This document shows positions 1 through 52,975 of a stretch of DNA of 52,975 nt, piece by piece; within the stretch, counting starts at the first letter, position 1, and each line of letters begins with the position of its first letter. The stretch lies in NCBI GenBank assembly GCA_902797025.1, contig CADBRN010000071.1, positions 1 to 52,975 of the forward strand, read 5' to 3'. The translations under genes were made by a program, and so were the position numbers. The stretch comes from an uncultured Lachnospiraceae bacterium. GTDB lineage: Bacteria; Bacillota; Clostridia; Lachnospirales; Lachnospiraceae. The notes beneath the pieces are model-generated. The model was not told the DNA's origin, did not search any database, and worked only from the letters and a program-made list of their open reading frames with translations.

Positions 1-321
1 GTCACCAAACGGAAGCTGATCAAGGTTATTCAAACCCTCTTGAGTTCCCTTGGAAACAACACCCTCTACCTTAACCGTAGATCCGCTGGCAGTCTTTGTA
101 TAAGTGACTTTATTCGTTGCATCACTAGACTCAGTCAGTTCTGCAGTCTGAGCCTGAGCATAGGCAGCTCTGATGTTTGACAGCGTAACCGCATCACGGC
201 TCTTCTCCAACTGCGATGTAAAGATCGGAATCGAGATCGCCACCAGAACGCCGATGATCGCGACGACGATCAGAAGCTCCGCCAGTGTGAAACCCTTTTT
301 TTCTCTTATCTTTTTGATCAT
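1..321 (-). CDS. type IV prepilin-like protein, 3' end cut by window edge
   Basis: The minus strand encodes a basic leader followed by the class III prepilin cleavage motif: KKGFTLAELLIVVAIIG, then hydrophobic residues to about residue 30. In type IV pilins and pseudopilins the cut falls between G and F, the new N-terminal Phe is methylated, and the hydrophobic helix packs into the fibre core; Glu at mature position 5 is present. The remaining ~75 residues are polar, with Thr/Ser-rich and Gly segments, as in major pilins. The start at 321 is preferred because AAGAAGGG lies 9 bases upstream; an in-frame ATG at 330 abuts that site and is too close. The C-terminus lies outside the window, so pilin and competence pseudopilin cannot be told apart. 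It has its own promoter and is not obviously co-transcribed with the pyrophosphatase. Confidence 0.88.
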   Translation of the reverse strand, partial: MIKKIREKKGFTLAELLIVVAIIGVLVAISIPIFTSQLEKSRDAVTLSNIRAAYAQAQTAELTESSDATNKVTYTKTASGSTVKVEGVVSKGTQEGLNNLDQLPFGD

Positions 322-387
322 TTGAGTCATCCCTTCTTAAATTTTTGCAATTTGTAGAACAAATCAAAAAACTTTTCCTATGGTTTA

Positions 388-416
388 ATAATAGTATTCC
401 TTTAATTCGTTGTCAA
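388..416 (-). promoter_or_regulatory. sigma-A promoter of the prepilin gene
   Basis: On the minus strand TTGACA (411-416) and TATTAT (388-393) are separated by exactly 17 bases. The predicted transcription start is near 381, about 60 bases before the prepilin ATG. The -35 matches consensus perfectly and the -10 at five of six positions. Confidence 0.75.
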
Positions 417-452
417 TCATTATCCGGCACAAATATAGAACATGACTGCCGG

Positions 453-2144
453 TCAGATTTCATTGTTGGAGCGGCTGATCGCCTCCATCAGCGCCGGAAC
501 CATCTGCTTTTTGCGGGATACGACCTTCGAGAGGGTGACGACGTTATCAGACACCTTGACGCCGGGAAATGCGCTCTCGACCAGCTCGACGGCCTGATCG
601 CCGTAACAGAGGATCCGGGATGATTCCGTCAGGATATTCGTACTCATGAAAATCATCACGTCGAGGGCCCGTTCTTTATAGGTTTTCTCCAGATACGGTT
701 TCATCCGCTGCTCGATGCTGTCGAGTTCTTTCTGGTCCAGAGAAGTGATCTGACCGATGCCGAACTCGATGCCGTTCGATTCAAATTTCTTGAAATCCTG
801 ATAAAAGATTTCCTCCGGCGTCTTATTCGCCAGATCCGAGCCCGCGGAGAACATTTTCTTGGCATGCTCCAGCGGTTCGATTCCCGCGATGTGCGCCAGC
901 TCCTCCACCGCGATCTTGTCGAGCGGCGTGGCGGTCGGGGAACGGTACATCAGCGTATCCGAAAGAATCGCGCTGCAGAGCAGTCCCGCGATGTTTTTCG
1001 GGATCTCGACGTTGTTTTCACGGAACATCTGCCAGATGATCGTACACGTGCATCCGACCGGTTCGTTTCTGAAATAGACCGGATTCATCGTCTCGATCGA
1101 ACCGACCTTGTGATGATCGATGATTTCCATGATATCCGAATCGAGGATATTGTCCACCGCCTGCTCGATCTCGTTGTGATCCACCAGGATGATGCCGCGC
1201 TTCCGCACGTTCAACATATTCCGGCGGGAAATCGTACCGATGTAGCGGTCCTTCTTGTCCAGAATCGGGAAATCGCGGAATCTTCGGCTCGACATGATTT
1301 CCTTGATGTCGTCGGTGTAATCATCCCGATGGAAGGTGACCAGATTTTCACTCGTCATGAAAAAGGAAACCGGCATACTCTGGTTGATCAGGCGCGCCAC
1401 CTCATACGTATCCATCGGCGTCGCGATCACGGCGCATCCGTGTTCTCTTGCAAGAAGCTGGATCGTCTTGGAAACCGGCGTTCCGAGGCATACGACGATG
1501 CACCCCGCGTTCATCTCGATCGCGCAGAGCTGGGACTCGTAGCGGTTTCCAAGAATGACCATATCGCCCCGGTCGATATAATTTTCCATCACATCCGGGT
1601 TCGCCGCCGCGATCACCACTTTTCCGGAATCAAAATCCGCCGATGGATCGCCCACGACCATCGTGGCGTTCAGTGTCTCAAGGATATTCTCGTACGGCGT
1701 CTTCGCTTTCGCGACGATTGCGCTGTCGCTCTCATCCATGTAGGATTTTGCGATATCATTGATCGTGATCAGGCCGTGCAGCTTGTCGTCATCGTCCGTG
1801 ATCGGCAGCGTGACGACATTTTTTTCGCGCATCCGGATCCAAGCCTTCCGCACGGATATATTGCCGCGCACGCCCTCGGTTTTCCGGATCTCGAGGTCCT
1901 TTACCCGCGTTCCGATATTCGTGAGGTAGGACGGTTTTTCAAAGCCGAACTGGTCGAGCACATACTGCGTCTCCGGGGAAATCTGTCCCGCACGGCACGG
2001 GCGGTAGTTCCGGTCCGGATCGAGCTGATTTTTCAGATATGCATAGGAGATCGCGGAACAGATCGAATCGGTGTCCGGATTCTTGTGACCGACCACGCAC
2101 ACGGTACGTCTGTTATCTTTCGCGTTATTTTTCTCAGCCTTCAT
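453..2144 (-). CDS. ppaC: Mn-dependent inorganic pyrophosphatase with CBS/DRTGG regulatory insert
   Basis: This is a family II (DHH superfamily) pyrophosphatase, hydrolysing pyrophosphate to phosphate in the cytoplasm. The N-terminal motif GHKNPDTDSICSA supplies metal-binding His and Asp residues, and DHHKVGS near residue 345 is the DHH signature. Between them lie two CBS domains flanking a DRTGG-type domain (about residues 70-300); in related clostridial enzymes this insert binds adenine nucleotides and tunes activity. The C-terminal DHHA2 domain contains SRKKQ, a substrate-binding motif of the family. Length (about 563 residues) fits CBS-PPases and is much longer than the ~310-residue plain enzymes. 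The ATG at 2144 is preferred over the one at 2156, because GGAG directly abuts the latter and lies 12 bases from the former. Confidence 0.93.
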   Translation of the reverse strand: MKAEKNNAKDNRRTVCVVGHKNPDTDSICSAISYAYLKNQLDPDRNYRPCRAGQISPETQYVLDQFGFEKPSYLTNIGTRVKDLEIRKTEGVRGNISVRKAWIRMREKNVVTLPITDDDDKLHGLITINDIAKSYMDESDSAIVAKAKTPYENILETLNATMVVGDPSADFDSGKVVIAAANPDVMENYIDRGDMVILGNRYESQLCAIEMNAGCIVVCLGTPVSKTIQLLAREHGCAVIATPMDTYEVARLINQSMPVSFFMTSENLVTFHRDDYTDDIKEIMSSRRFRDFPILDKKDRYIGTISRRNMLNVRKRGIILVDHNEIEQAVDNILDSDIMEIIDHHKVGSIETMNPVYFRNEPVGCTCTIIWQMFRENNVEIPKNIAGLLCSAILSDTLMYRSPTATPLDKIAVEELAHIAGIEPLEHAKKMFSAGSDLANKTPEEIFYQDFKKFESNGIEFGIGQITSLDQKELDSIEQRMKPYLEKTYKERALDVMIFMSTNILTESSRILCYGDQAVELVESAFPGVKVSDNVVTLSKVVSRKKQMVPALMEAISRSNNEI

Positions 2145-2223
2145 TAATATTACCATCTCCGTTTCTTTTCGTTTTCGATGTATGCTTCATTCCTGCCTGC
2201 TTTAATAGGATCCGTTTCGAACA

Positions 2224-2245
2224 GATCCGGCATTTTATCCGGATC
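2224..2245 (-). terminator. possible terminator: 7-bp perfect hairpin
   Basis: GATCCGG (2224-2230) and CCGGATC (2239-2245) form a perfect stem with an 8-base loop, 21 bases after the stop codon of the 141-residue gene. There is no clean T run, so it may be a weak terminator or a processing hairpin. Confidence 0.4.
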
Positions 2246-2266
2246 AATCGCCTCCCGGACGCGGAT

Positions 2267-2692
2267 TTAGCGACAGGCCCGCAGATTCCTGAGGATCTCT
2301 TCCACCCTCCGGATCGCCTCCTTCACCTGTCTCTCCCCCTCCCGGATCCGGGACTGTACGAAGAGGTCCGCCACAAATCCGTCGAAGAAGAAATCGGCGA
2401 AGGTCAAAAATCCGCTGATATCGACATTCAGATGTTCGATGTCACGGATGTCTCCGAGCTCGTCCCGGAAAATCTCCAGATCTCTTCTGGCGTTATCGAT
2501 ATATCTGCCCGCATTGTTGACCTTCATGTGTTTCATAATGCCGGAGATGGTGTTGCCGCCGAAAATATCGACGAGGCCCCAATTCCCGGCGCTGTGCAGC
2601 TGACGCTGCGCCTCGTGAAGGCTGTCGAGGGCTCTCTCCCCCGCCCGGATCGCTTCGTCAATCTCCCTGTTTCTGTCATAAACATCACCCAT
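2267..2692 (-). CDS. hypothetical helical protein, 141 aa
   Basis: I do not recognise this protein. It is rich in charged helical segments, for example RNREIDEAIRAGERALDSLH and GERQVKEAIRRVEEIL, around a central more hydrophobic stretch (SGFLTFADFFFDGFVADLFV), so a helical-bundle or peripheral membrane protein is plausible. No signal peptide is seen. The start at 2692 is chosen because GGAG sits 6 bases upstream; the open frame extends to 2779 but has no comparable site. It lies 55 bases downstream of a 73-residue membrane protein on the same strand, and the two probably share a transcript. Confidence 0.65.
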   Translation of the reverse strand: MGDVYDRNREIDEAIRAGERALDSLHEAQRQLHSAGNWGLVDIFGGNTISGIMKHMKVNNAGRYIDNARRDLEIFRDELGDIRDIEHLNVDISGFLTFADFFFDGFVADLFVQSRIREGERQVKEAIRRVEEILRNLRACR

Positions 2693-2747
2693 GGTGCACT
2701 CCATTCCGCCGCCTGTTTTTCCGCGGCATATCGTTTTCTGACCAGAA

Positions 2748-2969
2748 TTATGATGCGGCCGCGACGATGAGCGCGGCAATTCCGACGATCAGGATGATCG
2801 GAACCGCGATCACGGCAAGACTGAACACGGTCACGGCGAGTCCGGCAAGAACCAGCCATCCGATTATCCCGAAGATCCATCCGAACAGCGATCCGATCAC
2901 TTTGAAAATCACCCCGGTGATTTTGAAGCACAGAATTACAAACAGAATCATCAGGAACAGACTGATCAT
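2748..2969 (-). CDS. small integral membrane protein, 73 aa
   Basis: Almost the whole protein is hydrophobic, with two to three predicted transmembrane stretches separated by Gly-rich turns, and an N-terminus beginning MISLFLMILF. The start at 2969 follows GAGAGGTG with a 5-base gap; the longer open frame upstream overlaps a hairpin and has no good ribosome binding site. No catalytic residue is evident. Small membrane proteins like this often act as modulators or stress proteins, but nothing here assigns a role. The downstream 141-residue gene is a likely operon partner. Confidence 0.6.
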   Translation of the reverse strand: MISLFLMILFVILCFKITGVIFKVIGSLFGWIFGIIGWLVLAGLAVTVFSLAVIAVPIILIVGIAALIVAAAS

Positions 2970-3054
2970 TTTTACACCTCTCTTCATTAGCTGATCTGAA
3001 CGCGAAGGCCGGGCGCCGTTTCCGATATGGGAAGTTTTCGCCCGGATATAATAA

Positions 3055-3085
3055 CCGGGCATGAAGTTCATCGCCTCATGCCCGG
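3055..3085 (-). terminator. 10-bp hairpin terminator after the substrate-binding lipoprotein gene
   Basis: CCGGGCATGA and TCATGCCCGG form a perfect 10-bp stem with an 11-base loop. On the minus strand it is followed by TTATTAT and lies 90 bases after the stop of the lipoprotein gene at 3176. The T run is imperfect, so termination strength is uncertain. Confidence 0.6.
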
Positions 3086-3175
3086 TAAATCTTTCTGATA
3101 CGAAGCCGGATGCGTTTCCTTCTACGGCCTCTATCATACCATTCTTGCGTATTTTTGACTACTCGAAAGCGGAAG

Positions 3176-4468
3176 TCACGATACCTTCTTCAGGAATTTC
3201 ATCTCCTCCGCGTTTCCATCTGTGACCATATGATGCAGATCCGCAAGCAGCTCGCCGACCCGGTCCGTCGACTGGTACCAGGACTTGTCGACCTGCCAGA
3301 CATTGCCGTCCTGGACCGCCTTAAACTGACTGAACATCGGGTTCTTGCCGGTCAGATCGCTCATGCCTGTCAGCGGTGTCTCGATGATGGCATTGTAGAC
3401 GAGATAATCTGCGTCCTTCGCGTCCGCATAGAATTTTTCCATCGAGAGGTTGACCGACACGCTGTTGCCGGCGGTATTTTCAAGATCCTTGAAGATATAG
3501 CTGCCGCCGGACATGTTGATCATATTCGGGATGATATCATCTGTCTTGCGGACCGTCACCTGCTGGTTGGAATTGATCGAGAAGAATGCGACGGTTTTGC
3601 CGGTATCCTCGAAATTCTTATAATCCCCGAGGGATGTCAGCTCATCCGCGAAATAATCGGCCGCGGCTTCTTCCTTGCCCATGAGGGCGCCGTACATCTT
3701 GACCCACTCCATTCTTCCGAAAGGATCCGTCTCATAGCTGCAGCGATCGATGAGCACCGGGATCCCGAGACCTTCGATCATCTCTTTCACCTTCGGCGCG
3801 TGAAGAATCATCGTTGATTCGATCGCAAGACCGCAGTCCTTCGAAATCAGCATCTCATAGTCCGGCTCACTGTACTTGCCCGCGAACGTCATTGTTCCGG
3901 CATTGATGGCGTCGATCGGCGCCTGGATGTACCAGCCGTCCCTGTCGACGGATGTCATCGTCACGGAATCCATGCAGCCGAGGGCAGGAAAGAAGCACAT
4001 CGATCCGCTGGCAGCCATGTAAATATTTTTCGGCGGACCCTGTATGACGACAAGATCATCGGAAATCCCCTGCGGCGCTTCCTTTCCTTCGGGAACGATC
4101 AGATAGTTCCCGCCGTCCCTGATGGAGATGATTTTATAATCATCATCATAATAATAGACGGCGAAGTCCTTCGCGTACTGGAGATTCAGTTTTTTCTCAC
4201 AGGTCAGGCCGGATAATTCCGGCGCGTCCCCGAGATCCTCCGTCACGTAGAGTTCCGCTTTTTGTGCGGCGTTTTTTGCGGAAGATGCCGATACAGAAGG
4301 CGCCGATGAAACATCCGCCGTTCCTTTTCCGGAAGCTTCTTCAGAAGATCCCGCCGCGCTCCCTGATACGGCGGAAGAATTTCCCGTGACTGCCGTCCCG
4401 CCCCCGCACGCGCCAAGGGCGAGCGAGGCGGCAAGAACGGCGGCCGCGGCAATTGTTTTGATTTTCAT
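3176..4468 (-). CDS. ABC-type metal-chelate/corrinoid substrate-binding lipoprotein
   Basis: The signal peptide ends in the lipobox LALGAC (Cys21), followed by a Ser/Ala-rich linker to about residue 70. The rest resembles the helical-backbone receptor family (BtuF/FepB/FhuD-like): an N-lobe running from IISIRDGG through PVLIDRCSYETD, then a long bridging helix with EWVKMYGALMGKEE, then a C-lobe with TVAFFSIN, a conserved GGSYIF and a final helix. Length of 430 is normal for a lipoprotein of this group. It starts 18 bases after the giant gene at 4487-8281, whose C-terminus resembles its N-lobe, and both are read from a cobalamin-riboswitch promoter. A corrinoid ligand is therefore likely (inference); heme, cobinamide or a siderophore remain possible. 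No permease or ATPase is adjacent. Confidence 0.85.
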   Translation of the reverse strand: MKIKTIAAAAVLAASLALGACGGGTAVTGNSSAVSGSAAGSSEEASGKGTADVSSAPSVSASSAKNAAQKAELYVTEDLGDAPELSGLTCEKKLNLQYAKDFAVYYYDDDYKIISIRDGGNYLIVPEGKEAPQGISDDLVVIQGPPKNIYMAASGSMCFFPALGCMDSVTMTSVDRDGWYIQAPIDAINAGTMTFAGKYSEPDYEMLISKDCGLAIESTMILHAPKVKEMIEGLGIPVLIDRCSYETDPFGRMEWVKMYGALMGKEEAAADYFADELTSLGDYKNFEDTGKTVAFFSINSNQQVTVRKTDDIIPNMINMSGGSYIFKDLENTAGNSVSVNLSMEKFYADAKDADYLVYNAIIETPLTGMSDLTGKNPMFSQFKAVQDGNVWQVDKSWYQSTDRVGELLADLHHMVTDGNAEEMKFLKKVS

Positions 4469-4486
4469 AAAGCGTCATCCTTCAAA

Positions 4487-7400
4487 TTATTTTTTCTGAT
4501 CCGCATCCTCTGTAGAATCCGTATGGTTTTTCGTATTCAGTGAAGCGATCGCGGCTTTCTTCTCCTGAGCCGTCGCCTTGCTGACGACCTGATTGTAAAG
4601 CTTCAGACCGCTGTCATAGTTTCCGAAAATAACACCGTAGACCTTCAGCCACTCTGCCTTGGCGAGGTCATTCTTCTCGTCCGCGCTGCGGTCGATGATA
4701 AGCGGCATATTAAGCTCGGCCGCCTCATCGATTTCTTTGCTGTAGAGCTTGTTGAACGCGTCCAGATCCTCCGCTTTCTTCGGAAGCAGATTCGAGGAGA
4801 GAACGGCCAGATCTGCCTTCTGTTTCAGAAGGGTCTTCAGATCCCAGTCGTCGGATGCCCCCGCGTAGGTCACCGCATCCTCTTTGGTGTAATCCTTCTC
4901 CATTCTCTTCTTCACGGAATCGACCCGGACATCCTCCGCTTTGATCCCGAGCATGCGGACCGCGCCGATGCTTCCGATCTGATCCAGCACATCAAGCGCT
5001 TCCGCTGAGGCGACGTATGCATTTCCGACCGGCTGGCGGATGATTACCGTTTCCTTGTCAAGACCGGCCGGAACCTCGATTCCTTCCGGCACGACAAGAT
5101 ATTTGACAATATCCTGCTGATATACGTCCGTCGTGGAATTGTCCGCCGCCGGCGACTCTTCCACATCCGATGTGCCGGCCTGCGCTGCGCCATCCTGTGC
5201 CTGTGCGGTTCCGTTTTCCGCATCATCTGCAGTATCTGCATCGCTTCCGGAGTTTTTCGCGCTCTCATCCGCAGCTGTTTTCGCGCTGTCGTCCGCGTCT
5301 TTGTTCGCGCTGTCCTCCTCGTTTTCTCTCGCGGTATCGCTGACCTCATTAATCTCGATCAGATAAATGTCGTCGTCATACGAAAAAATCCTGACATAAT
5401 CGGAATAATTGACCGCGACCTCTCCTTTTGCCGTGAGGCCGGTGATCGCCGGCGCCGTCTCGTCAAACTTCGTCGTGTTCTCGGAAAGGGAAGCGCCCGC
5501 GCTGCTGCCGTCCTTTGTGCCGACATACAGTGTATAGCTGATCCAGTGCGGGGTGGACATCGCCGTCGTCAGAGCCTCGATCGACGTATTCGCGTTCTTG
5601 TTGACCGGGATCGTGAAGGTGTTGGATCCCGAAACTGTCTGCCCGAGGGAACGAACCTGCGAGTAAGAACTCGTTCCGCCGCTCGTCTGTGAGAAATGAA
5701 TCGTCGCGTACAGCTGGCCGTTCTTTTCAAACACGTTCAGGCAGGAAATTCTTGCACGGCCGGAGCCGCCGGACCAGCTGAAGGTATATCCGCTCACCGA
5801 TGCGCTTCCGGACGTCGATCCTTTCGCCGATGTATCCTTTCCTCTTCCATCCGTCTGTTCTCTGCTCTGTCCGGACGTCTGCCCGCTGTTCCGGCCTCCT
5901 GTCTGCGTCCGGCCATCTCCCGCGTTACCACCCTGTGTGTTCCCGCTGTTTTCTTCCGGAGACGGATTGTCGGCGATCGTCGGATCGTCGCTGTGATCCG
6001 CGGTGATCGTTTTCGTGTTCCAGTCAAGGGTCAGTTTCCGCCCGAACCATTTCTGCTCCCTGTCGGAAAGCGCCGCCAGTTTCACCGTATTCTCTGATGC
6101 AGTCACCGGAATGCTGAATTCATACTTCCCGTCGCTGTCCGCAAAGAAACGGATTCTCGATGACACTCTGGATGTGGAGGCTTCCGACGTACTGCCTTTG
6201 TACAGATACTTGTAACCCGTCCCGCCGAGAGTGATAAGGAGCGTCCGGTTTGATCCGGATCCGGTGACAAATGCGGATGTCACCCGGAACATTTTGAAAT
6301 TGTTCACGACCGTCCACTGATTGGAAGCGGTCTTATCCGCCGTAAGTTTCACCGGAACAACCGCGTCGCCGTTTACCGTATATTCGAGCGTCTGCGGCTT
6401 GTAACCGTCCGCCGTCACCGTGACCGTGTACTTTGCGCCGTCTCTGAGCGTAAAACTTCCGTCCGTTTCCGCCGACACAGCCGTTCCGTCGCTTCCGGTC
6501 ACAGTGAACGATGCGCCGCTGACGGGATTGCCGCTCTGATCGGTCGCCGCGAAGGATACTCCCGCCATCTTTGTATCAGATATCGTCTTCCCATCGCCGC
6601 TGGCGGCGGTGACCGTCTTGTTTGCCCAGTCCAAGGTCAGCTTCCGGCTGTACCATTTCTGCTGCTTATTCGACAGCGCCGCCAGATCGAACGTGCTCTC
6701 CTGATCGCTCACCGGAATGTCAAATGTGTATACACCATTCTTATCATAATACGCAATCCTGGAGGACGCTCTTGAAGACGCGGCATCCTTTGTGCTCCCC
6801 TTATACAGGTATTTATAGCCGGTTCCGCTGAGGCTGATCGTCAGCTTCCTTTCAGAACCGGTACCGCTCATCGAAGCGCCGGTCACCGTGAACATTTTCG
6901 CGGTATTCTTGACCGTCCATGGTTCTGCCGTCCCCTCATCCGTGCCAGCAGCCGGGTCGTCCGTTCCGGTCTTCTCATCCGGAAGAGGCGTTCTCTTGCT
7001 TTCATCTACGGTGATCGTGTACTCATACGTCACCCATACGGAACTTGCCGACATCACGCCCGGCACACGGACAGAGAAATGGAAGGATGTACCGATCGGC
7101 ACCGGAACCGTCGCACGGCTGAGATGGTACGTCTTTGAACCGATTGTTTCCGTCCCCACATCTTCTGCCGCGTAGCAGTTGACGCCGGCCGTGCCGGTCT
7201 CCGGATTATATACCTTGTTATTTTCCGCGCCCTTTACGTATCCGATATAGAAATGCGTAGCCGGTGAGGAACTCCGGTATGTGATCGTCGCGAAGGCGTG
7301 ACCGTCTTTGATCCTGACATTGACCGCGCTGATGCCGGTTCCTTTATGCATACCGCCCGCCTTCTTCTCGAACCCCGCGGAATCATATTCTCCGTCAGGC

Positions 7401-8281
7401 TCCGTAGTCGTTCCGATCTCATCGCTGTACGCGTCACTCCCGTTTTGGGAACCGGAATTGCCGGATGCGTCGCTGACCGCGCTGAAGGAGACGGACTGCT
7501 CCTCATCCCCTGCGAATGCCGTCGGATCCTGATTCTGTTTCAGCGCTTTTTCAGCTCTTCCGGAAGCTGCCTGAAGAAGCGGCTGAGTCTTTTCCGTATC
7601 CGGAGCAGGTGTGGAATCCTTTTTTTCCGATTTTACGACGATCGTCAGTTTTTCGCTGGAGACGCCGCCTGCCGTCGCCCATACGTGAGCCGTTCCGGCA
7701 GATTTCAGCGTGAGTTTTCCCTGGGAATTGACGGAAACCACTCCTTCCGCGTCTGAGTGGTAACTCTTCGTCTGCCCCGCTGCTTCGGACGGCAGAATCT
7801 GCGCATCGACCGCATAGGCGGACGAATCGCCCTCTGTCAGAGTGACCGTATGATTGGACGGGATCGGCAACACCGCGCCGTCTTTGCGATACTGAAGCGT
7901 AACGGATGCCACCGCGGCTTCTGTCCCCGATTTCGTTTCGGAACCGTTTCCGGTCTCCGCCGGTGCGGATTTCTCAGACGGGTTCTTCTCTTCCTTCGGA
8001 CTCTCAGCCTCCGGTTTTGCGGAGGATTCATCCACTGCTTTCTCTTCCGTATCCTTTTCTTTTTTCTCTGTTTCCACTGCCTCGTTCTCTGCTTCTGCCG
8101 TTTTCGTCACGAGCGCGGATTCGGATACCGCAGCCTCCGCCGCTTCCTCCGGCTTCTGCGTCTCAAGGGACGAACCGTTCACGGCCGGTTCCGCTGTTTC
8201 CGAAGCCAGAACCGGTGTGCTCATCGACATCGCCATGGCCGCAGACAGCCAGACTGCAAGAAATCTGTTTTTGTTTCTCAT
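4487..8281 (-). CDS. giant secreted multidomain protein: repeated beta domains plus half a substrate-binding protein
   Basis: A 1264-residue exported protein. Residues 1-27 are a signal peptide; 30-120 an acidic Glu/Lys/Ala linker; about 124-217 an Ig-like (Big2-type) domain; about 302-427 a beta-rich domain; 455-553 and 655-755 two close repeats with the pattern KMF-V, YLYKGST, IPV, KWY/KWF and RKLTLDW; about 572-648 a carboxypeptidase-regulatory-like beta domain; 829-925 another beta-rich domain. Residues 940-1235 resemble only the N-lobe of the substrate-binding protein encoded next door (SYDDDIYLIEI, VVPEGIEVP, PLIIDRSADEKND, EWLKVYGVIFGN), interrupted by an acidic Ala/Asp/Ser insert at about 980-1050. 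There is no LPXTG or lipobox, so anchoring is unclear. The start at 8281 follows GAGGAGG by 5 bases. The repeats recur in the lipoprotein at 35329-35919. Ligand binding (corrinoid, heme or related) is inference. Confidence 0.85.
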   Translation of the reverse strand: MRNKNRFLAVWLSAAMAMSMSTPVLASETAEPAVNGSSLETQKPEEAAEAAVSESALVTKTAEAENEAVETEKKEKDTEEKAVDESSAKPEAESPKEEKNPSEKSAPAETGNGSETKSGTEAAVASVTLQYRKDGAVLPIPSNHTVTLTEGDSSAYAVDAQILPSEAAGQTKSYHSDAEGVVSVNSQGKLTLKSAGTAHVWATAGGVSSEKLTIVVKSEKKDSTPAPDTEKTQPLLQAASGRAEKALKQNQDPTAFAGDEEQSVSFSAVSDASGNSGSQNGSDAYSDEIGTTTEPDGEYDSAGFEKKAGGMHKGTGISAVNVRIKDGHAFATITYRSSSPATHFYIGYVKGAENNKVYNPETGTAGVNCYAAEDVGTETIGSKTYHLSRATVPVPIGTSFHFSVRVPGVMSASSVWVTYEYTITVDESKRTPLPDEKTGTDDPAAGTDEGTAEPWTVKNTAKMFTVTGASMSGTGSERKLTISLSGTGYKYLYKGSTKDAASSRASSRIAYYDKNGVYTFDIPVSDQESTFDLAALSNKQQKWYSRKLTLDWANKTVTAASGDGKTISDTKMAGVSFAATDQSGNPVSGASFTVTGSDGTAVSAETDGSFTLRDGAKYTVTVTADGYKPQTLEYTVNGDAVVPVKLTADKTASNQWTVVNNFKMFRVTSAFVTGSGSNRTLLITLGGTGYKYLYKGSTSEASTSRVSSRIRFFADSDGKYEFSIPVTASENTVKLAALSDREQKWFGRKLTLDWNTKTITADHSDDPTIADNPSPEENSGNTQGGNAGDGRTQTGGRNSGQTSGQSREQTDGRGKDTSAKGSTSGSASVSGYTFSWSGGSGRARISCLNVFEKNGQLYATIHFSQTSGGTSSYSQVRSLGQTVSGSNTFTIPVNKNANTSIEALTTAMSTPHWISYTLYVGTKDGSSAGASLSENTTKFDETAPAITGLTAKGEVAVNYSDYVRIFSYDDDIYLIEINEVSDTARENEEDSANKDADDSAKTAADESAKNSGSDADTADDAENGTAQAQDGAAQAGTSDVEESPAADNSTTDVYQQDIVKYLVVPEGIEVPAGLDKETVIIRQPVGNAYVASAEALDVLDQIGSIGAVRMLGIKAEDVRVDSVKKRMEKDYTKEDAVTYAGASDDWDLKTLLKQKADLAVLSSNLLPKKAEDLDAFNKLYSKEIDEAAELNMPLIIDRSADEKNDLAKAEWLKVYGVIFGNYDSGLKLYNQVVSKATAQEKKAAIASLNTKNHTDSTEDADQKK

Positions 8282-8311
8282 CGCTGCCTCCTCTGAAATT
8301 AAAAATGAAAC

Positions 8312-8347
8312 AACAAAAAGTGTGTGCCGCAAAAAAAGCACACACTT
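8312..8347 (-). terminator. riboswitch-controlled intrinsic terminator
   Basis: A perfect 10-bp stem (GCACACACTT / AAGTGTGTGC, 8319-8328 with 8338-8347) is followed on the minus strand by TTTTGTTG. It lies between the cobalamin aptamer and the start codon of the giant gene, the expected place for the expression platform. Confidence 0.8.
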
Positions 8348-8444
8348 CTCAATGATCCTTTGAAAGTCCGGCACGCAAAAAACACCGGCATGATACGGAC
8401 GGAAAAGCTGAAGCCTTCTTCGGAAGCACCACCTTTTGTTTATG

Positions 8445-8617
8445 GATGCGTCAGCAGGTTTCCTGACTTACAGCTCGGACGTAATTTGCGCCTTCTCACA
8501 CCCGCTTGGCCGGATGCAATGACATCATGCAAAACACTTGCTGTTCACAGTGACCGGATCGCTCAGGACTTTCACCTGATTCTCTTTTACCCGCAGATCT
8601 TCGCGGCACTGACCATC
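8445..8617 (-). promoter_or_regulatory. cobalamin riboswitch (aptamer)
   Basis: Reading the minus strand, the core GGTGAAAGTCCTGAGC, then CACTGTGA, and the B12 box AAGTCAGGAAACCTGC appear in the canonical order. The closing stem pairs GATG-GTCAG (8609-8617) with CTGAC-GCATC (8445-8454). The predicted transcription start is about 4 bases upstream. A terminator lies downstream, so cobalamin binding most likely stops transcription of the surface protein and lipoprotein genes. Confidence 0.93.
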
Positions 8618-8627
8618 TTTTCTAACT

Positions 8628-8656
8628 ATTGTAGACGCCTTCCCGGCAATTTTCAA
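8628..8656 (-). promoter_or_regulatory. sigma-A promoter of the riboswitch locus
   Basis: TTGAAA (8651-8656) and TACAAT (8628-8633) on the minus strand are spaced by 17 bases. This places the transcript start at about 8621, immediately before the aptamer. Confidence 0.8.
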
Positions 8657-8690
8657 TACGAGATTCGCCGATTCCGTTCCCCTGCGCGGT

Positions 8691-9737
8691 TCAGCGTGTT
8701 TTTTCACTGAAATCGGTCACGATCGTCCCGTCCGCATGGTACCGCTGATTTCCGAAGTATTTATTGTGCGCATACTCGATGCCGCCCCAGTTCAGCGGTG
8801 TATAAACCTCCGCGATATCCGGAAGATGGACGTCCTTCAGCGCCCAGCGCAGATATTCCTCGGTTCCGGTCCGGTCGACGATGTATCCGATATGCTCCTT
8901 TCCGCCCGGGGAATCGGGATTGATGTAGTGACGGACGTATTCATAGGTGTTCCGGATAATCCGGATGACACTGTCCTCATCCGCCCATTTGATGAAATCG
9001 ACTCCCATCCGCGGATTTTTCTTTCCGGTTCTTCCAAGCAGGGTGATCCGGAAGTATTTTTCAGGACTTCGCGTCCAGGCGAGATTCGGACACGCGTTGA
9101 CGCACTCTCCGCATCCGATGCATTTGTAACTGTCCCGCTCCGGGCGGAAGTGCACTTTTTCAAGGGCATCAACCGATTTGGAACGGCATGCCCTGATGCA
9201 TGCGCCGCAGCTGACGCACCGTTCCGGATCAAGCCTGGGCTCGGTCATTCCCATGATGCCGATATCCCCCATCCGTACTTTCTGGCAGTCATTCGGGCAT
9301 CCGGTCAGCACGATTTTTACATGAAGGTCGTCCGGAAAGATCACCTTGTCAATCTTCTGTGCCAGCGCGGTTGTATCATAACAGGCGTAGGGACAGACGC
9401 GGTTTCCGACGCAGGCGGATACATTTCTTGTCCCTGCGGCCGGATATCCTTCGCCCCGCGCTCTTCCGGTCTGGTTGATCCCGGTGCCGTCTATGATCGT
9501 CTGAAGTTCGCGGTTGACCTCCGGCATCTTTTCAAAGGGAATGCCGGGGATCTCAAACCCCTGCCTGGAAGTGAGATTTACGGTTCCGTTGCCGTACCGC
9601 TCTGCGATTTTCTGAATTTTCCCGAGATACTCCGCCTTCAGCAGTCCTCCCGGCACGCGTACTCTGGAAGAAGTGACACCCCGCACCTTCGTCACGCGAA
9701 ACGCGTTCTTTTTTAATTCCTTTGTATTGATATCCAT
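8691..9737 (-). CDS. asrC: anaerobic sulfite reductase subunit C (siroheme subunit)
   Basis: This is the catalytic subunit that reduces sulfite to sulfide with six electrons. The siroheme/[4Fe-4S] cysteines are visible as the spaced pair C-x5-C (ACVGNRVCPYAC) and, downstream, TGCPNDCQK. Two ferredoxin-type [4Fe-4S] motifs follow: CVSCGACIRAC and CIGCGECVNAC. Length of 348 is close to the family norm (about 337). The start is supported by GGGGG about 6 bases upstream. It is the last gene of asrABC, 12 bases after asrB. Siroheme derives from sirohydrochlorin, which is also the substrate of CbiK encoded 26 kb away. Confidence 0.95.
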   Translation of the reverse strand: MDINTKELKKNAFRVTKVRGVTSSRVRVPGGLLKAEYLGKIQKIAERYGNGTVNLTSRQGFEIPGIPFEKMPEVNRELQTIIDGTGINQTGRARGEGYPAAGTRNVSACVGNRVCPYACYDTTALAQKIDKVIFPDDLHVKIVLTGCPNDCQKVRMGDIGIMGMTEPRLDPERCVSCGACIRACRSKSVDALEKVHFRPERDSYKCIGCGECVNACPNLAWTRSPEKYFRITLLGRTGKKNPRMGVDFIKWADEDSVIRIIRNTYEYVRHYINPDSPGGKEHIGYIVDRTGTEEYLRWALKDVHLPDIAEVYTPLNWGGIEYAHNKYFGNQRYHADGTIVTDFSEKTR

Positions 9738-9749
9738 GTTGATCCCCCG

Positions 9750-10556
9750 TCAATCCACCATCGTCTTGCTCTTTAAATATGGAAATACCGGCCCGTCGAG
9801 ACAGACGTAAACGTTGCCGATCTTGCAATGGCCGCATTTTCCGAGTCCGCAGCACATTTTTCTCTCCTGGGAAAGCCAGATGTTTTCTTCCGGAAGTCCC
9901 AGCTTCAGAAGTCCCGCAACCGTAAACCGCATCATCGGCGGCGGCCCTACGACGATCGCCTTCGTATTTGCCAGATCCTTCGGCGTCAACTCCGGGACGA
10001 CGGCCGTGACAAATCCCTCACGGTATCCGGGCTGCCCCTTCGCGGAATCCAGCGTCATGCGCAGATCGATCCGATCCTTCCAGTACGCCAGATCATCGCG
10101 GAAAAGAATATCATCCGGAGATTTAAATCCTACGACCGCAGAAAGAGATTCCACCTTTTCCGGGTGATGCGCGTAATGATCGATGACGCCGCGCACCGGT
10201 GATACGCCGGTTCCTCCCGCCACGACGATCAGCTCGCTCCCGTCGTAATCATCGAACACAAAACCGTTCCCGTACGGTCCCCGGATCAAAAGTTCCTGTC
10301 CCTCGTACCGCTCGAACACCTCATTTGTGACCACGCCGACTTTGCGGATCGTGAAATCGATCGTATCCGCACTGATGCCGCTGACCGAGATCGGTGCTTC
10401 CCCGTATTTCGGCATGGAAATTTCAAAAAACTGCCCGGGCCGCACCCGCTCCTCCGCATGATCAAAATGCATCCGGAATGTGTACTCCGTCTTCGTATGG
10501 CGGATCACCTTTTCAATCTTCGTGGGAAACGGAATGTAATTATTTGCTGCTGTCAT
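9750..10556 (-). CDS. asrB: anaerobic sulfite reductase subunit B (FAD/NAD-binding)
   Basis: A ferredoxin-NADP reductase-type flavoprotein that passes electrons from NAD(P)H to the siroheme subunit. The FAD-binding beta barrel fills the N-terminal ~100 residues (RPGQFFEIS), the nucleotide-binding fold contains GGTGVSPVRGV, and the C-terminal cysteine cluster CCGLGKCGHCKIGNVYVC binds a [2Fe-2S] centre, as in dihydroorotate dehydrogenase electron-transfer subunits. Length (268) is typical. AAGGAGG lies 9 bases before the ATG, inside the end of asrA, and the two genes overlap by 17 bases, so translation is probably coupled. Confidence 0.95.
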   Translation of the reverse strand: MTAANNYIPFPTKIEKVIRHTKTEYTFRMHFDHAEERVRPGQFFEISMPKYGEAPISVSGISADTIDFTIRKVGVVTNEVFERYEGQELLIRGPYGNGFVFDDYDGSELIVVAGGTGVSPVRGVIDHYAHHPEKVESLSAVVGFKSPDDILFRDDLAYWKDRIDLRMTLDSAKGQPGYREGFVTAVVPELTPKDLANTKAIVVGPPPMMRFTVAGLLKLGLPEENIWLSQERKMCCGLGKCGHCKIGNVYVCLDGPVFPYLKSKTMVD

Positions 10557-11565
10557 GGTCCTGTACCTCCTTCATTCCCTCTTCCAGATGATTGATAATA
10601 TTGGAAAATGAGATATACTCCGGGCAGATGTCGTCGCATCTTCCGCATCCGACACACATCTGATATCCGAACCGCTCTTTGAAATCCAGAACCTTATGGA
10701 GCGTCTTAAACCGCATCCGCTCGCCGTTTTTCTTCCGGTAGGATGCGCCGCCCGCGACGTCCGTGTACCCGTCCACCATGCAGGAGGCCTGTACGCGGCG
10801 TCTCTCGCCGACCTTTCCGCCCGCATCGTAATACATATCCTGCATCGAGAAGCACGTGCAGGTCGGACAGACAAAATTGCATCTTCCACAGTTGATGCAG
10901 CGGCTGTCATACTGATCCCACATGGAGCTCTTTCCCACTTCGAACGTCAGGTTTTCCGGAACCCGGACCTGCACCTTGTTCTCTGACACGCGGCATGGCT
11001 TAACATCAAGCTCCGCCGCTCCTGCCGCGGCGAGAACCGCGCTCCAGTCGTCCCTCCGGCTGTCGAGACGGAACTCTCCGTCCGCCGCGTCGATGCTCAT
11101 GTCGTACTGATCCGCCGCATTGGTGCCCATACTCACACAGAACCCGTTCTCACAGGAGGCGGGACATCCGATCATAACAAACGCGAGGTTGTCCCGTTTC
11201 CGCGCATAATAATAATCCGGATCCCCGTTCTTCATGTAAATCTGATCCATCCTCCGCACCGCCTCAAGATCGCAGCTGCGCAGAAATACCAGACGCTTTC
11301 TGAGCGGAGGCATCGCCTCCTCCACATGATTCTGCGCGAAGTAAAAGAGCGTCTCGGAAGGAGGAAGAACCGTCTCCTTCCAGGAGTATGCGGATTTCAC
11401 CTCAAACTCGATCTCATCCGGTTCCTGCACGACCGCATACCGGACCGCGTCCGTATCGGAAAAACGTCCGCCGCCCGGGAATCGCTTCGGCGCCCAGATG
11501 TCGTATTCCTTTTTCCAATACGAGAACAGTTTCCCAAATTGTTCCCTGCTTGCTACATAGCCCAT
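10540..11565 (-). CDS. asrA: anaerobic sulfite reductase subunit A (Fe-S electron transfer)
   Basis: The N-terminal two thirds resemble the beta subunit family of hydrogenase/AsrA proteins, and the C-terminal third carries two [4Fe-4S] ferredoxin motifs, CINCGRCNFVCP and CVGCGRCDDICP. It relays electrons within the AsrABC complex in the cytoplasm. Length of 341 matches the Salmonella protein closely. It is the first gene of the operon; AAGGAG sits about 8 bases before the ATG. The upstream region holds a Crp/Fnr-type palindrome placed as for a class II activator site, and the divergent gene encodes a Crp/Fnr protein. Confidence 0.95.
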   Translation of the reverse strand: MGYVASREQFGKLFSYWKKEYDIWAPKRFPGGGRFSDTDAVRYAVVQEPDEIEFEVKSAYSWKETVLPPSETLFYFAQNHVEEAMPPLRKRLVFLRSCDLEAVRRMDQIYMKNGDPDYYYARKRDNLAFVMIGCPASCENGFCVSMGTNAADQYDMSIDAADGEFRLDSRRDDWSAVLAAAGAAELDVKPCRVSENKVQVRVPENLTFEVGKSSMWDQYDSRCINCGRCNFVCPTCTCFSMQDMYYDAGGKVGERRRVQASCMVDGYTDVAGGASYRKKNGERMRFKTLHKVLDFKERFGYQMCVGCGRCDDICPEYISFSNIINHLEEGMKEVQDHDSSK

Positions 11566-11667
11566 TTCTTCTTCTCCTTGCTGTATTCAACGGATGATGA
11601 CAGCGAAACCGGCGATCATCCGCGCTGCCGGCGCAACAATGCAAAAGTTAAAAATATACGTAATTTG

Positions 11668-11673
11668 ACTTTA
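11668..11673 (-). promoter_or_regulatory. candidate -10 element of asrA
   Basis: TAAAGT on the minus strand ends 35 bases after the centre of the palindrome at 11696-11709, which would put that palindrome at -41.5. There is no good -35 hexamer, as expected for an activator-dependent promoter. An overlapping TAAAAT (11673-11678) is an alternative. Confidence 0.45.
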
Positions 11674-11695
11674 TTTTATCCGCATAAAAATGTAT

Positions 11696-11709
11696 GTTGT
11701 GCAGACAAC
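11696..11709. promoter_or_regulatory. Crp/Fnr-type operator between asrA and its regulator
   Basis: The 14-bp palindrome GTTGT-N4-ACAAC has the 5-4-5 half-site geometry of Fnr boxes. A near-identical copy (GTTGTCTGYACAAC, plus the flanking ATACA) occurs at 37947-37960. Here it also overlaps the -35 element of the divergent regulator gene, so one bound dimer could activate asrABC and repress the regulator. Confidence 0.6.
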
Positions 11710-11725
11710 GGTTTTCTTCTATAAT
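11697..11725 (+). promoter_or_regulatory. promoter of the Crp/Fnr regulator gene
   Basis: TTGTGC (11697-11702) and a perfect TATAAT (11720-11725) are 17 bases apart. The -35 hexamer lies inside the palindrome, which suggests autoregulation. Confidence 0.65.
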
Positions 11726-11798
11726 CGTAGTGAAATGTGAAAACAGACCCCGGATTCCGCAACCGGAAGGCAAGCGGTCCGCAGAAAGGAAACACACA

Positions 11799-12524
11799 AT
11801 GGAGAGAGAGTTGAATCATCAGACGGCAGGCGCAGAAAAGCTGGTCAAAGAAGATATTAACACCATCCGAAAATCAGCTCTTTTTGCCGGAATCGGCGAA
11901 GACGGACTGCTCTCCATCCTTTCATGCCTCGGCGCCCGGAAGCGGGTTTACAAAAAAGGAATGTGGATTCTTCAGGCAGGCGACCGTATCACCAGCGTCG
12001 GCCTGATTCTTTCCGGCAGCGCGCATATCGAACGGTATGATTACTGGGGAGGCAGACATATTGTCAACGCAGTCCTTCCCGGCGACCTGTTCTGCGAGAG
12101 TTACGCCGCATCATCGGATAATACCGTAAACGTCAGTGTCCGGGCGGACGAAAACGTCTGTGTTCTCTTTGTCGAGATCGCGAAGATTCTCCATATGTGC
12201 AGCTCCGCCTGCCCGTTTCACGCGCAGCTGATCGACAATCTCGTATCGCTTCTTGCCAGGCGGAACCTCTTTCTGAACGAAAAGCTGACGTATGTCACGC
12301 AGCACACCCTGCGCGATAAGATTCTGTCCTATCTCTCGGCAGAATCCATACGTCAGCATTCCTCTTATTTCGATATTCCTTTTGACCGGCAGCAGCTGGC
12401 CGATTATCTGAACGCGGAGCGGAGCGCCCTCTCGAACGAGCTCTCAAAGATGAAGCACGAAGGCATCATCGATTACCAGAAAAATCATTTTCATCTGAAT
12501 ATACCGGCCGGGACGTCCCTATAA
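11799..12524 (+). CDS. Crp/Fnr-family transcriptional regulator
   Basis: A 241-residue protein with an N-terminal cyclic-nucleotide-type beta barrel (about residues 25-140, with AGDRITSVGLILSGSAHIER and the PGDLFCES turn), a dimer helix, and a C-terminal winged helix containing DRQQLADYLNAERSALSNEL as the helix-turn-helix. No N-terminal cluster of four cysteines is present, so it is not a classical oxygen-sensing Fnr; the ligand is unknown. The start at 11799 is preferred over the longer open frame because AAGGA lies 8 bases upstream and family alignment begins there. It is divergent from asrABC and is the obvious candidate for binding the shared palindrome. A role in sulfite or redox control is inference. 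Confidence 0.88.
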   Translation: MERELNHQTAGAEKLVKEDINTIRKSALFAGIGEDGLLSILSCLGARKRVYKKGMWILQAGDRITSVGLILSGSAHIERYDYWGGRHIVNAVLPGDLFCESYAASSDNTVNVSVRADENVCVLFVEIAKILHMCSSACPFHAQLIDNLVSLLARRNLFLNEKLTYVTQHTLRDKILSYLSAESIRQHSSYFDIPFDRQQLADYLNAERSALSNELSKMKHEGIIDYQKNHFHLNIPAGTSL

Positions 12525-12540
12525 ACGGGACGTCCTTATC
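12511..12540 (+). terminator. terminator overlapping the stop codon of the regulator gene
   Basis: GGACGTCCC (12511-12519) and GGGACGTCC (12527-12535) make a perfect 9-bp stem. The TAA stop (12522-12524) lies in its 7-base loop. The following TTATCCTT is only a modest U tract. Confidence 0.6.
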
Positions 12541-12550
12541 CTTCCCTGCG

Positions 12551-14032
12551 TCATGATTTTTTTACCGCCCACTGGTTCTTCGGATCCCAGAGCTTCTCAT
12601 ACGCAAGACCGGTCACCTTCTCGCAGACCCGGATTTCTTCCGGCGCCGCCTCCGCCGTCTCCTCACCCTTCCGTCTGCGGATCTCCTTCTTGATGATATT
12701 GAACTCCTTCTCGGTCATCGGAAAACGATATCCGAAGACAAACAGCAGGACACACAGAATGAGCGGCATGAATACGAAGATCAGCGTGATGCCCCTCTGC
12801 GTGAACGCAGACTGCCGCGCGCCCGCATTCGCTAGTTTTTCACTGTAACCGACCGCCGTAAGCAGCACGCCGATGAGCCATGCCGACAAACCGGAAGAGA
12901 TCTTTCGCGCAAAGGTCGACATTCCCGAGACGATGCCGGGACGGTGAATGGATGTGATCAGCTCATCAACATCGGGCATATCCGCCATAATCGCGAAGAT
13001 ACTCGTCAGAGTCGCCGCGTTTCCGATGCCGATACCCGCCGCGAGAGCGAGGATCGGGACAATGTCCGCTCCCTCGTAGGAGAAGGGCAGAAGCAAGATC
13101 GTGCAGATCACACGGATCGGCGCGCCGATGAGGATCGTGGTGCGTTTTGATGTCTTCGCCATGACGGGTCCGAAGATCAGCATCCCGATCAGCTGGGCGA
13201 TGATCAGCGCGGCCATCAGATACGTCGCGTAATGATTCTGGTAACCGTTGATCACATCATCCACATAGTAAACCGCCATGCCCGAGACAAAATCCATGCC
13301 GCACTGTCCGGTCAGATAGATGCCGATGAACAGCCGGAAGGAACGGCTGCGGAATGCACTGGCCGCATGGTTGAAGCTGTGCGCAATACCGGATTTCACG
13401 GGAGCATGATACGCCTCCCAGGTTCCGGCCACCGTCATCAGACAGGTGACAAGGAAAAGAACGCCGAAAAGGATGCCGCACCGAAGATACATCGCCGTTT
13501 CCGTCGTATCTTTGATCATCAGCGTCGGCAGAACGCCGCAGGCCATCGCACCCAGCGTCGACCAGATCATACGGACATTCGAGAATTTCGACCGGGTGTC
13601 ATAATCATCGATCATATCCGGGAGCAGTCCGTTGTATGGCACCATAAGGATCGTCGATCCCGTGGAAAAAAGGCAGTACATCAACACATAAAACAGGAAC
13701 ATGGACATCGTCCGGTCCGAATGGAACGGAAGCCAGAGCGCCGCGAAGGTCGCCGCCGTGGCGAAGGATCCGATAAGCATGTAGAACCGCTTGGATCCCA
13801 TCTTCGCGGTGGTCCGGTCTGTGATATTTCCCATGATCGGATCGGTCACCGCGTCCCAGATGTGTCCGATCAGCGGAACCGTTCCCGCCAGTGCCGCCGG
13901 CATCTGAATCGCCTTGATCAGAAAGACCGTGAAAAACGTATTGATGATGACGAACGCCCCGCCGTTAAAAAACTCGCCGGCTCCGTATAAAAGCCGTGAT
14001 CTCAGCCCTGTGCTGTGGTTACCTCCCTGCAT
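12551..14032 (-). CDS. glycoside-pentoside-hexuronide (GPH/MelB) family sugar:cation symporter
   Basis: A 493-residue membrane protein with about 12 transmembrane helices. GPH hallmarks include the early segment GAGEFFNGGAF, the loop DAVTDPIMGNITDRT with its conserved Asp residues, and the following SKRFYMLIGS. Such carriers import sugars or sulfo- and glucuronide-type compounds with Na+ or H+. The tail is basic and cytoplasmic (KKEIRRRKGEE). AAGGAGGT precedes the ATG by 10 bases, and the start codon directly abuts the stop of the alpha/beta hydrolase gene, so the two are co-translated. The substrate cannot be read from the sequence. The gene ends convergent with the Crp/Fnr regulator. Confidence 0.88.
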   Translation of the reverse strand: MQGGNHSTGLRSRLLYGAGEFFNGGAFVIINTFFTVFLIKAIQMPAALAGTVPLIGHIWDAVTDPIMGNITDRTTAKMGSKRFYMLIGSFATAATFAALWLPFHSDRTMSMFLFYVLMYCLFSTGSTILMVPYNGLLPDMIDDYDTRSKFSNVRMIWSTLGAMACGVLPTLMIKDTTETAMYLRCGILFGVLFLVTCLMTVAGTWEAYHAPVKSGIAHSFNHAASAFRSRSFRLFIGIYLTGQCGMDFVSGMAVYYVDDVINGYQNHYATYLMAALIIAQLIGMLIFGPVMAKTSKRTTILIGAPIRVICTILLLPFSYEGADIVPILALAAGIGIGNAATLTSIFAIMADMPDVDELITSIHRPGIVSGMSTFARKISSGLSAWLIGVLLTAVGYSEKLANAGARQSAFTQRGITLIFVFMPLILCVLLFVFGYRFPMTEKEFNIIKKEIRRRKGEETAEAAPEEIRVCEKVTGLAYEKLWDPKNQWAVKKS

Positions 14033-14998
14033 TTACTGACGCACCTCCTTCATCGCATCCAGCTCGCCAAACAGTTTTGTATAATAATCCCTCCGGACTT
14101 CCGTGGACGCGTTAAAAATCTCGTGCCGCGAAGTCGGAAAATCGTATATTCGGGTTTCCGGAAGAATCCGGAAAAACTCCCGGTAGCCGGATGGATCGAT
14201 CAGATGATCCTCACCGGCCATAAAGACCGCCAGATCCGTCCGGATCGCCCCGGCATGTTTCATCAGCCGGTCCGTGGCTTCCAGGCTCGCGATGGACCAG
14301 CCGAAAGTCGCCCCGTACGTCTGGTAGTGTTCATCCGCCAGCCGCATCTCAAACATATAGTCGTAGCGGGCACGTGACTGGCAGCTCGACTTTTCGAAAA
14401 TATTGACGCCGTCGAACCGGTTCTGCCCCGCCGAAAGTTTTTTCTTCCTGTGAAGCAGCGTGACCAGAAAACGGATCATCCGGATTTGACCCGGCGTATA
14501 CCCCTTTGTCTTCAGCTTCAGCATCGGGCTTGAAAGAACAGCTCCCCGGAAATCCCCGGAATACTGCTCAAGATAGAGGGAAGCGACCGCACCGCCCATC
14601 GAATGTGCGAACAGAAGCTTCGGAAGCCTGCTTTTTGAAACGATCTGATCGTAAAAGCCCTTCATATCTGAAACGTAGTCGTCATAGCGGTCGACATGAA
14701 CCAGATCGTTCTCTTTTAATTTTCCCCCGGAGAGACCGTGTCCCCGCATCTCCGGAAAATAAAACCCGAAGCCGCGGCGGTAAAAATACCACGTCATCTC
14801 ATGGTATTTTCCGTAAAACTCGCAAAAGCCGTGAAACAGAACGATCACCGCGGAAGCATTCTCCGGTATCGCGTAATAATAGTGAATCTTCGTCCCGTCA
14901 AACGATGTGAAAAAATCCTGTTTCACACACCGTTCCCGCCAGATGCGGCACGGACCGTCCATGGCCGCCCTGTAATCCTCTTCTCCCAAAAATTCCAA
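14033..14998 (-). CDS. alpha/beta hydrolase, monoacylglycerol lipase/lysophospholipase-like
   Basis: A 321-residue serine hydrolase of the Hydrolase_4 group. The oxyanion segment LFHGFCEFYGKY, the nucleophile motif AHSMGG (Ser near residue 133), the acid GEDHLID and the late His in SRHEIF give a complete catalytic triad. No signal peptide is present, so it is probably cytoplasmic. The predicted start is TTG at 14998, 10 bases after a GGAG that overlaps the stop codon of jetD; the next in-frame ATG is at 14962. Its 7-base distance from jetD and the abutting symporter gene imply one transcript. Substrate is unknown; lysolipids or monoglycerides fit the family. Confidence 0.85.
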   Translation of the reverse strand: MEFLGEEDYRAAMDGPCRIWRERCVKQDFFTSFDGTKIHYYYAIPENASAVIVLFHGFCEFYGKYHEMTWYFYRRGFGFYFPEMRGHGLSGGKLKENDLVHVDRYDDYVSDMKGFYDQIVSKSRLPKLLFAHSMGGAVASLYLEQYSGDFRGAVLSSPMLKLKTKGYTPGQIRMIRFLVTLLHRKKKLSAGQNRFDGVNIFEKSSCQSRARYDYMFEMRLADEHYQTYGATFGWSIASLEATDRLMKHAGAIRTDLAVFMAGEDHLIDPSGYREFFRILPETRIYDFPTSRHEIFNASTEVRRDYYTKLFGELDAMKEVRQ

Positions 14999-15005
14999 TG
15001 CAAAA

Positions 15006-16307
15006 TCACTCCGTAATTTCTATCTGATTTCCTGTTCCGGTCTTCCAGCTCACAATTTCCTGTTCCAGTTTTATGTTCTGCCCGAGCATATGCAAAAGAA
15101 CCTCGTTGTATTTATTCTTAGCGATCAGACCGGCCGCCTTCGTTCTGTCATTTTCATTCAGTGCTTTCCCGTACGACCGGTAATTTTCCAGTTCTTCAAC
15201 CCCCATATGCCACGGGATAAAGTCAATCCCGGTCTTCCTGCGCAGGTTTTCAAGAATATAAAATCCGTCGGGGTCGATATCCCCGAAATGCAGCCATTCC
15301 CTGATCTGCGGATTTTCTTCCCGGATCAGGGTCAGAAAATCCTGCTTCACCTTATTGTGATAACCCGCCAGATAAATAAGAAATGTGTCCTTCGGGCCGC
15401 CGGATACCATTCGGTTGTAGGAAGTAAGATTTTCAATCGTCATGAAGCGGCTATCTTCGATGATAATTGAACGGATTCCGCAGATCTGATCCGATCGGAC
15501 GGCCATCGGGACCCCTCTTCGAAGACGCAGTTCGGTACCGTTCTCAAAAACAATCCGCGCATTTCCATTAAAATTTACATACGTCGGATTCCGGTAGACG
15601 TGGTACTCCGCAAGCACCGCATCGTCGTAATCCCGCGGATTTTCAAAGTCCTCCGGGAGAAACTCATACCGGCCGTACGTCCTCAGGATGTACAGGGACT
15701 GGCCAAGAAGAGAATTTTTCTCTGCCCTCTTGGAATCACCGAACACCCGGATCGAAAGTTCCCGGATAAGAATATCCTCCGGATTCGTACAGATTGTCAG
15801 AGTAAACCGCAGGACATCCTCCGCGCCGTCCCCGAAACGGGAATTCTTGTCTTCTTTCAGACGGTTCATCTGATCCTGACAAAAGAGTGCCACGGGCGAG
15901 CAAACGCCCGCGCAGGTGGATGTATCCAGCTCATTCGCTTTCCTGAAGAACTTCCGGTACAGCGGTATTTCCGCGGCATGGCGGTCGCGCTTCGGAATCC
16001 TGCCCGCAAGGTCGTAAAGCAGCGGCTCTGCACGGTCCGCCGGGAGGCAGATCGCGGCAAACTCACTTTTCAATCTGCGGTCTTTGTACTCGATCCGAAA
16101 GGGCGTCGTCTGTACAAACGCTTTGATCGACCGCTCAAACTCACCGATCTCCTTCACATCTGCCAGGTCGCTGAAATAAGACGGGCAGACCTCATCCGGA
16201 CGAACACGGATCGTCTGGGAAACCGTATTTTCCCCCCGGTACGTACTGGTCCGCTCATAATGGTCGATCGCACAAAGCAACAGTTTTCTCTGCCATCGGT
16301 CTGTCAA
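15006..16307 (-). CDS. jetD: Wadjet anti-plasmid system protein JetD (Toprim nuclease)
   Basis: A 433-residue protein with an N-terminal DUF3322-like region and a C-terminal Toprim domain resembling topoisomerase VI subunit A. The acidic metal-binding motif is visible in HFGDIDPDGFYIL near residue 345, followed by WHMGVEELENYRSYG. In characterised Wadjet systems JetD is the nuclease that cuts small circular DNA after extrusion by the JetABC motor. The start is TTG at 16307 with AGGAGG 7 bases upstream. It is the last jet gene, 22 bases after jetC. The family is assigned from motif plus neighbourhood. Confidence 0.9.
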   Translation of the reverse strand: MTDRWQRKLLLCAIDHYERTSTYRGENTVSQTIRVRPDEVCPSYFSDLADVKEIGEFERSIKAFVQTTPFRIEYKDRRLKSEFAAICLPADRAEPLLYDLAGRIPKRDRHAAEIPLYRKFFRKANELDTSTCAGVCSPVALFCQDQMNRLKEDKNSRFGDGAEDVLRFTLTICTNPEDILIRELSIRVFGDSKRAEKNSLLGQSLYILRTYGRYEFLPEDFENPRDYDDAVLAEYHVYRNPTYVNFNGNARIVFENGTELRLRRGVPMAVRSDQICGIRSIIIEDSRFMTIENLTSYNRMVSGGPKDTFLIYLAGYHNKVKQDFLTLIREENPQIREWLHFGDIDPDGFYILENLRRKTGIDFIPWHMGVEELENYRSYGKALNENDRTKAAGLIAKNKYNEVLLHMLGQNIKLEQEIVSWKTGTGNQIEITE

Positions 16308-16329
16308 AATCCCGCCTCCTGACTATTAT

Positions 16330-19300
16330 TCACGGATCGTCCGTCAGATCCGCCTGCGCATCGATGATATCCGCCTGTCTTCCCTTCTTGACCACTGCGA
16401 TCGTCGTACTGACGAGCGGGGAAATATTCGCTATTTTTTCAGGCGGCGCCGCATAGAACACCTGAAGTCCCATGTCATTGAAATAATTGATCATACTCTG
16501 AATCCGCGCGCCGTCCAGAGCGGCAAACGCCTCATCGATAATGGCGGGACGGATGCAGTTTCCGCTGCTCCCGTAGCTGGTCATCAGTGCGGCCGTAAGC
16601 AGAATGAAGTACGGCGTCTGTTTTCCGCCGCCTGAGTAAATGCCTTGGGATCTGGAGAGGTATGCGGAATGACCGTCGTTTGAGCGGACCAGGACATCAT
16701 AGGAATAATACTGCCGGTAATCCGTGAATTCGTCCATATCGGCCGTCTCGAGCACCGTATCCCGGAACTGTGCGAACTGATCCGCAAATTCACCTTCCCT
16801 CATCAGAGATTGATTCGCGGCCAGATACAGATCCAGGGTATCGGCCCCGCCGATCTTTTCCAGTTGCTTCGCGAGATAGAAAAACGGCTGCATCTCCGAG
16901 GTGTTCCGCTCTTTCATCACGATCGAGTACGTCTTATCTCCGAAGGCGTGTCTGGCGAGAATCCGGTTGATCGCATCCTTCTGATCACGCATCGCCGCCA
17001 CCCTCGCATAAATCACCTCGATAAAATCGTGCATAAATGTATCCGAGATGGTCTTCTCCTTGCTGCGCACTTTATTTTCCGCCTCATCGAGATCTCTGTT
17101 TCTCAGATCGTCCAGACGCCGGATATACTTCATCGCGCCGCTCACCGAAGGAGTGTAATTGTCATGCGTCGCCGTATACGCATACATCGCCTTGAACATA
17201 ACATCCTTCGTCCGGTCATGCTGTGCAAGGATCTCCGTATCCCTGCGCTGAAGCGTCGCCTCCTTCACATTTTTTTCCATGTCCTGACGCGCGATCTCAT
17301 CAGCCGGCTGCTTCTCCTGCGGATACAGTGCAGCCACCCGGTCGTACGCCTCGTACAATTCCTTTTCCTTCTGCTCTCCGAGGGACAGATCGTGATCGCA
17401 CTGCCGTCTCATCGTATCGATCTGACTCAATTCCGCATTCAGATCGGTGTAATTCCGGTCCGTCCGGATTTTCTCTTCCTGTGCCTTTGCAAGTAGATCC
17501 ATAATCTTTTTCAGCGAAGGATCCTTCTCGAGTGCCTCCACCTCTTTTGTCTTCCGCCGGATCGTCTCCTTCAGATCCGGAAGCACCGCGGGAGATGTCA
17601 GATCAAATCGCGACGGTGTAAAGTTTTCTTCCAGCACGCTGCGTTCCCGGCCCTGCACGGTATCGAGCTTCTCCCGCAGATCATTCTGCGTCCGGGCTGT
17701 TTCCGCGAATTCCCTGCTTTTTTTCTCCTTCAGCCTTTCGATGGCGTCCCGGCCGAGTACCTGATCTTCCACCGGCTCGATCCGGTGAGCGACGACGCCC
17801 TGCGCCATCATACCATCCGGCATGACCGCACCGTTCGGATGATCGTTTAATTCCTCCAGCGTCTCGACACAGACGAGCCGTCCACAGACATAATTGATAT
17901 ATTTCCGCGCATAGAAATTGGCAATCGTAAATTTCGCCGCGAGCGACCCTTCCGGCGGCACATCGGAGATCTCTTCCATCCGGTTGGTCAGGACGAGATA
18001 CAGATGATAGAAATGATTGTCATGGATCAGCTTCAGGACCGCAGGCACATCATCCGGGTCGACGATGATATTGAAACGTCTTCCGGCAAGAAACGATTCC
18101 GCCGCGCTCTGCCAGCGCGGATCCACCTCATTTACAAGATCGCAGAGCACCCTCACGTCCGATTTGATCCGCTCCTTCTTCATCGCGGCCCGAAGCTGAT
18201 CCAGCTCCGGCTCCATCTTCGGGGGCAGAACCCGACGGTTCATCTCCAGAACACGGATTTCATGGCGAAGCCGTTCCGCGCGTTCCTTCACCTCACGCAT
18301 CGCTACGCGCAAATCGGTTTTTTCCGCGTCCAGGAAATCACGAAGGGCGTTCCGCGCGCGCTCCGCCTGCTCCAGCGCCCGTGTCTTTTCCTTTTCATCA
18401 TATCGTTCGTCCGCCAGCGCGGCGATCATCGACATCGCTCCGCTGTCGTATAATTCGCGGATCCCGGGCAGCGTATCCTCCTGCCTGAATATCCGCTCCG
18501 CGCGCTTCCGGAGGCTTTTTAATACATCGATCTGTTCTTCCACCGCCCCGAGGCTGACCTTCAGACCGGTTATCTCTTCCCGCATCTGCCGGATCGGAGC
18601 GTTCTGTCTCTCAAGTGACATCCGGTACTCAATAAAGGTACGTTCCGCCGCTTCTCTGGCCCTGTCCGCCTTTTCGATCTGCCGGACGAGAACCGTTCTG
18701 CGGTCCTCGTGGCTCCGGATTTCCTGCCGGATCTGTGCGTTGCTTTCCCTCTGGCGCAGATAATTGACATTTTTATGAGCGATCTCCAGCTGATGTGCCC
18801 GGGAATCTTCTTTCAGAAAGGTGTGATACGCTTCCTCGATCTGCTGCAGCTGATTTTTTTCATTGATCAGCTCGCGCAGCGCGGCAAGCAGCTGGTCATA
18901 TTCCTCGCGATGACGGATGATATTCTGCAGGGAAGCTGCGGCGGTCGTATCTTCCTCGAAAATCGATTCCCGGATGAATGAGTTGATGTCCATCTTTTTT
19001 CTTCCACAGGCGAGCAGCCGTCTGATCTTCCCGCGGAGCACCCGCACGCCGTCGGTGTTCAGATGCACCCCGCATGCGCGAAGGAATGTCGCGACGCCCT
19101 CCTCGCGCTTCATCATCGCCACCTTCCTGCCTCTGCACCGGAGATCCTGTCGAGCGGTGAACTGCACGGTTCCGCCTTCTTTTTTGTAAAAGTTGAAATC
19201 ATCGATCACGGCATCCTGCACTACAAACCAGTGAGACCGCGTCCGGTTCTCATTTCGAAACAGTTCAATGCACACGCCCTCTGTCAGATACCGGTGATCC

Positions 19301-19659
19301 ACCGGATTCCAGATATCGATGGCGATATAACTCGTCACATCCCGGTCGCCCCTGAGGTATCGTTCCTCATTGTCCTTGGTATCGCCGATCACATAGGCGT
19401 AGACGCTTCTCTCGTCATCTCCGCCGCCAGCCTGGAGATTGAAATCCGTAATGCCGAACATCGCGTAAACCATAGCGTCAATCGCCGTGGATTTGCCGGA
19501 TTCATTGACACCGGTGATCAACGCAGAACCGTTCACGCGGAATCTGGAACACGTGTATACCGCCCAGTTTGTGATCAGCACGTCACGGATCTGACGGGTC
19601 TTTTTATCGCAGAGAATCTCTTCCGGCGTTTTCTCAAAACTGGCTCCTGCCATGATCAT
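16330..19659 (-). CDS. jetC: Wadjet protein JetC (SMC-like ATPase)
   Basis: A 1109-residue MukB-like ATPase. Walker A is GVNESGKST (residues 50-58), long charged coiled-coil arms flank a hinge around residues 490-620, the head-domain signature is around YSGGGKQTPYFIL, and Walker B is AIIDEAFAALD (about 1039-1049). JetC is the loop-extruding motor of Wadjet and condensin-like MksB complexes. The gene overlaps jetB by 4 bases (ATGA), and GGAGAGGA precedes the first two in-frame ATG codons. The presence of jetD distinguishes this from a housekeeping Mks condensin. All active-site motifs look intact. Confidence 0.93.
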   Translation of the reverse strand: MIMAGASFEKTPEEILCDKKTRQIRDVLITNWAVYTCSRFRVNGSALITGVNESGKSTAIDAMVYAMFGITDFNLQAGGGDDERSVYAYVIGDTKDNEERYLRGDRDVTSYIAIDIWNPVDHRYLTEGVCIELFRNENRTRSHWFVVQDAVIDDFNFYKKEGGTVQFTARQDLRCRGRKVAMMKREEGVATFLRACGVHLNTDGVRVLRGKIRRLLACGRKKMDINSFIRESIFEEDTTAAASLQNIIRHREEYDQLLAALRELINEKNQLQQIEEAYHTFLKEDSRAHQLEIAHKNVNYLRQRESNAQIRQEIRSHEDRRTVLVRQIEKADRAREAAERTFIEYRMSLERQNAPIRQMREEITGLKVSLGAVEEQIDVLKSLRKRAERIFRQEDTLPGIRELYDSGAMSMIAALADERYDEKEKTRALEQAERARNALRDFLDAEKTDLRVAMREVKERAERLRHEIRVLEMNRRVLPPKMEPELDQLRAAMKKERIKSDVRVLCDLVNEVDPRWQSAAESFLAGRRFNIIVDPDDVPAVLKLIHDNHFYHLYLVLTNRMEEISDVPPEGSLAAKFTIANFYARKYINYVCGRLVCVETLEELNDHPNGAVMPDGMMAQGVVAHRIEPVEDQVLGRDAIERLKEKKSREFAETARTQNDLREKLDTVQGRERSVLEENFTPSRFDLTSPAVLPDLKETIRRKTKEVEALEKDPSLKKIMDLLAKAQEEKIRTDRNYTDLNAELSQIDTMRRQCDHDLSLGEQKEKELYEAYDRVAALYPQEKQPADEIARQDMEKNVKEATLQRRDTEILAQHDRTKDVMFKAMYAYTATHDNYTPSVSGAMKYIRRLDDLRNRDLDEAENKVRSKEKTISDTFMHDFIEVIYARVAAMRDQKDAINRILARHAFGDKTYSIVMKERNTSEMQPFFYLAKQLEKIGGADTLDLYLAANQSLMREGEFADQFAQFRDTVLETADMDEFTDYRQYYSYDVLVRSNDGHSAYLSRSQGIYSGGGKQTPYFILLTAALMTSYGSSGNCIRPAIIDEAFAALDGARIQSMINYFNDMGLQVFYAAPPEKIANISPLVSTTIAVVKKGRQADIIDAQADLTDDP

Positions 19660-20351
19660 TCCTCTCCTTCTTCCGCATCCGGATCATCTTCGTCCCCGTC
19701 TTCCTCTTCTTCGCTCTGCGGTCCTCTTGCCCTGGATGCCGCCTGATACGTTGCCTCGCGGTTCGCCAGAAATTTCTGCATCTCGTCGGGATTCAATCCG
19801 AACATCAGCGTCGGATAGAGGACGATCACACAATCCGGATCTCCTACTGTTCCGCTGACATCGACGAGATTCCAGCGGCTGAACATTTTCAGAACATCTC
19901 TTACGGCTGTGGCATTGTAGGCAGTCCGGTAACCCGTGCGGATCTCGAACTGCTCCAGTGTCTGGATCAGTTCCTGTACGCTGATCGTGATCACGCGGTC
20001 CATGACATCATTCATTTTCCGCATATAAAGCCATGCCAGCGCGCAGTAAAGAACACTTTCCCGGACACGGAACACCCTCCTGCTGATCGGAGAAAGTGCC
20101 TGATTCTGTCCGCCCTTGTCACGGAGCATACAGACACCGTAATCTTCATCAACAAACATCTGAAAACCGGCAGTCTGAAGGCTCAGATCAATCAGTTCCC
20201 TGTGCCTTGCGGCAAAGCGGAACATCGCCCGATCCTTTGACCGTACGAGAAAGGTACGTGAAAGAAGCGTACGGACGCAGGTGCGGAGCATCGTGCTCTC
20301 CTCGGCGGTCAAGGCTTCGATCTGCTGCTCATAAGTCAGATTGTCCATCAC
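19656..20351 (-). CDS. jetB: Wadjet protein JetB (KITE-type subunit)
   Basis: A 231-residue protein at the position and of the size expected for the winged-helix KITE dimer subunit (DUF4194-like) that links JetA to the JetC heads. The middle of the protein is predicted winged-helix (RESVLYCALAWLYMRKMND, then VRDVLKMFSRWNLVDV), and the C-terminal ~30 residues are strongly acidic (SEEEEDGDEDDPDAEEGEE). It overlaps jetA and jetC by 4 bases each, giving an uninterrupted jetABC translation unit. Recognition rests mostly on context, size and the wing-like segment. Confidence 0.85.
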   Translation of the reverse strand: MMDNLTYEQQIEALTAEESTMLRTCVRTLLSRTFLVRSKDRAMFRFAARHRELIDLSLQTAGFQMFVDEDYGVCMLRDKGGQNQALSPISRRVFRVRESVLYCALAWLYMRKMNDVMDRVITISVQELIQTLEQFEIRTGYRTAYNATAVRDVLKMFSRWNLVDVSGTVGDPDCVIVLYPTLMFGLNPDEMQKFLANREATYQAASRARGPQSEEEEDGDEDDPDAEEGEE

Positions 20352-21865
20352 TTCTCTCCTTCCGAATCATTCCGCTCGACAAGCGAAAAATCCCGCATCC
20401 GGATGCTTCCGGATTGTATGTACTGTTCATCTACCGTCACATCCATACCGTTCACACCGGCGAAGGAAGCTGCGGCGAGATCGTTTGTGACATCTTCTTT
20501 CGTCGCCAGAGGCAGATCGGATGCGCGGACAACATGGTCTTTCTTATAATAATCCGCATAGACCTTCATCTTCTGACGCGTGTGCGGAGATCCGGACTGG
20601 CTCTTGAGCTCCGCCCTGGCCTCGCTGAGCTCATCTTTCGTCAATATCACGGCAGCACCCGGTTCCGATTTCATCTTACCGTGCACGACCCTTGCGCCGC
20701 GTACAGACATCGGCGAAATAAACCCCGCGTCGAGAAGACGGAAGGATGCGTTCATATCGTCCGGGGGCGTACCGTTCGGATCCAGCTTTGCAAGGATCTG
20801 TATGAAATGCGCGACCCGGTCCTGTCCGCCCGTCGAGAGATCCATTCCCATCTTCAGCTTGAGCCGCGTAATCATTATATAATCGACCATCTGGTTCCGG
20901 ATGTCCCGGATGATTCCATTGTATCCGTTCTTGAGAAATTCTTCCACGTAGCCCACCTGGTCCATCACAAGGTCCAGCGCCTGCTGACGCGTCATGTTCT
21001 GATCACGATAAACAGCCATGCAGTCTTCGACAAAAATCGTGCGGGTTTTTTCCCGGCTCACAAGACGCCGCAGCGTTGTGAGAATCGGTCCGCTGAACAG
21101 CGACGCGTTCTCGTTGTTGATCAGTCTCGTGAATTCCCCGATGAACTCTCCATCCAGATATTCAGCCAGGTGATCCATCAGCTGATCGAAAGTCAGGTTG
21201 CCGGTGACTTCTTTGACAATCCGTCTGATCGAACGGCGGAGCAGTTTCAGCTGCCCGTTCAGTTTTACCATATTGCTGTAAACGTTCAGAATCACGGATG
21301 TGTATGGATTGTTGTGCATCCGTTCCGTGACATGACCGGAAAAATCGGTCACTACGAGATAAGAATTGTATAGATAGTTTGACATCTCGTCAAACCTCTG
21401 CGCTGAAGCGCGTCCGATATAATCGGCCAGCAGCATCGCCTGCTCAGTGATCATGCAGGTCCGTCTGAGCGTACTGCTGTCCACTCCCTCTTCGATCCAG
21501 CCGACTTCCTCATCCGAAAGATATTTGAGAATCCGGTTCGCGAGTTCCTGACGCGTCCGGATTGCCGCATCCTCTTCGGAAAGACGGTCCTGCTGCCTGC
21601 CGCCGGCGGGAGCAGAGAACATCGATTCTTTGTCCTTCTCCATCTCCTGTTCGAGAAGAGGATCATCGATACCGAGCACATCTTCCGCGGACAGCACATC
21701 AACGACTGCGTCGCGGAGTTCTTCTCTCGCGGCCTGCGCTTCCGAAGCGAAGAGCTGGTTGAAGGAAAGCAGACAGGAGGCGTAGATCTGTCCGCTGTTT
21801 CCGGTTGTTATTGCCGCCAGCGGGTTAAAAAAGCGCCGCGGCAGGTTGTCAAATAGTCTTCCCAT
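20348..21865 (-). CDS. jetA: Wadjet protein JetA (kleisin-like subunit)
   Basis: A 505-residue protein beginning MGRLFDNLPRRFFNPLAA, which resembles the N-terminus of JetA proteins of the DUF5716 type; a type II-like system is therefore my best guess, with moderate certainty. Most of the chain is predicted helical, as expected for a kleisin bridging SMC heads. The start at 21865 is chosen because GGGGAG lies 6 bases upstream; the open frame runs 24 bases further. It begins 60 bases after the stop of cobU on the same strand. A TTGACC hexamer at 21923-21928 could be a -35 element, but no good -10 follows, so transcription from the cobalamin operon is possible. Confidence 0.88.
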   Translation of the reverse strand: MGRLFDNLPRRFFNPLAAITTGNSGQIYASCLLSFNQLFASEAQAAREELRDAVVDVLSAEDVLGIDDPLLEQEMEKDKESMFSAPAGGRQQDRLSEEDAAIRTRQELANRILKYLSDEEVGWIEEGVDSSTLRRTCMITEQAMLLADYIGRASAQRFDEMSNYLYNSYLVVTDFSGHVTERMHNNPYTSVILNVYSNMVKLNGQLKLLRRSIRRIVKEVTGNLTFDQLMDHLAEYLDGEFIGEFTRLINNENASLFSGPILTTLRRLVSREKTRTIFVEDCMAVYRDQNMTRQQALDLVMDQVGYVEEFLKNGYNGIIRDIRNQMVDYIMITRLKLKMGMDLSTGGQDRVAHFIQILAKLDPNGTPPDDMNASFRLLDAGFISPMSVRGARVVHGKMKSEPGAAVILTKDELSEARAELKSQSGSPHTRQKMKVYADYYKKDHVVRASDLPLATKEDVTNDLAAASFAGVNGMDVTVDEQYIQSGSIRMRDFSLVERNDSEGEK

Positions 21866-21925
21866 CCTACACTCCCCTGTTTGCTTCATCGGTCTTCTAA
21901 AGACTATCGTGAAGCATAATCCGCC

Positions 21926-22468
21926 TCAGGTCAAGTGTGGATTTTCCCCTTTCTGACAAACAGGATGTCCGTTCTCCATGGAGACCGCAGCCGACGCCAC
22001 GTCATACAGCTTCCTGTTGAGCCGGTTCAGCGCATCGATGTAGGCGGCGGTTTCCTCATCGCATCCATCCGGACTCAGGCCGGAGATCGTGACGGCCACG
22101 AGCATACGGCACCGCCCCGCAAGGCTGCAGATATCCGCAAATACCCGGTCGGGACTGATTTGCCTGTCAAAGAGCGCATTGGCAAGCAGATTGGAGACAT
22201 CCTCCAGCAGCACGATTCCATCCTGCGGCACCGGAATATTTCCCACCCCGTAGGGGCTCTCGATTGTACGAAATCCAAGATCCTTCCGCTGTACCCGGTG
22301 TTTTTCGATCCGCCTGTGATTTTCCTGCGTACACGGAATCATCGTCGCGATGTAATACCGCGGCCCCTCCGTGTCGGCGATCAGCTGCTCGGCATACCGG
22401 CTCTTTCCGCTGCTGTTCGGACCGGATACAAGGACGAAATGAGACGGGACAGATCCGGCCATCTTCAT
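21926..22468 (-). CDS. cobU: adenosylcobinamide kinase/guanylyltransferase
   Basis: A 180-residue enzyme of nucleotide-loop assembly: it phosphorylates adenosylcobinamide and transfers GMP to give AdoCbi-GDP. Walker A is [19 protein letters not shown] contains the His that accepts the guanylyl group in Cob[13 protein letters not shown]-like sequence ([11 protein letters not shown]) is the Walker B region. The N-terminus has SGPNSSGKS rather than the commoner TGGARSGKS, so this is a divergent branch common in Clostridia. It overlaps cbiP by 4 bases and is the last recognisable cobalamin gene before jetA. Confidence 0.88.
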
Positions 22469-23928
22469 ACCTCCCGGTTCAAAACGCGGTAAACAAACTC
22501 CATATCCAGTCCGTCCCTCAATGCATCCGCCAGCAGATCGTACTGATGTTCCTTATATTCCAAAGGATCGAAGGTCCCCAGCGATTCGAATGCGACGCCC
22601 TTTTTTCCGCAGAGCGCTTTCAGAATCGCGTCCGTGACTCCCGGAGCGTCAAAAATGCCGTGAACATAACTTCCGTACACGTTGCCGCCTCCCGCCAGAG
22701 CAGGCATTTTTTCTTCGCTGCGCCCCATATGAATTTCATAGCCGGAATATGACGTTCCGTTCAGGCCGGACAGCATGCCATGGATTCCGGAAAAGACGCC
22801 GGCCGTCTGTCTCTGCACCTTTTCTCCGAGAAAAATCGTGTCCATCGGCAGAAGATTCATCCCGGCGATTTCCTTCATTCCGGCCGCCTCCACCTGTTCC
22901 GGATCCGAGACGGTCCGCCCCATCATCTGGTAACCGCCGCACACCCCGAATACGAGCGTGCCTGCAGATGCCGCTTTCTGTATCGCAGCCTCCAGTCCGC
23001 TCTCGCGCAGCCAGCGCAGATCGGCGATCGTGCTCTTTGTGCCGGGCAGGATGATCATATCCGGATCATCCAGTTCTCCGACGTGATCGATGTAGCGAAG
23101 CGAAACATTTTCGTACCGCTCAAACGGACTGAAATCCGTGAAGTTCGAGATCCGCGGCACACGGATCACCGCGATATCGATCATCCTGCGCCCGGACCGT
23201 CCGTGAAACCGCTCGGTCAGACTGTCCTCATCATCGATGTCCAGGTGGGTATAGGGAACAACGCCCGCCACCGGGATGCCGCACAGATCCTCAAGGGTTT
23301 TCAGTCCCGGCTCCAGTATCGCCCGGTCGCCGCGGAATTTATTGACGATCAGTCCGCGGATCCGCTCCCGCTCTTCCTTCTCAAGGAGCGCGACCGTTCC
23401 GTAAAGCTGGGCGAACACACCGCCCCGGTCGATATCGCCGACCAGCAGAACCGGGGCATCTACCATCTTCGCGAGTCCCATGTTGACGATGTCTTCCTGC
23501 TTCAGATTGATCTCGGCAGGGCTCCCGGCGCCCTCGATCACGATGATGTCATTTCCGGAAGCAAGGCTGTTGTATGCCTCCATCACCTCCGGGATAAACT
23601 CTTTCTTTCTTCTGTAATACTCCGCGGCGTCCATATTGCCCCGGACCTGTCCGTTCACGATGACCTGGCTGCCCACATCCGTCGTCGGCTTCAGCAGGAT
23701 CGGGTTCATACGGACATCCGGCGCGATTCCCGCCGCCTCGGCCTGGACTACCTGTGCGCGTCCCATCTCGCCGCCATCCTCTGTGATAAAGGAGTTCAGC
23801 GCCATATTCTGGCTTTTAAACGGAGCCACCCGGTATCCGTCCTGCCGGAAGATCCGGCAGAGTCCCGCACAGAGCAGGCTTTTGCCCGCGTTGGACATCG
23901 TCCCCTGAATCATAATGTTTTTCGTCAT
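22465..23928 (-). CDS. cbiP: cobyric acid synthase
   Basis: A glutamine-dependent amidotransferase that amidates four side chains of adenosylcobyrinic a,c-diamide. The N-terminal half is a P-loop dethiobiotin-synthetase-like domain ([14 protein letters not shown] and [12 protein letters not shown]), and the C-terminal half is a class I glutaminase with the nucleophile in [11 protein letters not shown] and the late His in YVHGIFD. Length (487 from this start) is typical. AAAGGAG lies 5 bases before the ATG at 23928; the open frame extends 18 bases further. It overlaps cobD and cobU by 4 bases each. Confidence 0.95.
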
Positions 23929-24983
23929 GACGGCTCCTTTCCGCATACATTCCTGACGGCGGCGACCAGCCGCTCATTTTCCCCGTGCAGACGCACCGCG
24001 ATCCGGTAATATCCGGGACCGAGCCCGGGATAATTATCACAGTTCCGGATCGCGATCCCGTATTTTCTGAGCGCCTGATCCAGTCCCGGCGATCCGCGGA
24101 AAAGCAGATAATTCGCCTTCGAATCGAAGACGGTAAATCCCAGCGCCTCCAGTTCTTTTTGAAGATAGCGCCGTTCCGCAGGAATCATCGCTTTTGCTTC
24201 TTCCAGAAACCTTTCTTCTTTCAGTGCCGCCACACCCGCCGCTTGCGCAGGCAGCGACACATTCCAGGGCTGGGTACATCCGGACAGTTTCTCAAGCAGT
24301 TCTCCATCCGCACAGAGACAGTATCCGAGACGCACGCCGGCCATCCCGTAACTTTTCGTAAATGCCTTCAGTATAAACAGCTCCGGATGGTCCGAAAGAA
24401 ACCCCTTCATGCTGATTCCGTCATCGGACAGCGCGAGAAATGTCTCGTCAAGAAAAAGTCCGGCTCCGGTCCGGTGACAGAAGTCCAGAACCTCTTCCAG
24501 TATGTCTCCCGGGATCAGCCGTCCCGTCGGATTGTTGGGATTGCAGAGAAAGACGGCTTCCGGCCCGACCGAATTCAAAAAGTCCGGAAAGCCGCCGTCC
24601 GGATCAAAGGAGTTTTCCTCACACAGCGGATAGCGTTCCACCCGGCACCCGGTCCGCTCAAGCCCGAGGGAATACTCGGAAAATGTCGGCGCGAACTCCA
24701 CGGCGGTTTTCGCTTTGATCGCTTCACAGTAAGCGTAAATCAGTTCTGCGGCTCCGTTTCCGCACAGAATATACTCCTCCGGAAGCCCCTCTGCGGCGGC
24801 GATGGCGCGCCTGAGTTCCCGGCAGTATGGATCCGGATAATGGTATAACTCCGGCAGCACCCTTCTTATCGCGTCAAGAACCCCATTTGGGGTTCCGAAG
24901 GGATTTGTATTGGAGGAAAAATCCAGAATCACGTTGTCTTCATAAACATCCCCGCCGTGGGGATTCTTTGTCCGGTAAAGCAA
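23925..24983 (-). CDS. cobD: threonine-phosphate decarboxylase (PLP enzyme)
   Basis: A class I/II aminotransferase-fold enzyme that decarboxylates L-threonine O-3-phosphate to (R)-1-amino-2-propanol phosphate, the linker of the nucleotide loop. The N-terminus [13 protein letters not shown] is characteristic of CobD and histidinol-phosphate aminotransferases; the PLP lysine is in [17 protein letters not shown], with NPNNPTGR before it. Length of 352 is normal. Placement between cbiB and cbiP argues for the cobalamin role rather than histidine synthesis. It overlaps cbiP by 4 bases and begins 22 bases after cbiB. Confidence 0.92.
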
Positions 24984-25005
24984 GTCAATCTCCTTATATC
25001 CAATC

Positions 25006-25983
25006 TCAGAACAAGCCTCCGGTCCACAGGATCATGAACCTGATCACACTGAAAATAATAAGAGCGGTCCACGCAGTCGCATACATCAGGCGGCAGGCGC
25101 GGGGAATGTCGTTATGTTCAATCTCGCGCAGCGCGTCTCCGATGTATTTCTTTTTATGAAGAGCCCCGTGATACCACGCGTCGCCTGCAAGACGCAGTCC
25201 GAGAAGCCCTGCGCAGACGGATTCCGTCTGCGCGGAATTCGGACTCGCGTGGTTGAAGCGGTCCCGCCGGAAGATTTTCCATCCGTTCTTTACATCCAGG
25301 CGGAGGAAAAATCCCGCGGCGAGCATCAGAAGCGCTGAAATGCGGGCGGGAATAAAATTCACGACGTCATCCATTTTTGCCGGTACCCGTCCGATATTCT
25401 TATACGGCGGTTCCACATACCCGAGCATCGAATCCATCGTATTGACCGCCTTGTAAAAAAATCCGAGCGGCGCGCCCCCGATGGCGAGAAAAAACAGCGG
25501 AGCAATGACGCCGTCGGAAGTATTTTCCGCCACCGTCTCCACAGCGGCACGCGTGACTCCCGCATCGTCAAGCCGTTCCGTGTCACGTCCGACGATCATC
25601 GAGACGGCCCGCCTGGATTTTTCAATATCACCGGTCTCCAGTGCATAATAAACTTTCATGCTCTCGTCCCGGAGCGATTTCGCCGCGAGGATCTGCCAGC
25701 ACATCACACTTTCGACCGCAAGACGCAGATACGGACTGATCCTGTGACAGCCGAACAGAATGAGCGCCGGGGTGATGCCCGAGATCAGGACGACGAGAAT
25801 CCACAGAAGGAGGCCCGCTGTCCGTTCGCCGGACTCATTTTTCGGGAACACACGCCGGAGCGCATGTTCCAGCGCGGCGATCAGTTTTCCGATCAGAACG
25901 ACCGGGTGCGGAAATCCGTGAGGATCCCCGATGAGCCGGTCGATTCCGAAACCGATAATCATAGCGGCAAGCGACCATTTCAT
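25006..25983 (-). CDS. cbiB: adenosylcobinamide-phosphate synthase
   Basis: A 325-residue integral membrane protein that joins cobyric acid to aminopropanol phosphate. Family marks include GFGIDRLIGDPHGFPHPV at the N-terminus, RDTERLDDAGVTRAAVETVAEN-type sequence in the middle (VETVAENTSDGVIAPLFF) and PARISALLML later, with four to five membrane helices. It overlaps the cbiJET gene by 4 bases (ATGA) and precedes cobD, whose product supplies its substrate. Confidence 0.95.
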   Translation of the reverse strand: MKWSLAAMIIGFGIDRLIGDPHGFPHPVVLIGKLIAALEHALRRVFPKNESGERTAGLLLWILVVLISGITPALILFGCHRISPYLRLAVESVMCWQILAAKSLRDESMKVYYALETGDIEKSRRAVSMIVGRDTERLDDAGVTRAAVETVAENTSDGVIAPLFFLAIGGAPLGFFYKAVNTMDSMLGYVEPPYKNIGRVPAKMDDVVNFIPARISALLMLAAGFFLRLDVKNGWKIFRRDRFNHASPNSAQTESVCAGLLGLRLAGDAWYHGALHKKKYIGDALREIEHNDIPRACRLMYATAWTALIIFSVIRFMILWTGGLF

Positions 25984-27971
25984 GTTTCATCGCCTCCGGC
26001 CTGCATCGTGAAAATATAGATCGGATTCTGTCCCGTCATCAGATGGTAGTTTCCAGCCGCTCTGTCGCGGGCAACCTGCATCGATACTACCCCGGTTTCA
26101 GAGAACGGAAATTCTTTCATGCAGGCAGTCAGCTCAGCGACGGACTCCAGCGTAACCGCCGTCGCGACGATACGGACACGGGGGTTCTTCGCAAGAAGCA
26201 GCGAGACGATCTCCCGCAGATTGCCGGAACTCCCCCCGATGAACGCGTGGGTCGGGGCGGGCAGCTCCCCGCACGCTTCCGGCGCGCTTCCGCTGATCAC
26301 CGAAAGATTCTCCGCGAAGAATTTCTCTTTGTTGTGTTGAAGGAGGCGGATCGCCTCGTCGCGTTTTTCGATGGCATAGACATGTCCCCGTTTCGCCTGC
26401 AGGGCCATCTCGATCGCCACCGATCCGGTACCGGCGCCCACATCCCAGCAGAGGGAGTTCCCGGTCAGACGCAGCTTTGAGAGACACACGGCCCGGACTT
26501 CGCTTTTTGTCATCGGCACCGCACCCTCTTTTCCGCCGCCGCGCCGGAACAGGTCATCGGGAAGTCCGTGTGTTACGACGGCATCCGGATGATCGTTCTG
26601 AATCAGAACGGCACTCAGCGGTTCAAAGTTTCCATCCGCCAGATGTTCCGCCGAATCACAGGTAATCTTCTCCTCCGGATAGCTGAGCCGCTCGCCGACG
26701 CTCACGCGCACATCGCCAAGTCCGGCGTCTGCAAGGGAACGGCAAAGCTCCCGCACGCCGTTTTCACCGCCGACGAGGGCGAATACTTTCTCATGTGATC
26801 GGACATCCGGAACGATCTTGTGATCGCGCCCGTGGAGACTCGTCACAAATACATCCTCATACGACCGTTTCAGCCGTGCACAGAGATATGAGAGGGAGCT
26901 TAATCCCGGCAGAACCCTCACCTCACAGAAATCAAGGAGCGGCAGCAGTTTTTTCGTGCCGCTGAAAAAGCCGGCGTCCCCGGACATGACCACCGCGAAC
27001 CGCTGGTATTCCCGGTGTGTCCGGATAAAACCGGCGATCTCCGACGGTGCGATCGCATCAAAGACCGGTTGTCCGAAGGACGCGGCGGCCTTCAGCATCC
27101 GCCCTGCCCCGATCAGACAGTCCGCGCGGCCGATCGCCCTGCGCACCTCCTCCGTCATCGATTCCTGAGATCCGGGACCGATTCCGAGAACATCGACGGA
27201 CGGCCTGCGTCTGCAGCCGAACCGGCTGCAGAGAATTTTAATCGTTTCTTCATAAGAAACCCCTTCCTTCGCAGACGGCCGACCGATCACCACGAGTTTC
27301 ACTCCGGCCTTTTTCGCCGCGGATATCTTCGCGTCGAACCCGCCCGGCTTTCCCCCGTCCTTCGTCACCAGATAAGCGGCCGATACCGCATGAATGAGGG
27401 CAAGATTCATCTCCTCTGAAAACGGGCCCTGCATCGCGATGATGTGGGAAGGCATCAGTCCCGCTTCCTGACACGCTACAAGAGAAGCCTCCATCGGCAG
27501 GATCCGTGCATAGACACGGTCGGAAAATTCCTGCATTCTGCAGAATTTCGGGAGGTCCTTGCTCCCTGTGGTCAGAAGGATGGTTCCCTCTGTCTGCTCC
27601 AGATATTCGACAGCCGCTTCCGCATCCGGCACAAGCACCGCATCCTCCGGAAGGGCGGACGCCCCCCGCAGAAGACGGAGCGATCCGGTTCCCGTCGCGC
27701 GGCAGGCCTTGGCGATGCTCTCCGTGATCGAAGCCGCATACGGGTGTGTCGCGTCGATCACCAGATCATAGTTCTCTGCCGAAAGCATCTTCCTGATCTC
27801 ATCCACCGGAAGTCTTCCGGCGCAGACCGTCAGATTGTCCGCCTCCGGAAGCATCGTCTCACCGTATTCTGTCGCCACACAGACCGTCACTTCTACCGGC
27901 TGGGAACTCAGAAATTTCACGAGTTCCCGCCCCTCTGTCGTTCCCGCAAAAATGCAGATCTTATACATCAC
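25980..27971 (-). CDS. cbiJET: trifunctional fusion: precorrin-6A reductase CbiJ, CbiE and CbiT methyltransferases
   Basis: A 663-residue fusion of three pathway enzymes. Residues 1-250 resemble CbiJ/CobK, which reduces cobalt-precorrin-6A (FAGTTEGREL, DATHPYAA, LLTTGSKDL). Residues 257-470 are CbiE, a tetrapyrrole methylase (VLGIGPGS, MSGDAGFFSGTK). Residues 485-655 are CbiT, a Rossmann-fold methyltransferase and decarboxylase (PMTKSEVRA, DVGAGTGSVAIEMAL). CbiET fusions are common; attachment of CbiJ at the front is less so but known in clostridia. All three carry their SAM or nucleotide motifs, so the fusion appears functional. It overlaps its upstream neighbour by 11 bases. Confidence 0.93.
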   Translation of the reverse strand: MMYKICIFAGTTEGRELVKFLSSQPVEVTVCVATEYGETMLPEADNLTVCAGRLPVDEIRKMLSAENYDLVIDATHPYAASITESIAKACRATGTGSLRLLRGASALPEDAVLVPDAEAAVEYLEQTEGTILLTTGSKDLPKFCRMQEFSDRVYARILPMEASLVACQEAGLMPSHIIAMQGPFSEEMNLALIHAVSAAYLVTKDGGKPGGFDAKISAAKKAGVKLVVIGRPSAKEGVSYEETIKILCSRFGCRRRPSVDVLGIGPGSQESMTEEVRRAIGRADCLIGAGRMLKAAASFGQPVFDAIAPSEIAGFIRTHREYQRFAVVMSGDAGFFSGTKKLLPLLDFCEVRVLPGLSSLSYLCARLKRSYEDVFVTSLHGRDHKIVPDVRSHEKVFALVGGENGVRELCRSLADAGLGDVRVSVGERLSYPEEKITCDSAEHLADGNFEPLSAVLIQNDHPDAVVTHGLPDDLFRRGGGKEGAVPMTKSEVRAVCLSKLRLTGNSLCWDVGAGTGSVAIEMALQAKRGHVYAIEKRDEAIRLLQHNKEKFFAENLSVISGSAPEACGELPAPTHAFIGGSSGNLREIVSLLLAKNPRVRIVATAVTLESVAELTACMKEFPFSETGVVSMQVARDRAAGNYHLMTGQNPIYIFTMQAGGDET

Positions 27972-29094
27972 GATACCCTCTCGGCGTCACCATATTGTGA
28001 AGGATTTCCTTCGTCATCTCATTGCCGATAAAAACGGTGCAGAACATATCCACATCCGCGTTCTGAAGTGCTTCCAGTGTCATCAGCCGCCGGTTCTCCC
28101 CTTCTCTTCCGATGTACTGCGTGATGCCGCAGATCCGGTCTTTTGGAAGATGGCGCAGCAGGATGCCGCAGGCGCGGCGCAGATAATCCGGGCGGCTGTG
28201 GCTCGCGGGATTATAGATCACGATGGAAAGGTCCGCTTCCGCGGCCGCTTCCAGTCTTTTCTCGATCTTTTCCCAGCTTGTGAGCCGGTCGCTTAAAGAA
28301 ATCACGGCAAAATCGTGGGTGAGGGGAGCCCCCAGAAGAGCGGCCCCGCTGCAGGCAGCCGTCAGTCCCGGCACGACCTCGATCTCCGGCTCGGGATTTT
28401 CCCCCCGCAGCTCATACATGAGCGCAGCCATGCCATAGATGCCGCTGTCGCCCGAGCATACCATCGCCGCCGTTTTTCCCTGCTTCGCGAGATCGAGCGC
28501 CATCTGACACCGCTTCGCCTCCTGCGTCATCGGCGTCGTCAGAAATTCCTTATCCGGATACCGCTCCTTCACAAGATTCACATACACGTGATAACCGACG
28601 ATCACATCGCAGGCCTGAAGCGCGCGGTCCGCCCTGATTGTCATATTTTCATAATTGCCGGGGCCGATCCCCACAACGATCACCTTACCCAAAGCATACC
28701 TCCTCTTTTCCGCCGCAACCGCGACCGTTACGCCATGAAAAACCGTTTTCTTTACGATCAGTTCATCCGCCTCCGCCAGCGCCGCGCGCTCACAGACATT
28801 ATCTACCCCGGCGACGCTCTGCACGAACGCAGAGGATGTAAATGTCCCCGGAACCTTCCGAAGCACCGACGCCGGATAAAAGACCGGAGTCTGTCCGATC
28901 TCTTCACAATACTGCAGGAGTCCCTGTTCATCTGCTTTCAGATCGATCGATGCCACGCACCGGATCCCGGCCGCGTTCAGACCGTTCTGTGTGAGCACGG
29001 TTTCCACCGCCTCACGGATCACAGACGCGGCGGTTCCTCTCCGGCATCCGATCCCGATATGCAGATTCCCCGGAATTGATCCTCCGGTGCTCAT
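27961..29094 (-). CDS. cbiH: fusion of CbiG C-terminal domain with cobalt-precorrin-3 C17-methyltransferase CbiH
   Basis: Residues 1-130 match the C-terminal (CobE-like) domain of CbiG (GIGCRRGTA, then SIDLKADEQGLL and ERAALAEAD). Residues 135-377 are CbiH/CobJ, which methylates C17 and contracts the ring (VVGIGPGNYENMT, CSGDSGIYGMAA, NPASHSRPDY). The N-terminal and middle parts of CbiG, needed in the anaerobic route to open the lactone and release acetaldehyde, are not in this protein and not elsewhere in the window. The gene overlaps cbiF by 4 bases and the cbiJET gene by 11. Function of the CbiH part is secure; that of the isolated CbiG_C part is not. Confidence 0.9.
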   Translation of the reverse strand: MSTGGSIPGNLHIGIGCRRGTAASVIREAVETVLTQNGLNAAGIRCVASIDLKADEQGLLQYCEEIGQTPVFYPASVLRKVPGTFTSSAFVQSVAGVDNVCERAALAEADELIVKKTVFHGVTVAVAAEKRRYALGKVIVVGIGPGNYENMTIRADRALQACDVIVGYHVYVNLVKERYPDKEFLTTPMTQEAKRCQMALDLAKQGKTAAMVCSGDSGIYGMAALMYELRGENPEPEIEVVPGLTAACSGAALLGAPLTHDFAVISLSDRLTSWEKIEKRLEAAAEADLSIVIYNPASHSRPDYLRRACGILLRHLPKDRICGITQYIGREGENRRLMTLEALQNADVDMFCTVFIGNEMTKEILHNMVTPRGYRDV

Positions 29095-29846
29095 TCCGAC
29101 GCCTCACGGAATTCCGTCGAGAATCCGGGATGGTACAGCATCGAGCGCAGATACTTGTCTCCCATGCAGTTTCCGACGATGATCAGGGATGTCTTCGTCA
29201 GAGCGTTCTCCGTCACGGTTTTGTGAAGCGTCCCGACCGTGCAGCGGAAGATCTTTTCCTCCGGCCATGTAGCTTTGTACACCACCGCGGCCGGGGTGTC
29301 CTCCTGATATCCGCCCGCCATCAGTTCATCCTGCAGCTGTTTCGTGAGAGACGTACTCAGAAACAGTACCATCGTCGACTGATGCGCCGCCAGTGAACGG
29401 ATCGACTCTCTCTCAGGAACCGGCGTCCTGCCGGCTGCCCTGGTGATGATCACACTCTGGCTGACATCGGGCAGTGTGTATTCGGTCTTCAGGGAAGCCG
29501 CCGCCCCGCAAAACGAGCTGACTCCCGGGCAGACATCGTAAGCGATGCCGAGTTTCTGAAGCTCGTCGAACTGTTCCCGGACCGCTCCGTAAATGCTGGA
29601 GTCGCCGGTGTGCAGACGCACCGTCATTTTGTTATCCTTCTCAGCTTCCTTTATAACCCCGATCACCTGCTCCAGCGTCATCTTCGCGCTGTCATAGATC
29701 TCACAACCCTCCCGCGTATAGGAGAGAAGTTCCGGATTCACAAGGGAACCCGCGTAAATCACAACATCCGCCTCGCCGAGGAGCCTTGCCCCTCTTACCG
29801 TGATCAGATCGACCGCGCCGCTTCCCGCACCGACAAAATGCACCAT
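29091..29846 (-). CDS. cbiF: cobalt-precorrin-4 C11-methyltransferase
   Basis: A 251-residue tetrapyrrole methylase. The N-terminus MVHFVGAGSGAVDLITVRG, the YAGSLVNPELL segment and LHTGDSSIYGAVREQ are diagnostic for CbiF/CobM. It methylates C11 of cobalt-precorrin-4 using SAM. GGAGG lies about 10 bases before the ATG and overlaps the end of cbiD. It overlaps the following gene by 4 bases. Length is normal and no motif is damaged. Confidence 0.95.
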   Translation of the reverse strand: MVHFVGAGSGAVDLITVRGARLLGEADVVIYAGSLVNPELLSYTREGCEIYDSAKMTLEQVIGVIKEAEKDNKMTVRLHTGDSSIYGAVREQFDELQKLGIAYDVCPGVSSFCGAAASLKTEYTLPDVSQSVIITRAAGRTPVPERESIRSLAAHQSTMVLFLSTSLTKQLQDELMAGGYQEDTPAAVVYKATWPEEKIFRCTVGTLHKTVTENALTKTSLIIVGNCMGDKYLRSMLYHPGFSTEFREASE

Positions 29847-29850
29847 ATGC

Positions 29851-30990
29851 TTATTCCTCCGTAATATGTTTCAACAGTGTTCCGGCCTGCTTTGTCCCGC
29901 CGAGAAAACCATATTCCTTTGAAAACAGAATTGCGCCCGTGCTCATCGCTCCTTCTGCCCTCTGGTCCATGATAAAGGAAATCCGGTCTGTGATCCGGTC
30001 CATCGTCTTTTCAAACAGGCCGCACTCCTTCAGAATCCGGATCGCGTCGTCGCACGCCGCACATTCCAGCATTTCTGCGATCCGTTCCGGCGGAAGTCCT
30101 GCCGCCCCCGCGTGCGATGCCAGGATCTCCATACGGCAGTCGCCGTATTTCGAATGTGTGTTCAGCATTCCGCCCGCGATTTTTACCAGTTTTCCGACAT
30201 GACCCACGAGCAGTGCGCCCCGAAATCCCAGATTGCGGCAGAGATCCAGCGTGTCTCCGATGTAGTTTGATGTGAGAACCGCCGTCTCCGGGTCAATCTT
30301 CAGCTCATCCTGAATATAGTCCGATCCGTAATTTCCCGGAGTCAGCAGAATATACTCCGTTCCGTTTTTTCTTCTCTGCGTAAGTTCCACGCGAATCGTG
30401 TCGATCAGAGCCTGTTCGCTCATCGGATCCACAATTCCGGTCGTCCCCAGGATCGAGATGCCGCCCACGATTCCGAGCCTCGGATTAAACGTCCGTTTTG
30501 CAAGACGCTCTCCATCCGGCGCAGAAATCACGACGGACAGTCCGCCATGATAATCGGCAAACCGGCATACTTCCTCAACATTTTCGCGTATCATCCGCCT
30601 CGGGGTTGAGTTGATGGCGGCAGCGCCGACCGGCTGATCCAGCCCCGGCTTCGTCACACGGCCGACACCGATTCCTCCGTCGATCGTGATCTCCGGCGTT
30701 TCGCCCCGGGACACCTCCGCAAAAATAAGCGTTCCTTCCGTCACATCCGGATCGTCCCCGCTGTCCTTTACAATGGCGCAGGATACCCGGTCCGGTTCCA
30801 TTCTGATCTGCAGTACCTCCAGATCAAGGGGAATCCCTTTCGGCGTCCTGATCCGGATTGTTTCCATCCGCCTGCCCGTCAGGAGCATGTACGCCGCCGC
30901 CTTCGCCGCGGCAGCCGCACAGGATCCGGTCGTGTATCCAAGGCGGAGCTTTTTCCCCTCTTTCACGACGTATTGTTCCATCGCCGTCAC
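29851..30990 (-). CDS. cbiD: cobalt-precorrin-5B C1-methyltransferase
   Basis: A 379-residue protein of the CbiD family, marked by LRLGYTTGSCAAAAAKAA near the N-terminus, SGDDPDVTEG, and GTTGIVDPMSEQAL in the middle. It methylates C1 in the anaerobic pathway. The start is uncertain: GTG at 30990 overlaps the stop of cbiC as GTGA, while ATG at 30981 lies three codons later. Neither has a strong ribosome binding site, which suggests translation by re-initiation after cbiC. Confidence 0.94.
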   Translation of the reverse strand: MTAMEQYVVKEGKKLRLGYTTGSCAAAAAKAAAYMLLTGRRMETIRIRTPKGIPLDLEVLQIRMEPDRVSCAIVKDSGDDPDVTEGTLIFAEVSRGETPEITIDGGIGVGRVTKPGLDQPVGAAAINSTPRRMIRENVEEVCRFADYHGGLSVVISAPDGERLAKRTFNPRLGIVGGISILGTTGIVDPMSEQALIDTIRVELTQRRKNGTEYILLTPGNYGSDYIQDELKIDPETAVLTSNYIGDTLDLCRNLGFRGALLVGHVGKLVKIAGGMLNTHSKYGDCRMEILASHAGAAGLPPERIAEMLECAACDDAIRILKECGLFEKTMDRITDRISFIMDQRAEGAMSTGAILFSKEYGFLGGTKQAGTLLKHITEE

Positions 30991-31610
30991 CGCATGATCT
31001 GGTAAAGCATCGCGTTGCAGATCGCCGCCGCCACGTTGCTGCCGCCCTTGCGGCCCCTCGCGACGATGTACGGAACATCGGATCCGATGATCAATTCCTT
31101 GCTCTCCACCACATTGACAAATCCGACCGGAACGCCGATGATCAGAGCAGGGGAAAGCTCTCCCCTTTCGATCATTCCATGCAGAGCGACGAGAGCTGTC
31201 GGGGCGTTGCCGATCGCAAAAATACAGGGCCCCGGAAGCTTCGATGCGTGTTCCATTGAAACAATCGCCCGGGTAACTCCGCGCTCCTTCGCCTCTTTCG
31301 CGACCTCCGGATCCGACATAAAGCAGTGGACCGTTCCGCCGAGCTTTCCCAGAATTCTCTTGTTGATCCCTGCCTTCGCCATCTCCGTATCGGTCACGAT
31401 GTCGCAGCCGCTGCGGAGCGCCTGAATTCCCTTCGCGACCGCATTTTCCGAAAACACAAGATTGTCCGCGTAATCAAAATCCGCTGTCGTATGAATTGCC
31501 CGTTTGATCACCAGCTCATTCTGCGGGTCCAGTTTCTTGTTTCCAAGCAGTTCCGTGATAATTTCAAAACTTCGCTTCTCAATATCCATCGGTTTAATCT
31601 TTTCAATCAT
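30987..31610 (-). CDS. cbiC: cobalt-precorrin-8 methylmutase
   Basis: Catalyses the 1,5-shift of a methyl group from C11 to C12 that yields cobyrinic acid. Family motifs include KPMDIEKRSFEII at the start, the catalytic His in RAIHTTADFDYAD, and AIGNAPTALVALHGMIERG. Length of 207 from the ATG at 31610 matches CbiC/CobH (about 210). AAAGGAG is 10 bases upstream, within the end of cbiA, which it overlaps by 8 bases. The longer frame to 31637 lacks this support. Confidence 0.95.
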   Translation of the reverse strand: MIEKIKPMDIEKRSFEIITELLGNKKLDPQNELVIKRAIHTTADFDYADNLVFSENAVAKGIQALRSGCDIVTDTEMAKAGINKRILGKLGGTVHCFMSDPEVAKEAKERGVTRAIVSMEHASKLPGPCIFAIGNAPTALVALHGMIERGELSPALIIGVPVGFVNVVESKELIIGSDVPYIVARGRKGGSNVAAAICNAMLYQIMR

Positions 31611-32964
31611 TTCGATGCTTCTCCTTTCGGCAGGCATGATAGAAATTCACCGCAAAAACGGGATTCGCGTAGAAGTGAAAGTGCGGATAACCGGCGTAAA
31701 GCGTCTGCGTGGCCTGAACGCACTTCCAGGTTCTTCCCGAAGCCTTCAATGCAGTGAAGGAATCGCCGTCGTCCTCACAGTCCCAGTGGTGGAACTCATG
31801 TCCCCGGATTTCTTCACCGGAACGGCAGATCATGGTGTCCTGATTTGCTCTCAGTGTGATATACCCGAATCGGGTGAGTTTTCCGGTATCATAACATTTT
31901 CCCGGAAGAAAACCGACCATCGGATGGCTGCCGATCGCTTCGGTCAGATACATAAAGCCCCCGCATTCCGCGATGCACGGAAGTTTCCTCTTCAGTGCGC
32001 TGCGGATGGAGGCAAGCATCCTGCTGTTTCCGGAAAGCGTCTCTGCGTAGAGTTCCGGATATCCGCCTCCCAGATACAGTCCCTGCAGGTCCGGCGGAAG
32101 TTCCCGATCGGCCAGCGGGCTGAAAGGAACCAGCTCCGCCCCCATCTCCCGCAGCGCATCGAGACTGTCTTCATAATAAAAACAAAATGCATTGTCACGG
32201 GCAACACCGATCCGCACCGGTTCATCCTGCCGCGGAAACTGCACCGGATCGCAGGAAACCGGCGCGGCTCCGGCCGCCAGTTCCATCAAACCGTCCAGAT
32301 CAATGGTCCGCTCCGCCTGCTCCGCGAGCATCTGAATTTTTCCCCGAAGTCCCTGTACCTCCGCCGCGGTGACGAGTCCGAGATGACGGCTTTCAAGACG
32401 GCAATCCGGCATGACCGGGAGATACCCCAGCGGCCGTATTTTTCCACCGAAATGGCGCCGGATTTCTCCGGCAAGGGATTGATACGTCATCGCCGTACAC
32501 TGATTCAGAATTACACCGCAGATGTGATTGTCCGGACAGAAATCAAGAAACCCTTTGATTATGGCAAGTACCGAGAGGGATGCTCCCCTCGCGCCCACCG
32601 TCAGCACCACCGGACTCCCGGTAAACTTCGCCACCTCATACGTGCTCGCATCCGGGGATATCAGGCTCATTCCGTCATAGAATCCCATGACTCCCTCGAT
32701 CACGCTGATGTCACGGTCGGAGGCATTTTTCACAAGCAGTGCCTTCATCGTATTTTCCGAAAAGAAAAACGGATCCAGATTCGAACTTTTTGCACCTATG
32801 ATTCTGCTGTGGAACATCGGATCAATATAATCCGGTCCGCACTTGAATGCTCCCACTTTCCGCTTTCTTCGGACCAGCGCCTGAAGTATGGCGCAGGTCA
32901 CGGTCGTCTTGCCGCATCCGCTGTTCGTTCCGGCGATCAGGACTCTGGGAATGACTCGTTTCAT
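31603..32964 (-). CDS. cbiA: cobyrinate a,c-diamide synthase
   Basis: A glutamine-dependent amidotransferase acting on the a and c side chains. The N-terminal P-loop domain begins VLIAGTNSGCGKTTVTCAIL and continues with FKCGPDYIDPMFH; the C-terminal glutaminase domain carries GGGYPELYAE and the nucleophile in IAECGGFMYL, with a late His in HFHFYANP. Length of 453 is normal. It overlaps the ABC ATPase gene upstream by 4 bases and cbiC downstream by 8. CbiA precedes CbiP in the pathway. Confidence 0.95.
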   Translation of the reverse strand: MKRVIPRVLIAGTNSGCGKTTVTCAILQALVRRKRKVGAFKCGPDYIDPMFHSRIIGAKSSNLDPFFFSENTMKALLVKNASDRDISVIEGVMGFYDGMSLISPDASTYEVAKFTGSPVVLTVGARGASLSVLAIIKGFLDFCPDNHICGVILNQCTAMTYQSLAGEIRRHFGGKIRPLGYLPVMPDCRLESRHLGLVTAAEVQGLRGKIQMLAEQAERTIDLDGLMELAAGAAPVSCDPVQFPRQDEPVRIGVARDNAFCFYYEDSLDALREMGAELVPFSPLADRELPPDLQGLYLGGGYPELYAETLSGNSRMLASIRSALKRKLPCIAECGGFMYLTEAIGSHPMVGFLPGKCYDTGKLTRFGYITLRANQDTMICRSGEEIRGHEFHHWDCEDDGDSFTALKASGRTWKCVQATQTLYAGYPHFHFYANPVFAVNFYHACRKEKHRND

Positions 32965-34082
32965 ACCGGCACCTCCGCATCTTTTCCCCGGTAAACCGGA
33001 ATTCCCCGGTCCTCCGCCAGTCTGATCAATTCGGTGTTGTAATGATTCAACGTTCCCGCCGGAGTTCCGGCATCGATCACCGCCTCGCAGGCGGTCAGAA
33101 GATCCGCGGCCTTCCTGAACTGCCGCTCCGTCATCGGCTCGAACGGAGGCGCAGTCACGACATGATCACTGAGTTCTTTTGCGACCTGACAGTCCACATC
33201 ACTCTCAAAAAGAATGCCCGTCGCAAAGGGAATCTTCCGTTTCTGCAGTTCCCGGTACCTGGAAATTCCATGACCGCCTCCGGCGACGACAAAAATCCTT
33301 GGAGGGCCTTCTGGTTTCGTCAGCTCGACACTGCCGAAAAGCAGATTGTACGAGCCGTCCTGCAGCTCATACAACTGCTCGATCGTATGATTTTCCAGAA
33401 TCTCATCCGGCGGACCAAACGCATCGATCGTATCTCCTTTCACACAGAGCAGGTAATCGGAAATCTTCATCGCGAGATCGATCTCATGCAGCGACATAAT
33501 CACTGTCACATTTCTTTGTCCTGCCATCCCCCGGAGGATGTCGAGAAGCTCGATCTTATAGCGGATATCCAGATAAGCGGTCGGTTCGTCGAGCACGATG
33601 ATCTGCGGCTCCTGGCAGATCGCTCTGGCCAACATGATCCGCTGGCGCTGTCCGTCTGAGAGCGTCATAAAATCCCGTCCCGCCAGATCCAGCGCATGTA
33701 CGAGTTCCAGCGCCTCCCGCACCGCTTCGGCATCGCGGGGTGTGAGCTTCCCGAAAGCATTCGTATAAGGATAACGGCCCGTCGCGACGACTTCCGCACA
33801 GGTCATCAGTTCCGGACGGATCCGGTCCGTCAGAACGACCGCCATCTTTTTTGCCATTTCTTTGGGCGACCAGGAGACGATATCCTTCGAACCGATGAAG
33901 ACGGTCCCGGAGATAGTCTCCAGCTGGCGCGTGATCGACTTCAGAATCGTGGATTTTCCGGCTCCGTTCGGTCCGATCAAAGTGAGGATTTTTCCCTTTT
34001 CCAGCTCAATATTGATGTCGTGGATCAGGATTCTCCCATTATATCCGACCGCGAGACCATCGGTTTTGAAATAGTTTTCCAT
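32961..34082 (-). CDS. ABC transporter ATPase (BtuD/FepC-like) with unusual C-terminal domain
   Basis: Residues 1-245 are a standard metal-chelate importer ATPase: Walker A GPNGAGKS (37-44), signature LSDGQ (141-145), Walker B IIVLDEPT (161-168) and H-loop His199. Residues about 258-373 are extra: a segment starting PRIFVVAGGGHGISRYRELQ and ending IPVYRGKDAEVPV, which alternates strands and helices like a Rossmann-type domain. I do not recognise it; the SPC GGGHG loop suggests nucleotide or phosphate binding (inference). The usual FepC/BtuD length is about 250-270. It abuts the permease gene and overlaps cbiA by 4 bases, so import of a corrinoid or a precursor is the likely job. Confidence 0.88.
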   Translation of the reverse strand: MENYFKTDGLAVGYNGRILIHDINIELEKGKILTLIGPNGAGKSTILKSITRQLETISGTVFIGSKDIVSWSPKEMAKKMAVVLTDRIRPELMTCAEVVATGRYPYTNAFGKLTPRDAEAVREALELVHALDLAGRDFMTLSDGQRQRIMLARAICQEPQIIVLDEPTAYLDIRYKIELLDILRGMAGQRNVTVIMSLHEIDLAMKISDYLLCVKGDTIDAFGPPDEILENHTIEQLYELQDGSYNLLFGSVELTKPEGPPRIFVVAGGGHGISRYRELQKRKIPFATGILFESDVDCQVAKELSDHVVTAPPFEPMTERQFRKAADLLTACEAVIDAGTPAGTLNHYNTELIRLAEDRGIPVYRGKDAEVPV

Positions 34083-34083
34083 A

Positions 34084-35214
34084 TCAGTCCTCCATCCCCC
34101 GGCGGCGATTTACCATCATATAAATAACGACCGGGGCACCGAAAACGGAGGTGACCGTTCCGATCGACAGCTCCGTCGGCGCAAAAACCGTCCTCGCGAT
34201 CAGATCACAGAACACGCAGAACACCGCGCCGCAGAGAAACGTGGCCGGAATCATGAAAGACGGTTTCGATGATTTCAGCAGGGAACGTGTAATATGCGGC
34301 ACCGCGATTCCGACAAAGGAGATCGGCCCCGCGATGGCCGTCACGCATGCAGACAGAAGGCTTGAAAGAAGAATCAGCAGAACCCGGAAAGGCCGGACGC
34401 GGATTCCCATGCTCTGCGCGTACCCCTCGCCGAGTGCATAAGCGCCGATCGGCTTCGAAAGAAGGAGTGCGGCGACCGTACCCGGAATACAGACCAGAAG
34501 AGCCGTTCCCACATTCTGCCAGCTTGCCCCGGAAAACGTTCCCATCGACCAGGACGTTAGATTCGCCACATCATGATCGCTCGCAAAGGTGATACAGAAG
34601 TCGGTCACCGCGCCGCAGATGTAGCTGACCATGATGCCGATCACAAGGAGCATGGACATATTCCGGACTTTCTGTGAAAACAGGAGCACCACAGCCGTGA
34701 CGAGCAGCGATCCGATGAAAGCCGCCGCGAGCATGGTGAAGGAGCTGACGCCGGAAAAAAAGCTTCCCAGAAATACGAGGGTGATTCCGACCACCATCTT
34801 CGCTCCGGATGAAATGCCCAGTACAAAAGGTCCGGCGATCGGGTTGCGGAAAAACACCTGCAGCAGATAACCGGACACCGACAGGGCGCCGCCCAGAACT
34901 GCCGCCAGAAGGATCCTCGGAATGCGGATCGTAAAGAGAATCTGACTTTCCGTAGAAGAACCGGTCACAGACTGCAGCTTATCCGCAAAGCCGCCGTTTG
35001 TAAACAGATTTGCAAGTCCGTACCGGATCGCATCCCAGATCATGCGGAACACATCTCCTGCCGCGATCGGGACCGATCCGATGTTCACGTTCAGAAGCAG
35101 TGCGGGAATCAGGAGCGCGATCAGAATGAGAATCACCAGGGTGAAACGGCTCCGGTTTCCGAGACGGATCACCGGTCCCGGCTCTTTTGCGATTTGTGAG
35201 TTACCCGCTTTCAT
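34084..35214 (-). CDS. FecCD/BtuC-family ABC transporter permease
   Basis: A 376-residue protein with about ten membrane helices and the conserved stretches LRIPRILLAAVLGGALSVSG-like (IPRILLAAVLGGALSVSG), NPIAGPFVLGISSGA, GPISFVGIAVPHITR and a C-terminal GAPVVIYMM. Family members import vitamin B12, heme and ferric siderophores. Residues 1-25 form a polar cytoplasmic extension. Only one base separates it from the ATPase gene. There is no substrate-binding protein in this operon; the best partner is the lipoprotein at 3176-4468, which is under the other cobalamin riboswitch. Confidence 0.92.
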   Translation of the reverse strand: MKAGNSQIAKEPGPVIRLGNRSRFTLVILILIALLIPALLLNVNIGSVPIAAGDVFRMIWDAIRYGLANLFTNGGFADKLQSVTGSSTESQILFTIRIPRILLAAVLGGALSVSGYLLQVFFRNPIAGPFVLGISSGAKMVVGITLVFLGSFFSGVSSFTMLAAAFIGSLLVTAVVLLFSQKVRNMSMLLVIGIMVSYICGAVTDFCITFASDHDVANLTSWSMGTFSGASWQNVGTALLVCIPGTVAALLLSKPIGAYALGEGYAQSMGIRVRPFRVLLILLSSLLSACVTAIAGPISFVGIAVPHITRSLLKSSKPSFMIPATFLCGAVFCVFCDLIARTVFAPTELSIGTVTSVFGAPVVIYMMVNRRRGMED

Positions 35215-35249
35215 TATGTCTCCCTTTCTGTCCTGTCTGTGAAAAGATT

Positions 35250-35312
35250 CAGGTGCTATACCAACCGATTGCGCGTTTTCTTAAACAAACCCGCCGGAAG
35301 ATATAGCACCTG
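35250..35312 (-). repeat. 11-bp perfect inverted repeat in the gap before the permease gene
   Basis: CAGGTGCTATA (35250-35260) and TATAGCACCTG (35302-35312) pair perfectly across a 41-base loop. It is the only sizeable hairpin inside the cobalamin operon, located between the small lipoprotein and the permease. The AATCTTTTC that follows is a poor U tract, so an RNA-processing or partial-termination element setting stoichiometry is possible. Confidence 0.55.
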
Positions 35313-35328
35313 ATCGAATCATTGAAAA

Positions 35329-35919
35329 TCAGCCGGCAGCTTGATCTTCTGCCGGTGTCGGATTAGATACCCGGACCTTATGGCTGTACCATTTTCCCTT
35401 GGTGCCCACAAGCGCCAGATCAAACTCCTGATCCAGGGCCGGAACCGGTACGTCGAATCCGTAAACCTCCTCCGTCGTTCCGTCGTCGTACTTCACGGTA
35501 TCGGTCGTAGGCTCGAGAAGCTTCGCGCCTTCCTTCTGCGCATCCTCCGCAGTGCCTTCGAACAGATTGACGATGTTTTCAGAAGCGAGACTGATATGGA
35601 TCGTCATCACTCCGTCCCTGACCGTTAGTTTTCCCTTTCCGTCCATCGCCTCATTGACGTGAAACATCTTGCTGTCCGTCGTAAAATCCGCGTCGTACGT
35701 GCCATCCGCCAGTTCCGCGGCATCTGCTGCCGACGATGAGGCTGCCGCGCCGGTGACATCCGCCGGTGCTGCGGCTTCTGTTACCGACGATGAGGCCGCC
35801 GCGCCGGAGCCGGAAACGGACGAACTTTCCGCTTTCGATCCGCAGGCCGCAACACCGAGACAAAGCCCTGCGGCAAGTGCCGCCGCGGCGAACCGTTTGA
35901 TCATTCTCTTTTGAATCAT
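35329..35919 (-). CDS. small lipoprotein with one KMF/KWYS beta domain
   Basis: A 196-residue lipoprotein: lipobox GVAAC (Cys26), a Ser/Ala-rich linker to about residue 70, then one domain of about 110 residues. The domain shares with the giant protein at 4487-8281 the ordered pattern SKMFHV, ISL, LFEGTAEDA, FDVPVP, FDLAL and GKWYSHKV. The size and the beta pattern with aromatic residues at both ends recall heme-binding NEAT domains, but I cannot prove homology. It lies between cbiK and the permease gene. The start at 35919 has GGAGGAG about 10 bases upstream. A role as a surface or membrane-proximal ligand relay is inference. Confidence 0.8.
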   Translation of the reverse strand: MIQKRMIKRFAAAALAAGLCLGVAACGSKAESSSVSGSGAAASSSVTEAAAPADVTGAAASSSAADAAELADGTYDADFTTDSKMFHVNEAMDGKGKLTVRDGVMTIHISLASENIVNLFEGTAEDAQKEGAKLLEPTTDTVKYDDGTTEEVYGFDVPVPALDQEFDLALVGTKGKWYSHKVRVSNPTPAEDQAAG

Positions 35920-35948
35920 TTTCGATATTCTCCTCCTGCGGCACACAT

Positions 35949-37187
35949 TCAGCCGTTGATCGCGGTGCCTGTGTGCGCGACGTAAATGCTCTGCACATCC
36001 GGAAGCTCTCCGAGACCTGCGATCTGGCAGTCCACGCTGTCAAAATTGCCGGATGCCGTAAACTGACTGTACCAGGATTCCGGATCATCTTTTCCCGCCA
36101 TGTCATTGTTCGCATGATCCCCTGCCACGACCATCAGCGGACGAAGCACCACTTTTTTATAACCGGCCTGTTTCACCTTGTCAATGACTGCGGTGCACGC
36201 GGTATCTTCCGGCTTGCCCTCGACCGTTCCGATGAAAACATTGGAATATCCGAGATTTTCCATCTGCGTCTGCATCTGATCGTACGTAATCGCAGCTTCA
36301 TGCGAGGTGCCGTGGCCCATAAACACGAAAGCGGTTCCGTCATTTGCCGCCGCATCAAGGGAATCATAGCCTGCCGTTTTATACGCAGCTGCTGTAATCG
36401 CCTCGGCAACTGCCTTCTTGTCATCATTGATCGCGCCTGCATCCTTTCCGACTTCGCCAAGAAGCGGCTCCGCGATCTTCACCGACTCGAACTTATCCTT
36501 ATATTTGTTTACCGCTTCGGTCAGCTCATCGTACTCAGCGCCGTGCATCAGATGGGTCGGCTGAACGACAAGATTCTTGACCCCGTTGTCCACTGCACGC
36601 TGAAGTGCCTGATCCATATTGTCGATCTTCTCACCGTCCCGCGCCTGAACGTGGTTGATGATAATCTGAGCGGTGAAAGCTCTCCGGACGGACCAGTCCG
36701 GGTATGCCGCCTGCAGCGCATTCTCGATGCCGCCGATATCCTTCACACGGCTGTCGTTGAACGAGGTGCCGAAACTGACAACCAGAAGCTCATTTTCACC
36801 GATATCATCGCCGTTTCGCGGATCATCCGCAGAAGCATCTCCGGTATCTCTCCCGAAATAATCCGGATCCGCATTTTCTCCGGAAACCAGTTCCTTCTGT
36901 GCGTCTGTCAGAGCATCCCACGCTTTTTTTGCTTCTTCACACTGTGCGTCCGTATTATCCGTCCTTTCCTGAACATAAATCGCATCGATCAGATCCGCCA
37001 CATGATCCGCTGCCGCCTGATCCGCACTGACTGCACCGGACGATGCCGAGACGCTTGATGTCGATTCCGGCACAGACTTTGATCCGGATACCGCTGAAGC
37101 GGAGCTGCCTGTCGCGCTGCTCCCGCATCCGGCGAGCATTCCTGCCAATACCACAGAACACAATAATACCGCTGCTGGTTTTCTCAT
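35949..37187 (-). CDS. cbiK: lipoprotein-anchored sirohydrochlorin cobaltochelatase
   Basis: The 412-residue product has a signal peptide ending in the lipobox MLAGC (Cys21), a Ser-rich linker, a short helical domain (about residues 55-100, with KKAWDALTDAQKELVSG), and then a CbiK chelatase domain from about residue 130 (ELLVVSFGTSFNDSR). Candidate metal-binding residues are the His of THLMHGAE and of VAGDHANND and a Glu in KIAEPLL, matching the His-Glu-His set of CbiK. Cytoplasmic CbiK is about 260 residues, so an N-terminal export module has been added. Exported CbiK is known in Desulfovibrio, where it also binds heme. It is the first gene after the riboswitch; the start at 37187 follows GGAGGAG by 8 bases. 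Confidence 0.92.
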   Translation of the reverse strand: MRKPAAVLLCSVVLAGMLAGCGSSATGSSASAVSGSKSVPESTSSVSASSGAVSADQAAADHVADLIDAIYVQERTDNTDAQCEEAKKAWDALTDAQKELVSGENADPDYFGRDTGDASADDPRNGDDIGENELLVVSFGTSFNDSRVKDIGGIENALQAAYPDWSVRRAFTAQIIINHVQARDGEKIDNMDQALQRAVDNGVKNLVVQPTHLMHGAEYDELTEAVNKYKDKFESVKIAEPLLGEVGKDAGAINDDKKAVAEAITAAAYKTAGYDSLDAAANDGTAFVFMGHGTSHEAAITYDQMQTQMENLGYSNVFIGTVEGKPEDTACTAVIDKVKQAGYKKVVLRPLMVVAGDHANNDMAGKDDPESWYSQFTASGNFDSVDCQIAGLGELPDVQSIYVAHTGTAING

Positions 37188-37264
37188 CTGTCTTTCTCCT
37201 CCTCTTACAAAACAGAAACGAAACACTCACGGGAAACCAGCAGGATAAAAATCGGATCACACCA

Positions 37265-37300
37265 CAAAAAGAAAAAGTCCGCCTCAAACAAGAGACAGAC
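37265..37300 (-). terminator. riboswitch-controlled terminator before cbiK
   Basis: On the minus strand GTCTGTCTC and GAGGCGGAC form a 9-bp stem (two G-U pairs) with loop TTGTTT, followed by TTTTTCTTTTTG. It lies between the aptamer and the cbiK ribosome binding site. Confidence 0.8.
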
Positions 37301-37378
37301 AGTAGTCGCGACCGATATCAAATCATCGTTTTCATACTGCCAGTTACTCGTGGCACGAGCAGATTTCTCTGCTCCGTA

Positions 37379-37544
37379 TACAGTCTGGCAGGTTTCCTGG
37401 CTTCCGGATTTTTTTCACACACTCCGCCTTCCCGCTTTCGCAGTGACTGATCTGGAGCATATTTCCGGTACACAGTGACGAGTTCGCACAGGATTCACAC
37501 CTGTTTCCCTATTATCCGGATAATAATCCGGCACCCGACTGTTT
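37379..37544 (-). promoter_or_regulatory. cobalamin riboswitch of the cobalamin operon
   Basis: Minus-strand reading gives GGGTGCCGG, GGTGTGAATCCTGTGC, GTCACTGTG, TGCGAAAGCGGGAAGG and the B12 box AAGCCAGGAAACCTGCC in canonical order. The closing stem pairs AAACAGTC with GACTGTAT. A hairpin with a GAAA loop (37357-37374) and an intrinsic terminator follow. It should switch off the operon when cobalamin is plentiful. Confidence 0.96.
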
Positions 37545-37560
37545 ATTAGATACGCGAATC

Positions 37561-37589
37561 AGTATAGCATAGCAGAAAAGCTCCGTCAA
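37561..37589 (-). promoter_or_regulatory. sigma-A promoter of the cobalamin operon
   Basis: TTGACG (37584-37589) and TATACT (37561-37566) are separated by 17 bases on the minus strand, with the start predicted near 37554, ten bases before the aptamer. The -35 overlaps the last codons of the GNAT gene. Confidence 0.85.
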
Positions 37590-37837
37590 TTCTTCTGAAG
37601 ATGCCGCTTCGCGTACGAACACCGGGGAATGATCCGGATCCCGCTGCTGTCCGCACGGCGGACAACCTCATCCACAAGCTTTGCCGCAATTCCCATTCCC
37701 CCCAGGCTCGGCGCCACATACGTATGCGTGATAATCCACGCACCGCCGGATGGGGAAAATACACACTCTCCTACTTCAGTCCCATTGTCGTAGGCTGCTG
37801 CCCGATTCTTTTCCTGTTCAAATCGAATATGAATCAT
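37586..37837 (-). CDS. small GNAT-fold N-acetyltransferase (YjdJ/YidJ type)
   Basis: An 83-residue protein of the short acetyltransferase group (Acetyltransf_CG-like): FSPSGGAWIITHTYVAP is the core strand, GGMGIAAKLVDEVVR the acetyl-CoA-binding loop and helix, and IIPRCSYAKRHLQKN the C-terminal strand with a conserved Cys. Substrate is unknown. GAGGA precedes the ATG by about 9 bases. Upstream lies a copy of the Crp/Fnr-type palindrome at 37947-37960, so it may belong to the same regulon as asrABC. Confidence 0.85.
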   Translation of the reverse strand: MIHIRFEQEKNRAAAYDNGTEVGECVFSPSGGAWIITHTYVAPSLGGMGIAAKLVDEVVRRADSSGIRIIPRCSYAKRHLQKN

Positions 37838-37946
37838 CGCGGATTTCCTCGCTTTCCTCTTTCGTATTTAGCGCTTCCCGTTTCATCTTGATCAGTCAGG
37901 GGTTTGTATCTGTTCTTTACAGTACGACGCCTGTGGACGATTGTAT

Positions 37947-37960
37947 GTTGTACAGACAAC
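37947..37960. promoter_or_regulatory. second Crp/Fnr-type operator
   Basis: GTTGTCTGTACAAC differs by one base from the operator at 11696-11709, and the following ATACA is also shared. A candidate -10, TACTGT (37919-37924), ends 35 bases after its centre on the minus strand, again giving -41.5. The downstream gene is the GNAT protein. Confidence 0.55.
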
Positions 37961-37995
37961 CGGCTTCAACATTGTTTCTGTTCCCCCGTTACAGA

Positions 37996-38032
37996 AAAAT
38001 TTCCTCCGGTGCTTGCGCCCGGAGGAAATTTT
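37996..38032 (-). terminator. strong intrinsic terminator of the desulfoferrodoxin gene
   Basis: A perfect 14-bp stem (AAAATTTCCTCCGG with CCGGAGGAAATTTT; arms 37996-38009 and 38019-38032) has a 9-base loop. A-rich and T-rich flanks make it suitable in both directions. It ends 9 bases after the stop of the gene at 38041. Confidence 0.88.
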
Positions 38033-38040
38033 GTTCCTGA

Positions 38041-38418
38041 TCAGAGATCCGCCTTCCACAGACCATGCAGATTGCAGTAAGCGTATGCCGCAACCGGCTT
38101 CTCGCCGTCCGCCGTAACGAATACCGCTTCCGGTGCCTCGCCCGGCTTCAGATCCTTCTTCTGGAATCCGTTCTCCGTTTCAAGAATAATGAATTCGATA
38201 TAATGCTCCTCCAGCATCGGATGAGCTGCCGAGCCGACCTTTACCTTGACTGTGTTTCCGGAAACCTCTGCAACCGGTACATGTTTCTCCTGCGCCGCAT
38301 CGGTCGTGTTCGGCGTCAGTTCTTTCATTGTCTCGCCGCAGCACTTCGGCGTACAGGCGGTTTTTTCACCGAGAAACGTAATAAAATTGCCACATCCTTC
38401 ACAACGGTAGAAAAGCAT
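38041..38418 (-). CDS. dfx: desulfoferrodoxin / superoxide reductase
   Basis: A 125-residue class I (2Fe) enzyme. The N-terminal desulforedoxin-like domain has CEGCGN and PKCCGE as the four-cysteine iron site. The catalytic domain shows the His ligands in EKHVPV, AAHPMLEEHYIEF and CNLHGLW, with the Cys of YAYCNLHG completing the His4Cys centre. It reduces superoxide to hydrogen peroxide in anaerobes without making oxygen. AAGGAGGG lies 6-7 bases before the ATG. It is a single-gene transcript with its own promoter and terminator. Confidence 0.95.
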   Translation of the reverse strand: MLFYRCEGCGNFITFLGEKTACTPKCCGETMKELTPNTTDAAQEKHVPVAEVSGNTVKVKVGSAAHPMLEEHYIEFIILETENGFQKKDLKPGEAPEAVFVTADGEKPVAAYAYCNLHGLWKADL

Positions 38419-38450
38419 AACTAACCCTCCTTAGAAATAATGATGGACTC

Positions 38451-38479
38451 ATTATAACAGACCCGGAGATTCTTGTCCT
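38451..38479 (-). promoter_or_regulatory. promoter of the desulfoferrodoxin gene
   Basis: A perfect TATAAT (38451-38456) lies 17 bases from AGGACA (38474-38479) on the minus strand. The predicted start gives a leader of about 27 bases. Confidence 0.65.
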
Positions 38480-38507
38480 CACAATATTTGATTTTCTCCC
38501 GCATTTT

Positions 38508-39842
38508 CTAATATTTATACTTTGGCTGCATCTTTTTCATGAAAAACGTGGTCAAAATGGCTGCCATGACCTCCGAGATCACCAACGCAGACCAGATTCC
38601 CCGTATTCCGAATACAAGGGGCAGAATCATCACCGCAGCCGCTTCGAATACAAGAGTCCGGAGGAAAGCGATCAGTGCCGACACGAAGCCGTTCCCAAGG
38701 GCGGTAAAAAATCCCGAGCCGTATATACCAAATCCCATAAAGAGAAACGATAAGGCAAATACACGGAAGCCGGAAATCGTCAGTTTCTCAAGCCCCGTAT
38801 CGTATCCCACGAACAACTCCGAGAGCGGCACTGCCAGCAGTTCCGCCGCGATCGTCATGCCGATGCCGAAGACTGCGATCATCCACAGACTTTTTTTTCG
38901 CAGATTCTTCAGTTCGCCGCTGTTTTCCGCACCGTAGTGATATCCGACCAGCGGCGCGGTTCCGATCGAATATCCGATAAACGCCGCCGAAAAAACCAGA
39001 CTGACGTACATCATCACGCCGTACGCCGCGATACCGTTTTCTCCGGCGTATTTGAGCAGCTGGAAATTATACAGCATACTCACAATGCACATGGATACAT
39101 TATTCATAAACTCAGAGGATCCGTTTGCGGCAGCTTTCAGAAGGACGCGCCCCTCAACCCGGGTTTTTCCAAGTTTCAGAATACTGCTGTTTCTGCGCGC
39201 AAAATAGATCAGAGGAACCGTTCCTCCGACGATTTCACTCATGGCTGTCGCAACGGCGGCACCGGCAAGTTTATATGGTCCCGGCAGATTGATGACAAGG
39301 ATCGCATCCATCACCATGTTCGTGACGCCTGACAGAATTGAAACCGCAAGACCAAGCCTTGGTTTTTCCGCTGTCACAAAGAAGTTGTGGAACAAAAGCT
39401 GCAGCGTAAAAAAAGGGAGCGACATCAGATTGATCCGTCCGTAAATAATACAGTGATGCAGCAGCTCTCCTTCCGCACCGAGAAGCCGGGCGATCGGGCG
39501 GATAAAAATCATTCCGATAACCGAGAGTGCGGCTCCGGACAGGAATGTAAAATACACGAACAGGGAAAAATAGCGATTCGCATCACCAGGTCTTCCCTCA
39601 CCGAAAGCCGCCGCCACGATCGCCGATCCGCCCGTTCCGAACATAAAACCGATCGTCGCCATGATCAGCAGAACGGGCATGATCAGATTGACCGCCGCAA
39701 ACGGAGTCTTTCCCGCATAATTGGAAACAAAAAATCCATCCACGACGCCGTAGATGGATGTAAAAATCATCGTCGCGATAGAAGGAAGCGCGAAGCGCAT
39801 CAGCCTGCCATATGAGAAATGATCCGACAAATGAATCGTCAT
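38508..39842 (-). CDS. MATE-family multidrug efflux transporter
   Basis: A membrane protein of about 444 residues with 12 predicted helices. The N-terminal FALPSIATMIFTSIYGVVDGFFVSN-type stretch (GVVDGFFVSNYAG) and the equivalent in the second half (IGYSIGTAPLVGYHYGAEN) are typical of MATE proteins of the MepA/NorM kind. It exports drugs or cationic compounds using Na+ or H+. The start is uncertain: ATG at 39842 has AAAGGAG 18 bases upstream, and ATG at 39887 has no recognisable site. The neighbouring 5' gene is a decayed acyltransferase on the same strand. Confidence 0.9.
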   Translation of the reverse strand: MTIHLSDHFSYGRLMRFALPSIATMIFTSIYGVVDGFFVSNYAGKTPFAAVNLIMPVLLIMATIGFMFGTGGSAIVAAAFGEGRPGDANRYFSLFVYFTFLSGAALSVIGMIFIRPIARLLGAEGELLHHCIIYGRINLMSLPFFTLQLLFHNFFVTAEKPRLGLAVSILSGVTNMVMDAILVINLPGPYKLAGAAVATAMSEIVGGTVPLIYFARRNSSILKLGKTRVEGRVLLKAAANGSSEFMNNVSMCIVSMLYNFQLLKYAGENGIAAYGVMMYVSLVFSAAFIGYSIGTAPLVGYHYGAENSGELKNLRKKSLWMIAVFGIGMTIAAELLAVPLSELFVGYDTGLEKLTISGFRVFALSFLFMGFGIYGSGFFTALGNGFVSALIAFLRTLVFEAAAVMILPLVFGIRGIWSALVISEVMAAILTTFFMKKMQPKYKY

Positions 39843-39896
39843 GATAAATCGGTTAGAAGTCTCCTTTCGTCTTGTCCTGTTTCCCATCGTACCAGA

Positions 39897-40750
39897 TTAA
39901 ACCGGATTGTCCAGTTGCTTTTTCCCACTCCCTTGAAAATGAGAAAACGGCTTCTGTATCTGTTTCACGACGGCAGCAAAGAAAACACTCAATCCGGCAG
40001 CAATCACAAGAAGCACCGGTCTCCGAAAGTATGTGGAAAATTCCGCAAGCACCAGATCGATCACGACGTGCTGTACAAGAAAAATCTGATAAGTCAGGCC
40101 GGCGATACGCCCGTTGAGTACGCGAAAGAAATCGGCCCGTTCCACCAGTGTCCCGATATGATACAGAATAATGACCAGCGAAAAACCTGCCAGGTGTGCG
40201 GCAACTCCCACATCCTGGATCGGTGCAAACGAAAACGCGAGAAACAGAAACGTCAGCACAGATACTGTCAGAGCAACCCGGCTCCGGATAAATTTCATCA
40301 TCTCCATGCCAAAAATAAAACTGATCAGACACGAAGCGATCGTGCGGAATGCTTCCATCCCGCTCAGGGAATGATCGATCGTAAACAGATACAGAAATAG
40401 TGCGGCGGTGAAAACATAAGGGAATAACCGCTTACACCGAAGAAGAAGCGGATAGATGAGATACAGAATGATCAGCGCGCCGGTGAACCATTCCCCCAGG
40501 ATATAAAAATCCGGAATCCGGTATGCCAGATAGCCGTCCATTCCGATCAAGGTAAGGATCAATCTCCAGGCAGGAATCCCCTTGAACAGCAATGTGCGTG
40601 AACGAATCGTGAAAATCAGATAAAATATTCCGTACGCGATATAGAAAGAGGGAAAGATCGCGAGCCAGCGCTTTTTGTAAAATTCCTTCAAATCACACAG
40701 ATAAAATCAAATTCGTAGATATAGCCGGATTTCTGTTTTTGATCAGTCAT
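39897..40750 (-). pseudogene. acyltransferase-3 family gene with internal deletion and frameshift
   Basis: The longest frame (TTG at 40691 to 39897, 264 residues) begins at KKRWLAIFPSFY, which in acyltransferase-3 membrane proteins normally follows some 60-70 residues. The missing N-terminus is found just upstream in another frame: ATG at 40750 encodes MTDQKQKSGYIYEFDFICVI, then TGA. YEFDFIRVI-like sequence is a typical beginning of this family. The two pieces are joined by a deletion that removed the first helix and the conserved catalytic His region and shifted the frame. About eight helices remain. The fossil ATG overlaps the cbiO stop (ATGA), so the gene was once translated with the cobalt transporter operon. 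Loss of function is inferred; a truncated product could still be made. Confidence 0.7.
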
Positions 40751-41454
40751 AATACTCTCTGCCGCGCTTCCGCATCATCCTTCTCGATCCGATGATGCTT
40801 ATTCAAATAAAGAAAATGATCCGCCAGTGCGGATGCACTGTTCCGATGATGATCCGCAAACAGAATCAGCCGTTCCGGGGACTTGAGCTTCTCCAGAAAC
40901 TCCAGCAGCCACGCCTGCATATCCTCATCCAGATTATTATACGGTTCGTCAAGAATCAATACTTCCGGTTCCGTCACAAGGATCGCGGCGAGCGCAGTCC
41001 GCTTCTTCTCTCCGCCGGAGATATGAAACGGCGCTTTCTTCCGGATTCGGGTGAGGTTGAAGAGTTCCAGATATTCATCGGTCTTATCCCGGATCTCTGC
41101 ATCAGAAAAGCCAAGCTGTTCTATGCCGAACGCGATCTCTTCCTCAACCGAACTGCAAAAAAGCTGCGTGTCACTGTCCTGAAACAAATAGCCGACCCGG
41201 CGGTGAAAATTCCAGGAAAATTCATTCCGTTTCATTTTTTTCGCCGTGATCTCCTCTCCGCCGCAGCGATACGTCCCGGCGGTCGGAAACTCCAGCCCCG
41301 CAAGGATCCGGAAAAGCGTCGTCTTCCCGCATCCGTTCGGGCCGCTGACGCACCAGCAGCTTCCCGTATCCATCGATGCGCTGATTTCACAGAGCGAATC
41401 CTCCTGCTCATCCCTGTAACGGAAGCTGACTCGATTCAATTCAATCATGGACAT
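40747..41454 (-). CDS. cbiO: cobalt ECF transporter ATPase
   Basis: Energy-coupling ATPase of the CbiMQO cobalt importer. Walker A is SGPNGCGKTTL, the Q-loop LFQDSDTQLF is typical of ECF ATPases, the signature is ISGGEKKRTALA, Walker B VLILDEPYNNLD, and FADHHRN carries the H-loop. From the ATG at 41454 (GAGGA 7 bases upstream) the protein is 235 residues. An ATG at 41544 that overlaps the cbiQ stop would add 30 residues without family similarity. Follows cbiQ. Confidence 0.93.
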   Translation of the reverse strand: MSMIELNRVSFRYRDEQEDSLCEISASMDTGSCWCVSGPNGCGKTTLFRILAGLEFPTAGTYRCGGEEITAKKMKRNEFSWNFHRRVGYLFQDSDTQLFCSSVEEEIAFGIEQLGFSDAEIRDKTDEYLELFNLTRIRKKAPFHISGGEKKRTALAAILVTEPEVLILDEPYNNLDEDMQAWLLEFLEKLKSPERLILFADHHRNSASALADHFLYLNKHHRIEKDDAEARQRVL

Positions 41455-41540
41455 AAATACTTCCTCATATCTGCTCCCCTCCTCCGCGGTTTTATCTGAC
41501 GCCGCAGACCGGGCGATGTCTGCTCCGATCCACGCGTCGG

Positions 41541-42290
41541 TCAAACCGCAAAAAAGAAACCAAGCAGCACCGGAAAGAGACCTGCGTATAAAATATTCGC
41601 AATCTTTCCGCGGCCGGTCAGATCTTTAAAGCGGCGGCGACGCAGCGGGCTGACACGGTACGTCCCCCGAAATCCGCGGCAGACCATCGCCTCATACTGA
41701 GAGGAAGTCATTTCATTTGACTTCAAAACCACAGTTCCCATGATTCCTCCCGCCCCGGATTTTCTCCAGTTCGTTTTTCTGAATGTCCGGATGCGGACCG
41801 CCTCGGAAAGTTTCGTACAGAATCGTCCGAGAATCACAAGATACCTCACGGCGCCGTCGAGTGTATAGACGAAAACATCCGGAAGATGGAGCGCTGAAAA
41901 GGAACCGGTCAGGTCTTTCCATGAGACGCTTTCATTCAGAAGCACAAGGACCAGAACCGACTCAAAAACCTTCAGGGTCACCGTTCCAAAAGCCGACGGA
42001 TATCCCGTCACAGCCGCAGGTATCATAATCAGCATCGTGAAAAGCGATGCGATCATCGGCCGCAGCAGGACTTCCGAGATCCGGTCGCCGGGCAAAAGCG
42101 CCGTCCGCACAAGTTCGACCGCAATTACCGTGACCGGAAAAACCGCGTTTTTCGAAATTGCACACAATAAAATGCAGAGGACGGCGAGTGCCAGACGCTG
42201 AACCGGAAAAATATAAAATGTTCCGCTCCCCGCAGCCACGCTGTCTGACTGCAGAAGATTGCCGAGTGCTCGAATGAACTTCGGATCCAT
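41541..42290 (-). CDS. cbiQ: cobalt ECF transporter transmembrane coupling protein
   Basis: A 249-residue CbiQ/EcfT-type protein with about five helices. The conserved coupling-helix motifs end in Ala-Arg-Gly-like sequence, here SQYEAMVCRGFRGTY, preceded by AVRIRTFRKTNW. It links the substrate-capturing CbiM to the CbiO ATPases. It begins 39 bases after cbiM and its stop overlaps the longest possible cbiO start. Length is typical. Confidence 0.92.
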   Translation of the reverse strand: MDPKFIRALGNLLQSDSVAAGSGTFYIFPVQRLALAVLCILLCAISKNAVFPVTVIAVELVRTALLPGDRISEVLLRPMIASLFTMLIMIPAAVTGYPSAFGTVTLKVFESVLVLVLLNESVSWKDLTGSFSALHLPDVFVYTLDGAVRYLVILGRFCTKLSEAVRIRTFRKTNWRKSGAGGIMGTVVLKSNEMTSSQYEAMVCRGFRGTYRVSPLRRRRFKDLTGRGKIANILYAGLFPVLLGFFFAV

Positions 42291-42329
42291 TAATGAAATG
42301 CTCTCTTCCCTTCACAAGAAATTACCGCG

Positions 42330-43352
42330 TTATCGCGCAGTCTTTTGGCTGAATAATTTGAACAAAATGACCAGGACCGCCGCGCCGATGACAGCAGACA
42401 GCACGTATCCGAACCACGGCGGCAGTGACCCGACCGAGTAATCCGGAAACAGCGCGGACCAGTCGAATCCCTTCGCCATACCCGCCGGTGTAAATCCGGC
42501 GGCAGACGCTACCTCTTCTGTACTCCATTCACCCCAGGCAGTTCCTTCAGCGAGCAGACCAACGGGCGTAAAGATAATCAGAACCGCAATCAGCACACCC
42601 AGTTTCCGGCCTCCCGACGCGGAATCCTTTCGGACACCCCGGAGTGGACTCCCGGCGGAAGCCGTCCGCACACTTCTCCCGGAATCGACAGTGAAATCCG
42701 CCGCGCCCACCCGGTCACAAAACGCGAGAATCAGCACGGTGAATACCACTTCGGCGATCCCGAAGATCGTCAGGTGACCTCCCATCATCGCCGGGATCGA
42801 TACCGATAAGCCGTACGGACAGTACAGCGGTATCCCCGCAGCGTTCCGGAAAAGCATCGGCTGAATGCCAAACTCAATCGCCGCACAAAGCGCCGCGGCA
42901 TTGATCCCGACATAAGAAGCGACCCCCGCAGCGATGATCCGCCGTTTTTCAGTCACGGCTCTGCGCGTCAGAAGACGGTACAGCGCGCAGCCGATGAACG
43001 GAAGAACCAGTGCCATATTAAAACAATTCGCGCCAAATGCAAGGATTCCCCCGTCTCCGAACAGAAGCGCCTGAAGAAGAAGCGCCGTAGAGATCGAGAT
43101 ACACGCCGCGTACGGGCCAAGAAGAATTGCGGCAAGCGTGCCTCCTACGGCATGGCCGGTCGTTCCTCCCGGAAGCGGTACATTGAACATCATCCCGATA
43201 AACGAGAGCGCGGCTGCAGCTCCCATCATCGCGACTTTTTCCTTTGGAAGCTCTTTTCTTATTTTATGGATGGAAACGGCCCAGGCCGGCACCATCACGG
43301 CGGTTAAAACCGCGCAGGTCTGCGGACTCAGATAATTGTCCGGTATATGCAT
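42330..43352 (-). CDS. cbiM: cobalt transporter CbiM with C-terminal PDGLE (CbiN-like) domain
   Basis: A 340-residue membrane protein. The mature N-terminus MHIPDNYLSPQTC supplies the metal-coordinating Met1-His2 seen in CbiM/NikM. GGTTGHAVGGTLAAILLGP is the conserved core. The last ~110 residues contain an extracytoplasmic segment (WGEWSTEEV, GFDWSALFPDYSV) and a final helix, as in the PDGLE/CbiN partner that is usually a separate gene. The start at 43352 follows GGGAGG by 7 bases; the longer frame reads through the leader terminator and is rejected. Cobalt rather than nickel is preferred from the genomic context. Confidence 0.94.
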   Translation of the reverse strand: MHIPDNYLSPQTCAVLTAVMVPAWAVSIHKIRKELPKEKVAMMGAAAALSFIGMMFNVPLPGGTTGHAVGGTLAAILLGPYAACISISTALLLQALLFGDGGILAFGANCFNMALVLPFIGCALYRLLTRRAVTEKRRIIAAGVASYVGINAAALCAAIEFGIQPMLFRNAAGIPLYCPYGLSVSIPAMMGGHLTIFGIAEVVFTVLILAFCDRVGAADFTVDSGRSVRTASAGSPLRGVRKDSASGGRKLGVLIAVLIIFTPVGLLAEGTAWGEWSTEEVASAAGFTPAGMAKGFDWSALFPDYSVGSLPPWFGYVLSAVIGAAVLVILFKLFSQKTAR

Positions 43353-43367
43353 CTGTTTTCCTCCCGT

Positions 43368-43398
43368 AAAAAAAGTATGCACCCCAGAGCGTGCATAC
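43368..43398 (-). terminator. attenuator terminator in the cbiM leader
   Basis: GTATGCAC (43375-43382) and GTGCATAC (43391-43398) form a perfect 8-bp stem followed on the minus strand by seven T residues. It ends 15 bases before the cbiM start codon and lies downstream of a predicted promoter, so it must be regulated for cbiM to be expressed. Confidence 0.85.
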
Positions 43399-43446
43399 CT
43401 TCCTGCGATGTCTTTTGACAGCAATCCGCCGCTTTCGCACGGCACA
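43399..43446 (-). promoter_or_regulatory. structured leader of cbiM, class unknown
   Basis: Between the predicted transcription start and the attenuator the RNA can form two small hairpins (GCCG-TGCGAAAG-CGGC and TGTC-AAAA-GACA). No B12 box is present, so it is not a cobalamin riboswitch. A metal- or corrinoid-responsive element or a leader-peptide device is possible; the class is not assignable by eye. Confidence 0.45.
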
Positions 43447-43449
43447 GCC

Positions 43450-43478
43450 ATTATATCATGGCACTTTTTATTTTTCCA
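43450..43478 (-). promoter_or_regulatory. promoter of cbiMQO
   Basis: TGGAAA (43473-43478) and a perfect TATAAT (43450-43455) are spaced by 17 bases. The -35 lies inside the 3' end of the PrsW-like gene. Confidence 0.7.
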
Positions 43479-44412
43479 CATTTTCATGATGCGGCGGATC
43501 CTCGTCCCTCATCATCGTGCTTTTCAATAAGACGATCACGGGAAACACGACAGCGGCGGTAAGCAAAGCATTGCCAAGCAGTGCGTCGCCAACTGGCGAA
43601 TCGTATAAAAAATGGTCTGCGATCACGAAGATGATCAGCAAGACGCCATTCCTCCGGTGGTTTTTGCCATCGTTCCTGAGGATCCGATAGAGTCCGTAAG
43701 CCGCGACCGCCGTATAGACCCAGTGCGAGCCGGGCGCGCCGGAGATCCGGTCCAGTGCCGTAGGAAACGCCTGATTTACGTCCTCGAAACCATTCTGTGT
43801 GATGTATGAGAGATCCTCTTCGATCTGAAACCCGATTCCGACACACATCCCGACACAGAGAAAATGCTTCATCCTCCTTCTTCCGAACACATATAAAAGC
43901 AGCGCCGCCGTACCAAGTTTAAGGAGTTCTTCCACAATGCCGGCTTCCAAGGATCCGATCCACGCGTCCGAATACGCCTGTCCCATCCGCTTCGACAGAA
44001 AATCTCCGATCGCGTCGTTCATATTTCCGGCAAAGGCAGCCGGAATCAATGCCCCGCAGAATGCGGAAACGATCAGTTCCGTTCTCTGAATCTGATAATT
44101 CAAAGCGATATGCCTCATAAAGAGACAAAATGGCACGATATATACGAGAAGCGGCAGAAACGCACTGTACACTTCCAGATACTGAATCACGCCGGTATGA
44201 CTGCCTCCGAGAAAATCCGATTCATCGATGGCAATTCCAAACGCAGCCATCAGAACAAGGATTCCGGCTGCCGCGATCTGTTTCCTCTGTCTTTTTCTGT
44301 CACACATGAATATACGCCTGTTCCTGTTCAAAGTACTGCCTCCTGTAGAGAATCCCGGTTCTCCCTCCGCTGGGCTATTGCCGCAATGTTCACTCAAATT
44401 TTCGGTTCCCAT
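43468..44412 (-). CDS. PrsW-like intramembrane metalloprotease
   Basis: A 314-residue membrane protein with about seven to eight helices. The family motifs are EAGIVEELLKLG, the acidic pair in GFQIEEDLSYI, and the later His residues in PGSHWVYTAVA and IADHFLYD, which together form the metal site. PrsW proteases cleave anti-sigma factors or other membrane proteins within the membrane. AAGGAG lies 8 bases before the ATG at 44412. The first ~35 residues are polar, rich in Gly and Asn, and unlike a signal sequence. A cognate anti-sigma factor is not visible nearby. It is divergent from the Rrf2 gene. Confidence 0.82.
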   Translation of the reverse strand: MGTENLSEHCGNSPAEGEPGFSTGGSTLNRNRRIFMCDRKRQRKQIAAAGILVLMAAFGIAIDESDFLGGSHTGVIQYLEVYSAFLPLLVYIVPFCLFMRHIALNYQIQRTELIVSAFCGALIPAAFAGNMNDAIGDFLSKRMGQAYSDAWIGSLEAGIVEELLKLGTAALLLYVFGRRRMKHFLCVGMCVGIGFQIEEDLSYITQNGFEDVNQAFPTALDRISGAPGSHWVYTAVAAYGLYRILRNDGKNHRRNGVLLIIFVIADHFLYDSPVGDALLGNALLTAAVVFPVIVLLKSTMMRDEDPPHHENVEK

Positions 44413-44480
44413 TATAGTAACTCCTTCTCTTGATGACAAGATTCCGTTTCGGTGTTGACTTTCGTACACCGATATGTTAA

Positions 44481-44505
44481 CGTTGTATACGATTTAGCTA
44501 CAACG
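44481..44505. promoter_or_regulatory. dyad upstream of the Rrf2-family gene
   Basis: CGTTGTA (44481-44487) and TACAACG (44499-44505) are perfect inverted copies with an 11-base spacer, so the half-site centres are 18 bases apart. It lies in the divergent gap between the PrsW-like and Rrf2 genes and is a candidate binding site for the Rrf2 protein. Confidence 0.5.
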
Positions 44506-44565
44506 CAGTGTTCGAAGCGGCAAAATGATGCAGTGAAATTCTGATTTGGAAAGAAGGCGCGTGAA

Positions 44566-45090
44566 TTGTTATCAAGCAAATTGGCGACAGCTGTCCATAT
44601 TCTGCTGTACCTTGAAGAATATGAGGAAGAAGAAAAAGTCACATCGGAAGTTCTCGCGGAAACCACCGGAGTCAATGCGGTGAACATCCGAAAAATTCTG
44701 GCGATGCTCAAGGCCGCCGGCCTTGTCAGGGTCCGTCCGGGTATCGGCGGGACATATCTCGCCATGCGGCCGGAAGCGATTTCTCTGCGGACGATTTTCG
44801 AGGCTGTTGAGGAGCCCGACGCCCTGCTTTTCCGAATGCACACCCATCCCAATACGAACTGTCCGGTCGGCCGGACGATCAAGGGAGTGCTCGACGGAAA
44901 ACTGAATGCCATCCGGACGGATATGCTCGATGAAATGGAGCGCGTAACGCTCGCCGATTTGTACCACGATATGAAAGAACGGCTGGCTGTTATCTCATTT
45001 TCCTGCTGCGCAGAGAAAACACACAGAAAGGATGATTCACATGAATATTGTAACAAAACTCAACAACAAAAAGCTGAATGTACAGTATGA
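44566..45090 (+). CDS. Rrf2-family transcriptional regulator (YwnA-like)
   Basis: A 174-residue regulator with an N-terminal winged helix: LATAVHILLYL, then the recognition region TTGVNAVNIRKILAMLKAAG and the wing RPGIGGTYLA. HTHPNTNCPVG matches the conserved NCPVG motif of YwnA-type Rrf2 proteins, which lack the three-cysteine Fe-S site of IscR and NsrR. The start is TTG at 44566 with AGAAGG 8 bases upstream. The last ~30 residues (after DMKERLA) are an unusual polar tail that overlaps the next gene by 50 bases. Redox or electrophile sensing through the lone Cys is known in some relatives and is only inference here. Confidence 0.86.
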   Translation: MLSSKLATAVHILLYLEEYEEEEKVTSEVLAETTGVNAVNIRKILAMLKAAGLVRVRPGIGGTYLAMRPEAISLRTIFEAVEEPDALLFRMHTHPNTNCPVGRTIKGVLDGKLNAIRTDMLDEMERVTLADLYHDMKERLAVISFSCCAEKTHRKDDSHEYCNKTQQQKAECTV

Positions 45091-45382
45091 TTCCGGAGAA
45101 CATTACAAAATGACGTATCTCTCCGACGAATCTCTGCAGTGGGAAAACCTCGGCGAACTCTCCGACGGCGAGGCGGCAATTGGCACGGAACCCTTCTGGT
45201 CAGCGGAGATCGCCGATGATATTTATAACGTAAACTGGATCGAACAGGACGGTCTGACCGTATCACAGATCCTGAACTTCAAGACGAACACCGTCCGCGC
45301 CTTTCTTACTTTCGCAGACGAAAATGCAAGAGGCGGCAGAGATCATGTCTTTCTTCAGGGAGGGTTCGAGCTGATCGATTGA
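45041..45382 (+). CDS. MoaF-like lipocalin-fold protein
   Basis: A 113-residue protein resembling the C-terminal MoaF domain: alternating strands, GEHYKMTYLSDESLQWEN, the DIYNVNWIEQDGLTVSQILN core, and a Gly-rich end. MoaF-like proteins are small beta barrels with unclear biochemical roles. The ATG at 45041 follows AAAGGA by 8 bases, within the end of the Rrf2 gene, so the two are co-expressed. It is probably the target of its neighbouring regulator. Confidence 0.75.
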   Translation: MNIVTKLNNKKLNVQYDSGEHYKMTYLSDESLQWENLGELSDGEAAIGTEPFWSAEIADDIYNVNWIEQDGLTVSQILNFKTNTVRAFLTFADENARGGRDHVFLQGGFELID

Positions 45383-45388
45383 AATTCA

Positions 45389-46084
45389 TCAATTCTTCCC
45401 GAAGGATTCCCCGGGTATCATCGCTCGTGCCTGATCCGCCCGGACAGCAGAAGAACGAACAGGCTGCCACAGACGCCCGATGACTTTTACGATATTTCCG
45501 ATTAGCAGCGCACCGATAATTGTCCCTTCTCTCACGCCGGCAAACCTGTGTAAAACCAGCAGACCCGCCAGAAGGGCAATTATCGCCTGCGAGGAATCCG
45601 TGATCAGTTTGACGTTTCCAAATCCGGCTCCTGTTACTTTTGCGATTGCCGTAGACAATCCATCTGCCGGGAGCATCGTCACATCTGCCGTAACTTCAAA
45701 AAACGCCCCGAACGCGACAATGATGCATCCCACCAGCATGGATGCCATCCGGCCGGGATATCTTTCCGGATGAAATCCGTCTAACAGTGCCATGGAAAGA
45801 TCGATGATATAACCGAAAATAAAGCTGATCGGAATCTGCAGCAGAATATCGAAAATCTTCGCTTTTCTTTTCAGAATACACGCCTGAAGAAATATTAACA
45901 CAAGGCTCACGAAAAAAGTAAAATCCCCGAGCGTAAACTTCGGAAATATCATTGACAGCGTATAGGGAATAGACGAAATCGGCGTCGTCCCCAAATCGGC
46001 TTTCGTGATAAAAGCAACTCCGAACGCGTTACAAAGCAGTCCGGCAAAAAAAACACCATATCGCAGCACTCTTTTTCTTTCCAT
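45389..46084 (-). CDS. YczE/YitT-type integral membrane protein
   Basis: A 231-residue membrane protein with about five helices. Motifs of the YczE group are visible: LLCNAFGVAFITKADLGTTP at the start and FEVTADVTMLPADGLSTAI in the middle, followed by FGNVKLITD. The biochemical function of this family is unknown. The start at 46084 follows GGAGG by 7 bases. It lies 56 bases after marR on the same strand, so may be the last gene of a MATE-marR-yczE operon, and it converges on the MoaF-like gene with a 6-base gap. Confidence 0.85.
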   Translation of the reverse strand: MERKRVLRYGVFFAGLLCNAFGVAFITKADLGTTPISSIPYTLSMIFPKFTLGDFTFFVSLVLIFLQACILKRKAKIFDILLQIPISFIFGYIIDLSMALLDGFHPERYPGRMASMLVGCIIVAFGAFFEVTADVTMLPADGLSTAIAKVTGAGFGNVKLITDSSQAIIALLAGLLVLHRFAGVREGTIIGALLIGNIVKVIGRLWQPVRSSAVRADQARAMIPGESFGKN

Positions 46085-46140
46085 ACTCTTCCTCCATGCA
46101 AATATATAGAACCGGTTGTACATTAGGGAAACATCATCAA

Positions 46141-46581
46141 TTAAAGGTTCTTTGTTCTTTTTTCCAAATTTCTCTTAATCCGTTCAAGATAATCCAACAG
46201 AACGGTTTTTTCCCCGTCCGAAAATCCCTCCAACATCTTTTCTCCCGCGGAAAATCCCTTATTTTTCAGATCCTGATGCAATTCTTCACCATCCGCTGTC
46301 AGGTATATACTCGAATAACGCCTGTCATCTTTGGAAATCAAAATATCAAGCATCCCCTTTTCTCTGAGTTTTTCCACCAGCTTTCTCGCTGCCTGGTGAG
46401 AAATGCTCAGATGCAGAGCAAGTGCTTTGATACTATCCCCCCGATGCTCTGCGTAATACAGAATCGTTTCCGACTGCGCGGATGTAAGATTGCCGCTTTT
46501 CAAATCGTGATCACGGTTATTATTAGCCAGATTCCCGTTTCTCAGAATCAGTCTTTCAATTAAAAACTCAATATTTTCCAT
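46141..46581 (-). CDS. MarR-family transcriptional regulator
   Basis: A 146-residue winged-helix repressor: LTSAQSETILYYAEH, then SIKALALHLSISHQAARKLV as the helix-turn-helix, and DRRYSSIYLTADGEEL as the wing and following helix. The start at 46581 is chosen because its ATG overlaps the stop codon of the MATE gene as TGATG, indicating coupled translation; an upstream ATG at 46623 lacks a ribosome binding site. It most likely represses its own efflux operon in response to a compound exported by the pump (inference). Confidence 0.88.
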   Translation of the reverse strand: MENIEFLIERLILRNGNLANNNRDHDLKSGNLTSAQSETILYYAEHRGDSIKALALHLSISHQAARKLVEKLREKGMLDILISKDDRRYSSIYLTADGEELHQDLKNKGFSAGEKMLEGFSDGEKTVLLDYLERIKRNLEKRTKNL

Positions 46582-47939
46582 CAGCTGTTTTTCGATGATG
46601 CCATTCTGTTCAGTTCCGGCCATATCGTCAGTATCATCACGCTGAAGCAGGCGATTCCTCCGATCACATTGGAAACCGGCTCCGCCATAAAAACACCGTC
46701 CGTCCGGAGGTTTGCGATATGCGGAAGAAGATAGGTCAGCGGAACGACGAGGATGACTTTTCTGAACAGGCTGAAAAAGATCGCTCTCCTTTTCTTATTC
46801 AGTGCCTTAAATACTGTCTGGCCGCTGTATTGAAGCGACTGGAATATAAATGCCATGAAATACAGATGGAGTGCCCGGGATGCGTCCTGCATGATCGCCC
46901 CGTCACTGCTGAGAAGCCGTATCAGCCATTCCGGCCGGAGCATGATCAGAAGCCATACCAGAAACGTATACGGCACTGCCAGTGACATCATGATTCGAAC
47001 CGCCTTTTTGACATTTGCAGATCTTGCAGCTCCGTAGTTATAGCTGATAACCGGTGAAGTCCCTTCCGTGACAGCAAAAACAGGTGTATCCAGGATGGAT
47101 CGGACTGAGGAAACAATCGTCATGACCGACACATACGTCATACCGCCAAACTGCATCAGCACCTGATTGCAGGCGATCTGAACCAGAGAATTCGTGAACT
47201 GCATGATAAACGGAGCGATCCCAAGGCTGATGATTTCTGCCGCATGCGGAAACTGAAATTTCAAAGAGACCGGGAAGCCGTTTTTCTTTCCACGGAGAAA
47301 ATGCAGAACATAGAGGAAGGAAAGAATCTGAGCGATCACAGTGGCAACGGCGGCCCCTTCTACTCCCAAACCGAAGAGAAAGATCAGGACCGGATCAAGA
47401 ATCAGATTCGATACCGCACCGATCATGACCGAGAACATCCCGATGGCTGCATAGCCCTGCGCGTTGATGTATGGATTCATCCCGGTGGAGATCATCAGAA
47501 AAACCGTTCCCAGAAGGTATACCTGCAGGTAAGAGAGCGAAAGCGGAATCTCACTTCCTTCCGCCCCGAAAAGGTGCAGCAGCCCTCTGCCAAATAATTC
47601 ACCAAACACAGTCAATAGAATCGCCGACAGGAACAGCAGACGAAATGCCGTGTTCTGGATTTCTTCCGCTTTCCTTTTATCGCCTCCTCCCAGTGCCATG
47701 GAAAAAAGCGGAGCGCCGCCCAAGCCGAACAGATTTGTAACACCGGTAATAATGATAATGATCGGAAAGCAGAGTCCGACCGCACCCAGCGCCTGTGTTC
47801 CAACCTGCGGAATTCGTCCGATATAAATCCGGTCCACGATACTATACAGAAGATTCAGGACCTGCGCGATCAGCATCGGCAGTGCCGTCTTCAGAATATT
47901 CTGCGTAATGGCTCCATTTTCATAATCAACTTTTTTCAT
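46581..47939 (-). CDS. MATE-family multidrug efflux transporter
   Basis: A 452-residue protein with 12 predicted helices, beginning MKKVDYENGAITQNILKTAL and containing VDRIYIGRIP and the internal second-half repeat AVTEGTSPVISYNYGA. It is distinct from the MATE gene at 38508-39842. The ATG at 47939 is preferred on family grounds; upstream of it only a weak GGACG is seen, while the strong AAGGAG at 48001-48006 fits a short overlapping leader frame instead. The overlapping marR suggests inducible export. Confidence 0.9.
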   Translation of the reverse strand: MKKVDYENGAITQNILKTALPMLIAQVLNLLYSIVDRIYIGRIPQVGTQALGAVGLCFPIIIIITGVTNLFGLGGAPLFSMALGGGDKRKAEEIQNTAFRLLFLSAILLTVFGELFGRGLLHLFGAEGSEIPLSLSYLQVYLLGTVFLMISTGMNPYINAQGYAAIGMFSVMIGAVSNLILDPVLIFLFGLGVEGAAVATVIAQILSFLYVLHFLRGKKNGFPVSLKFQFPHAAEIISLGIAPFIMQFTNSLVQIACNQVLMQFGGMTYVSVMTIVSSVRSILDTPVFAVTEGTSPVISYNYGAARSANVKKAVRIMMSLAVPYTFLVWLLIMLRPEWLIRLLSSDGAIMQDASRALHLYFMAFIFQSLQYSGQTVFKALNKKRRAIFFSLFRKVILVVPLTYLLPHIANLRTDGVFMAEPVSNVIGGIACFSVMILTIWPELNRMASSKNS

Positions 47940-47988
47940 TGTTTCGTCCAGAGGATTTGATGGTTGTGCATACACTGTAGAATCGCAT
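47926..47988 (-). CDS. possible 20-residue leader peptide overlapping the MATE start
   Basis: ATG at 47988 has AAGGAG 12 bases upstream and encodes MRFYSVCTTIKSSGRNNEKS before a TGA that lies 11 bases past the MATE ATG, in a different frame. The better ribosome binding site of the leader and the overlap suggest that its translation could control MATE translation. It could equally be a chance frame. Confidence 0.35.
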   Translation of the reverse strand: MRFYSVCTTIKSSGRNNEKS

Positions 47989-48043
47989 CAGAATCTTCTT
48001 CTCCTTATCGTGTTTATATTTGCTGAAAATTTTCCTGGGTTCA

Positions 48044-48052
48044 TGGTATAAT
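48044..48052 (+). promoter_or_regulatory. extended -10 promoter of the Old Yellow Enzyme gene
   Basis: TGGTATAAT combines the TGn extension with a perfect TATAAT (48047-48052). It is 58 bases upstream of the start codon. No good -35 hexamer is seen at 17 bases. Confidence 0.55.
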
Positions 48053-48109
48053 CAGAAGCAGAATTCCGATTCAAGCTGACTAACCGAACATTTATAAAGG
48101 AGACAGCCC

Positions 48110-49084
48110 ATGAACGAGATAAAAGAACCGCTGATTCAGAAACGTATTCGCCTTGAACACCGGCTCGTTTTCCCTCCGATGGCGACACGCACCTCAGATG
48201 ACGGCATCCCGCGCGCCGATACCGTCGAACATTACGTAAAAATTGCGAAGAATCCGCTGATCGGACTGATGATCACCGAGCACAGCTACATCACGCCACA
48301 GGGAAAAGCCGATCCAAATCAGGCGTCCTTCTCTTCGGACGAAGTGGTCGCAGCGCAGAGTGCCCTGACTACGGCAATTCACCGCGCAAACCCGTCGCTT
48401 TGTCTGTTCGCCCAGATCAACCACGCCGGCGCATTCACCTCCCGTGAGGTAACCGGAATGCCGCTTGTATCGGCCAGTCCGGTGAAGCTGAAGGAGGAAC
48501 CAGCTCGCGCCCTTACCATCGATGAAATCCAGAATCTGGAGCGGGAATTCATGCAGGCAGCCATCCGGGTGAAACAATCCGGTTATAACGGAGTTGAGAT
48601 CCACAGCGCCCACGGATACCTTCTGAACCAGTTTTATTCCCCGCTCGTCAACCACCGGACCGATGAATACGGACCTCAGACCCTCGAAAACCGGCTCCGC
48701 TTTCTGGTGGAAACAATCCGTCTGGTGCGCGGCGCGGTCGGAGCCGCGTATCCAATATCCGTGCGGCTCGGCGGCGCGGACTATATGCAGGGCGGCAGTA
48801 CGACAGAGGACGCGGCGGCCGCAGCAGAAATCCTGTCCCGAGAAGACATCGACCTGATCGATCTTTCCGGCGGGATGTGCCGGTATACACGCGAAGACAC
48901 TAAGGCGCCCGGCTACTTCTCCGATATGAGCGCCGCAGTAAAACAGTGCACCGATCTTCCGGTAATGGTGACCGGCGGAATCCGTACTCCGGAACAGGCG
49001 GATCAGCTCATCAAGGACGGAAAAGCCGATCTGGTCGGCGTCGGCCGGGCTCTCTGGCAAAATCCGGACTGGGGAATAAACTGA
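48110..49084 (+). CDS. Old Yellow Enzyme-family NADH:flavin oxidoreductase
   Basis: A 324-residue FMN-binding TIM barrel. LEHRLVFPPMATRTSDDG is the N-terminal FMN loop, AQINHAGA the second strand, GYNGVEIHSAHGYLLNQF the central substrate-binding His motif, followed by SPLVNHRTDEYG, and VTGGIRTPEQADQL with DLVGVGRALWQNP is the C-terminal phosphate-binding region. No C-terminal [4Fe-4S]/FAD extension is present, so it is the short form that reduces activated alkenes. AAAGGAG lies 7 bases before the ATG. It is divergent from the MATE operon. Confidence 0.94.
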   Translation: MNEIKEPLIQKRIRLEHRLVFPPMATRTSDDGIPRADTVEHYVKIAKNPLIGLMITEHSYITPQGKADPNQASFSSDEVVAAQSALTTAIHRANPSLCLFAQINHAGAFTSREVTGMPLVSASPVKLKEEPARALTIDEIQNLEREFMQAAIRVKQSGYNGVEIHSAHGYLLNQFYSPLVNHRTDEYGPQTLENRLRFLVETIRLVRGAVGAAYPISVRLGGADYMQGGSTTEDAAAAAEILSREDIDLIDLSGGMCRYTREDTKAPGYFSDMSAAVKQCTDLPVMVTGGIRTPEQADQLIKDGKADLVGVGRALWQNPDWGIN

Positions 49085-49090
49085 CGCCCC

Positions 49091-49175
49091 GGGAAGCATT
49101 TTTTCAGATTATTCTCTGCTGTCCTTTCTCAGTTCTGTGCAGATCCGTCTGATTTCTTCTGAAAAAATGCTTCCC
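49091..49175. repeat. 18-bp perfect inverted repeat with 49-base loop
   Basis: The arms 49091-49108 (GGGAAGCATTTTTTCAGA) and 49158-49175 are perfect reverse complements. It starts 7 bases after the Old Yellow Enzyme stop codon. T-rich and A-rich arms make it a possible bidirectional terminator, although the long loop is unusual and a decayed small mobile element is an alternative. Confidence 0.7.
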
Positions 49176-49228
49176 TTTCAGTCTGCTTATCCAGCATTTC
49201 ATGGGGATCTGGTGATGTATGAACAGCC

Positions 49229-49260
49229 GGGGCAGGTCTTTCCGCCGAAGGACCTGCCCC
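49229..49260 (-). terminator. 10-bp GC-rich hairpin after the flavoprotein gene
   Basis: GGGGCAGGTC (49229-49238) and GACCTGCCCC (49251-49260) form a perfect stem with a 12-base loop, 8 bases beyond the stop codon at 49268. No U tract follows on either strand, so termination is plausible but unproven. Confidence 0.5.
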
Positions 49261-49267
49261 GGGCACT

Positions 49268-49750
49268 TCATCCTATCCGCTTCGGTTTTTTCCTCTTCCC
49301 GGTCATCTGTTCGATATCCATCGCGTAAACGAGTGTCCGCGGTATCGCCGCAGGATTGAAATACGCATTGGCATCTTCGTGGTAATGATCCATCAGTTTA
49401 CGCAGGGCATATTTCTTTTCTTCATTCCTGACAATCCGTATCTTTCCTCTTCCGATCACGCTCTCATAAGCCATCGTACAATATCCCCGATCCTCAAAAT
49501 ACTGCAGTTCATGCCCGCAGTCCATCTCAAAGGATGCGCGGTTATCACGTTCAAACAGACCCACCTTATATCCCTCTAATGCACTGTGAAAATACAGCGT
49601 GACTCTCCCGTCTCTGCTGTCGATACCAAAATTCAGCGGAAGAATGTACGGATATCCGTCATCATTCAGCGCCAGTCTGCACACATCACAGCGGCGCATC
49701 ACTTCCATCAGTTCATTCAAGTCTGTTATTTCCCGGTCGCTTCTTCTCAT
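49268..49750 (-). CDS. pyridoxamine 5'-phosphate oxidase-fold flavoprotein (NimA-like)
   Basis: A 160-residue split-barrel protein. RRCDVCRLALNDDGYPYILP at the N-terminus and LYFHSALEGYKVGLFERD are characteristic of NimA-type nitroimidazole reductases and related FMN or heme-binding proteins; CGHELQYFEDRGYCTMAYESV forms the central strands. The start at 49750 follows GGAGG by 8 bases; the open frame extends to 49822 without a better site. Function is assigned only to family level. Immediately upstream lies an ABC-F ATPase fragment. Confidence 0.88.
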   Translation of the reverse strand: MRRSDREITDLNELMEVMRRCDVCRLALNDDGYPYILPLNFGIDSRDGRVTLYFHSALEGYKVGLFERDNRASFEMDCGHELQYFEDRGYCTMAYESVIGRGKIRIVRNEEKKYALRKLMDHYHEDANAYFNPAAIPRTLVYAMDIEQMTGKRKKPKRIG

Positions 49751-49815
49751 TTCCGATTCCTCCATCGTTTGCAGTGCCACTCCAACTCTCATTGTATACC
49801 AGATTGACTGATTAT

Positions 49816-49980
49816 TCAGCACCTCTCAGCCCGCCGGCGGATTTTGAAATCCAGAATAAGAACGTTCGCATCGGACAGACTCAGCTTTAATAAAAACACC
49901 TTGGCTTTCTGTCCGCCCGACAGCTCTTTGATCGGATGGTCCATCTCATCTGCCCTTCCAAAAGCTCCGGCGTAGGGATA
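49816..49980 (-). pseudogene. remnant of an ABC-F type ATPase gene
   Basis: The minus strand encodes YPYAGAFGRADEMDHP, then IKELSGGQKAKVFLLKLSLS, then DANVLILDFKI before a stop at 49816. The LSGGQKAKV signature and the NVLILD Walker B are those of the second ATPase domain of ABC-F ribosome-protection or translation factors. The catalytic Glu that should follow NVLILD is replaced by Phe where the sequence breaks off, and an in-frame TGA precedes the fragment. No start codon or first ATPase domain is nearby. It is a decayed fragment, not a working gene. Confidence 0.75.
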
Positions 49981-50048
49981 TCAATGTCGTTCGACTCTGC
50001 AAATCATCTGCTCCGCTTGTGATCATTTCTGCCAAGTAAAAGTGCTTT

Positions 50049-50372
50049 TTATTTTCGTAAAATTTCCTTTGGCGCTTCAATCTCATTTACGATCGTATGC
50101 TCCGTAAGTTCTGAAAGCATTCGAATCTTTTTATTGAGCATCGGACGCATACAGTTGGGCACATGCTCCTGATGTGCTCTGTGAATTGCCACACATTCTT
50201 TACAATTTCCATGATAGCGGCAGGCTTTAAGGCATGGACAGTGATCCTTCTCGGCGTATTCTTTTCTGAATTCTGCTGCAAACTCTTCCTGGAGTCGAAG
50301 ACCCTCTTTGCGGTCTCCCTCATGAAATTTCTGCATGGCGGCCAGTTCCTTTGGATTATTATCAATCTTCAT
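50049..50372 (-). CDS. small cysteine-rich protein, 107 aa
   Basis: A soluble, strongly charged protein with a compact Cys/His cluster, HCPCLKACRYHGNCKECVAI followed by HRAHQEHVPNC. Similar CPxxCxxHGNCxxCVxxH clusters occur in short uncharacterised clostridial proteins and look like a zinc or Fe-S site. N-terminal ~45 residues are helical and rich in Glu/Lys/Arg; the C-terminal ~30 are mixed. AAGGAG lies 10 bases before the ATG. No operon partner is apparent. Confidence 0.75.
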   Translation of the reverse strand: MKIDNNPKELAAMQKFHEGDRKEGLRLQEEFAAEFRKEYAEKDHCPCLKACRYHGNCKECVAIHRAHQEHVPNCMRPMLNKKIRMLSELTEHTIVNEIEAPKEILRK

Positions 50373-50625
50373 AATTCTATCGCTCCTTCCCTGCCAGAGC
50401 TTCTATTGTTTCGGATAAAGCTCTGATATAACTCCATGTCGCATCCGAAACGGTTCGCACATGCCATCCGGTACACGTACGCCGTCACACGTGCATGATT
50501 CGTCTCCACTCTTTAAAATAATGCAGAAAAATGATAACATAATATAGAAACACGAACTTTGCACACATTCGAAACCGGCCTTCCTTAACCGGACAACAGG
50601 CCGCCGATAAAGGAGTCCGCCGGAT
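50373..50625. other. divergent intergenic region, no gene seen
   Basis: This AT-rich 253-base gap lies between the Cys-rich protein gene (minus) and the large membrane protein gene (plus). Promoters for both are expected here, but no hexamer pair stands out and no coding or structural RNA signal is seen. Confidence 0.5.
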
Positions 50626-52356
50626 ATGACCATCGCAGAACATCAGCAGCGCAGCAGGCAGTCAACAATTCTTGTTTTTATCCTGTTAACTCTCGCAGCT
50701 ACGCGATTCATTATGGGAGAATTTCTCCGCTATTATTTTATTTCCGAATCCGGTTATGATGACCAGTTAATGCTGACGTATTCGCATATAACAAACCATT
50801 TCCGGAATCCGAATTATTTATCACTCGTCAAGACGATGAGCTTTCCGCTGTTTCTGAATCTGATTCATAAATTACACATCAGTTTTGCGCAGGCGGTTTC
50901 TCTTGTCTGGATTTCTGCTGCCCTTCTATTTTACAGATTGATCCGGTATTTATTCAAAAATCGTATCTTTTCCTGCGTCGCTTTCGCATACATTTTATTT
51001 CATCCGGTCGGCTATAACGCGGCGGCCGGCGTCAGAATCTACCGGAATACACTCATCGCACCATTCGTCATGATGACGTTCTGCGAATTGCTGATGCTGT
51101 TTTTTCATCTGATCAACAAAGATGAACGCTTCCGTGTACAGATTCTGCGATCCGTGATTTTCAGCATTCTCTTGTTGTTTACGTATTTTATAAAAGAAGA
51201 CGGCGTATGGCTTTCCGCGTGTACCTGCTTCTTCATTCTTCTGCTGCTTCTTGAGATTATTGTCCGATTTTGCAAAAAGCGAACGATGAAAGAGCAGGCG
51301 TTGTCCGCTGCGGTATGCGCAGTCCTCCCGCTCGTCATTTTCTTCGCAGGAAAACAATCTTACAAGGCAATTAATCAGCACTATTTCCAGGTTGCGGAAA
51401 TCCAGACCCGAACAGAAGGAGAACTGGGAGAATTTGTCAGCAATGCATATAAAATCGAATCACCGGAACAGAATTATCAATACACCGTTCCGGCTTCATC
51501 GATTAAAGAAATGTACCGGGTCTCTCCCACATTTCAGGACTATCCGGAACTGATGAATTCGATCCTTCACTCAAATCTGTATGGCGGAGACATCAAGAAA
51601 AATCCGATTCAGGGAGATTTTCTTACCTGGGTGCTGCGTTCTGCTCTGATCGAAACAAATACCTGGAAATCAGAAAAACAGGTCAGTGATCTGTTTGCAC
51701 AGATCAATGCGGAAGTGGAACGCGCATTTGAGAACGGTCAGCTGCAGCAGAATCATAAGATCCGGCTGTTATCTTCTGCCGTCGGCAGAACCCCGAAAGA
51801 AGTGACCTCTCTGTTTCCGTATACATGGGAGAGCTTCGTCGATTCTCTGACGCTGAAAAATTATTCGGTGAAAATCAACGGGCTGGGAACGACAACCAAC
51901 GCGCCCGCCGCAGAAGACGCGGCCGCGATGTCCGGTTTGCCGTACCTGAATGATTATTCTTTTACGGAAACCTCCTCCTATTTGCATATGGTTCGGTTTT
52001 TCAACGGCATCATCTGGATTTATCGGATGTTCAATCCCGCTCTGATTGCCTTTGCATTATACAGCCTGATTGTCGCGATTCGAAGCGGGCATCGCATGAT
52101 CCCGCTTACCGCGATTTGTTTTCTTGGAATTTGCTGGATGTATTCTTTCGGAATTTCCTGGTTCGCCCAATTTCTCATGCCCGAACCGGCAACCGCCTAC
52201 GTCATTTTTAATTTTTATGCGACGGCACTCATTCCTCTATTCGCAATTGCCCTGTTTTTATCTTCGGGAATGGTCTTCCAAATCCGCCGTAACCGGCGGC
52301 CGGGATATGCTTCAGGGGGCAGCTGTGCGGTCACGGATCCGCTCAATCTGGATTGA
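50626..52356 (+). CDS. polytopic membrane protein, GT-C glycosyltransferase-like
   Basis: A 576-residue protein with about ten hydrophobic helices and one large polar region (about residues 255-455). The first extracytoplasmic loop has the acidic motif ESGYDDQLMLTYSHI, where GT-C glycosyltransferases that use polyprenyl-phosphate sugars place a catalytic Asp pair. No family-level identification is possible by eye. AAAGGAG lies 10 bases before the ATG. The gene is visibly richer in A+T than its neighbours, and its 3' end overlaps the convergent gene by 45 bases. A role in cell-surface polysaccharide or teichoic-acid decoration is inference; accessory or transferred DNA is possible. Confidence 0.65.
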   Translation: MTIAEHQQRSRQSTILVFILLTLAATRFIMGEFLRYYFISESGYDDQLMLTYSHITNHFRNPNYLSLVKTMSFPLFLNLIHKLHISFAQAVSLVWISAALLFYRLIRYLFKNRIFSCVAFAYILFHPVGYNAAAGVRIYRNTLIAPFVMMTFCELLMLFFHLINKDERFRVQILRSVIFSILLLFTYFIKEDGVWLSACTCFFILLLLLEIIVRFCKKRTMKEQALSAAVCAVLPLVIFFAGKQSYKAINQHYFQVAEIQTRTEGELGEFVSNAYKIESPEQNYQYTVPASSIKEMYRVSPTFQDYPELMNSILHSNLYGGDIKKNPIQGDFLTWVLRSALIETNTWKSEKQVSDLFAQINAEVERAFENGQLQQNHKIRLLSSAVGRTPKEVTSLFPYTWESFVDSLTLKNYSVKINGLGTTTNAPAAEDAAAMSGLPYLNDYSFTETSSYLHMVRFFNGIIWIYRMFNPALIAFALYSLIVAIRSGHRMIPLTAICFLGICWMYSFGISWFAQFLMPEPATAYVIFNFYATALIPLFAIALFLSSGMVFQIRRNRRPGYASGGSCAVTDPLNLD

Positions 52357-52975
52357 ATCAATCGAAACATCCTGATCCGACCGATTTGCAAGAACTGTTT
52401 CACCGTTGGCATAATCCTGATCGCAATGGAAGGAATACCGGATCTGCCCGTCCGAGATCCATTCCTTATTGATCGGAATCGTTTTCTGCCCATTTTCACA
52501 GGTGACGGACACATCGGTCCCGGACAGGCCTTTTCCCTGAATCGTCACCTGATAATCACCCTTGTAGAATTCCATATCCGGGCCGAACGTGATGCCTCCT
52601 TGATCCAGGATCCGGACGTCGCCCTCATCGTGTCCGTTCCGCAACCAGCGATTGTCCCCAAAGGAGAACGAATAATTTCCGATTTGATCAATCATGGCGT
52701 CGTAGCTTTCAAACCCGTAGACTTTGTAAGCATCCGACGCGTAGATCAGATCGCGGTCCTCCAGGTTCTGTCTCCAGAAGGAATTTTCCAGTTCGCTTTC
52801 GGACAGGAGAATGAAGGTTCTGCCCTCTGGCTTTTCTGTGTCATGGCTCACGAGCTGAAGCCAGTGATTCGTCGTGTTTACATTGCTTAGGGTCTGCATC
52901 GGTGAACCGTCCTGCGAATCCAGCCAGTCATGGATATCGATCGCTCCGTCCGACAATTCCGTCAACACATTGCCA
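52312..52975 (-). CDS. C-terminal part of a protein with a beta-rich domain, 5' end outside window
   Basis: The frame is open to the window edge; a GTG at 52968 is internal to a longer frame (preceding residues Gly-Asn), so the true start lies outside. The visible ~220 residues include mixed alpha/beta sequence (RTFILLSESELEN, LIYASDAYKVYGF) and then a beta-rich segment with ITFGPDMEFYKGDYQVTIQG, reminiscent of C-terminal extracellular domains of large membrane glycosyltransferases. No catalytic motif is visible. It converges on and overlaps the membrane protein gene at 50626-52356 by 45 bases. Confidence 0.6.
   Translation of the reverse strand, partial: GNVLTELSDGAIDIHDWLDSQDGSPMQTLSNVNTTNHWLQLVSHDTEKPEGRTFILLSESELENSFWRQNLEDRDLIYASDAYKVYGFESYDAMIDQIGNYSFSFGDNRWLRNGHDEGDVRILDQGGITFGPDMEFYKGDYQVTIQGKGLSGTDVSVTCENGQKTIPINKEWISDGQIRYSFHCDQDYANGETVLANRSDQDVSIDSIQIERIRDRTAAP

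Follow-up and report, generated by a model that had tools for sequence, protein, structure and literature searches.

The window analyzed here is a 52,975-nucleotide stretch of DNA from an uncultured Lachnospiraceae bacterium, in which the gene for a giant exported protein, P0001, lies between a cobalamin riboswitch and the gene for a complete substrate-binding protein (SBP), P0002. The features of this locus, in the direction of transcription, are:

8628-8656, minus strand: promoter-like TTGAAA-17-TACAAT (10/12 consensus matches, pattern match only)
8435-8628, minus strand: cobalamin riboswitch aptamer (Rfam RF00174, 83.4 bits, E 4e-19)
8314-8351, minus strand: terminator-like hairpin in the aptamer-ATG interval (15 pairs, 5 GC, then a T-rich tail)
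4487-8281, minus strand: giant exported NEAT-like/half-SBP protein P0001, 1264 residues (ORF and translation)
8201-8281, minus strand: Sec signal peptide, residues 1-27 (from sequence, boundary by eye; no lipobox)
7622-7906, minus strand: Ig-like domain, residues 126-220 (phmmer 1e-4)
6995-7408, minus strand: diverged STP-type NEAT-like domain, residues 292-429 (STP profile)
6599-6937, minus strand: KMF-type NEAT-like domain 1, residues 449-561 (phmmer to KMF2, 5e-39; KMF-profile boundaries)
6344-6544, minus strand: carboxypeptidase-regulatory-like domain, residues 580-646 (PF13620, 2.2e-7)
5993-6337, minus strand: KMF-type NEAT-like domain 2, residues 649-763 (phmmer to KMF1, 1e-38; AF2 model mostly beta)
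5489-5815, minus strand: STP-type NEAT-like domain, residues 823-931 (alignment with 59 relatives; AF2 model mostly beta)
4556-5482, minus strand: half SBP, N-lobe and inter-lobe helix only, residues 934-1242 (phmmer, profile-profile alignment, AF2 model)
5111-5350, minus strand: acidic 80-residue insert in the half-lobe, residues 978-1057 (sequence)
4835-4837, minus strand: Lys1149, where full SBPs have their permease-docking Glu (alignment; docking role via BtuF alignment)
3176-4468, minus strand: complete SBP lipoprotein P0002 (PF01497, 1.5e-24; AF2 pLDDT 95.6)

The first-pass annotation had described a 1264-residue exported protein behind a cobalamin riboswitch, with a complete receptor encoded 18 bases downstream, and the ORF, the RF00174 match and the PF01497 match bear out each of these points. 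The ATG at 8281 has gaggagg in front of it, and an alternative GTG start at 8374, which gives a longer ORF, would cross the terminator-like hairpin. Scans for such regulatory patterns returned 7 promoter-like matches in the region against a mean of 3.2 in shuffles, and 15 terminator-like hairpins, scored as consensus matches only, against a mean of 6.5. A search of genome contigs with P0001 as query found nothing.

P0001 carries four NEAT-like domains, two of the KMF type and two of the STP type. The two close KMF...KWY repeats noticed earlier at residues 455-553 and 655-755 are 59% identical (60/101 columns); the seed of the KMF profile contains KMF1 of P0001 itself. The further beta domains, placed at 302-427 and 829-925, proved to be relatives of one another by the STP profile. 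The seed of that profile did not contain the 302-427 domain, and it matches residues 292-429 at 1.7e-6 on the cut-out and at 3.2e-5 in the whole protein, in a search of two sequences. The Ig-like domain was also correctly recognized, in that it matches the Big_2 region of a relative (L035, protein 4306-9093), although it has no Pfam match of its own, and the carboxypeptidase-regulatory-like domain scores 31.6 bits, slightly under the PF13620 cut-off of 32.3.

How NEAT-like are the KMF and STP domains? They are related to each other (hhalign 98%), and profile comparisons give both a weak resemblance to NEAT: against five NEAT segments, hhalign returned 78% for STP (43 columns) and 30% for KMF (42 columns), with controls at 0.1% and 0.3%. 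Matches to Pfam NEAT (PF05031) at E<=0.01 were found for 9/60 KMF members (best 1.3e-4) and 16/60 STP members (best 1.7e-6), and for neither KMF1 nor STP of the window itself. Five single-protein scores of 18 to 24.8 bits lie below the PF05031 gathering cut-off of 32.8 bits, and on these scores KMF and STP fall short of Pfam NEAT. In the comparison with NEAT folds that had been proposed as a check, the AF2 model of these domains is mostly beta and the resemblance weak, with a poor fold match to IsdH (chain 6tb2_D; rank 49, rmsd 21.3, E 8.2e-3, prob 0.51). PDB sequence matches of KMF, to antibodies and others, were set aside as likely chance.

Loci of this type occur in many gut and rumen Lachnospiraceae: of 299 genomes sampled from the family, at least 20 carry half-SBPs, and Acetitomaculum ruminis DSM 5522 and Faecalicatena contorta ET55 are named strains with such loci. 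All 22 copies fetched via the half or the giant protein itself (the window, L034-L036, L038 and L167-L183) are followed by a full SBP at a distance of no more than 300 bases. Linkage to cobalamin riboswitches in relatives, earlier set as a check, is present upstream of 35/42 testable half proteins, 26 of them within 700 bases, and was undetected at the other 7, with 13 contig-end half proteins excluded and loci counted whatever the orientation of intervening genes. The riboswitches of relatives were found by a consensus scan in place of a covariance model; it gave the same number of sites as Rfam in 37/41 regions and one fewer in four, recovers 31/35 Rfam sites if each match is the same site, and gave no match in 1.02 Mb of base-shuffled sequence. 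Of 53 testable loci (two at contig ends excluded), 41 encode BtuC or BtuD in the 5 kb downstream; the other 12, the window included, have neither in that interval. Same-genome duplicates (L172, L174, L176 and L181) were removed from the riboswitch, BtuC/BtuD and tree sets, and L089 and L116 additionally from the neighborhood and anchor counts. Riboswitch control and BtuC/BtuD partners are those of a BtuFCD-type corrinoid importer, transport itself being predicted.

In the window, the SBP and BtuCD are split between two riboswitch operons. The second operon, and the cobalt importer genes also present in the window, are:

37370-37553, minus strand: second cobalamin riboswitch (RF00174, 99.3 bits)
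35949-37226, minus strand: exported CbiK-like lipoprotein (PF06180, 8.9e-72; lipobox)
35329-35946, minus strand: single KMF-domain lipoprotein P0003 (KMF similarity; behind the second riboswitch)
34084-35214, minus strand: BtuC-like permease, FecCD (PF01032, 1.1e-78)
32961-34082, minus strand: BtuD-like ATPase (PF00005, 2e-29)
42330-43487, 41541-42290 and 40747-41544: cobalt importer genes for CbiM, CbiQ and an ATPase, respectively

The reading that we favor, with roughly even confidence, is that P0001 is the surface arm of a riboswitch-controlled corrinoid-type uptake system in which the half-SBP is a docking module. Outside the membrane, the secreted NEAT-like array would capture its ligand, a corrinoid or a cobalt tetrapyrrole related to one, and hand it to the adjacent SBP lipoprotein, which would pass it to BtuCD. 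The first-pass annotation had proposed a corrinoid or tetrapyrrole capture device, and this part of its proposal is supported by the riboswitch and BtuC/BtuD linkage, the NEAT-like domains and fusions of CbiK to KMF domains; its half-lobe as ligand holder is taken up below.

Could the system instead serve heme or iron, as Isd does, and merely be regulated by B12? The NEAT-like domains would fit such a role, the PDB profile matches of P0002 include IsdE (2q8p) and Lmo2184, and heme SBPs appear in the Foldseek list of its model. That list also has BtuF (5ysc, 5.7e-13), 6th by fold, and cobalamin riboswitches share operons with CbiK and, in the window, with cbi genes; with this evidence against it, a heme or iron system is unlikely. 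P0002 itself has the two lobes, single joining helix and one docking Glu per lobe of a class III SBP (Peripla_BP_2). Its Glu205 and Glu344 align with BtuF Glu72 and Glu202, in an alignment of low hhalign probability (0.7%); the BtuF pair is described in published work as forming salt bridges with the permease.

The search of this genome gave a single CbiK/CbiX-type (PF06180/PF01903) cobaltochelatase match, the exported CbiK, which is a hint that tetrapyrroles may travel outside the membrane. CbiK is joined to a KMF domain in six ORFs, one with only a piece of CbiK. Corrin synthesis itself might then proceed partly outside: a tetrapyrrole such as sirohydrochlorin would be exported (the early tetrapyrrole genes have among them those for an ABC-2 pair and for a KMF-STP protein of the membrane) and given cobalt by the surface lipoprotein CbiK, the NEAT-like domains would catch the metalated product, and the SBP with BtuCD would re-import it, while the half-SBP, its Lys/Arg imitating a permease Arg, would park the full SBP at the capture array until it moved to BtuC. 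The cobalt importer in the window argues against such traffic, and we consider this scheme quite unlikely. Cobalt insertion exclusively outside the cell, also considered, is weakened by the same CbiM, CbiQ and ATPase genes and by genomes that carry both the exported and another kind of CbiK.

What, then, is the half-lobe? That P0001 has just the N-lobe of a receptor at its end had been claimed earlier and is well supported: phmmer with the N-lobe of the complete SBP finds it at 1e-13, aligning a profile of five halves to one of 92 full SBPs gives 2.9e-38, and a profile search of P0001 returned no C-lobe match. By an AF2 model and fold search it retains the fold of an SBP N-lobe. In a tree of 53 halves and all 97 full SBPs, one branch separates the two groups (SH-aLRT 99), and a smaller tree, from which 47 of the 97 full SBPs were omitted, also places the halves on one branch (SH-aLRT 100). 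Halves under 200 residues (L078, L084) were left out of trees and conservation counts; those of L090 and L119, recognized as N-lobes by profile, belong to the 53-half set and are absent from the smaller tree and the 51-half counts.

The first-pass annotation had suggested that the half-lobe holds ligand in an open form, presenting a corrinoid to the full SBP or sharing it. The retained fold and the adjoining SBP would suit this idea. Against it, Trp179 is present in 97/97 full SBPs and in 1/51 halves; Met220, His223 and Pro225, which hardly vary among full SBPs (97 sequences), have disappeared from the halves wholly or for the most part; and Glu217 (E in 10/51 halves) and Tyr199 (Y in 20/51) are partly lost. 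By homology with class III SBPs these residues would line the ligand pocket. Since the halves have lost residues that do not vary among full SBPs, ligand holding by the half-lobe is unsupported, and we regard it as quite improbable; for the companion suggestion, that it pairs with the C-lobe of another protein, we found nothing in favor. As judged from its sequence, the half-lobe is homologous in fold to class III SBPs, yet is no working one: the second lobe, the conserved residues and the docking Glu are all wanting.

Might the half-lobe be no more than what is left of an STP-SBP fusion, decaying and without function today? Full STP-SBP and KMF-STP-SBP fusions exist, in L094 a full SBP is joined to a half that, judged by eye, seems to lack a central stretch, and the halves of L038 and L084 sit in short separate ORFs. 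Decay is, however, difficult to reconcile with the single branch, with Lys/Arg103, a near-fixed position specific to the halves (49/51), with the retention of Glu246 (98%) and Trp255 (51/51), and with the common point after the inter-lobe helix at which nearly all halves stop. The acidic insert noted earlier is also kept: that of P0001 has 23 D/E against 4 K/R, and it is net negative in 50/51 halves. We therefore consider a remnant very improbable. The L094 fusion was considered as a template for a half-SBP complex and dropped, its half being apparently short of the central stretch. That P0001 is an ordinary adhesin or stalk protein with an incidental B12 link would fit its Ig-like and carboxypeptidase-regulatory-like spacers and is extremely improbable given an SBP, BtuC/BtuD and riboswitch neighborhood conserved across many genera.

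Under the favored reading, with P0001 as a surface arm, the former SBP N-lobe would now be a protein-docking module that keeps the array, otherwise unanchored, beside its SBP or transporter. The permease-docking Glu, Glu205 of P0002, is E in 97/97 full SBPs and K/R in 47/53 halves, with six halves lacking K/R there. At the thresholds set, six columns switch residue class between halves and full SBPs while being conserved within each, and that of Glu205 is the sole charge reversal. Gene order and charge logic point to the adjacent full SBP as the likeliest partner. Inheritance alone could explain the Lys at the docking place, although the halves differ at a median of 60% of core positions. SBP columns such as Met230, which is present in 49/49 half-paired and 10/48 unpaired SBPs, were considered as a half-SBP interface and set aside for want of significance on the tree, where the starred branches gave only 5 independent pairs (median p 0.5).

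Neither a lipobox nor a tail TM was recognized in 43/44 half proteins (two of them the fragments L038 and L084), as against 16/51 small NEAT-like proteins, by a heuristic that flags only 51/79 SBPs as lipoproteins and after omission of proteins lying 100 bases or less from a contig end; no LPxTG was found in the protein census. The idea that the half replaces a membrane anchor is only a lead, because several KMF-STP proteins of Blautia-like genomes have neither anchor nor half, and the half is thus dispensable for being secreted.

Among known systems, Isd, with its sortase and Fur features, similarly places surface NEAT-like domains ahead of a class III SBP and FecCD-type permease, whereas the present loci have a cobalamin riboswitch, CbiK, domains under the Pfam NEAT cut-off in the five proteins with scores, a half-SBP and no LPxTG found. 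BtuF-BtuCD is matched in the fold and docking glutamates of the full SBP and in the downstream BtuC/BtuD, but not in the extra NEAT-like arm and half-lobe, nor in the two-operon arrangement of the window. Periplasmic CbiK is represented by Desulfovibrio CbiKP, which likewise lies outside the cytoplasm; here CbiK is a lipoprotein. The envelope and domain types of Bacteroides BtuG/BtuH differ from those of this system, and neither was named in the best 50 fold matches of a model that matched mostly via its SBP lobe. According to published accounts, these lipoproteins similarly capture B12 at the surface ahead of a transporter. The text searched of PMC7689651 contained no mention of CbiKP. No NEAT/B12 system was among the literature matches listed, and we appear to have an undescribed uptake system, for corrinoid or cobalt-tetrapyrrole, in which the half looks like a docking piece.

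Corrinoid capture outside Gram-positive gut and rumen cells is, in our assessment, poorly described, and P0001-type loci offer a concrete candidate. The exported CbiK makes the site of cobalt insertion testable, and the half-lobe is an example, with a residue-level prediction, of an SBP lobe that has become something other than a receptor.

The giant protein, P0001, comprises 1264 residues with a Sec signal and is encoded on the minus strand by ORF 4487-8281, whose ATG at 8281 is preceded by gaggagg. Its upstream region and domains are as follows:

8656-8628, minus strand: promoter-like site, consensus match
8435-8628, minus strand: cobalamin aptamer RF00174 (Rfam, 83.4 bits)
8351-8314, minus strand: terminator-like hairpin of 15 pairs, consensus match
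Residues 126-220: Ig-like domain
Residues 292-429: STP-type domain, profile match
Residues 449-561: first KMF domain
Residues 580-646: carboxypeptidase-regulatory-like domain
Residues 649-763: second KMF domain
Residues 823-931: second STP domain
Residues 934-1242: half-SBP

To judge from the sequence, the aptamer and hairpin have the layout of a transcription-attenuation riboswitch; promoter-like and terminator-like consensus matches in the region numbered 7 and 15, relative to 3.2 and 6.5 in shuffles, respectively. KMF and STP are two NEAT-like domain types named in this analysis and, because the seeds of the domain-boundary profiles included the KMF, STP and half of the window itself, only the STP match at 292-429 is independent. 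The half-SBP, or half, is the N-lobe and inter-lobe helix alone of a class III substrate-binding protein (SBP), and a complete PF01497 SBP lipoprotein (P0002, 3176-4468, minus strand) is encoded 18 bases downstream of the giant gene. Directly upstream of the riboswitch, at 8691-11565, is a sulfite-reductase-like gene set (NIR_SIR, NAD-binding and 4Fe-4S subunits); sirohaem use so close to a corrinoid operon could be relevant or incidental.

What does the half-lobe do? Most likely it binds a protein, not a ligand, because it has kept the lobe fold and conserved residues of its own, has lost near-invariant SBP residues and has reversed the permease-docking charge. In an alignment of 51 halves with 97 full (two-lobed) SBPs, numbered as in P0002, Trp179 is present in 97/97 full SBPs and in only one of the 51 halves, Met220 (97/97) is replaced by Glu/Asp in 36 halves and His223 (95/97) by Pro in 42, and Pro225, fixed or nearly so in full SBPs, is lost; Glu217 remains in 10 halves and Tyr199 in 20. 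Common to both groups are Pro126, Pro132, Gly197, Glu246, Glu254, Trp255 and Tyr259. The half-specific residues are Lys/Arg103 (49/51), Lys/Arg137 (47/51) and Asp/Glu245 (45/51), and the halves carry an acidic insert of median length 59 residues (22-99), net negative in 50/51, at a place where 94/97 full SBPs have 2 residues.

The charge reversal is at Glu205, which is Glu in all 97 full SBPs; with the L090 and L119 halves added, the 53 halves have Lys (38), Arg (9), Ala (4), Gly (1) or Asn (1) at this position. Conservation in both groups (thresholds of 85% for full SBPs and 75% for halves) together with a switch of residue class is seen in six columns, of which only that of Glu205 reverses charge. 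Its conservation rank, 57th among the 261 half columns, makes it well but not extremely conserved. A profile alignment with E. coli BtuF places Glu205 and Glu344 opposite Glu72 and Glu202, with a low hhalign probability (0.7%) and an agreeing motif, and the motif equivalence is supported by the 8b7x alignment. Salt bridges to BtuC Arg56 are made by BtuF Glu74/Glu202 (PMC3741162); we took that Glu74 to be Glu72 here because the nearby Glu is residue 72 in the fetched BtuF sequence. Similarly, BhuT E94/E231 pair with BhuU R84 (PMC5136619).

One branch parts the 53 halves from the 97 full SBPs (SH-aLRT 99, quick method), the dividing branch in a smaller tree of 51 halves and 50 full SBPs has an SH-aLRT of 100, and several long rows (L183, L038, L080, L119, L093) sit among the halves; the halves may have had a single origin. 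Of 299 genomes sampled from the window's family, at least 20 gave half-lobe matches at E<=8.2e-53 with a five-row profile that included rows from four of these 20 (the window's own, G000, and G003, G014 and G030). The matched frames are 279 to 1821 residues long, and the next-ranked matches (E>=7.1e-29) were mostly full SBPs. This count is a lower bound because the E-value gap missed the half of G213, which matched at about 5e-14 only and whose fetched protein (L183) ends in a half. A wider search (46-row profile, E<=1e-30) took in 295 genomes from the order and 291 from the class and gave, apart from the window's own half, one clear candidate from beyond the family, G667, whose match is in two pieces in an 807-residue frame; a match in G517 lies within a 941-residue frame, and the remaining frames with a match are 222 to 657 residues long. 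Acetitomaculum ruminis DSM 5522 and Faecalicatena contorta are among the named carriers.

The KMF family is related to the STP family (hhalign 98%, 1.5e-13), and both are best called NEAT-like, not NEAT. At E<=0.01, Pfam NEAT matched 9/60 KMF members (best 1.3e-4) and 16/60 STP members (best 1.7e-6) and did not match the window's own first KMF domain or its STP domain; five single proteins scored 18 to 24.8 bits, below the 32.8-bit cut-off. The STP profile matched 3sik (E 0.035) and 3sz6 (E 0.04), which we take to be NEAT structures. Against five NEAT segments, hhalign gave STP 78% over 43 columns and KMF 30% over 42, at the start, with controls of 0.1% for the half-lobe and 0.3% for the SBP. 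In an AF2 model of giant residues 641-1264 (60-row alignment, mean pLDDT 82), two domains are mostly beta and the half-lobe is well predicted; Foldseek ranked class III SBPs first (CeuE 5.2e-5; BtuF 5ysc 2.9e-3), with IsdH only at rank 49 (rmsd 21.3). A 1660-residue NEAT-like protein with FMN-binding and leucine-rich-repeat matches lies behind its own cobalamin riboswitch in one relative (L036, 13006-17988).

Which protein might the half bind? By gene order, the full SBP would be the nearest candidate. The 80 named loci were fetched via the SBP, so that its presence beside their halves is partly a matter of selection. In the unbiased set, the 22 halves fetched via the half or the giant itself (window, L034, L035, L036, L038, L167-L183; four of these loci, L172, L174, L176 and L181, also belong to the named ones), a full SBP ORF lies <=300 bases downstream in 22/22. 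Overall this holds for 53/59 half ORFs, and the missing SBP ORF in the other six loci (L060, L067, L076, L085, L093, L119) is an ORF-caller miss: the tblastn SBP match by which each locus was fetched begins right after, or passes, the half's end. In L094 (1983-4778) KMF, STP, half and full SBP form a single ORF, in which the half appears to be without its central stretch. Sites such as Met230 part half-adjoining SBPs from others but fail the tree control.

A lipobox or tail anchor was not found by a heuristic in 43/44 half proteins (two of them, L038 and L084, fragments) and was found in 35/51 small NEAT-like proteins, a contrast that is large despite the heuristic's limits (it flags only 51/79 SBPs as lipoproteins). 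The half would be a docking module tying a NEAT-like capture array to its SBP or transporter in corrinoid-type uptake.

Two operon layouts are seen repeatedly: one has no half and runs riboswitch-CbiK-KMF/STP-SBP-BtuC-BtuD, and the other runs riboswitch-[KMF/STP]n-STP-half, SBP, BtuC, BtuD. BtuC or BtuD lies <=5 kb downstream in 41/53 testable halves (two more being too close to a contig end) and neither does in 12/53, the window included. Removal of duplicates left 55 half proteins, 13 of which are too close to the upstream contig end; a cobalamin riboswitch lies on the same strand <=6 kb upstream in 35 of the 42 testable (<=700 bases in 26) and was not found within that distance in 7, the named loci being scanned by a consensus alone that recovered 31/35 Rfam sites elsewhere. 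By Rfam alone, RF00174 occurs in 18/22 regions of relatives that were retrieved through protein matches (L034-L056 minus L054, a region retrieved for its riboswitch) and in 12/17 regions around halves, where the L173 site serves another gene. The L054 riboswitch (2828-3009) is its genome's third, before genes that by eye resemble ethanolamine utilisation.

In the window's genome, two riboswitch operons share the transporter genes: the first encodes the SBP and no permease, and the second (32961-37226) a CbiK lipoprotein, KMF lipoprotein, BtuC and BtuD and no SBP. In the parts of the open-licence PMC literature covered, no description of such a system was found for NEAT domains with cobalamin riboswitch, vitamin B12 or cobalamin, for corrinoid/cobamide uptake in Firmicutes or Lachnospiraceae, or for half SBPs; there was none among the matches listed for CbiK with NEAT, or among those listed, a small share of the total, for NEAT with corrinoid or cobamide.

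Could an exported CbiK insert cobalt outside the membrane? In the 90% complete window genome, PF06180 matched a single protein, the lipoprotein CbiK (35949-37226), and the sole PF01903 match falls within it too; its gene adjoins a run of cbi genes (CbiA, C, D, F, G/H, J-E-T, B, P). In 8/13 genomes checked (G000, G002, G006, G008, G013, G027, G033, G053; G002 85% and G027 60% complete) the sole CbiK adjoins NEAT-like genes, and the lipobox scan flags 7/8, G006 showing LCSC by eye. Four others (G003, G029, G031, G036) have further copies, and the single copy of G030 lies elsewhere. CbiD is present in 13/13, CobN was found in 0/13, and all 16 CbiX matches listed fall inside CbiK genes. However, the window CbiK reaches only 192 bits against the 400-bit NCBIfam equivalog cut-off, and the window also carries genes for CbiM, CbiQ and an ATPase, both of which findings argue against such insertion. 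Across the fetched loci, 26/50 CbiK-like ORFs (duplicates included) passed the lipobox scan; on inspection by eye, a plain signal peptide is present in several of the rest, and the short ORFs appear to be cytosolic. Six ORFs (L046, L088, L099, L108, L110, L129) are natural CbiK-KMF fusions, that of L110 with a 49-residue CbiK piece only, and in L195 a frame that resembles CbiK by eye has a Pfam NEAT match.

Another contig of the window's genome (C63) encodes a membrane KMF-STP protein among tetrapyrrole methylase, ABC-2 transporter, porphobilinogen deaminase and HemD genes. This protein (L052, 4573-5790) has a C-terminal membrane helix and lies between the tetrapyrrole methylase and the ABC-2 transporter pair, with precorrin/heme genes following; by eye, L037, L053 and L070 have a comparable set.

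Follow-up and report, generated by a model that had tools for sequence, protein, structure and literature searches.

Organization of the locus

The window, by which we mean the whole 52,975-nucleotide stretch of contig CADBRN010000071.1 from an uncultured Lachnospiraceae bacterium, holds a giant gene, a complete receptor gene, importer and cobalamin biosynthesis genes and two cobalamin riboswitches (table 1). An earlier note on this DNA, made from its letters alone, had read the giant gene as encoding a 1264-residue exported protein, and the open reading frame and a Sec-type signal recognized by eye bear this out; inspection by eye revealed no anchor in the protein, P0001. Its architecture is one of long β-rich repeats joined by low-complexity linkers. 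A CarboxypepD_reg-like spacer, whose PF13620 match of 31.6 bits lies just under the cut-off of 32.3 bits, sits between the two KMF repeats. The Ig-like domain that the note had placed here (about residues 124-220) received no Pfam call at E <= 1; residues 142-231 do match other long proteins encoded by relatives. P0002 begins at position 4468, 18 bases past the stop of the giant gene as the note had it, and HMMER searches of PDB sequences with an alignment of complete receptors matched one receptor, 5joq.

Table 1. Features of the window, in order of position; residue numbers refer to P0001.
Feature	Position	Strand	Basis
Complete receptor P0002	3176..4468	(-)	PF01497 E 1.5e-24; lipobox by eye
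Giant secreted protein P0001, 1264 aa	4487..8281	(-)	ORF translation
Half-lobe, N-lobe only of a BtuF-type receptor, residues 940-1231	4589..5464	(-)	profile, model, alignment
NEAT-like copy 4, residues 831-924, BD type, HxxxY on last strand	5510..5791	(-)	profile matches
NEAT-like copy 3, residues 655-760, KMF...KWF	6002..6319	(-)	AlphaFold pLDDT 94.6; Foldseek
CarboxypepD_reg-like spacer domain, residues 580-646	6344..6544	(-)	PF13620 E 2.2e-7
NEAT-like copy 2, residues 455-558, KMF...KWY type	6608..6919	(-)	profile matches; own-genome search 4.6e-39
NEAT-like copy 1, residues 313-429, BD type without the His	6995..7345	(-)	profile matches and sequence
Cobalamin riboswitch upstream of giant gene	8435..8628	(-)	RF00174, 83.4 bits, E 4e-19
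Cobalamin biosynthesis genes, CbiA, CbiC, CbiD and others	21926..32964	(-)	named by eye
ABC ATPase	32961..34082	(-)	PF00005; best NCBIfam NF007082, corrinoid transporter ATPase, E 3e-62
FecCD/BtuC-type permease	34084..35214	(-)	PF01032 E 1.1e-78; best NCBIfam BtuC NF003001
Small lipoprotein, one NEAT-like (KMF) domain	35329..35946	(-)	PF05031 E 0.0045; own-genome search 8.2e-28
Exported CbiK cobaltochelatase with lipobox	35949..37226	(-)	PF06180 E 9.7e-72
Second cobalamin riboswitch, ahead of CbiK operon	37370..37553	(-)	RF00174, 99.3 bits

The NCBIfam matches of the permease and the ATPase fall short of the curated cut-offs (208.6 of 334 bits for BtuC and 211 of 537 bits for the corrinoid ATPase). 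An RxPR motif, which we take to have a role in BtuC, is present in 42 of 49 permeases. For the exported CbiK, the PF06180 score of 241.9 bits compares with a cut-off of 26.2, and the cut-off of the NCBIfam equivalog was missed (192 of 400 bits). CbiM/Q/O-like cobalt import genes were also recognized by eye within the window.

Four NEAT-like domains in the giant protein

The two close repeats that had been marked at residues 455-553 and 655-755 are real, with 57% identity between them, and so are the 'further beta domains' at 302-427 and 829-925, which belong to the same superfamily. Each of three iterated profiles detects all four regions of P0001, and profile-profile comparison joins the KMF and BD types (97.5%, E 8.2e-12); both results rule out two separate families. 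When compared by hhalign with eight NEAT-family domains of relatives, the KMF type gave 96.2% (E 2.7e-9) and the BD type 87.2%, against 0.2% for a control, and Pfam NEAT (PF05031) picked up 12 of 39 KMF and 7 of 40 BD members at E <= 1. Judged by these comparisons, the KMF and BD domains are probably remote relatives of NEAT heme-binding domains. None of the copies inside P0001 matched Pfam NEAT, and PF05031 found 0 matches over the Pfam cut-off in the bacterium's own genome, where the lipoprotein with its single KMF domain reaches 17.9 bits against a cut-off of 32.8. Foldseek listed 50 PDB matches for the NEAT-like model, of which 17 were NEAT chains (probability 0.82-0.99, TM 0.40-0.54, none at E <= 0.001), and the first match was a plant isoamylase (E 0.022). 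HMMER searches of PDB sequences with the repeat alignment A3 and with alignment A4 yielded weak, unrelated matches only (best E 0.063 and 0.75). The weakness of the fold match and the lack of Pfam NEAT matches in the giant's own copies both count against reading P0001 as an array of NEAT-like domains.

The last third of the domain contains W[YF] in all 39 KMF members and HxxxY in 38 of 40 BD members; YXXXY is found there in 2 of 39 and 0 of 40, respectively, and is present elsewhere in many KMF domains (YKYLY, for example). In nature, NEAT-like domains are also fused to the half-lobe, to a complete receptor or to exported CbiK.

The small β domains of NEAT/Isd heme capture bind a tetrapyrrole outside the cell, and Isd systems are under iron control. 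P0001 is like them in having several small β domains in one extracellular protein and in its remote profile and fold similarity. It is unlike them in that its domains score below the Pfam cut-off and YXXXY is rare in the last third, and in its B12 riboswitch, its linkage to CbiK and cobalamin genes and its terminal receptor half-lobe. Capture of heme rather than a corrinoid, with indirect B12 control, would fit the relation to NEAT, a family in which heme binding is common among the members studied, according to the sections consulted of PMC4143258; set against the cobalamin riboswitch, the nearby cobalamin genes and a corrinoid-type ATPase as best NCBIfam match, it seems to us distinctly improbable. 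The lack of YXXXY on the last strand weighs little against heme because a clostridial NEAT group lacks this motif too. In the same sections, YXXXY is not universal among NEAT domains (165 of 343), and the clostridial group, with as many as seven domains on one surface protein, has a further likeness to P0001; its function is given as uncharacterized and its authors leave an alternate role open (PMC4143258). The group is set apart by its description there, in which most members carry LPXTG anchors, and the word cobalamin has 0 occurrences in the paper.

A conserved half receptor

That P0001 ends in a receptor N-lobe only, as the earlier note had claimed, is borne out by a profile match and by Foldseek. 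By hhalign, five half-lobes matched complete receptors at 99.9% (E 3.7e-34), and the match occupies columns 44-229 of 395. For residues 828-1264, the AlphaFold model yielded 31 Foldseek matches at E <= 0.001 (best E 1.6e-5), all siderophore-type receptors apart from one molybdate receptor; alignments with the model extended over 151-191 columns of chains of 258-326 residues. PF01497 gave no match for P0001 at E <= 1. A second lobe is absent: on the 387-column receptor profile, every one of the 46 half-lobes counted has its end at columns 213-247.

Among named relatives, the half-lobe gene directly precedes a complete receptor in 44 of 46 cases, the other two lying at contig ends, and in two of the 56 named loci (L094 and L095) half-lobe and complete receptor form one chain. 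These fusions demonstrate a partnership of half-lobe and receptor, not its geometry. The acidic Ala/Asp/Ser insert of the N-lobe is present as described (pLDDT < 50 at residues 991-1048 of P0001) and highly variable in length over 36 alignment rows, being short in L094 and missing from L095. Of 52 loci with a half-lobe, 42 have genes for permease and ATPase downstream (41 when the L095 permease, which overlaps the stop, is excluded), and in L044 and L078 these genes are upstream. Half-lobe dN/dS was 0.05-0.29 in the seven of 10 chosen pairs with finite dS, ratios that are rough because four of the seven have dS above 1; dS was saturated in the other three pairs, and the receptor rows for L069, L076 and L080 were left out as they may pair different receptor copies. 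Comparison at this level shows that the half-lobe is under purifying selection. The common end, the adjacency to a receptor and the selection rule out truncation, decay or assembly error; the riboswitch linkage described below likewise indicates that the half-lobe is no accident.

The most consistent change concerns the column that aligns with BtuF Glu72, a residue that we take to dock the receptor on the permease; by motif, we also take this docking Glu to be the counterpart of FhuD-E90. In the sections consulted of PMC8660799, FhuD-E90 contacts FhuB-R390. Glu occupies the position in 67 of 67 complete receptors and in none of 50 half-lobes, where the residue is Lys (32), Arg (11), Ala (5), Gln (1) or Gly (1), so the charge is reversed in most. 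P0002 carries Glu205 and Glu344 opposite BtuF Glu72 and Glu202, both of which have Glu counterparts in all 67 complete receptors; P0001 carries Lys1149 opposite the former. The reversal is a local one, most marked at columns 162, 94 and 60. A half-lobe that is basic overall is ruled out by the mean net charge, -17.9 (n = 51) as compared with -21.6 for complete N-lobes (n = 67).

Elsewhere, half-lobes retain the E203 and W212 columns of the N-lobe core (53 of 53) and have rarely kept other residues that are invariant or nearly so in receptors, at columns 136 (1/45), 155 (3/52), 177 (1/43) and 180 (1/34), which presumably line the ligand pocket. The BtuF Trp66 column, the only N-lobe ligand position of BtuF that maps sensibly (Tyr50 fell on a Pro), is aromatic in 36 of 50. 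These residues bear on the proposal in the earlier note that the half-lobe, while open, binds ligand and passes it on. The retained core, the aromatic Trp66 column and the purifying selection speak for it; it is weakened by the lost residues at the presumed pocket and by the want of a second lobe to close on the ligand, and we regard ligand holding as the less likely role, and an unlikely one overall. The half-lobe could also pair with the C-lobe of the complete receptor to give a three-lobed switching device, for which the adjacency and the natural 1.5-receptor fusions L094 and L095 could be cited; with so many receptor-invariant N-lobe residues lost, this arrangement is more doubtful still.

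Linkage to cobalamin riboswitches

The cobalamin riboswitch inferred ahead of the giant gene in the earlier note was confirmed with RF00174, and both matches in the window are well above the gathering cut-off of 31.5 bits. Linkage extends to relatives: of 40 half-lobe genes whose 5' ends are intact, 22 have a riboswitch within 400 bp, compared with 18 of 526 other genes, and 33 have one on the same strand within 8 kb upstream. All eight of the riboswitch positives that were re-checked with Rfam were confirmed. For the remaining seven of 40, no riboswitch was found upstream within the sequence present; L045, L048 and L087 lack one although 6.7-10 kb of upstream sequence is there. The note had named plain adhesion folds and missing riboswitch linkage in relatives as grounds for giving up its proposal, and as far as these could be tested neither was encountered. 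An ordinary adhesion or structural surface protein that has acquired a receptor fragment might look like P0001 in its long β-rich repeats and low-complexity linkers; given the conserved truncation, the adjacency, the riboswitch linkage and the selection, we consider such an origin very improbable indeed.

A putative surface array for corrinoid capture

The reading that we prefer, with a probability of roughly 0.46 and so a little short of even odds, is of a riboswitch-controlled surface array that captures corrinoids or a cobalt-tetrapyrrole precursor, the half-lobe being an adapter to the receptor and importer. A cell short of B12 would express and secrete a long protein bearing several divergent NEAT-superfamily domains, which would bind a tetrapyrrole outside the cell, the ligand being a corrinoid, cobalt-sirohydrochlorin or heme. 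The half-lobe, a paralogue of the receptor N-lobe that could not touch the permease through the canonical Glu and has probably lost canonical ligand binding, would keep the array beside the neighbouring receptor and BtuCD-type importer, and ligand would pass from array to receptor to permease. This array and adapter reading is supported by the conserved truncation, the adjacency to the receptor, the fusions L094 and L095, the importer genes downstream, the riboswitch linkage, the loss of the docking Glu, the RxPR motif of the permeases, the relation to NEAT, the fusions of NEAT-like domains with CbiK, the low dN/dS of the half-lobe and the lack of an anchor in the giant.

Several observations argue against it. 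Both L094 and L095 have kept the half-lobe even though it shares a chain with the receptor, an arrangement in which an adapter that only docks ought to be superfluous; the partial deletion of the L094 half-lobe would fit this, as a single case (n = 1). The half-lobe is not basic overall and its Trp66 column is mostly aromatic, which both tell against an adapter, as do the seven of 50 half-lobes with Ala, Gln or Gly rather than Lys or Arg at the docking position. The half-lobe genes without a riboswitch, the patchy spread described below and the sub-cut-off BtuC/BtuD scores also count against the reading as a whole. The corrinoid or tetrapyrrole capture device of the earlier note gains support from the riboswitch linkage, the importer and CbiK neighbours and the remote NEAT relation; its ligand-holding half-lobe is the part that fares worse.

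Judged by title among the matches listed from the open-licence PMC literature, no paper describes such half-lobes or B12-controlled NEAT-like domains, and the locus suggests an undescribed surface system that catches B12-type molecules and hands them to an importer. As in BtuCD-BtuF, a receptor, a FecCD permease and an ATPase of the same type are encoded here; unlike it, the locus adds a further receptor paralogue that consists of the N-lobe alone, has another residue in place of the docking Glu and is fused to the candidate capture array. A receptor that is conserved as a single lobe and reversed in its docking charge would represent a new type of accessory part for importers. BtuG/BtuB of Bacteroidetes capture corrinoids at the cell surface ahead of import, as P0001 may do; the cell envelope is different, and the present system would use NEAT-like domains together with half a receptor.

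Exported CbiK and possible extracellular cobalt loading

Importer genes and exported CbiK adjoin half-lobe genes, and NEAT-like domains are fused to CbiK in L080, L089, L090 and L096. Desulfovibrio vulgaris has a periplasmic CbiK, likewise a cobaltochelatase outside the cytoplasm; the enzymes here differ in their lipobox or NEAT-like fusion, their Gram-positive hosts and their riboswitch-led operons. The fusions make the puzzle of extracytoplasmic cobaltochelatases testable. NEAT-like domains could conceivably hold a tetrapyrrole while exported CbiK inserts cobalt, with import of the product. The four fusion loci, the common riboswitch control and the fact that exported CbiK is the sole CbiK/CbiX match in its own genome are in keeping with this, as is an ABC-2 exporter that adjoins a NEAT-like gene and that has orthologues in five of 61 genomes, its own and those of four relatives at 62-76% identity. 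Since these close orthologues are confined to five of 61, its candidacy as a general tetrapyrrole exporter is weakened, and most genomes with exported CbiK lack one. Some relatives additionally keep a lipobox-free CbiK, the CbiM/Q/O-like genes seen by eye would import cobalt, and a cytosolic chelatase may be missing here because the genome is about 90% complete. Extracellular cobalt loading is on balance unlikely. A fuller relay, in which exported CbiK, fused in some relatives to NEAT-like domains, loads cobalt into a surface-held tetrapyrrole, the arrays pass on the product and the charge-reversed half receptor couples array to receptor and permease, is less probable again; were it true, the half receptor would be a new kind of ABC-importer subunit, and the tetrapyrrole in effect a cobaltophore for B12 synthesis.

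Distribution

Competition for B12 shapes gut communities and, to our knowledge, corrinoid acquisition by Gram-positive gut bacteria is poorly understood; a riboswitch-linked capture array in commensals would offer a concrete, testable corrinoid route. Among 295 genomes sampled from the order, only the bacterium's own contained a half-lobe (1/295), so half-lobes are patchy. In a draw of 397 genomes from the family, 26 had half-lobes by score (E <= 4.8e-45, the next best match being at 3.0e-25). The 56 named loci include those of Coprococcus comes, Fusicatenibacter saccharivorans, Faecalicatena contorta and Oliverpabstia intestinalis, together with Blautia and Dorea assemblies.

Operon context of the giant protein

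The giant surface protein P0001 and its receptor were found as the earlier note had described them: the gene sits behind a cobalamin riboswitch, and the complete BtuF-type receptor P0002 (PF01497, E 1.5e-24) starts 18 bases past the stop codon. A second cobalamin riboswitch precedes an operon that encodes an exported CbiK and a small KMF-domain lipoprotein, the FecCD permease and corrinoid-type ATPase of an importer, and cobalamin-synthesis-like proteins. No receptor gene was seen in this importer operon; the receptor gene of the two operons is the one beside the giant, apart from the permease and ATPase. Just upstream of the first riboswitch, on the same strand, lies a sulfite-reductase-like operon; such enzymes use siroheme. 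Elsewhere, the window carries cobalt import-like genes and, inside its cobalamin cluster, a short open reading frame that is possibly a broken CobD. The genome's third cobalamin riboswitch precedes ethanolamine-utilisation-like genes.

Features of the window and of loci in its own genome and in relatives
Feature	Location	Strand	Remarks
Giant P0001	window 4487-8281	-	1264 residues; export signal by eye
Cobalamin riboswitch ahead of giant gene	window 8435-8628	-	83.4 bits
Sulfite-reductase-like operon	window 8691-11565	-	three genes: NIR_SIR, FAD/NAD, Fe-S subunits
Aminotransferase-like ORF	window 23925-24410		161 aa; by eye
CbiK with lipobox	window 35949-37226		
Second cobalamin riboswitch	window 37370-37553		precedes exported CbiK operon
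CbiM/CbiQ/CbiO-like genes	window 40747-43487		by eye
Third cobalamin riboswitch	L025 2828-3009 (G000:C4)		downstream genes by eye
Two-domain NEAT-like protein and ABC-2 exporter pair	L024 4633-5790 and 5810-7395 (G000:C63)		membrane segment and operon setting by eye
NEAT-like/CbiK fusion	L080 2424-7211		signal sequence by eye
NEAT-like/CbiK fusion	L089 5325-7202		signal sequence by eye
NEAT-like/CbiK fusion	L090 5633-7930		signal sequence by eye
NEAT-like/CbiK fusion	L096 4974-6848		signal sequence by eye
CbiK in two reading frames	L097 7327-8112 and 8158-8940		KMF domain ends second piece

Conservation and riboswitch linkage of the half-lobe

Judged from sequence, the half-lobe, the receptor N-lobe with which the giant ends, is conserved. 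A single scan of named genomes yielded 56 loci. We counted the 46 half-lobe proteins that match the profile once, with a score of 140 bits or more. Each of them stops in a common stretch of the 387-column receptor profile, columns 213-247, which bears out the N-lobe-only ending noticed earlier. A complete receptor follows directly in 44 of the 46, the other two (L049 and L072) being at contig ends. By score (E ≤ 4.8e-45), the half-lobe is present in 26 of 397 genomes sampled from the family, the next best match being 3.0e-25; matches of any kind occur in 146, mostly complete-receptor-like by frame length and position. In an order-level sample of 295 genomes (1e-30), only the own genome was recovered. 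For seven of 10 pairs of relatives the half-lobe dN/dS was 0.05-0.29 (dS > 1 in four of these), and the receptor gave 0.07-0.14 in the five of those seven where it was measurable.

The named loci hold 52 half-lobe genes, of which 12 have the 5' end cut by the contig. Among the 40 assessed, 22 have a riboswitch upstream on the same strand within 400 bp, compared with 18 of 526 other genes of the same loci, and 33 have one within 8 kb, as detected with a profile built from 19 Rfam-confirmed copies, some on contigs recurring among the named loci (L044, L052 and L081). Rfam confirmed all eight of the positive calls that were checked and found no riboswitch upstream of the seven negative half-lobe genes.

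Natural fusions

Half-lobe and complete receptor occur in one chain in L094 and L095; the former is laid out KMF-BD-half-receptor (KMF and BD being two types of NEAT-like domain), with the half-lobe partly deleted. NEAT-like domains are joined to complete receptors in six loci (L026, L029, L030, L032, L040 and L097) and to CbiK in four (L080, with two CbiK units, L089, with a weak NEAT-like match of 24 bits, L090 and L096). In L097, CbiK is broken across two reading frames. Riboswitch linkage and fusions support the capture device for corrinoids or tetrapyrroles that the earlier note envisaged, at the level of the whole system: a putative B12-regulated capture of corrinoid or cobalt-tetrapyrrole is well supported. 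We found no description of this system in the open-licence PMC literature, among the titles of the matches listed.

Residues lost and kept in the half-lobe

We compared 53 half-lobes with 67 complete receptors, leaving out four duplicate loci. E203 and W212 are retained in all 53 half-lobes, whereas four residues of the receptors are largely lost: Trp at column 136 (67/67 receptors versus 1/45 half-lobes), Lys at 155 (63/67 versus 3/52), Met at 177 (67/67 versus 1/43) and His at 180 (66/67 versus 1/34). Column 162, which aligns with E. coli BtuF Glu72 by MAFFT and motif (HMMER alone aligned BtuF poorly), is Glu in all 67 receptors; three half-lobes have a gap there, and the other 50 carry Lys (32), Arg (11), Ala (5), Gln (1) or Gly (1). 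By motif, we take FhuD-E90 to be the counterpart of this docking contact. In the relevant passage of PMC8660799, FhuD-E90 contacts FhuB-R390. Columns 94 and 60 are likewise reversed to Lys/Arg, while the half-lobe domain as a whole is not basic despite these reversals. On this evidence, the half-lobe should not dock on the permease in the receptor manner. It may still touch ligand, the BtuF Trp66 column being aromatic in 36 of 50 half-lobes. An adapter role fits best, on account of the truncation, the adjacent receptor and the docking-charge reversal, and we put its odds at slightly less than even.

NEAT-like domains

Three profiles, seeded with the KMF repeat, the lipoprotein domain and the giant's C-terminal beta domain (BD type), agreed on four regions within the giant, each of them finding all four (313-429, 455-558, 655-760 and 831-924), and together gave 307 regions from 77 sources, the window and some contigs being counted twice. 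Profile-profile comparison joined the KMF and BD types (97.5%). The two KMF repeats and further beta domains reported earlier are real, and on these profiles the four constitute one superfamily. At E ≤ 1, matches to Pfam NEAT came from 12 of 39 KMF members (best 2.1e-5) and from seven of 40 BD members (best 0.006; DUF7695 equal in number); the giant's own copies in the window gave no match. Against eight NEAT-family domains of relatives, hhalign gave 96.2% for KMF (E 2.7e-9) and 87.2% for BD, compared with 0.2% for a control pair. A confident AlphaFold model of the third copy (pLDDT 94.6) had NEAT chains as 17 among the 50 PDB matches listed (TM 0.40-0.54), none at E 0.001, the first match being a plant isoamylase (E 0.022). 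The domains are termed NEAT-like rather than NEAT. Their last third carries HxxxY in 38 of 40 BD members and WY or WF in all 39 KMF members; this His or Tyr may bind metal. According to PMC4143258, YXXXY occupies the corresponding place in NEAT domains of the characterised type, and a clostridial NEAT group also does without it.

Exported CbiK and the ABC-2 exporter

Because it bears a lipobox, the window's CbiK should act outside the cytoplasm. It is the only CbiK match in its genome (approx. 90% complete), where a CbiX search returned the same gene only. CbiK is present in 32 of 61 genomes of relatives and exported in 15 by the lipobox rule, applied to the loci examined and to second copies only in part; that of G006 looks exported by eye. 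Several genomes with an exported CbiK also hold a lipobox-free copy.

Close orthologues of the ABC-2 exporter beside a NEAT-like gene occur in only five of 61 genomes, so an export-and-reload loop is not a general feature. At the L024 locus of the own genome, the NEAT-like protein has a C-terminal membrane segment (by eye) and is followed by the exporter pair, in surroundings that by eye resemble a tetrapyrrole synthesis operon.
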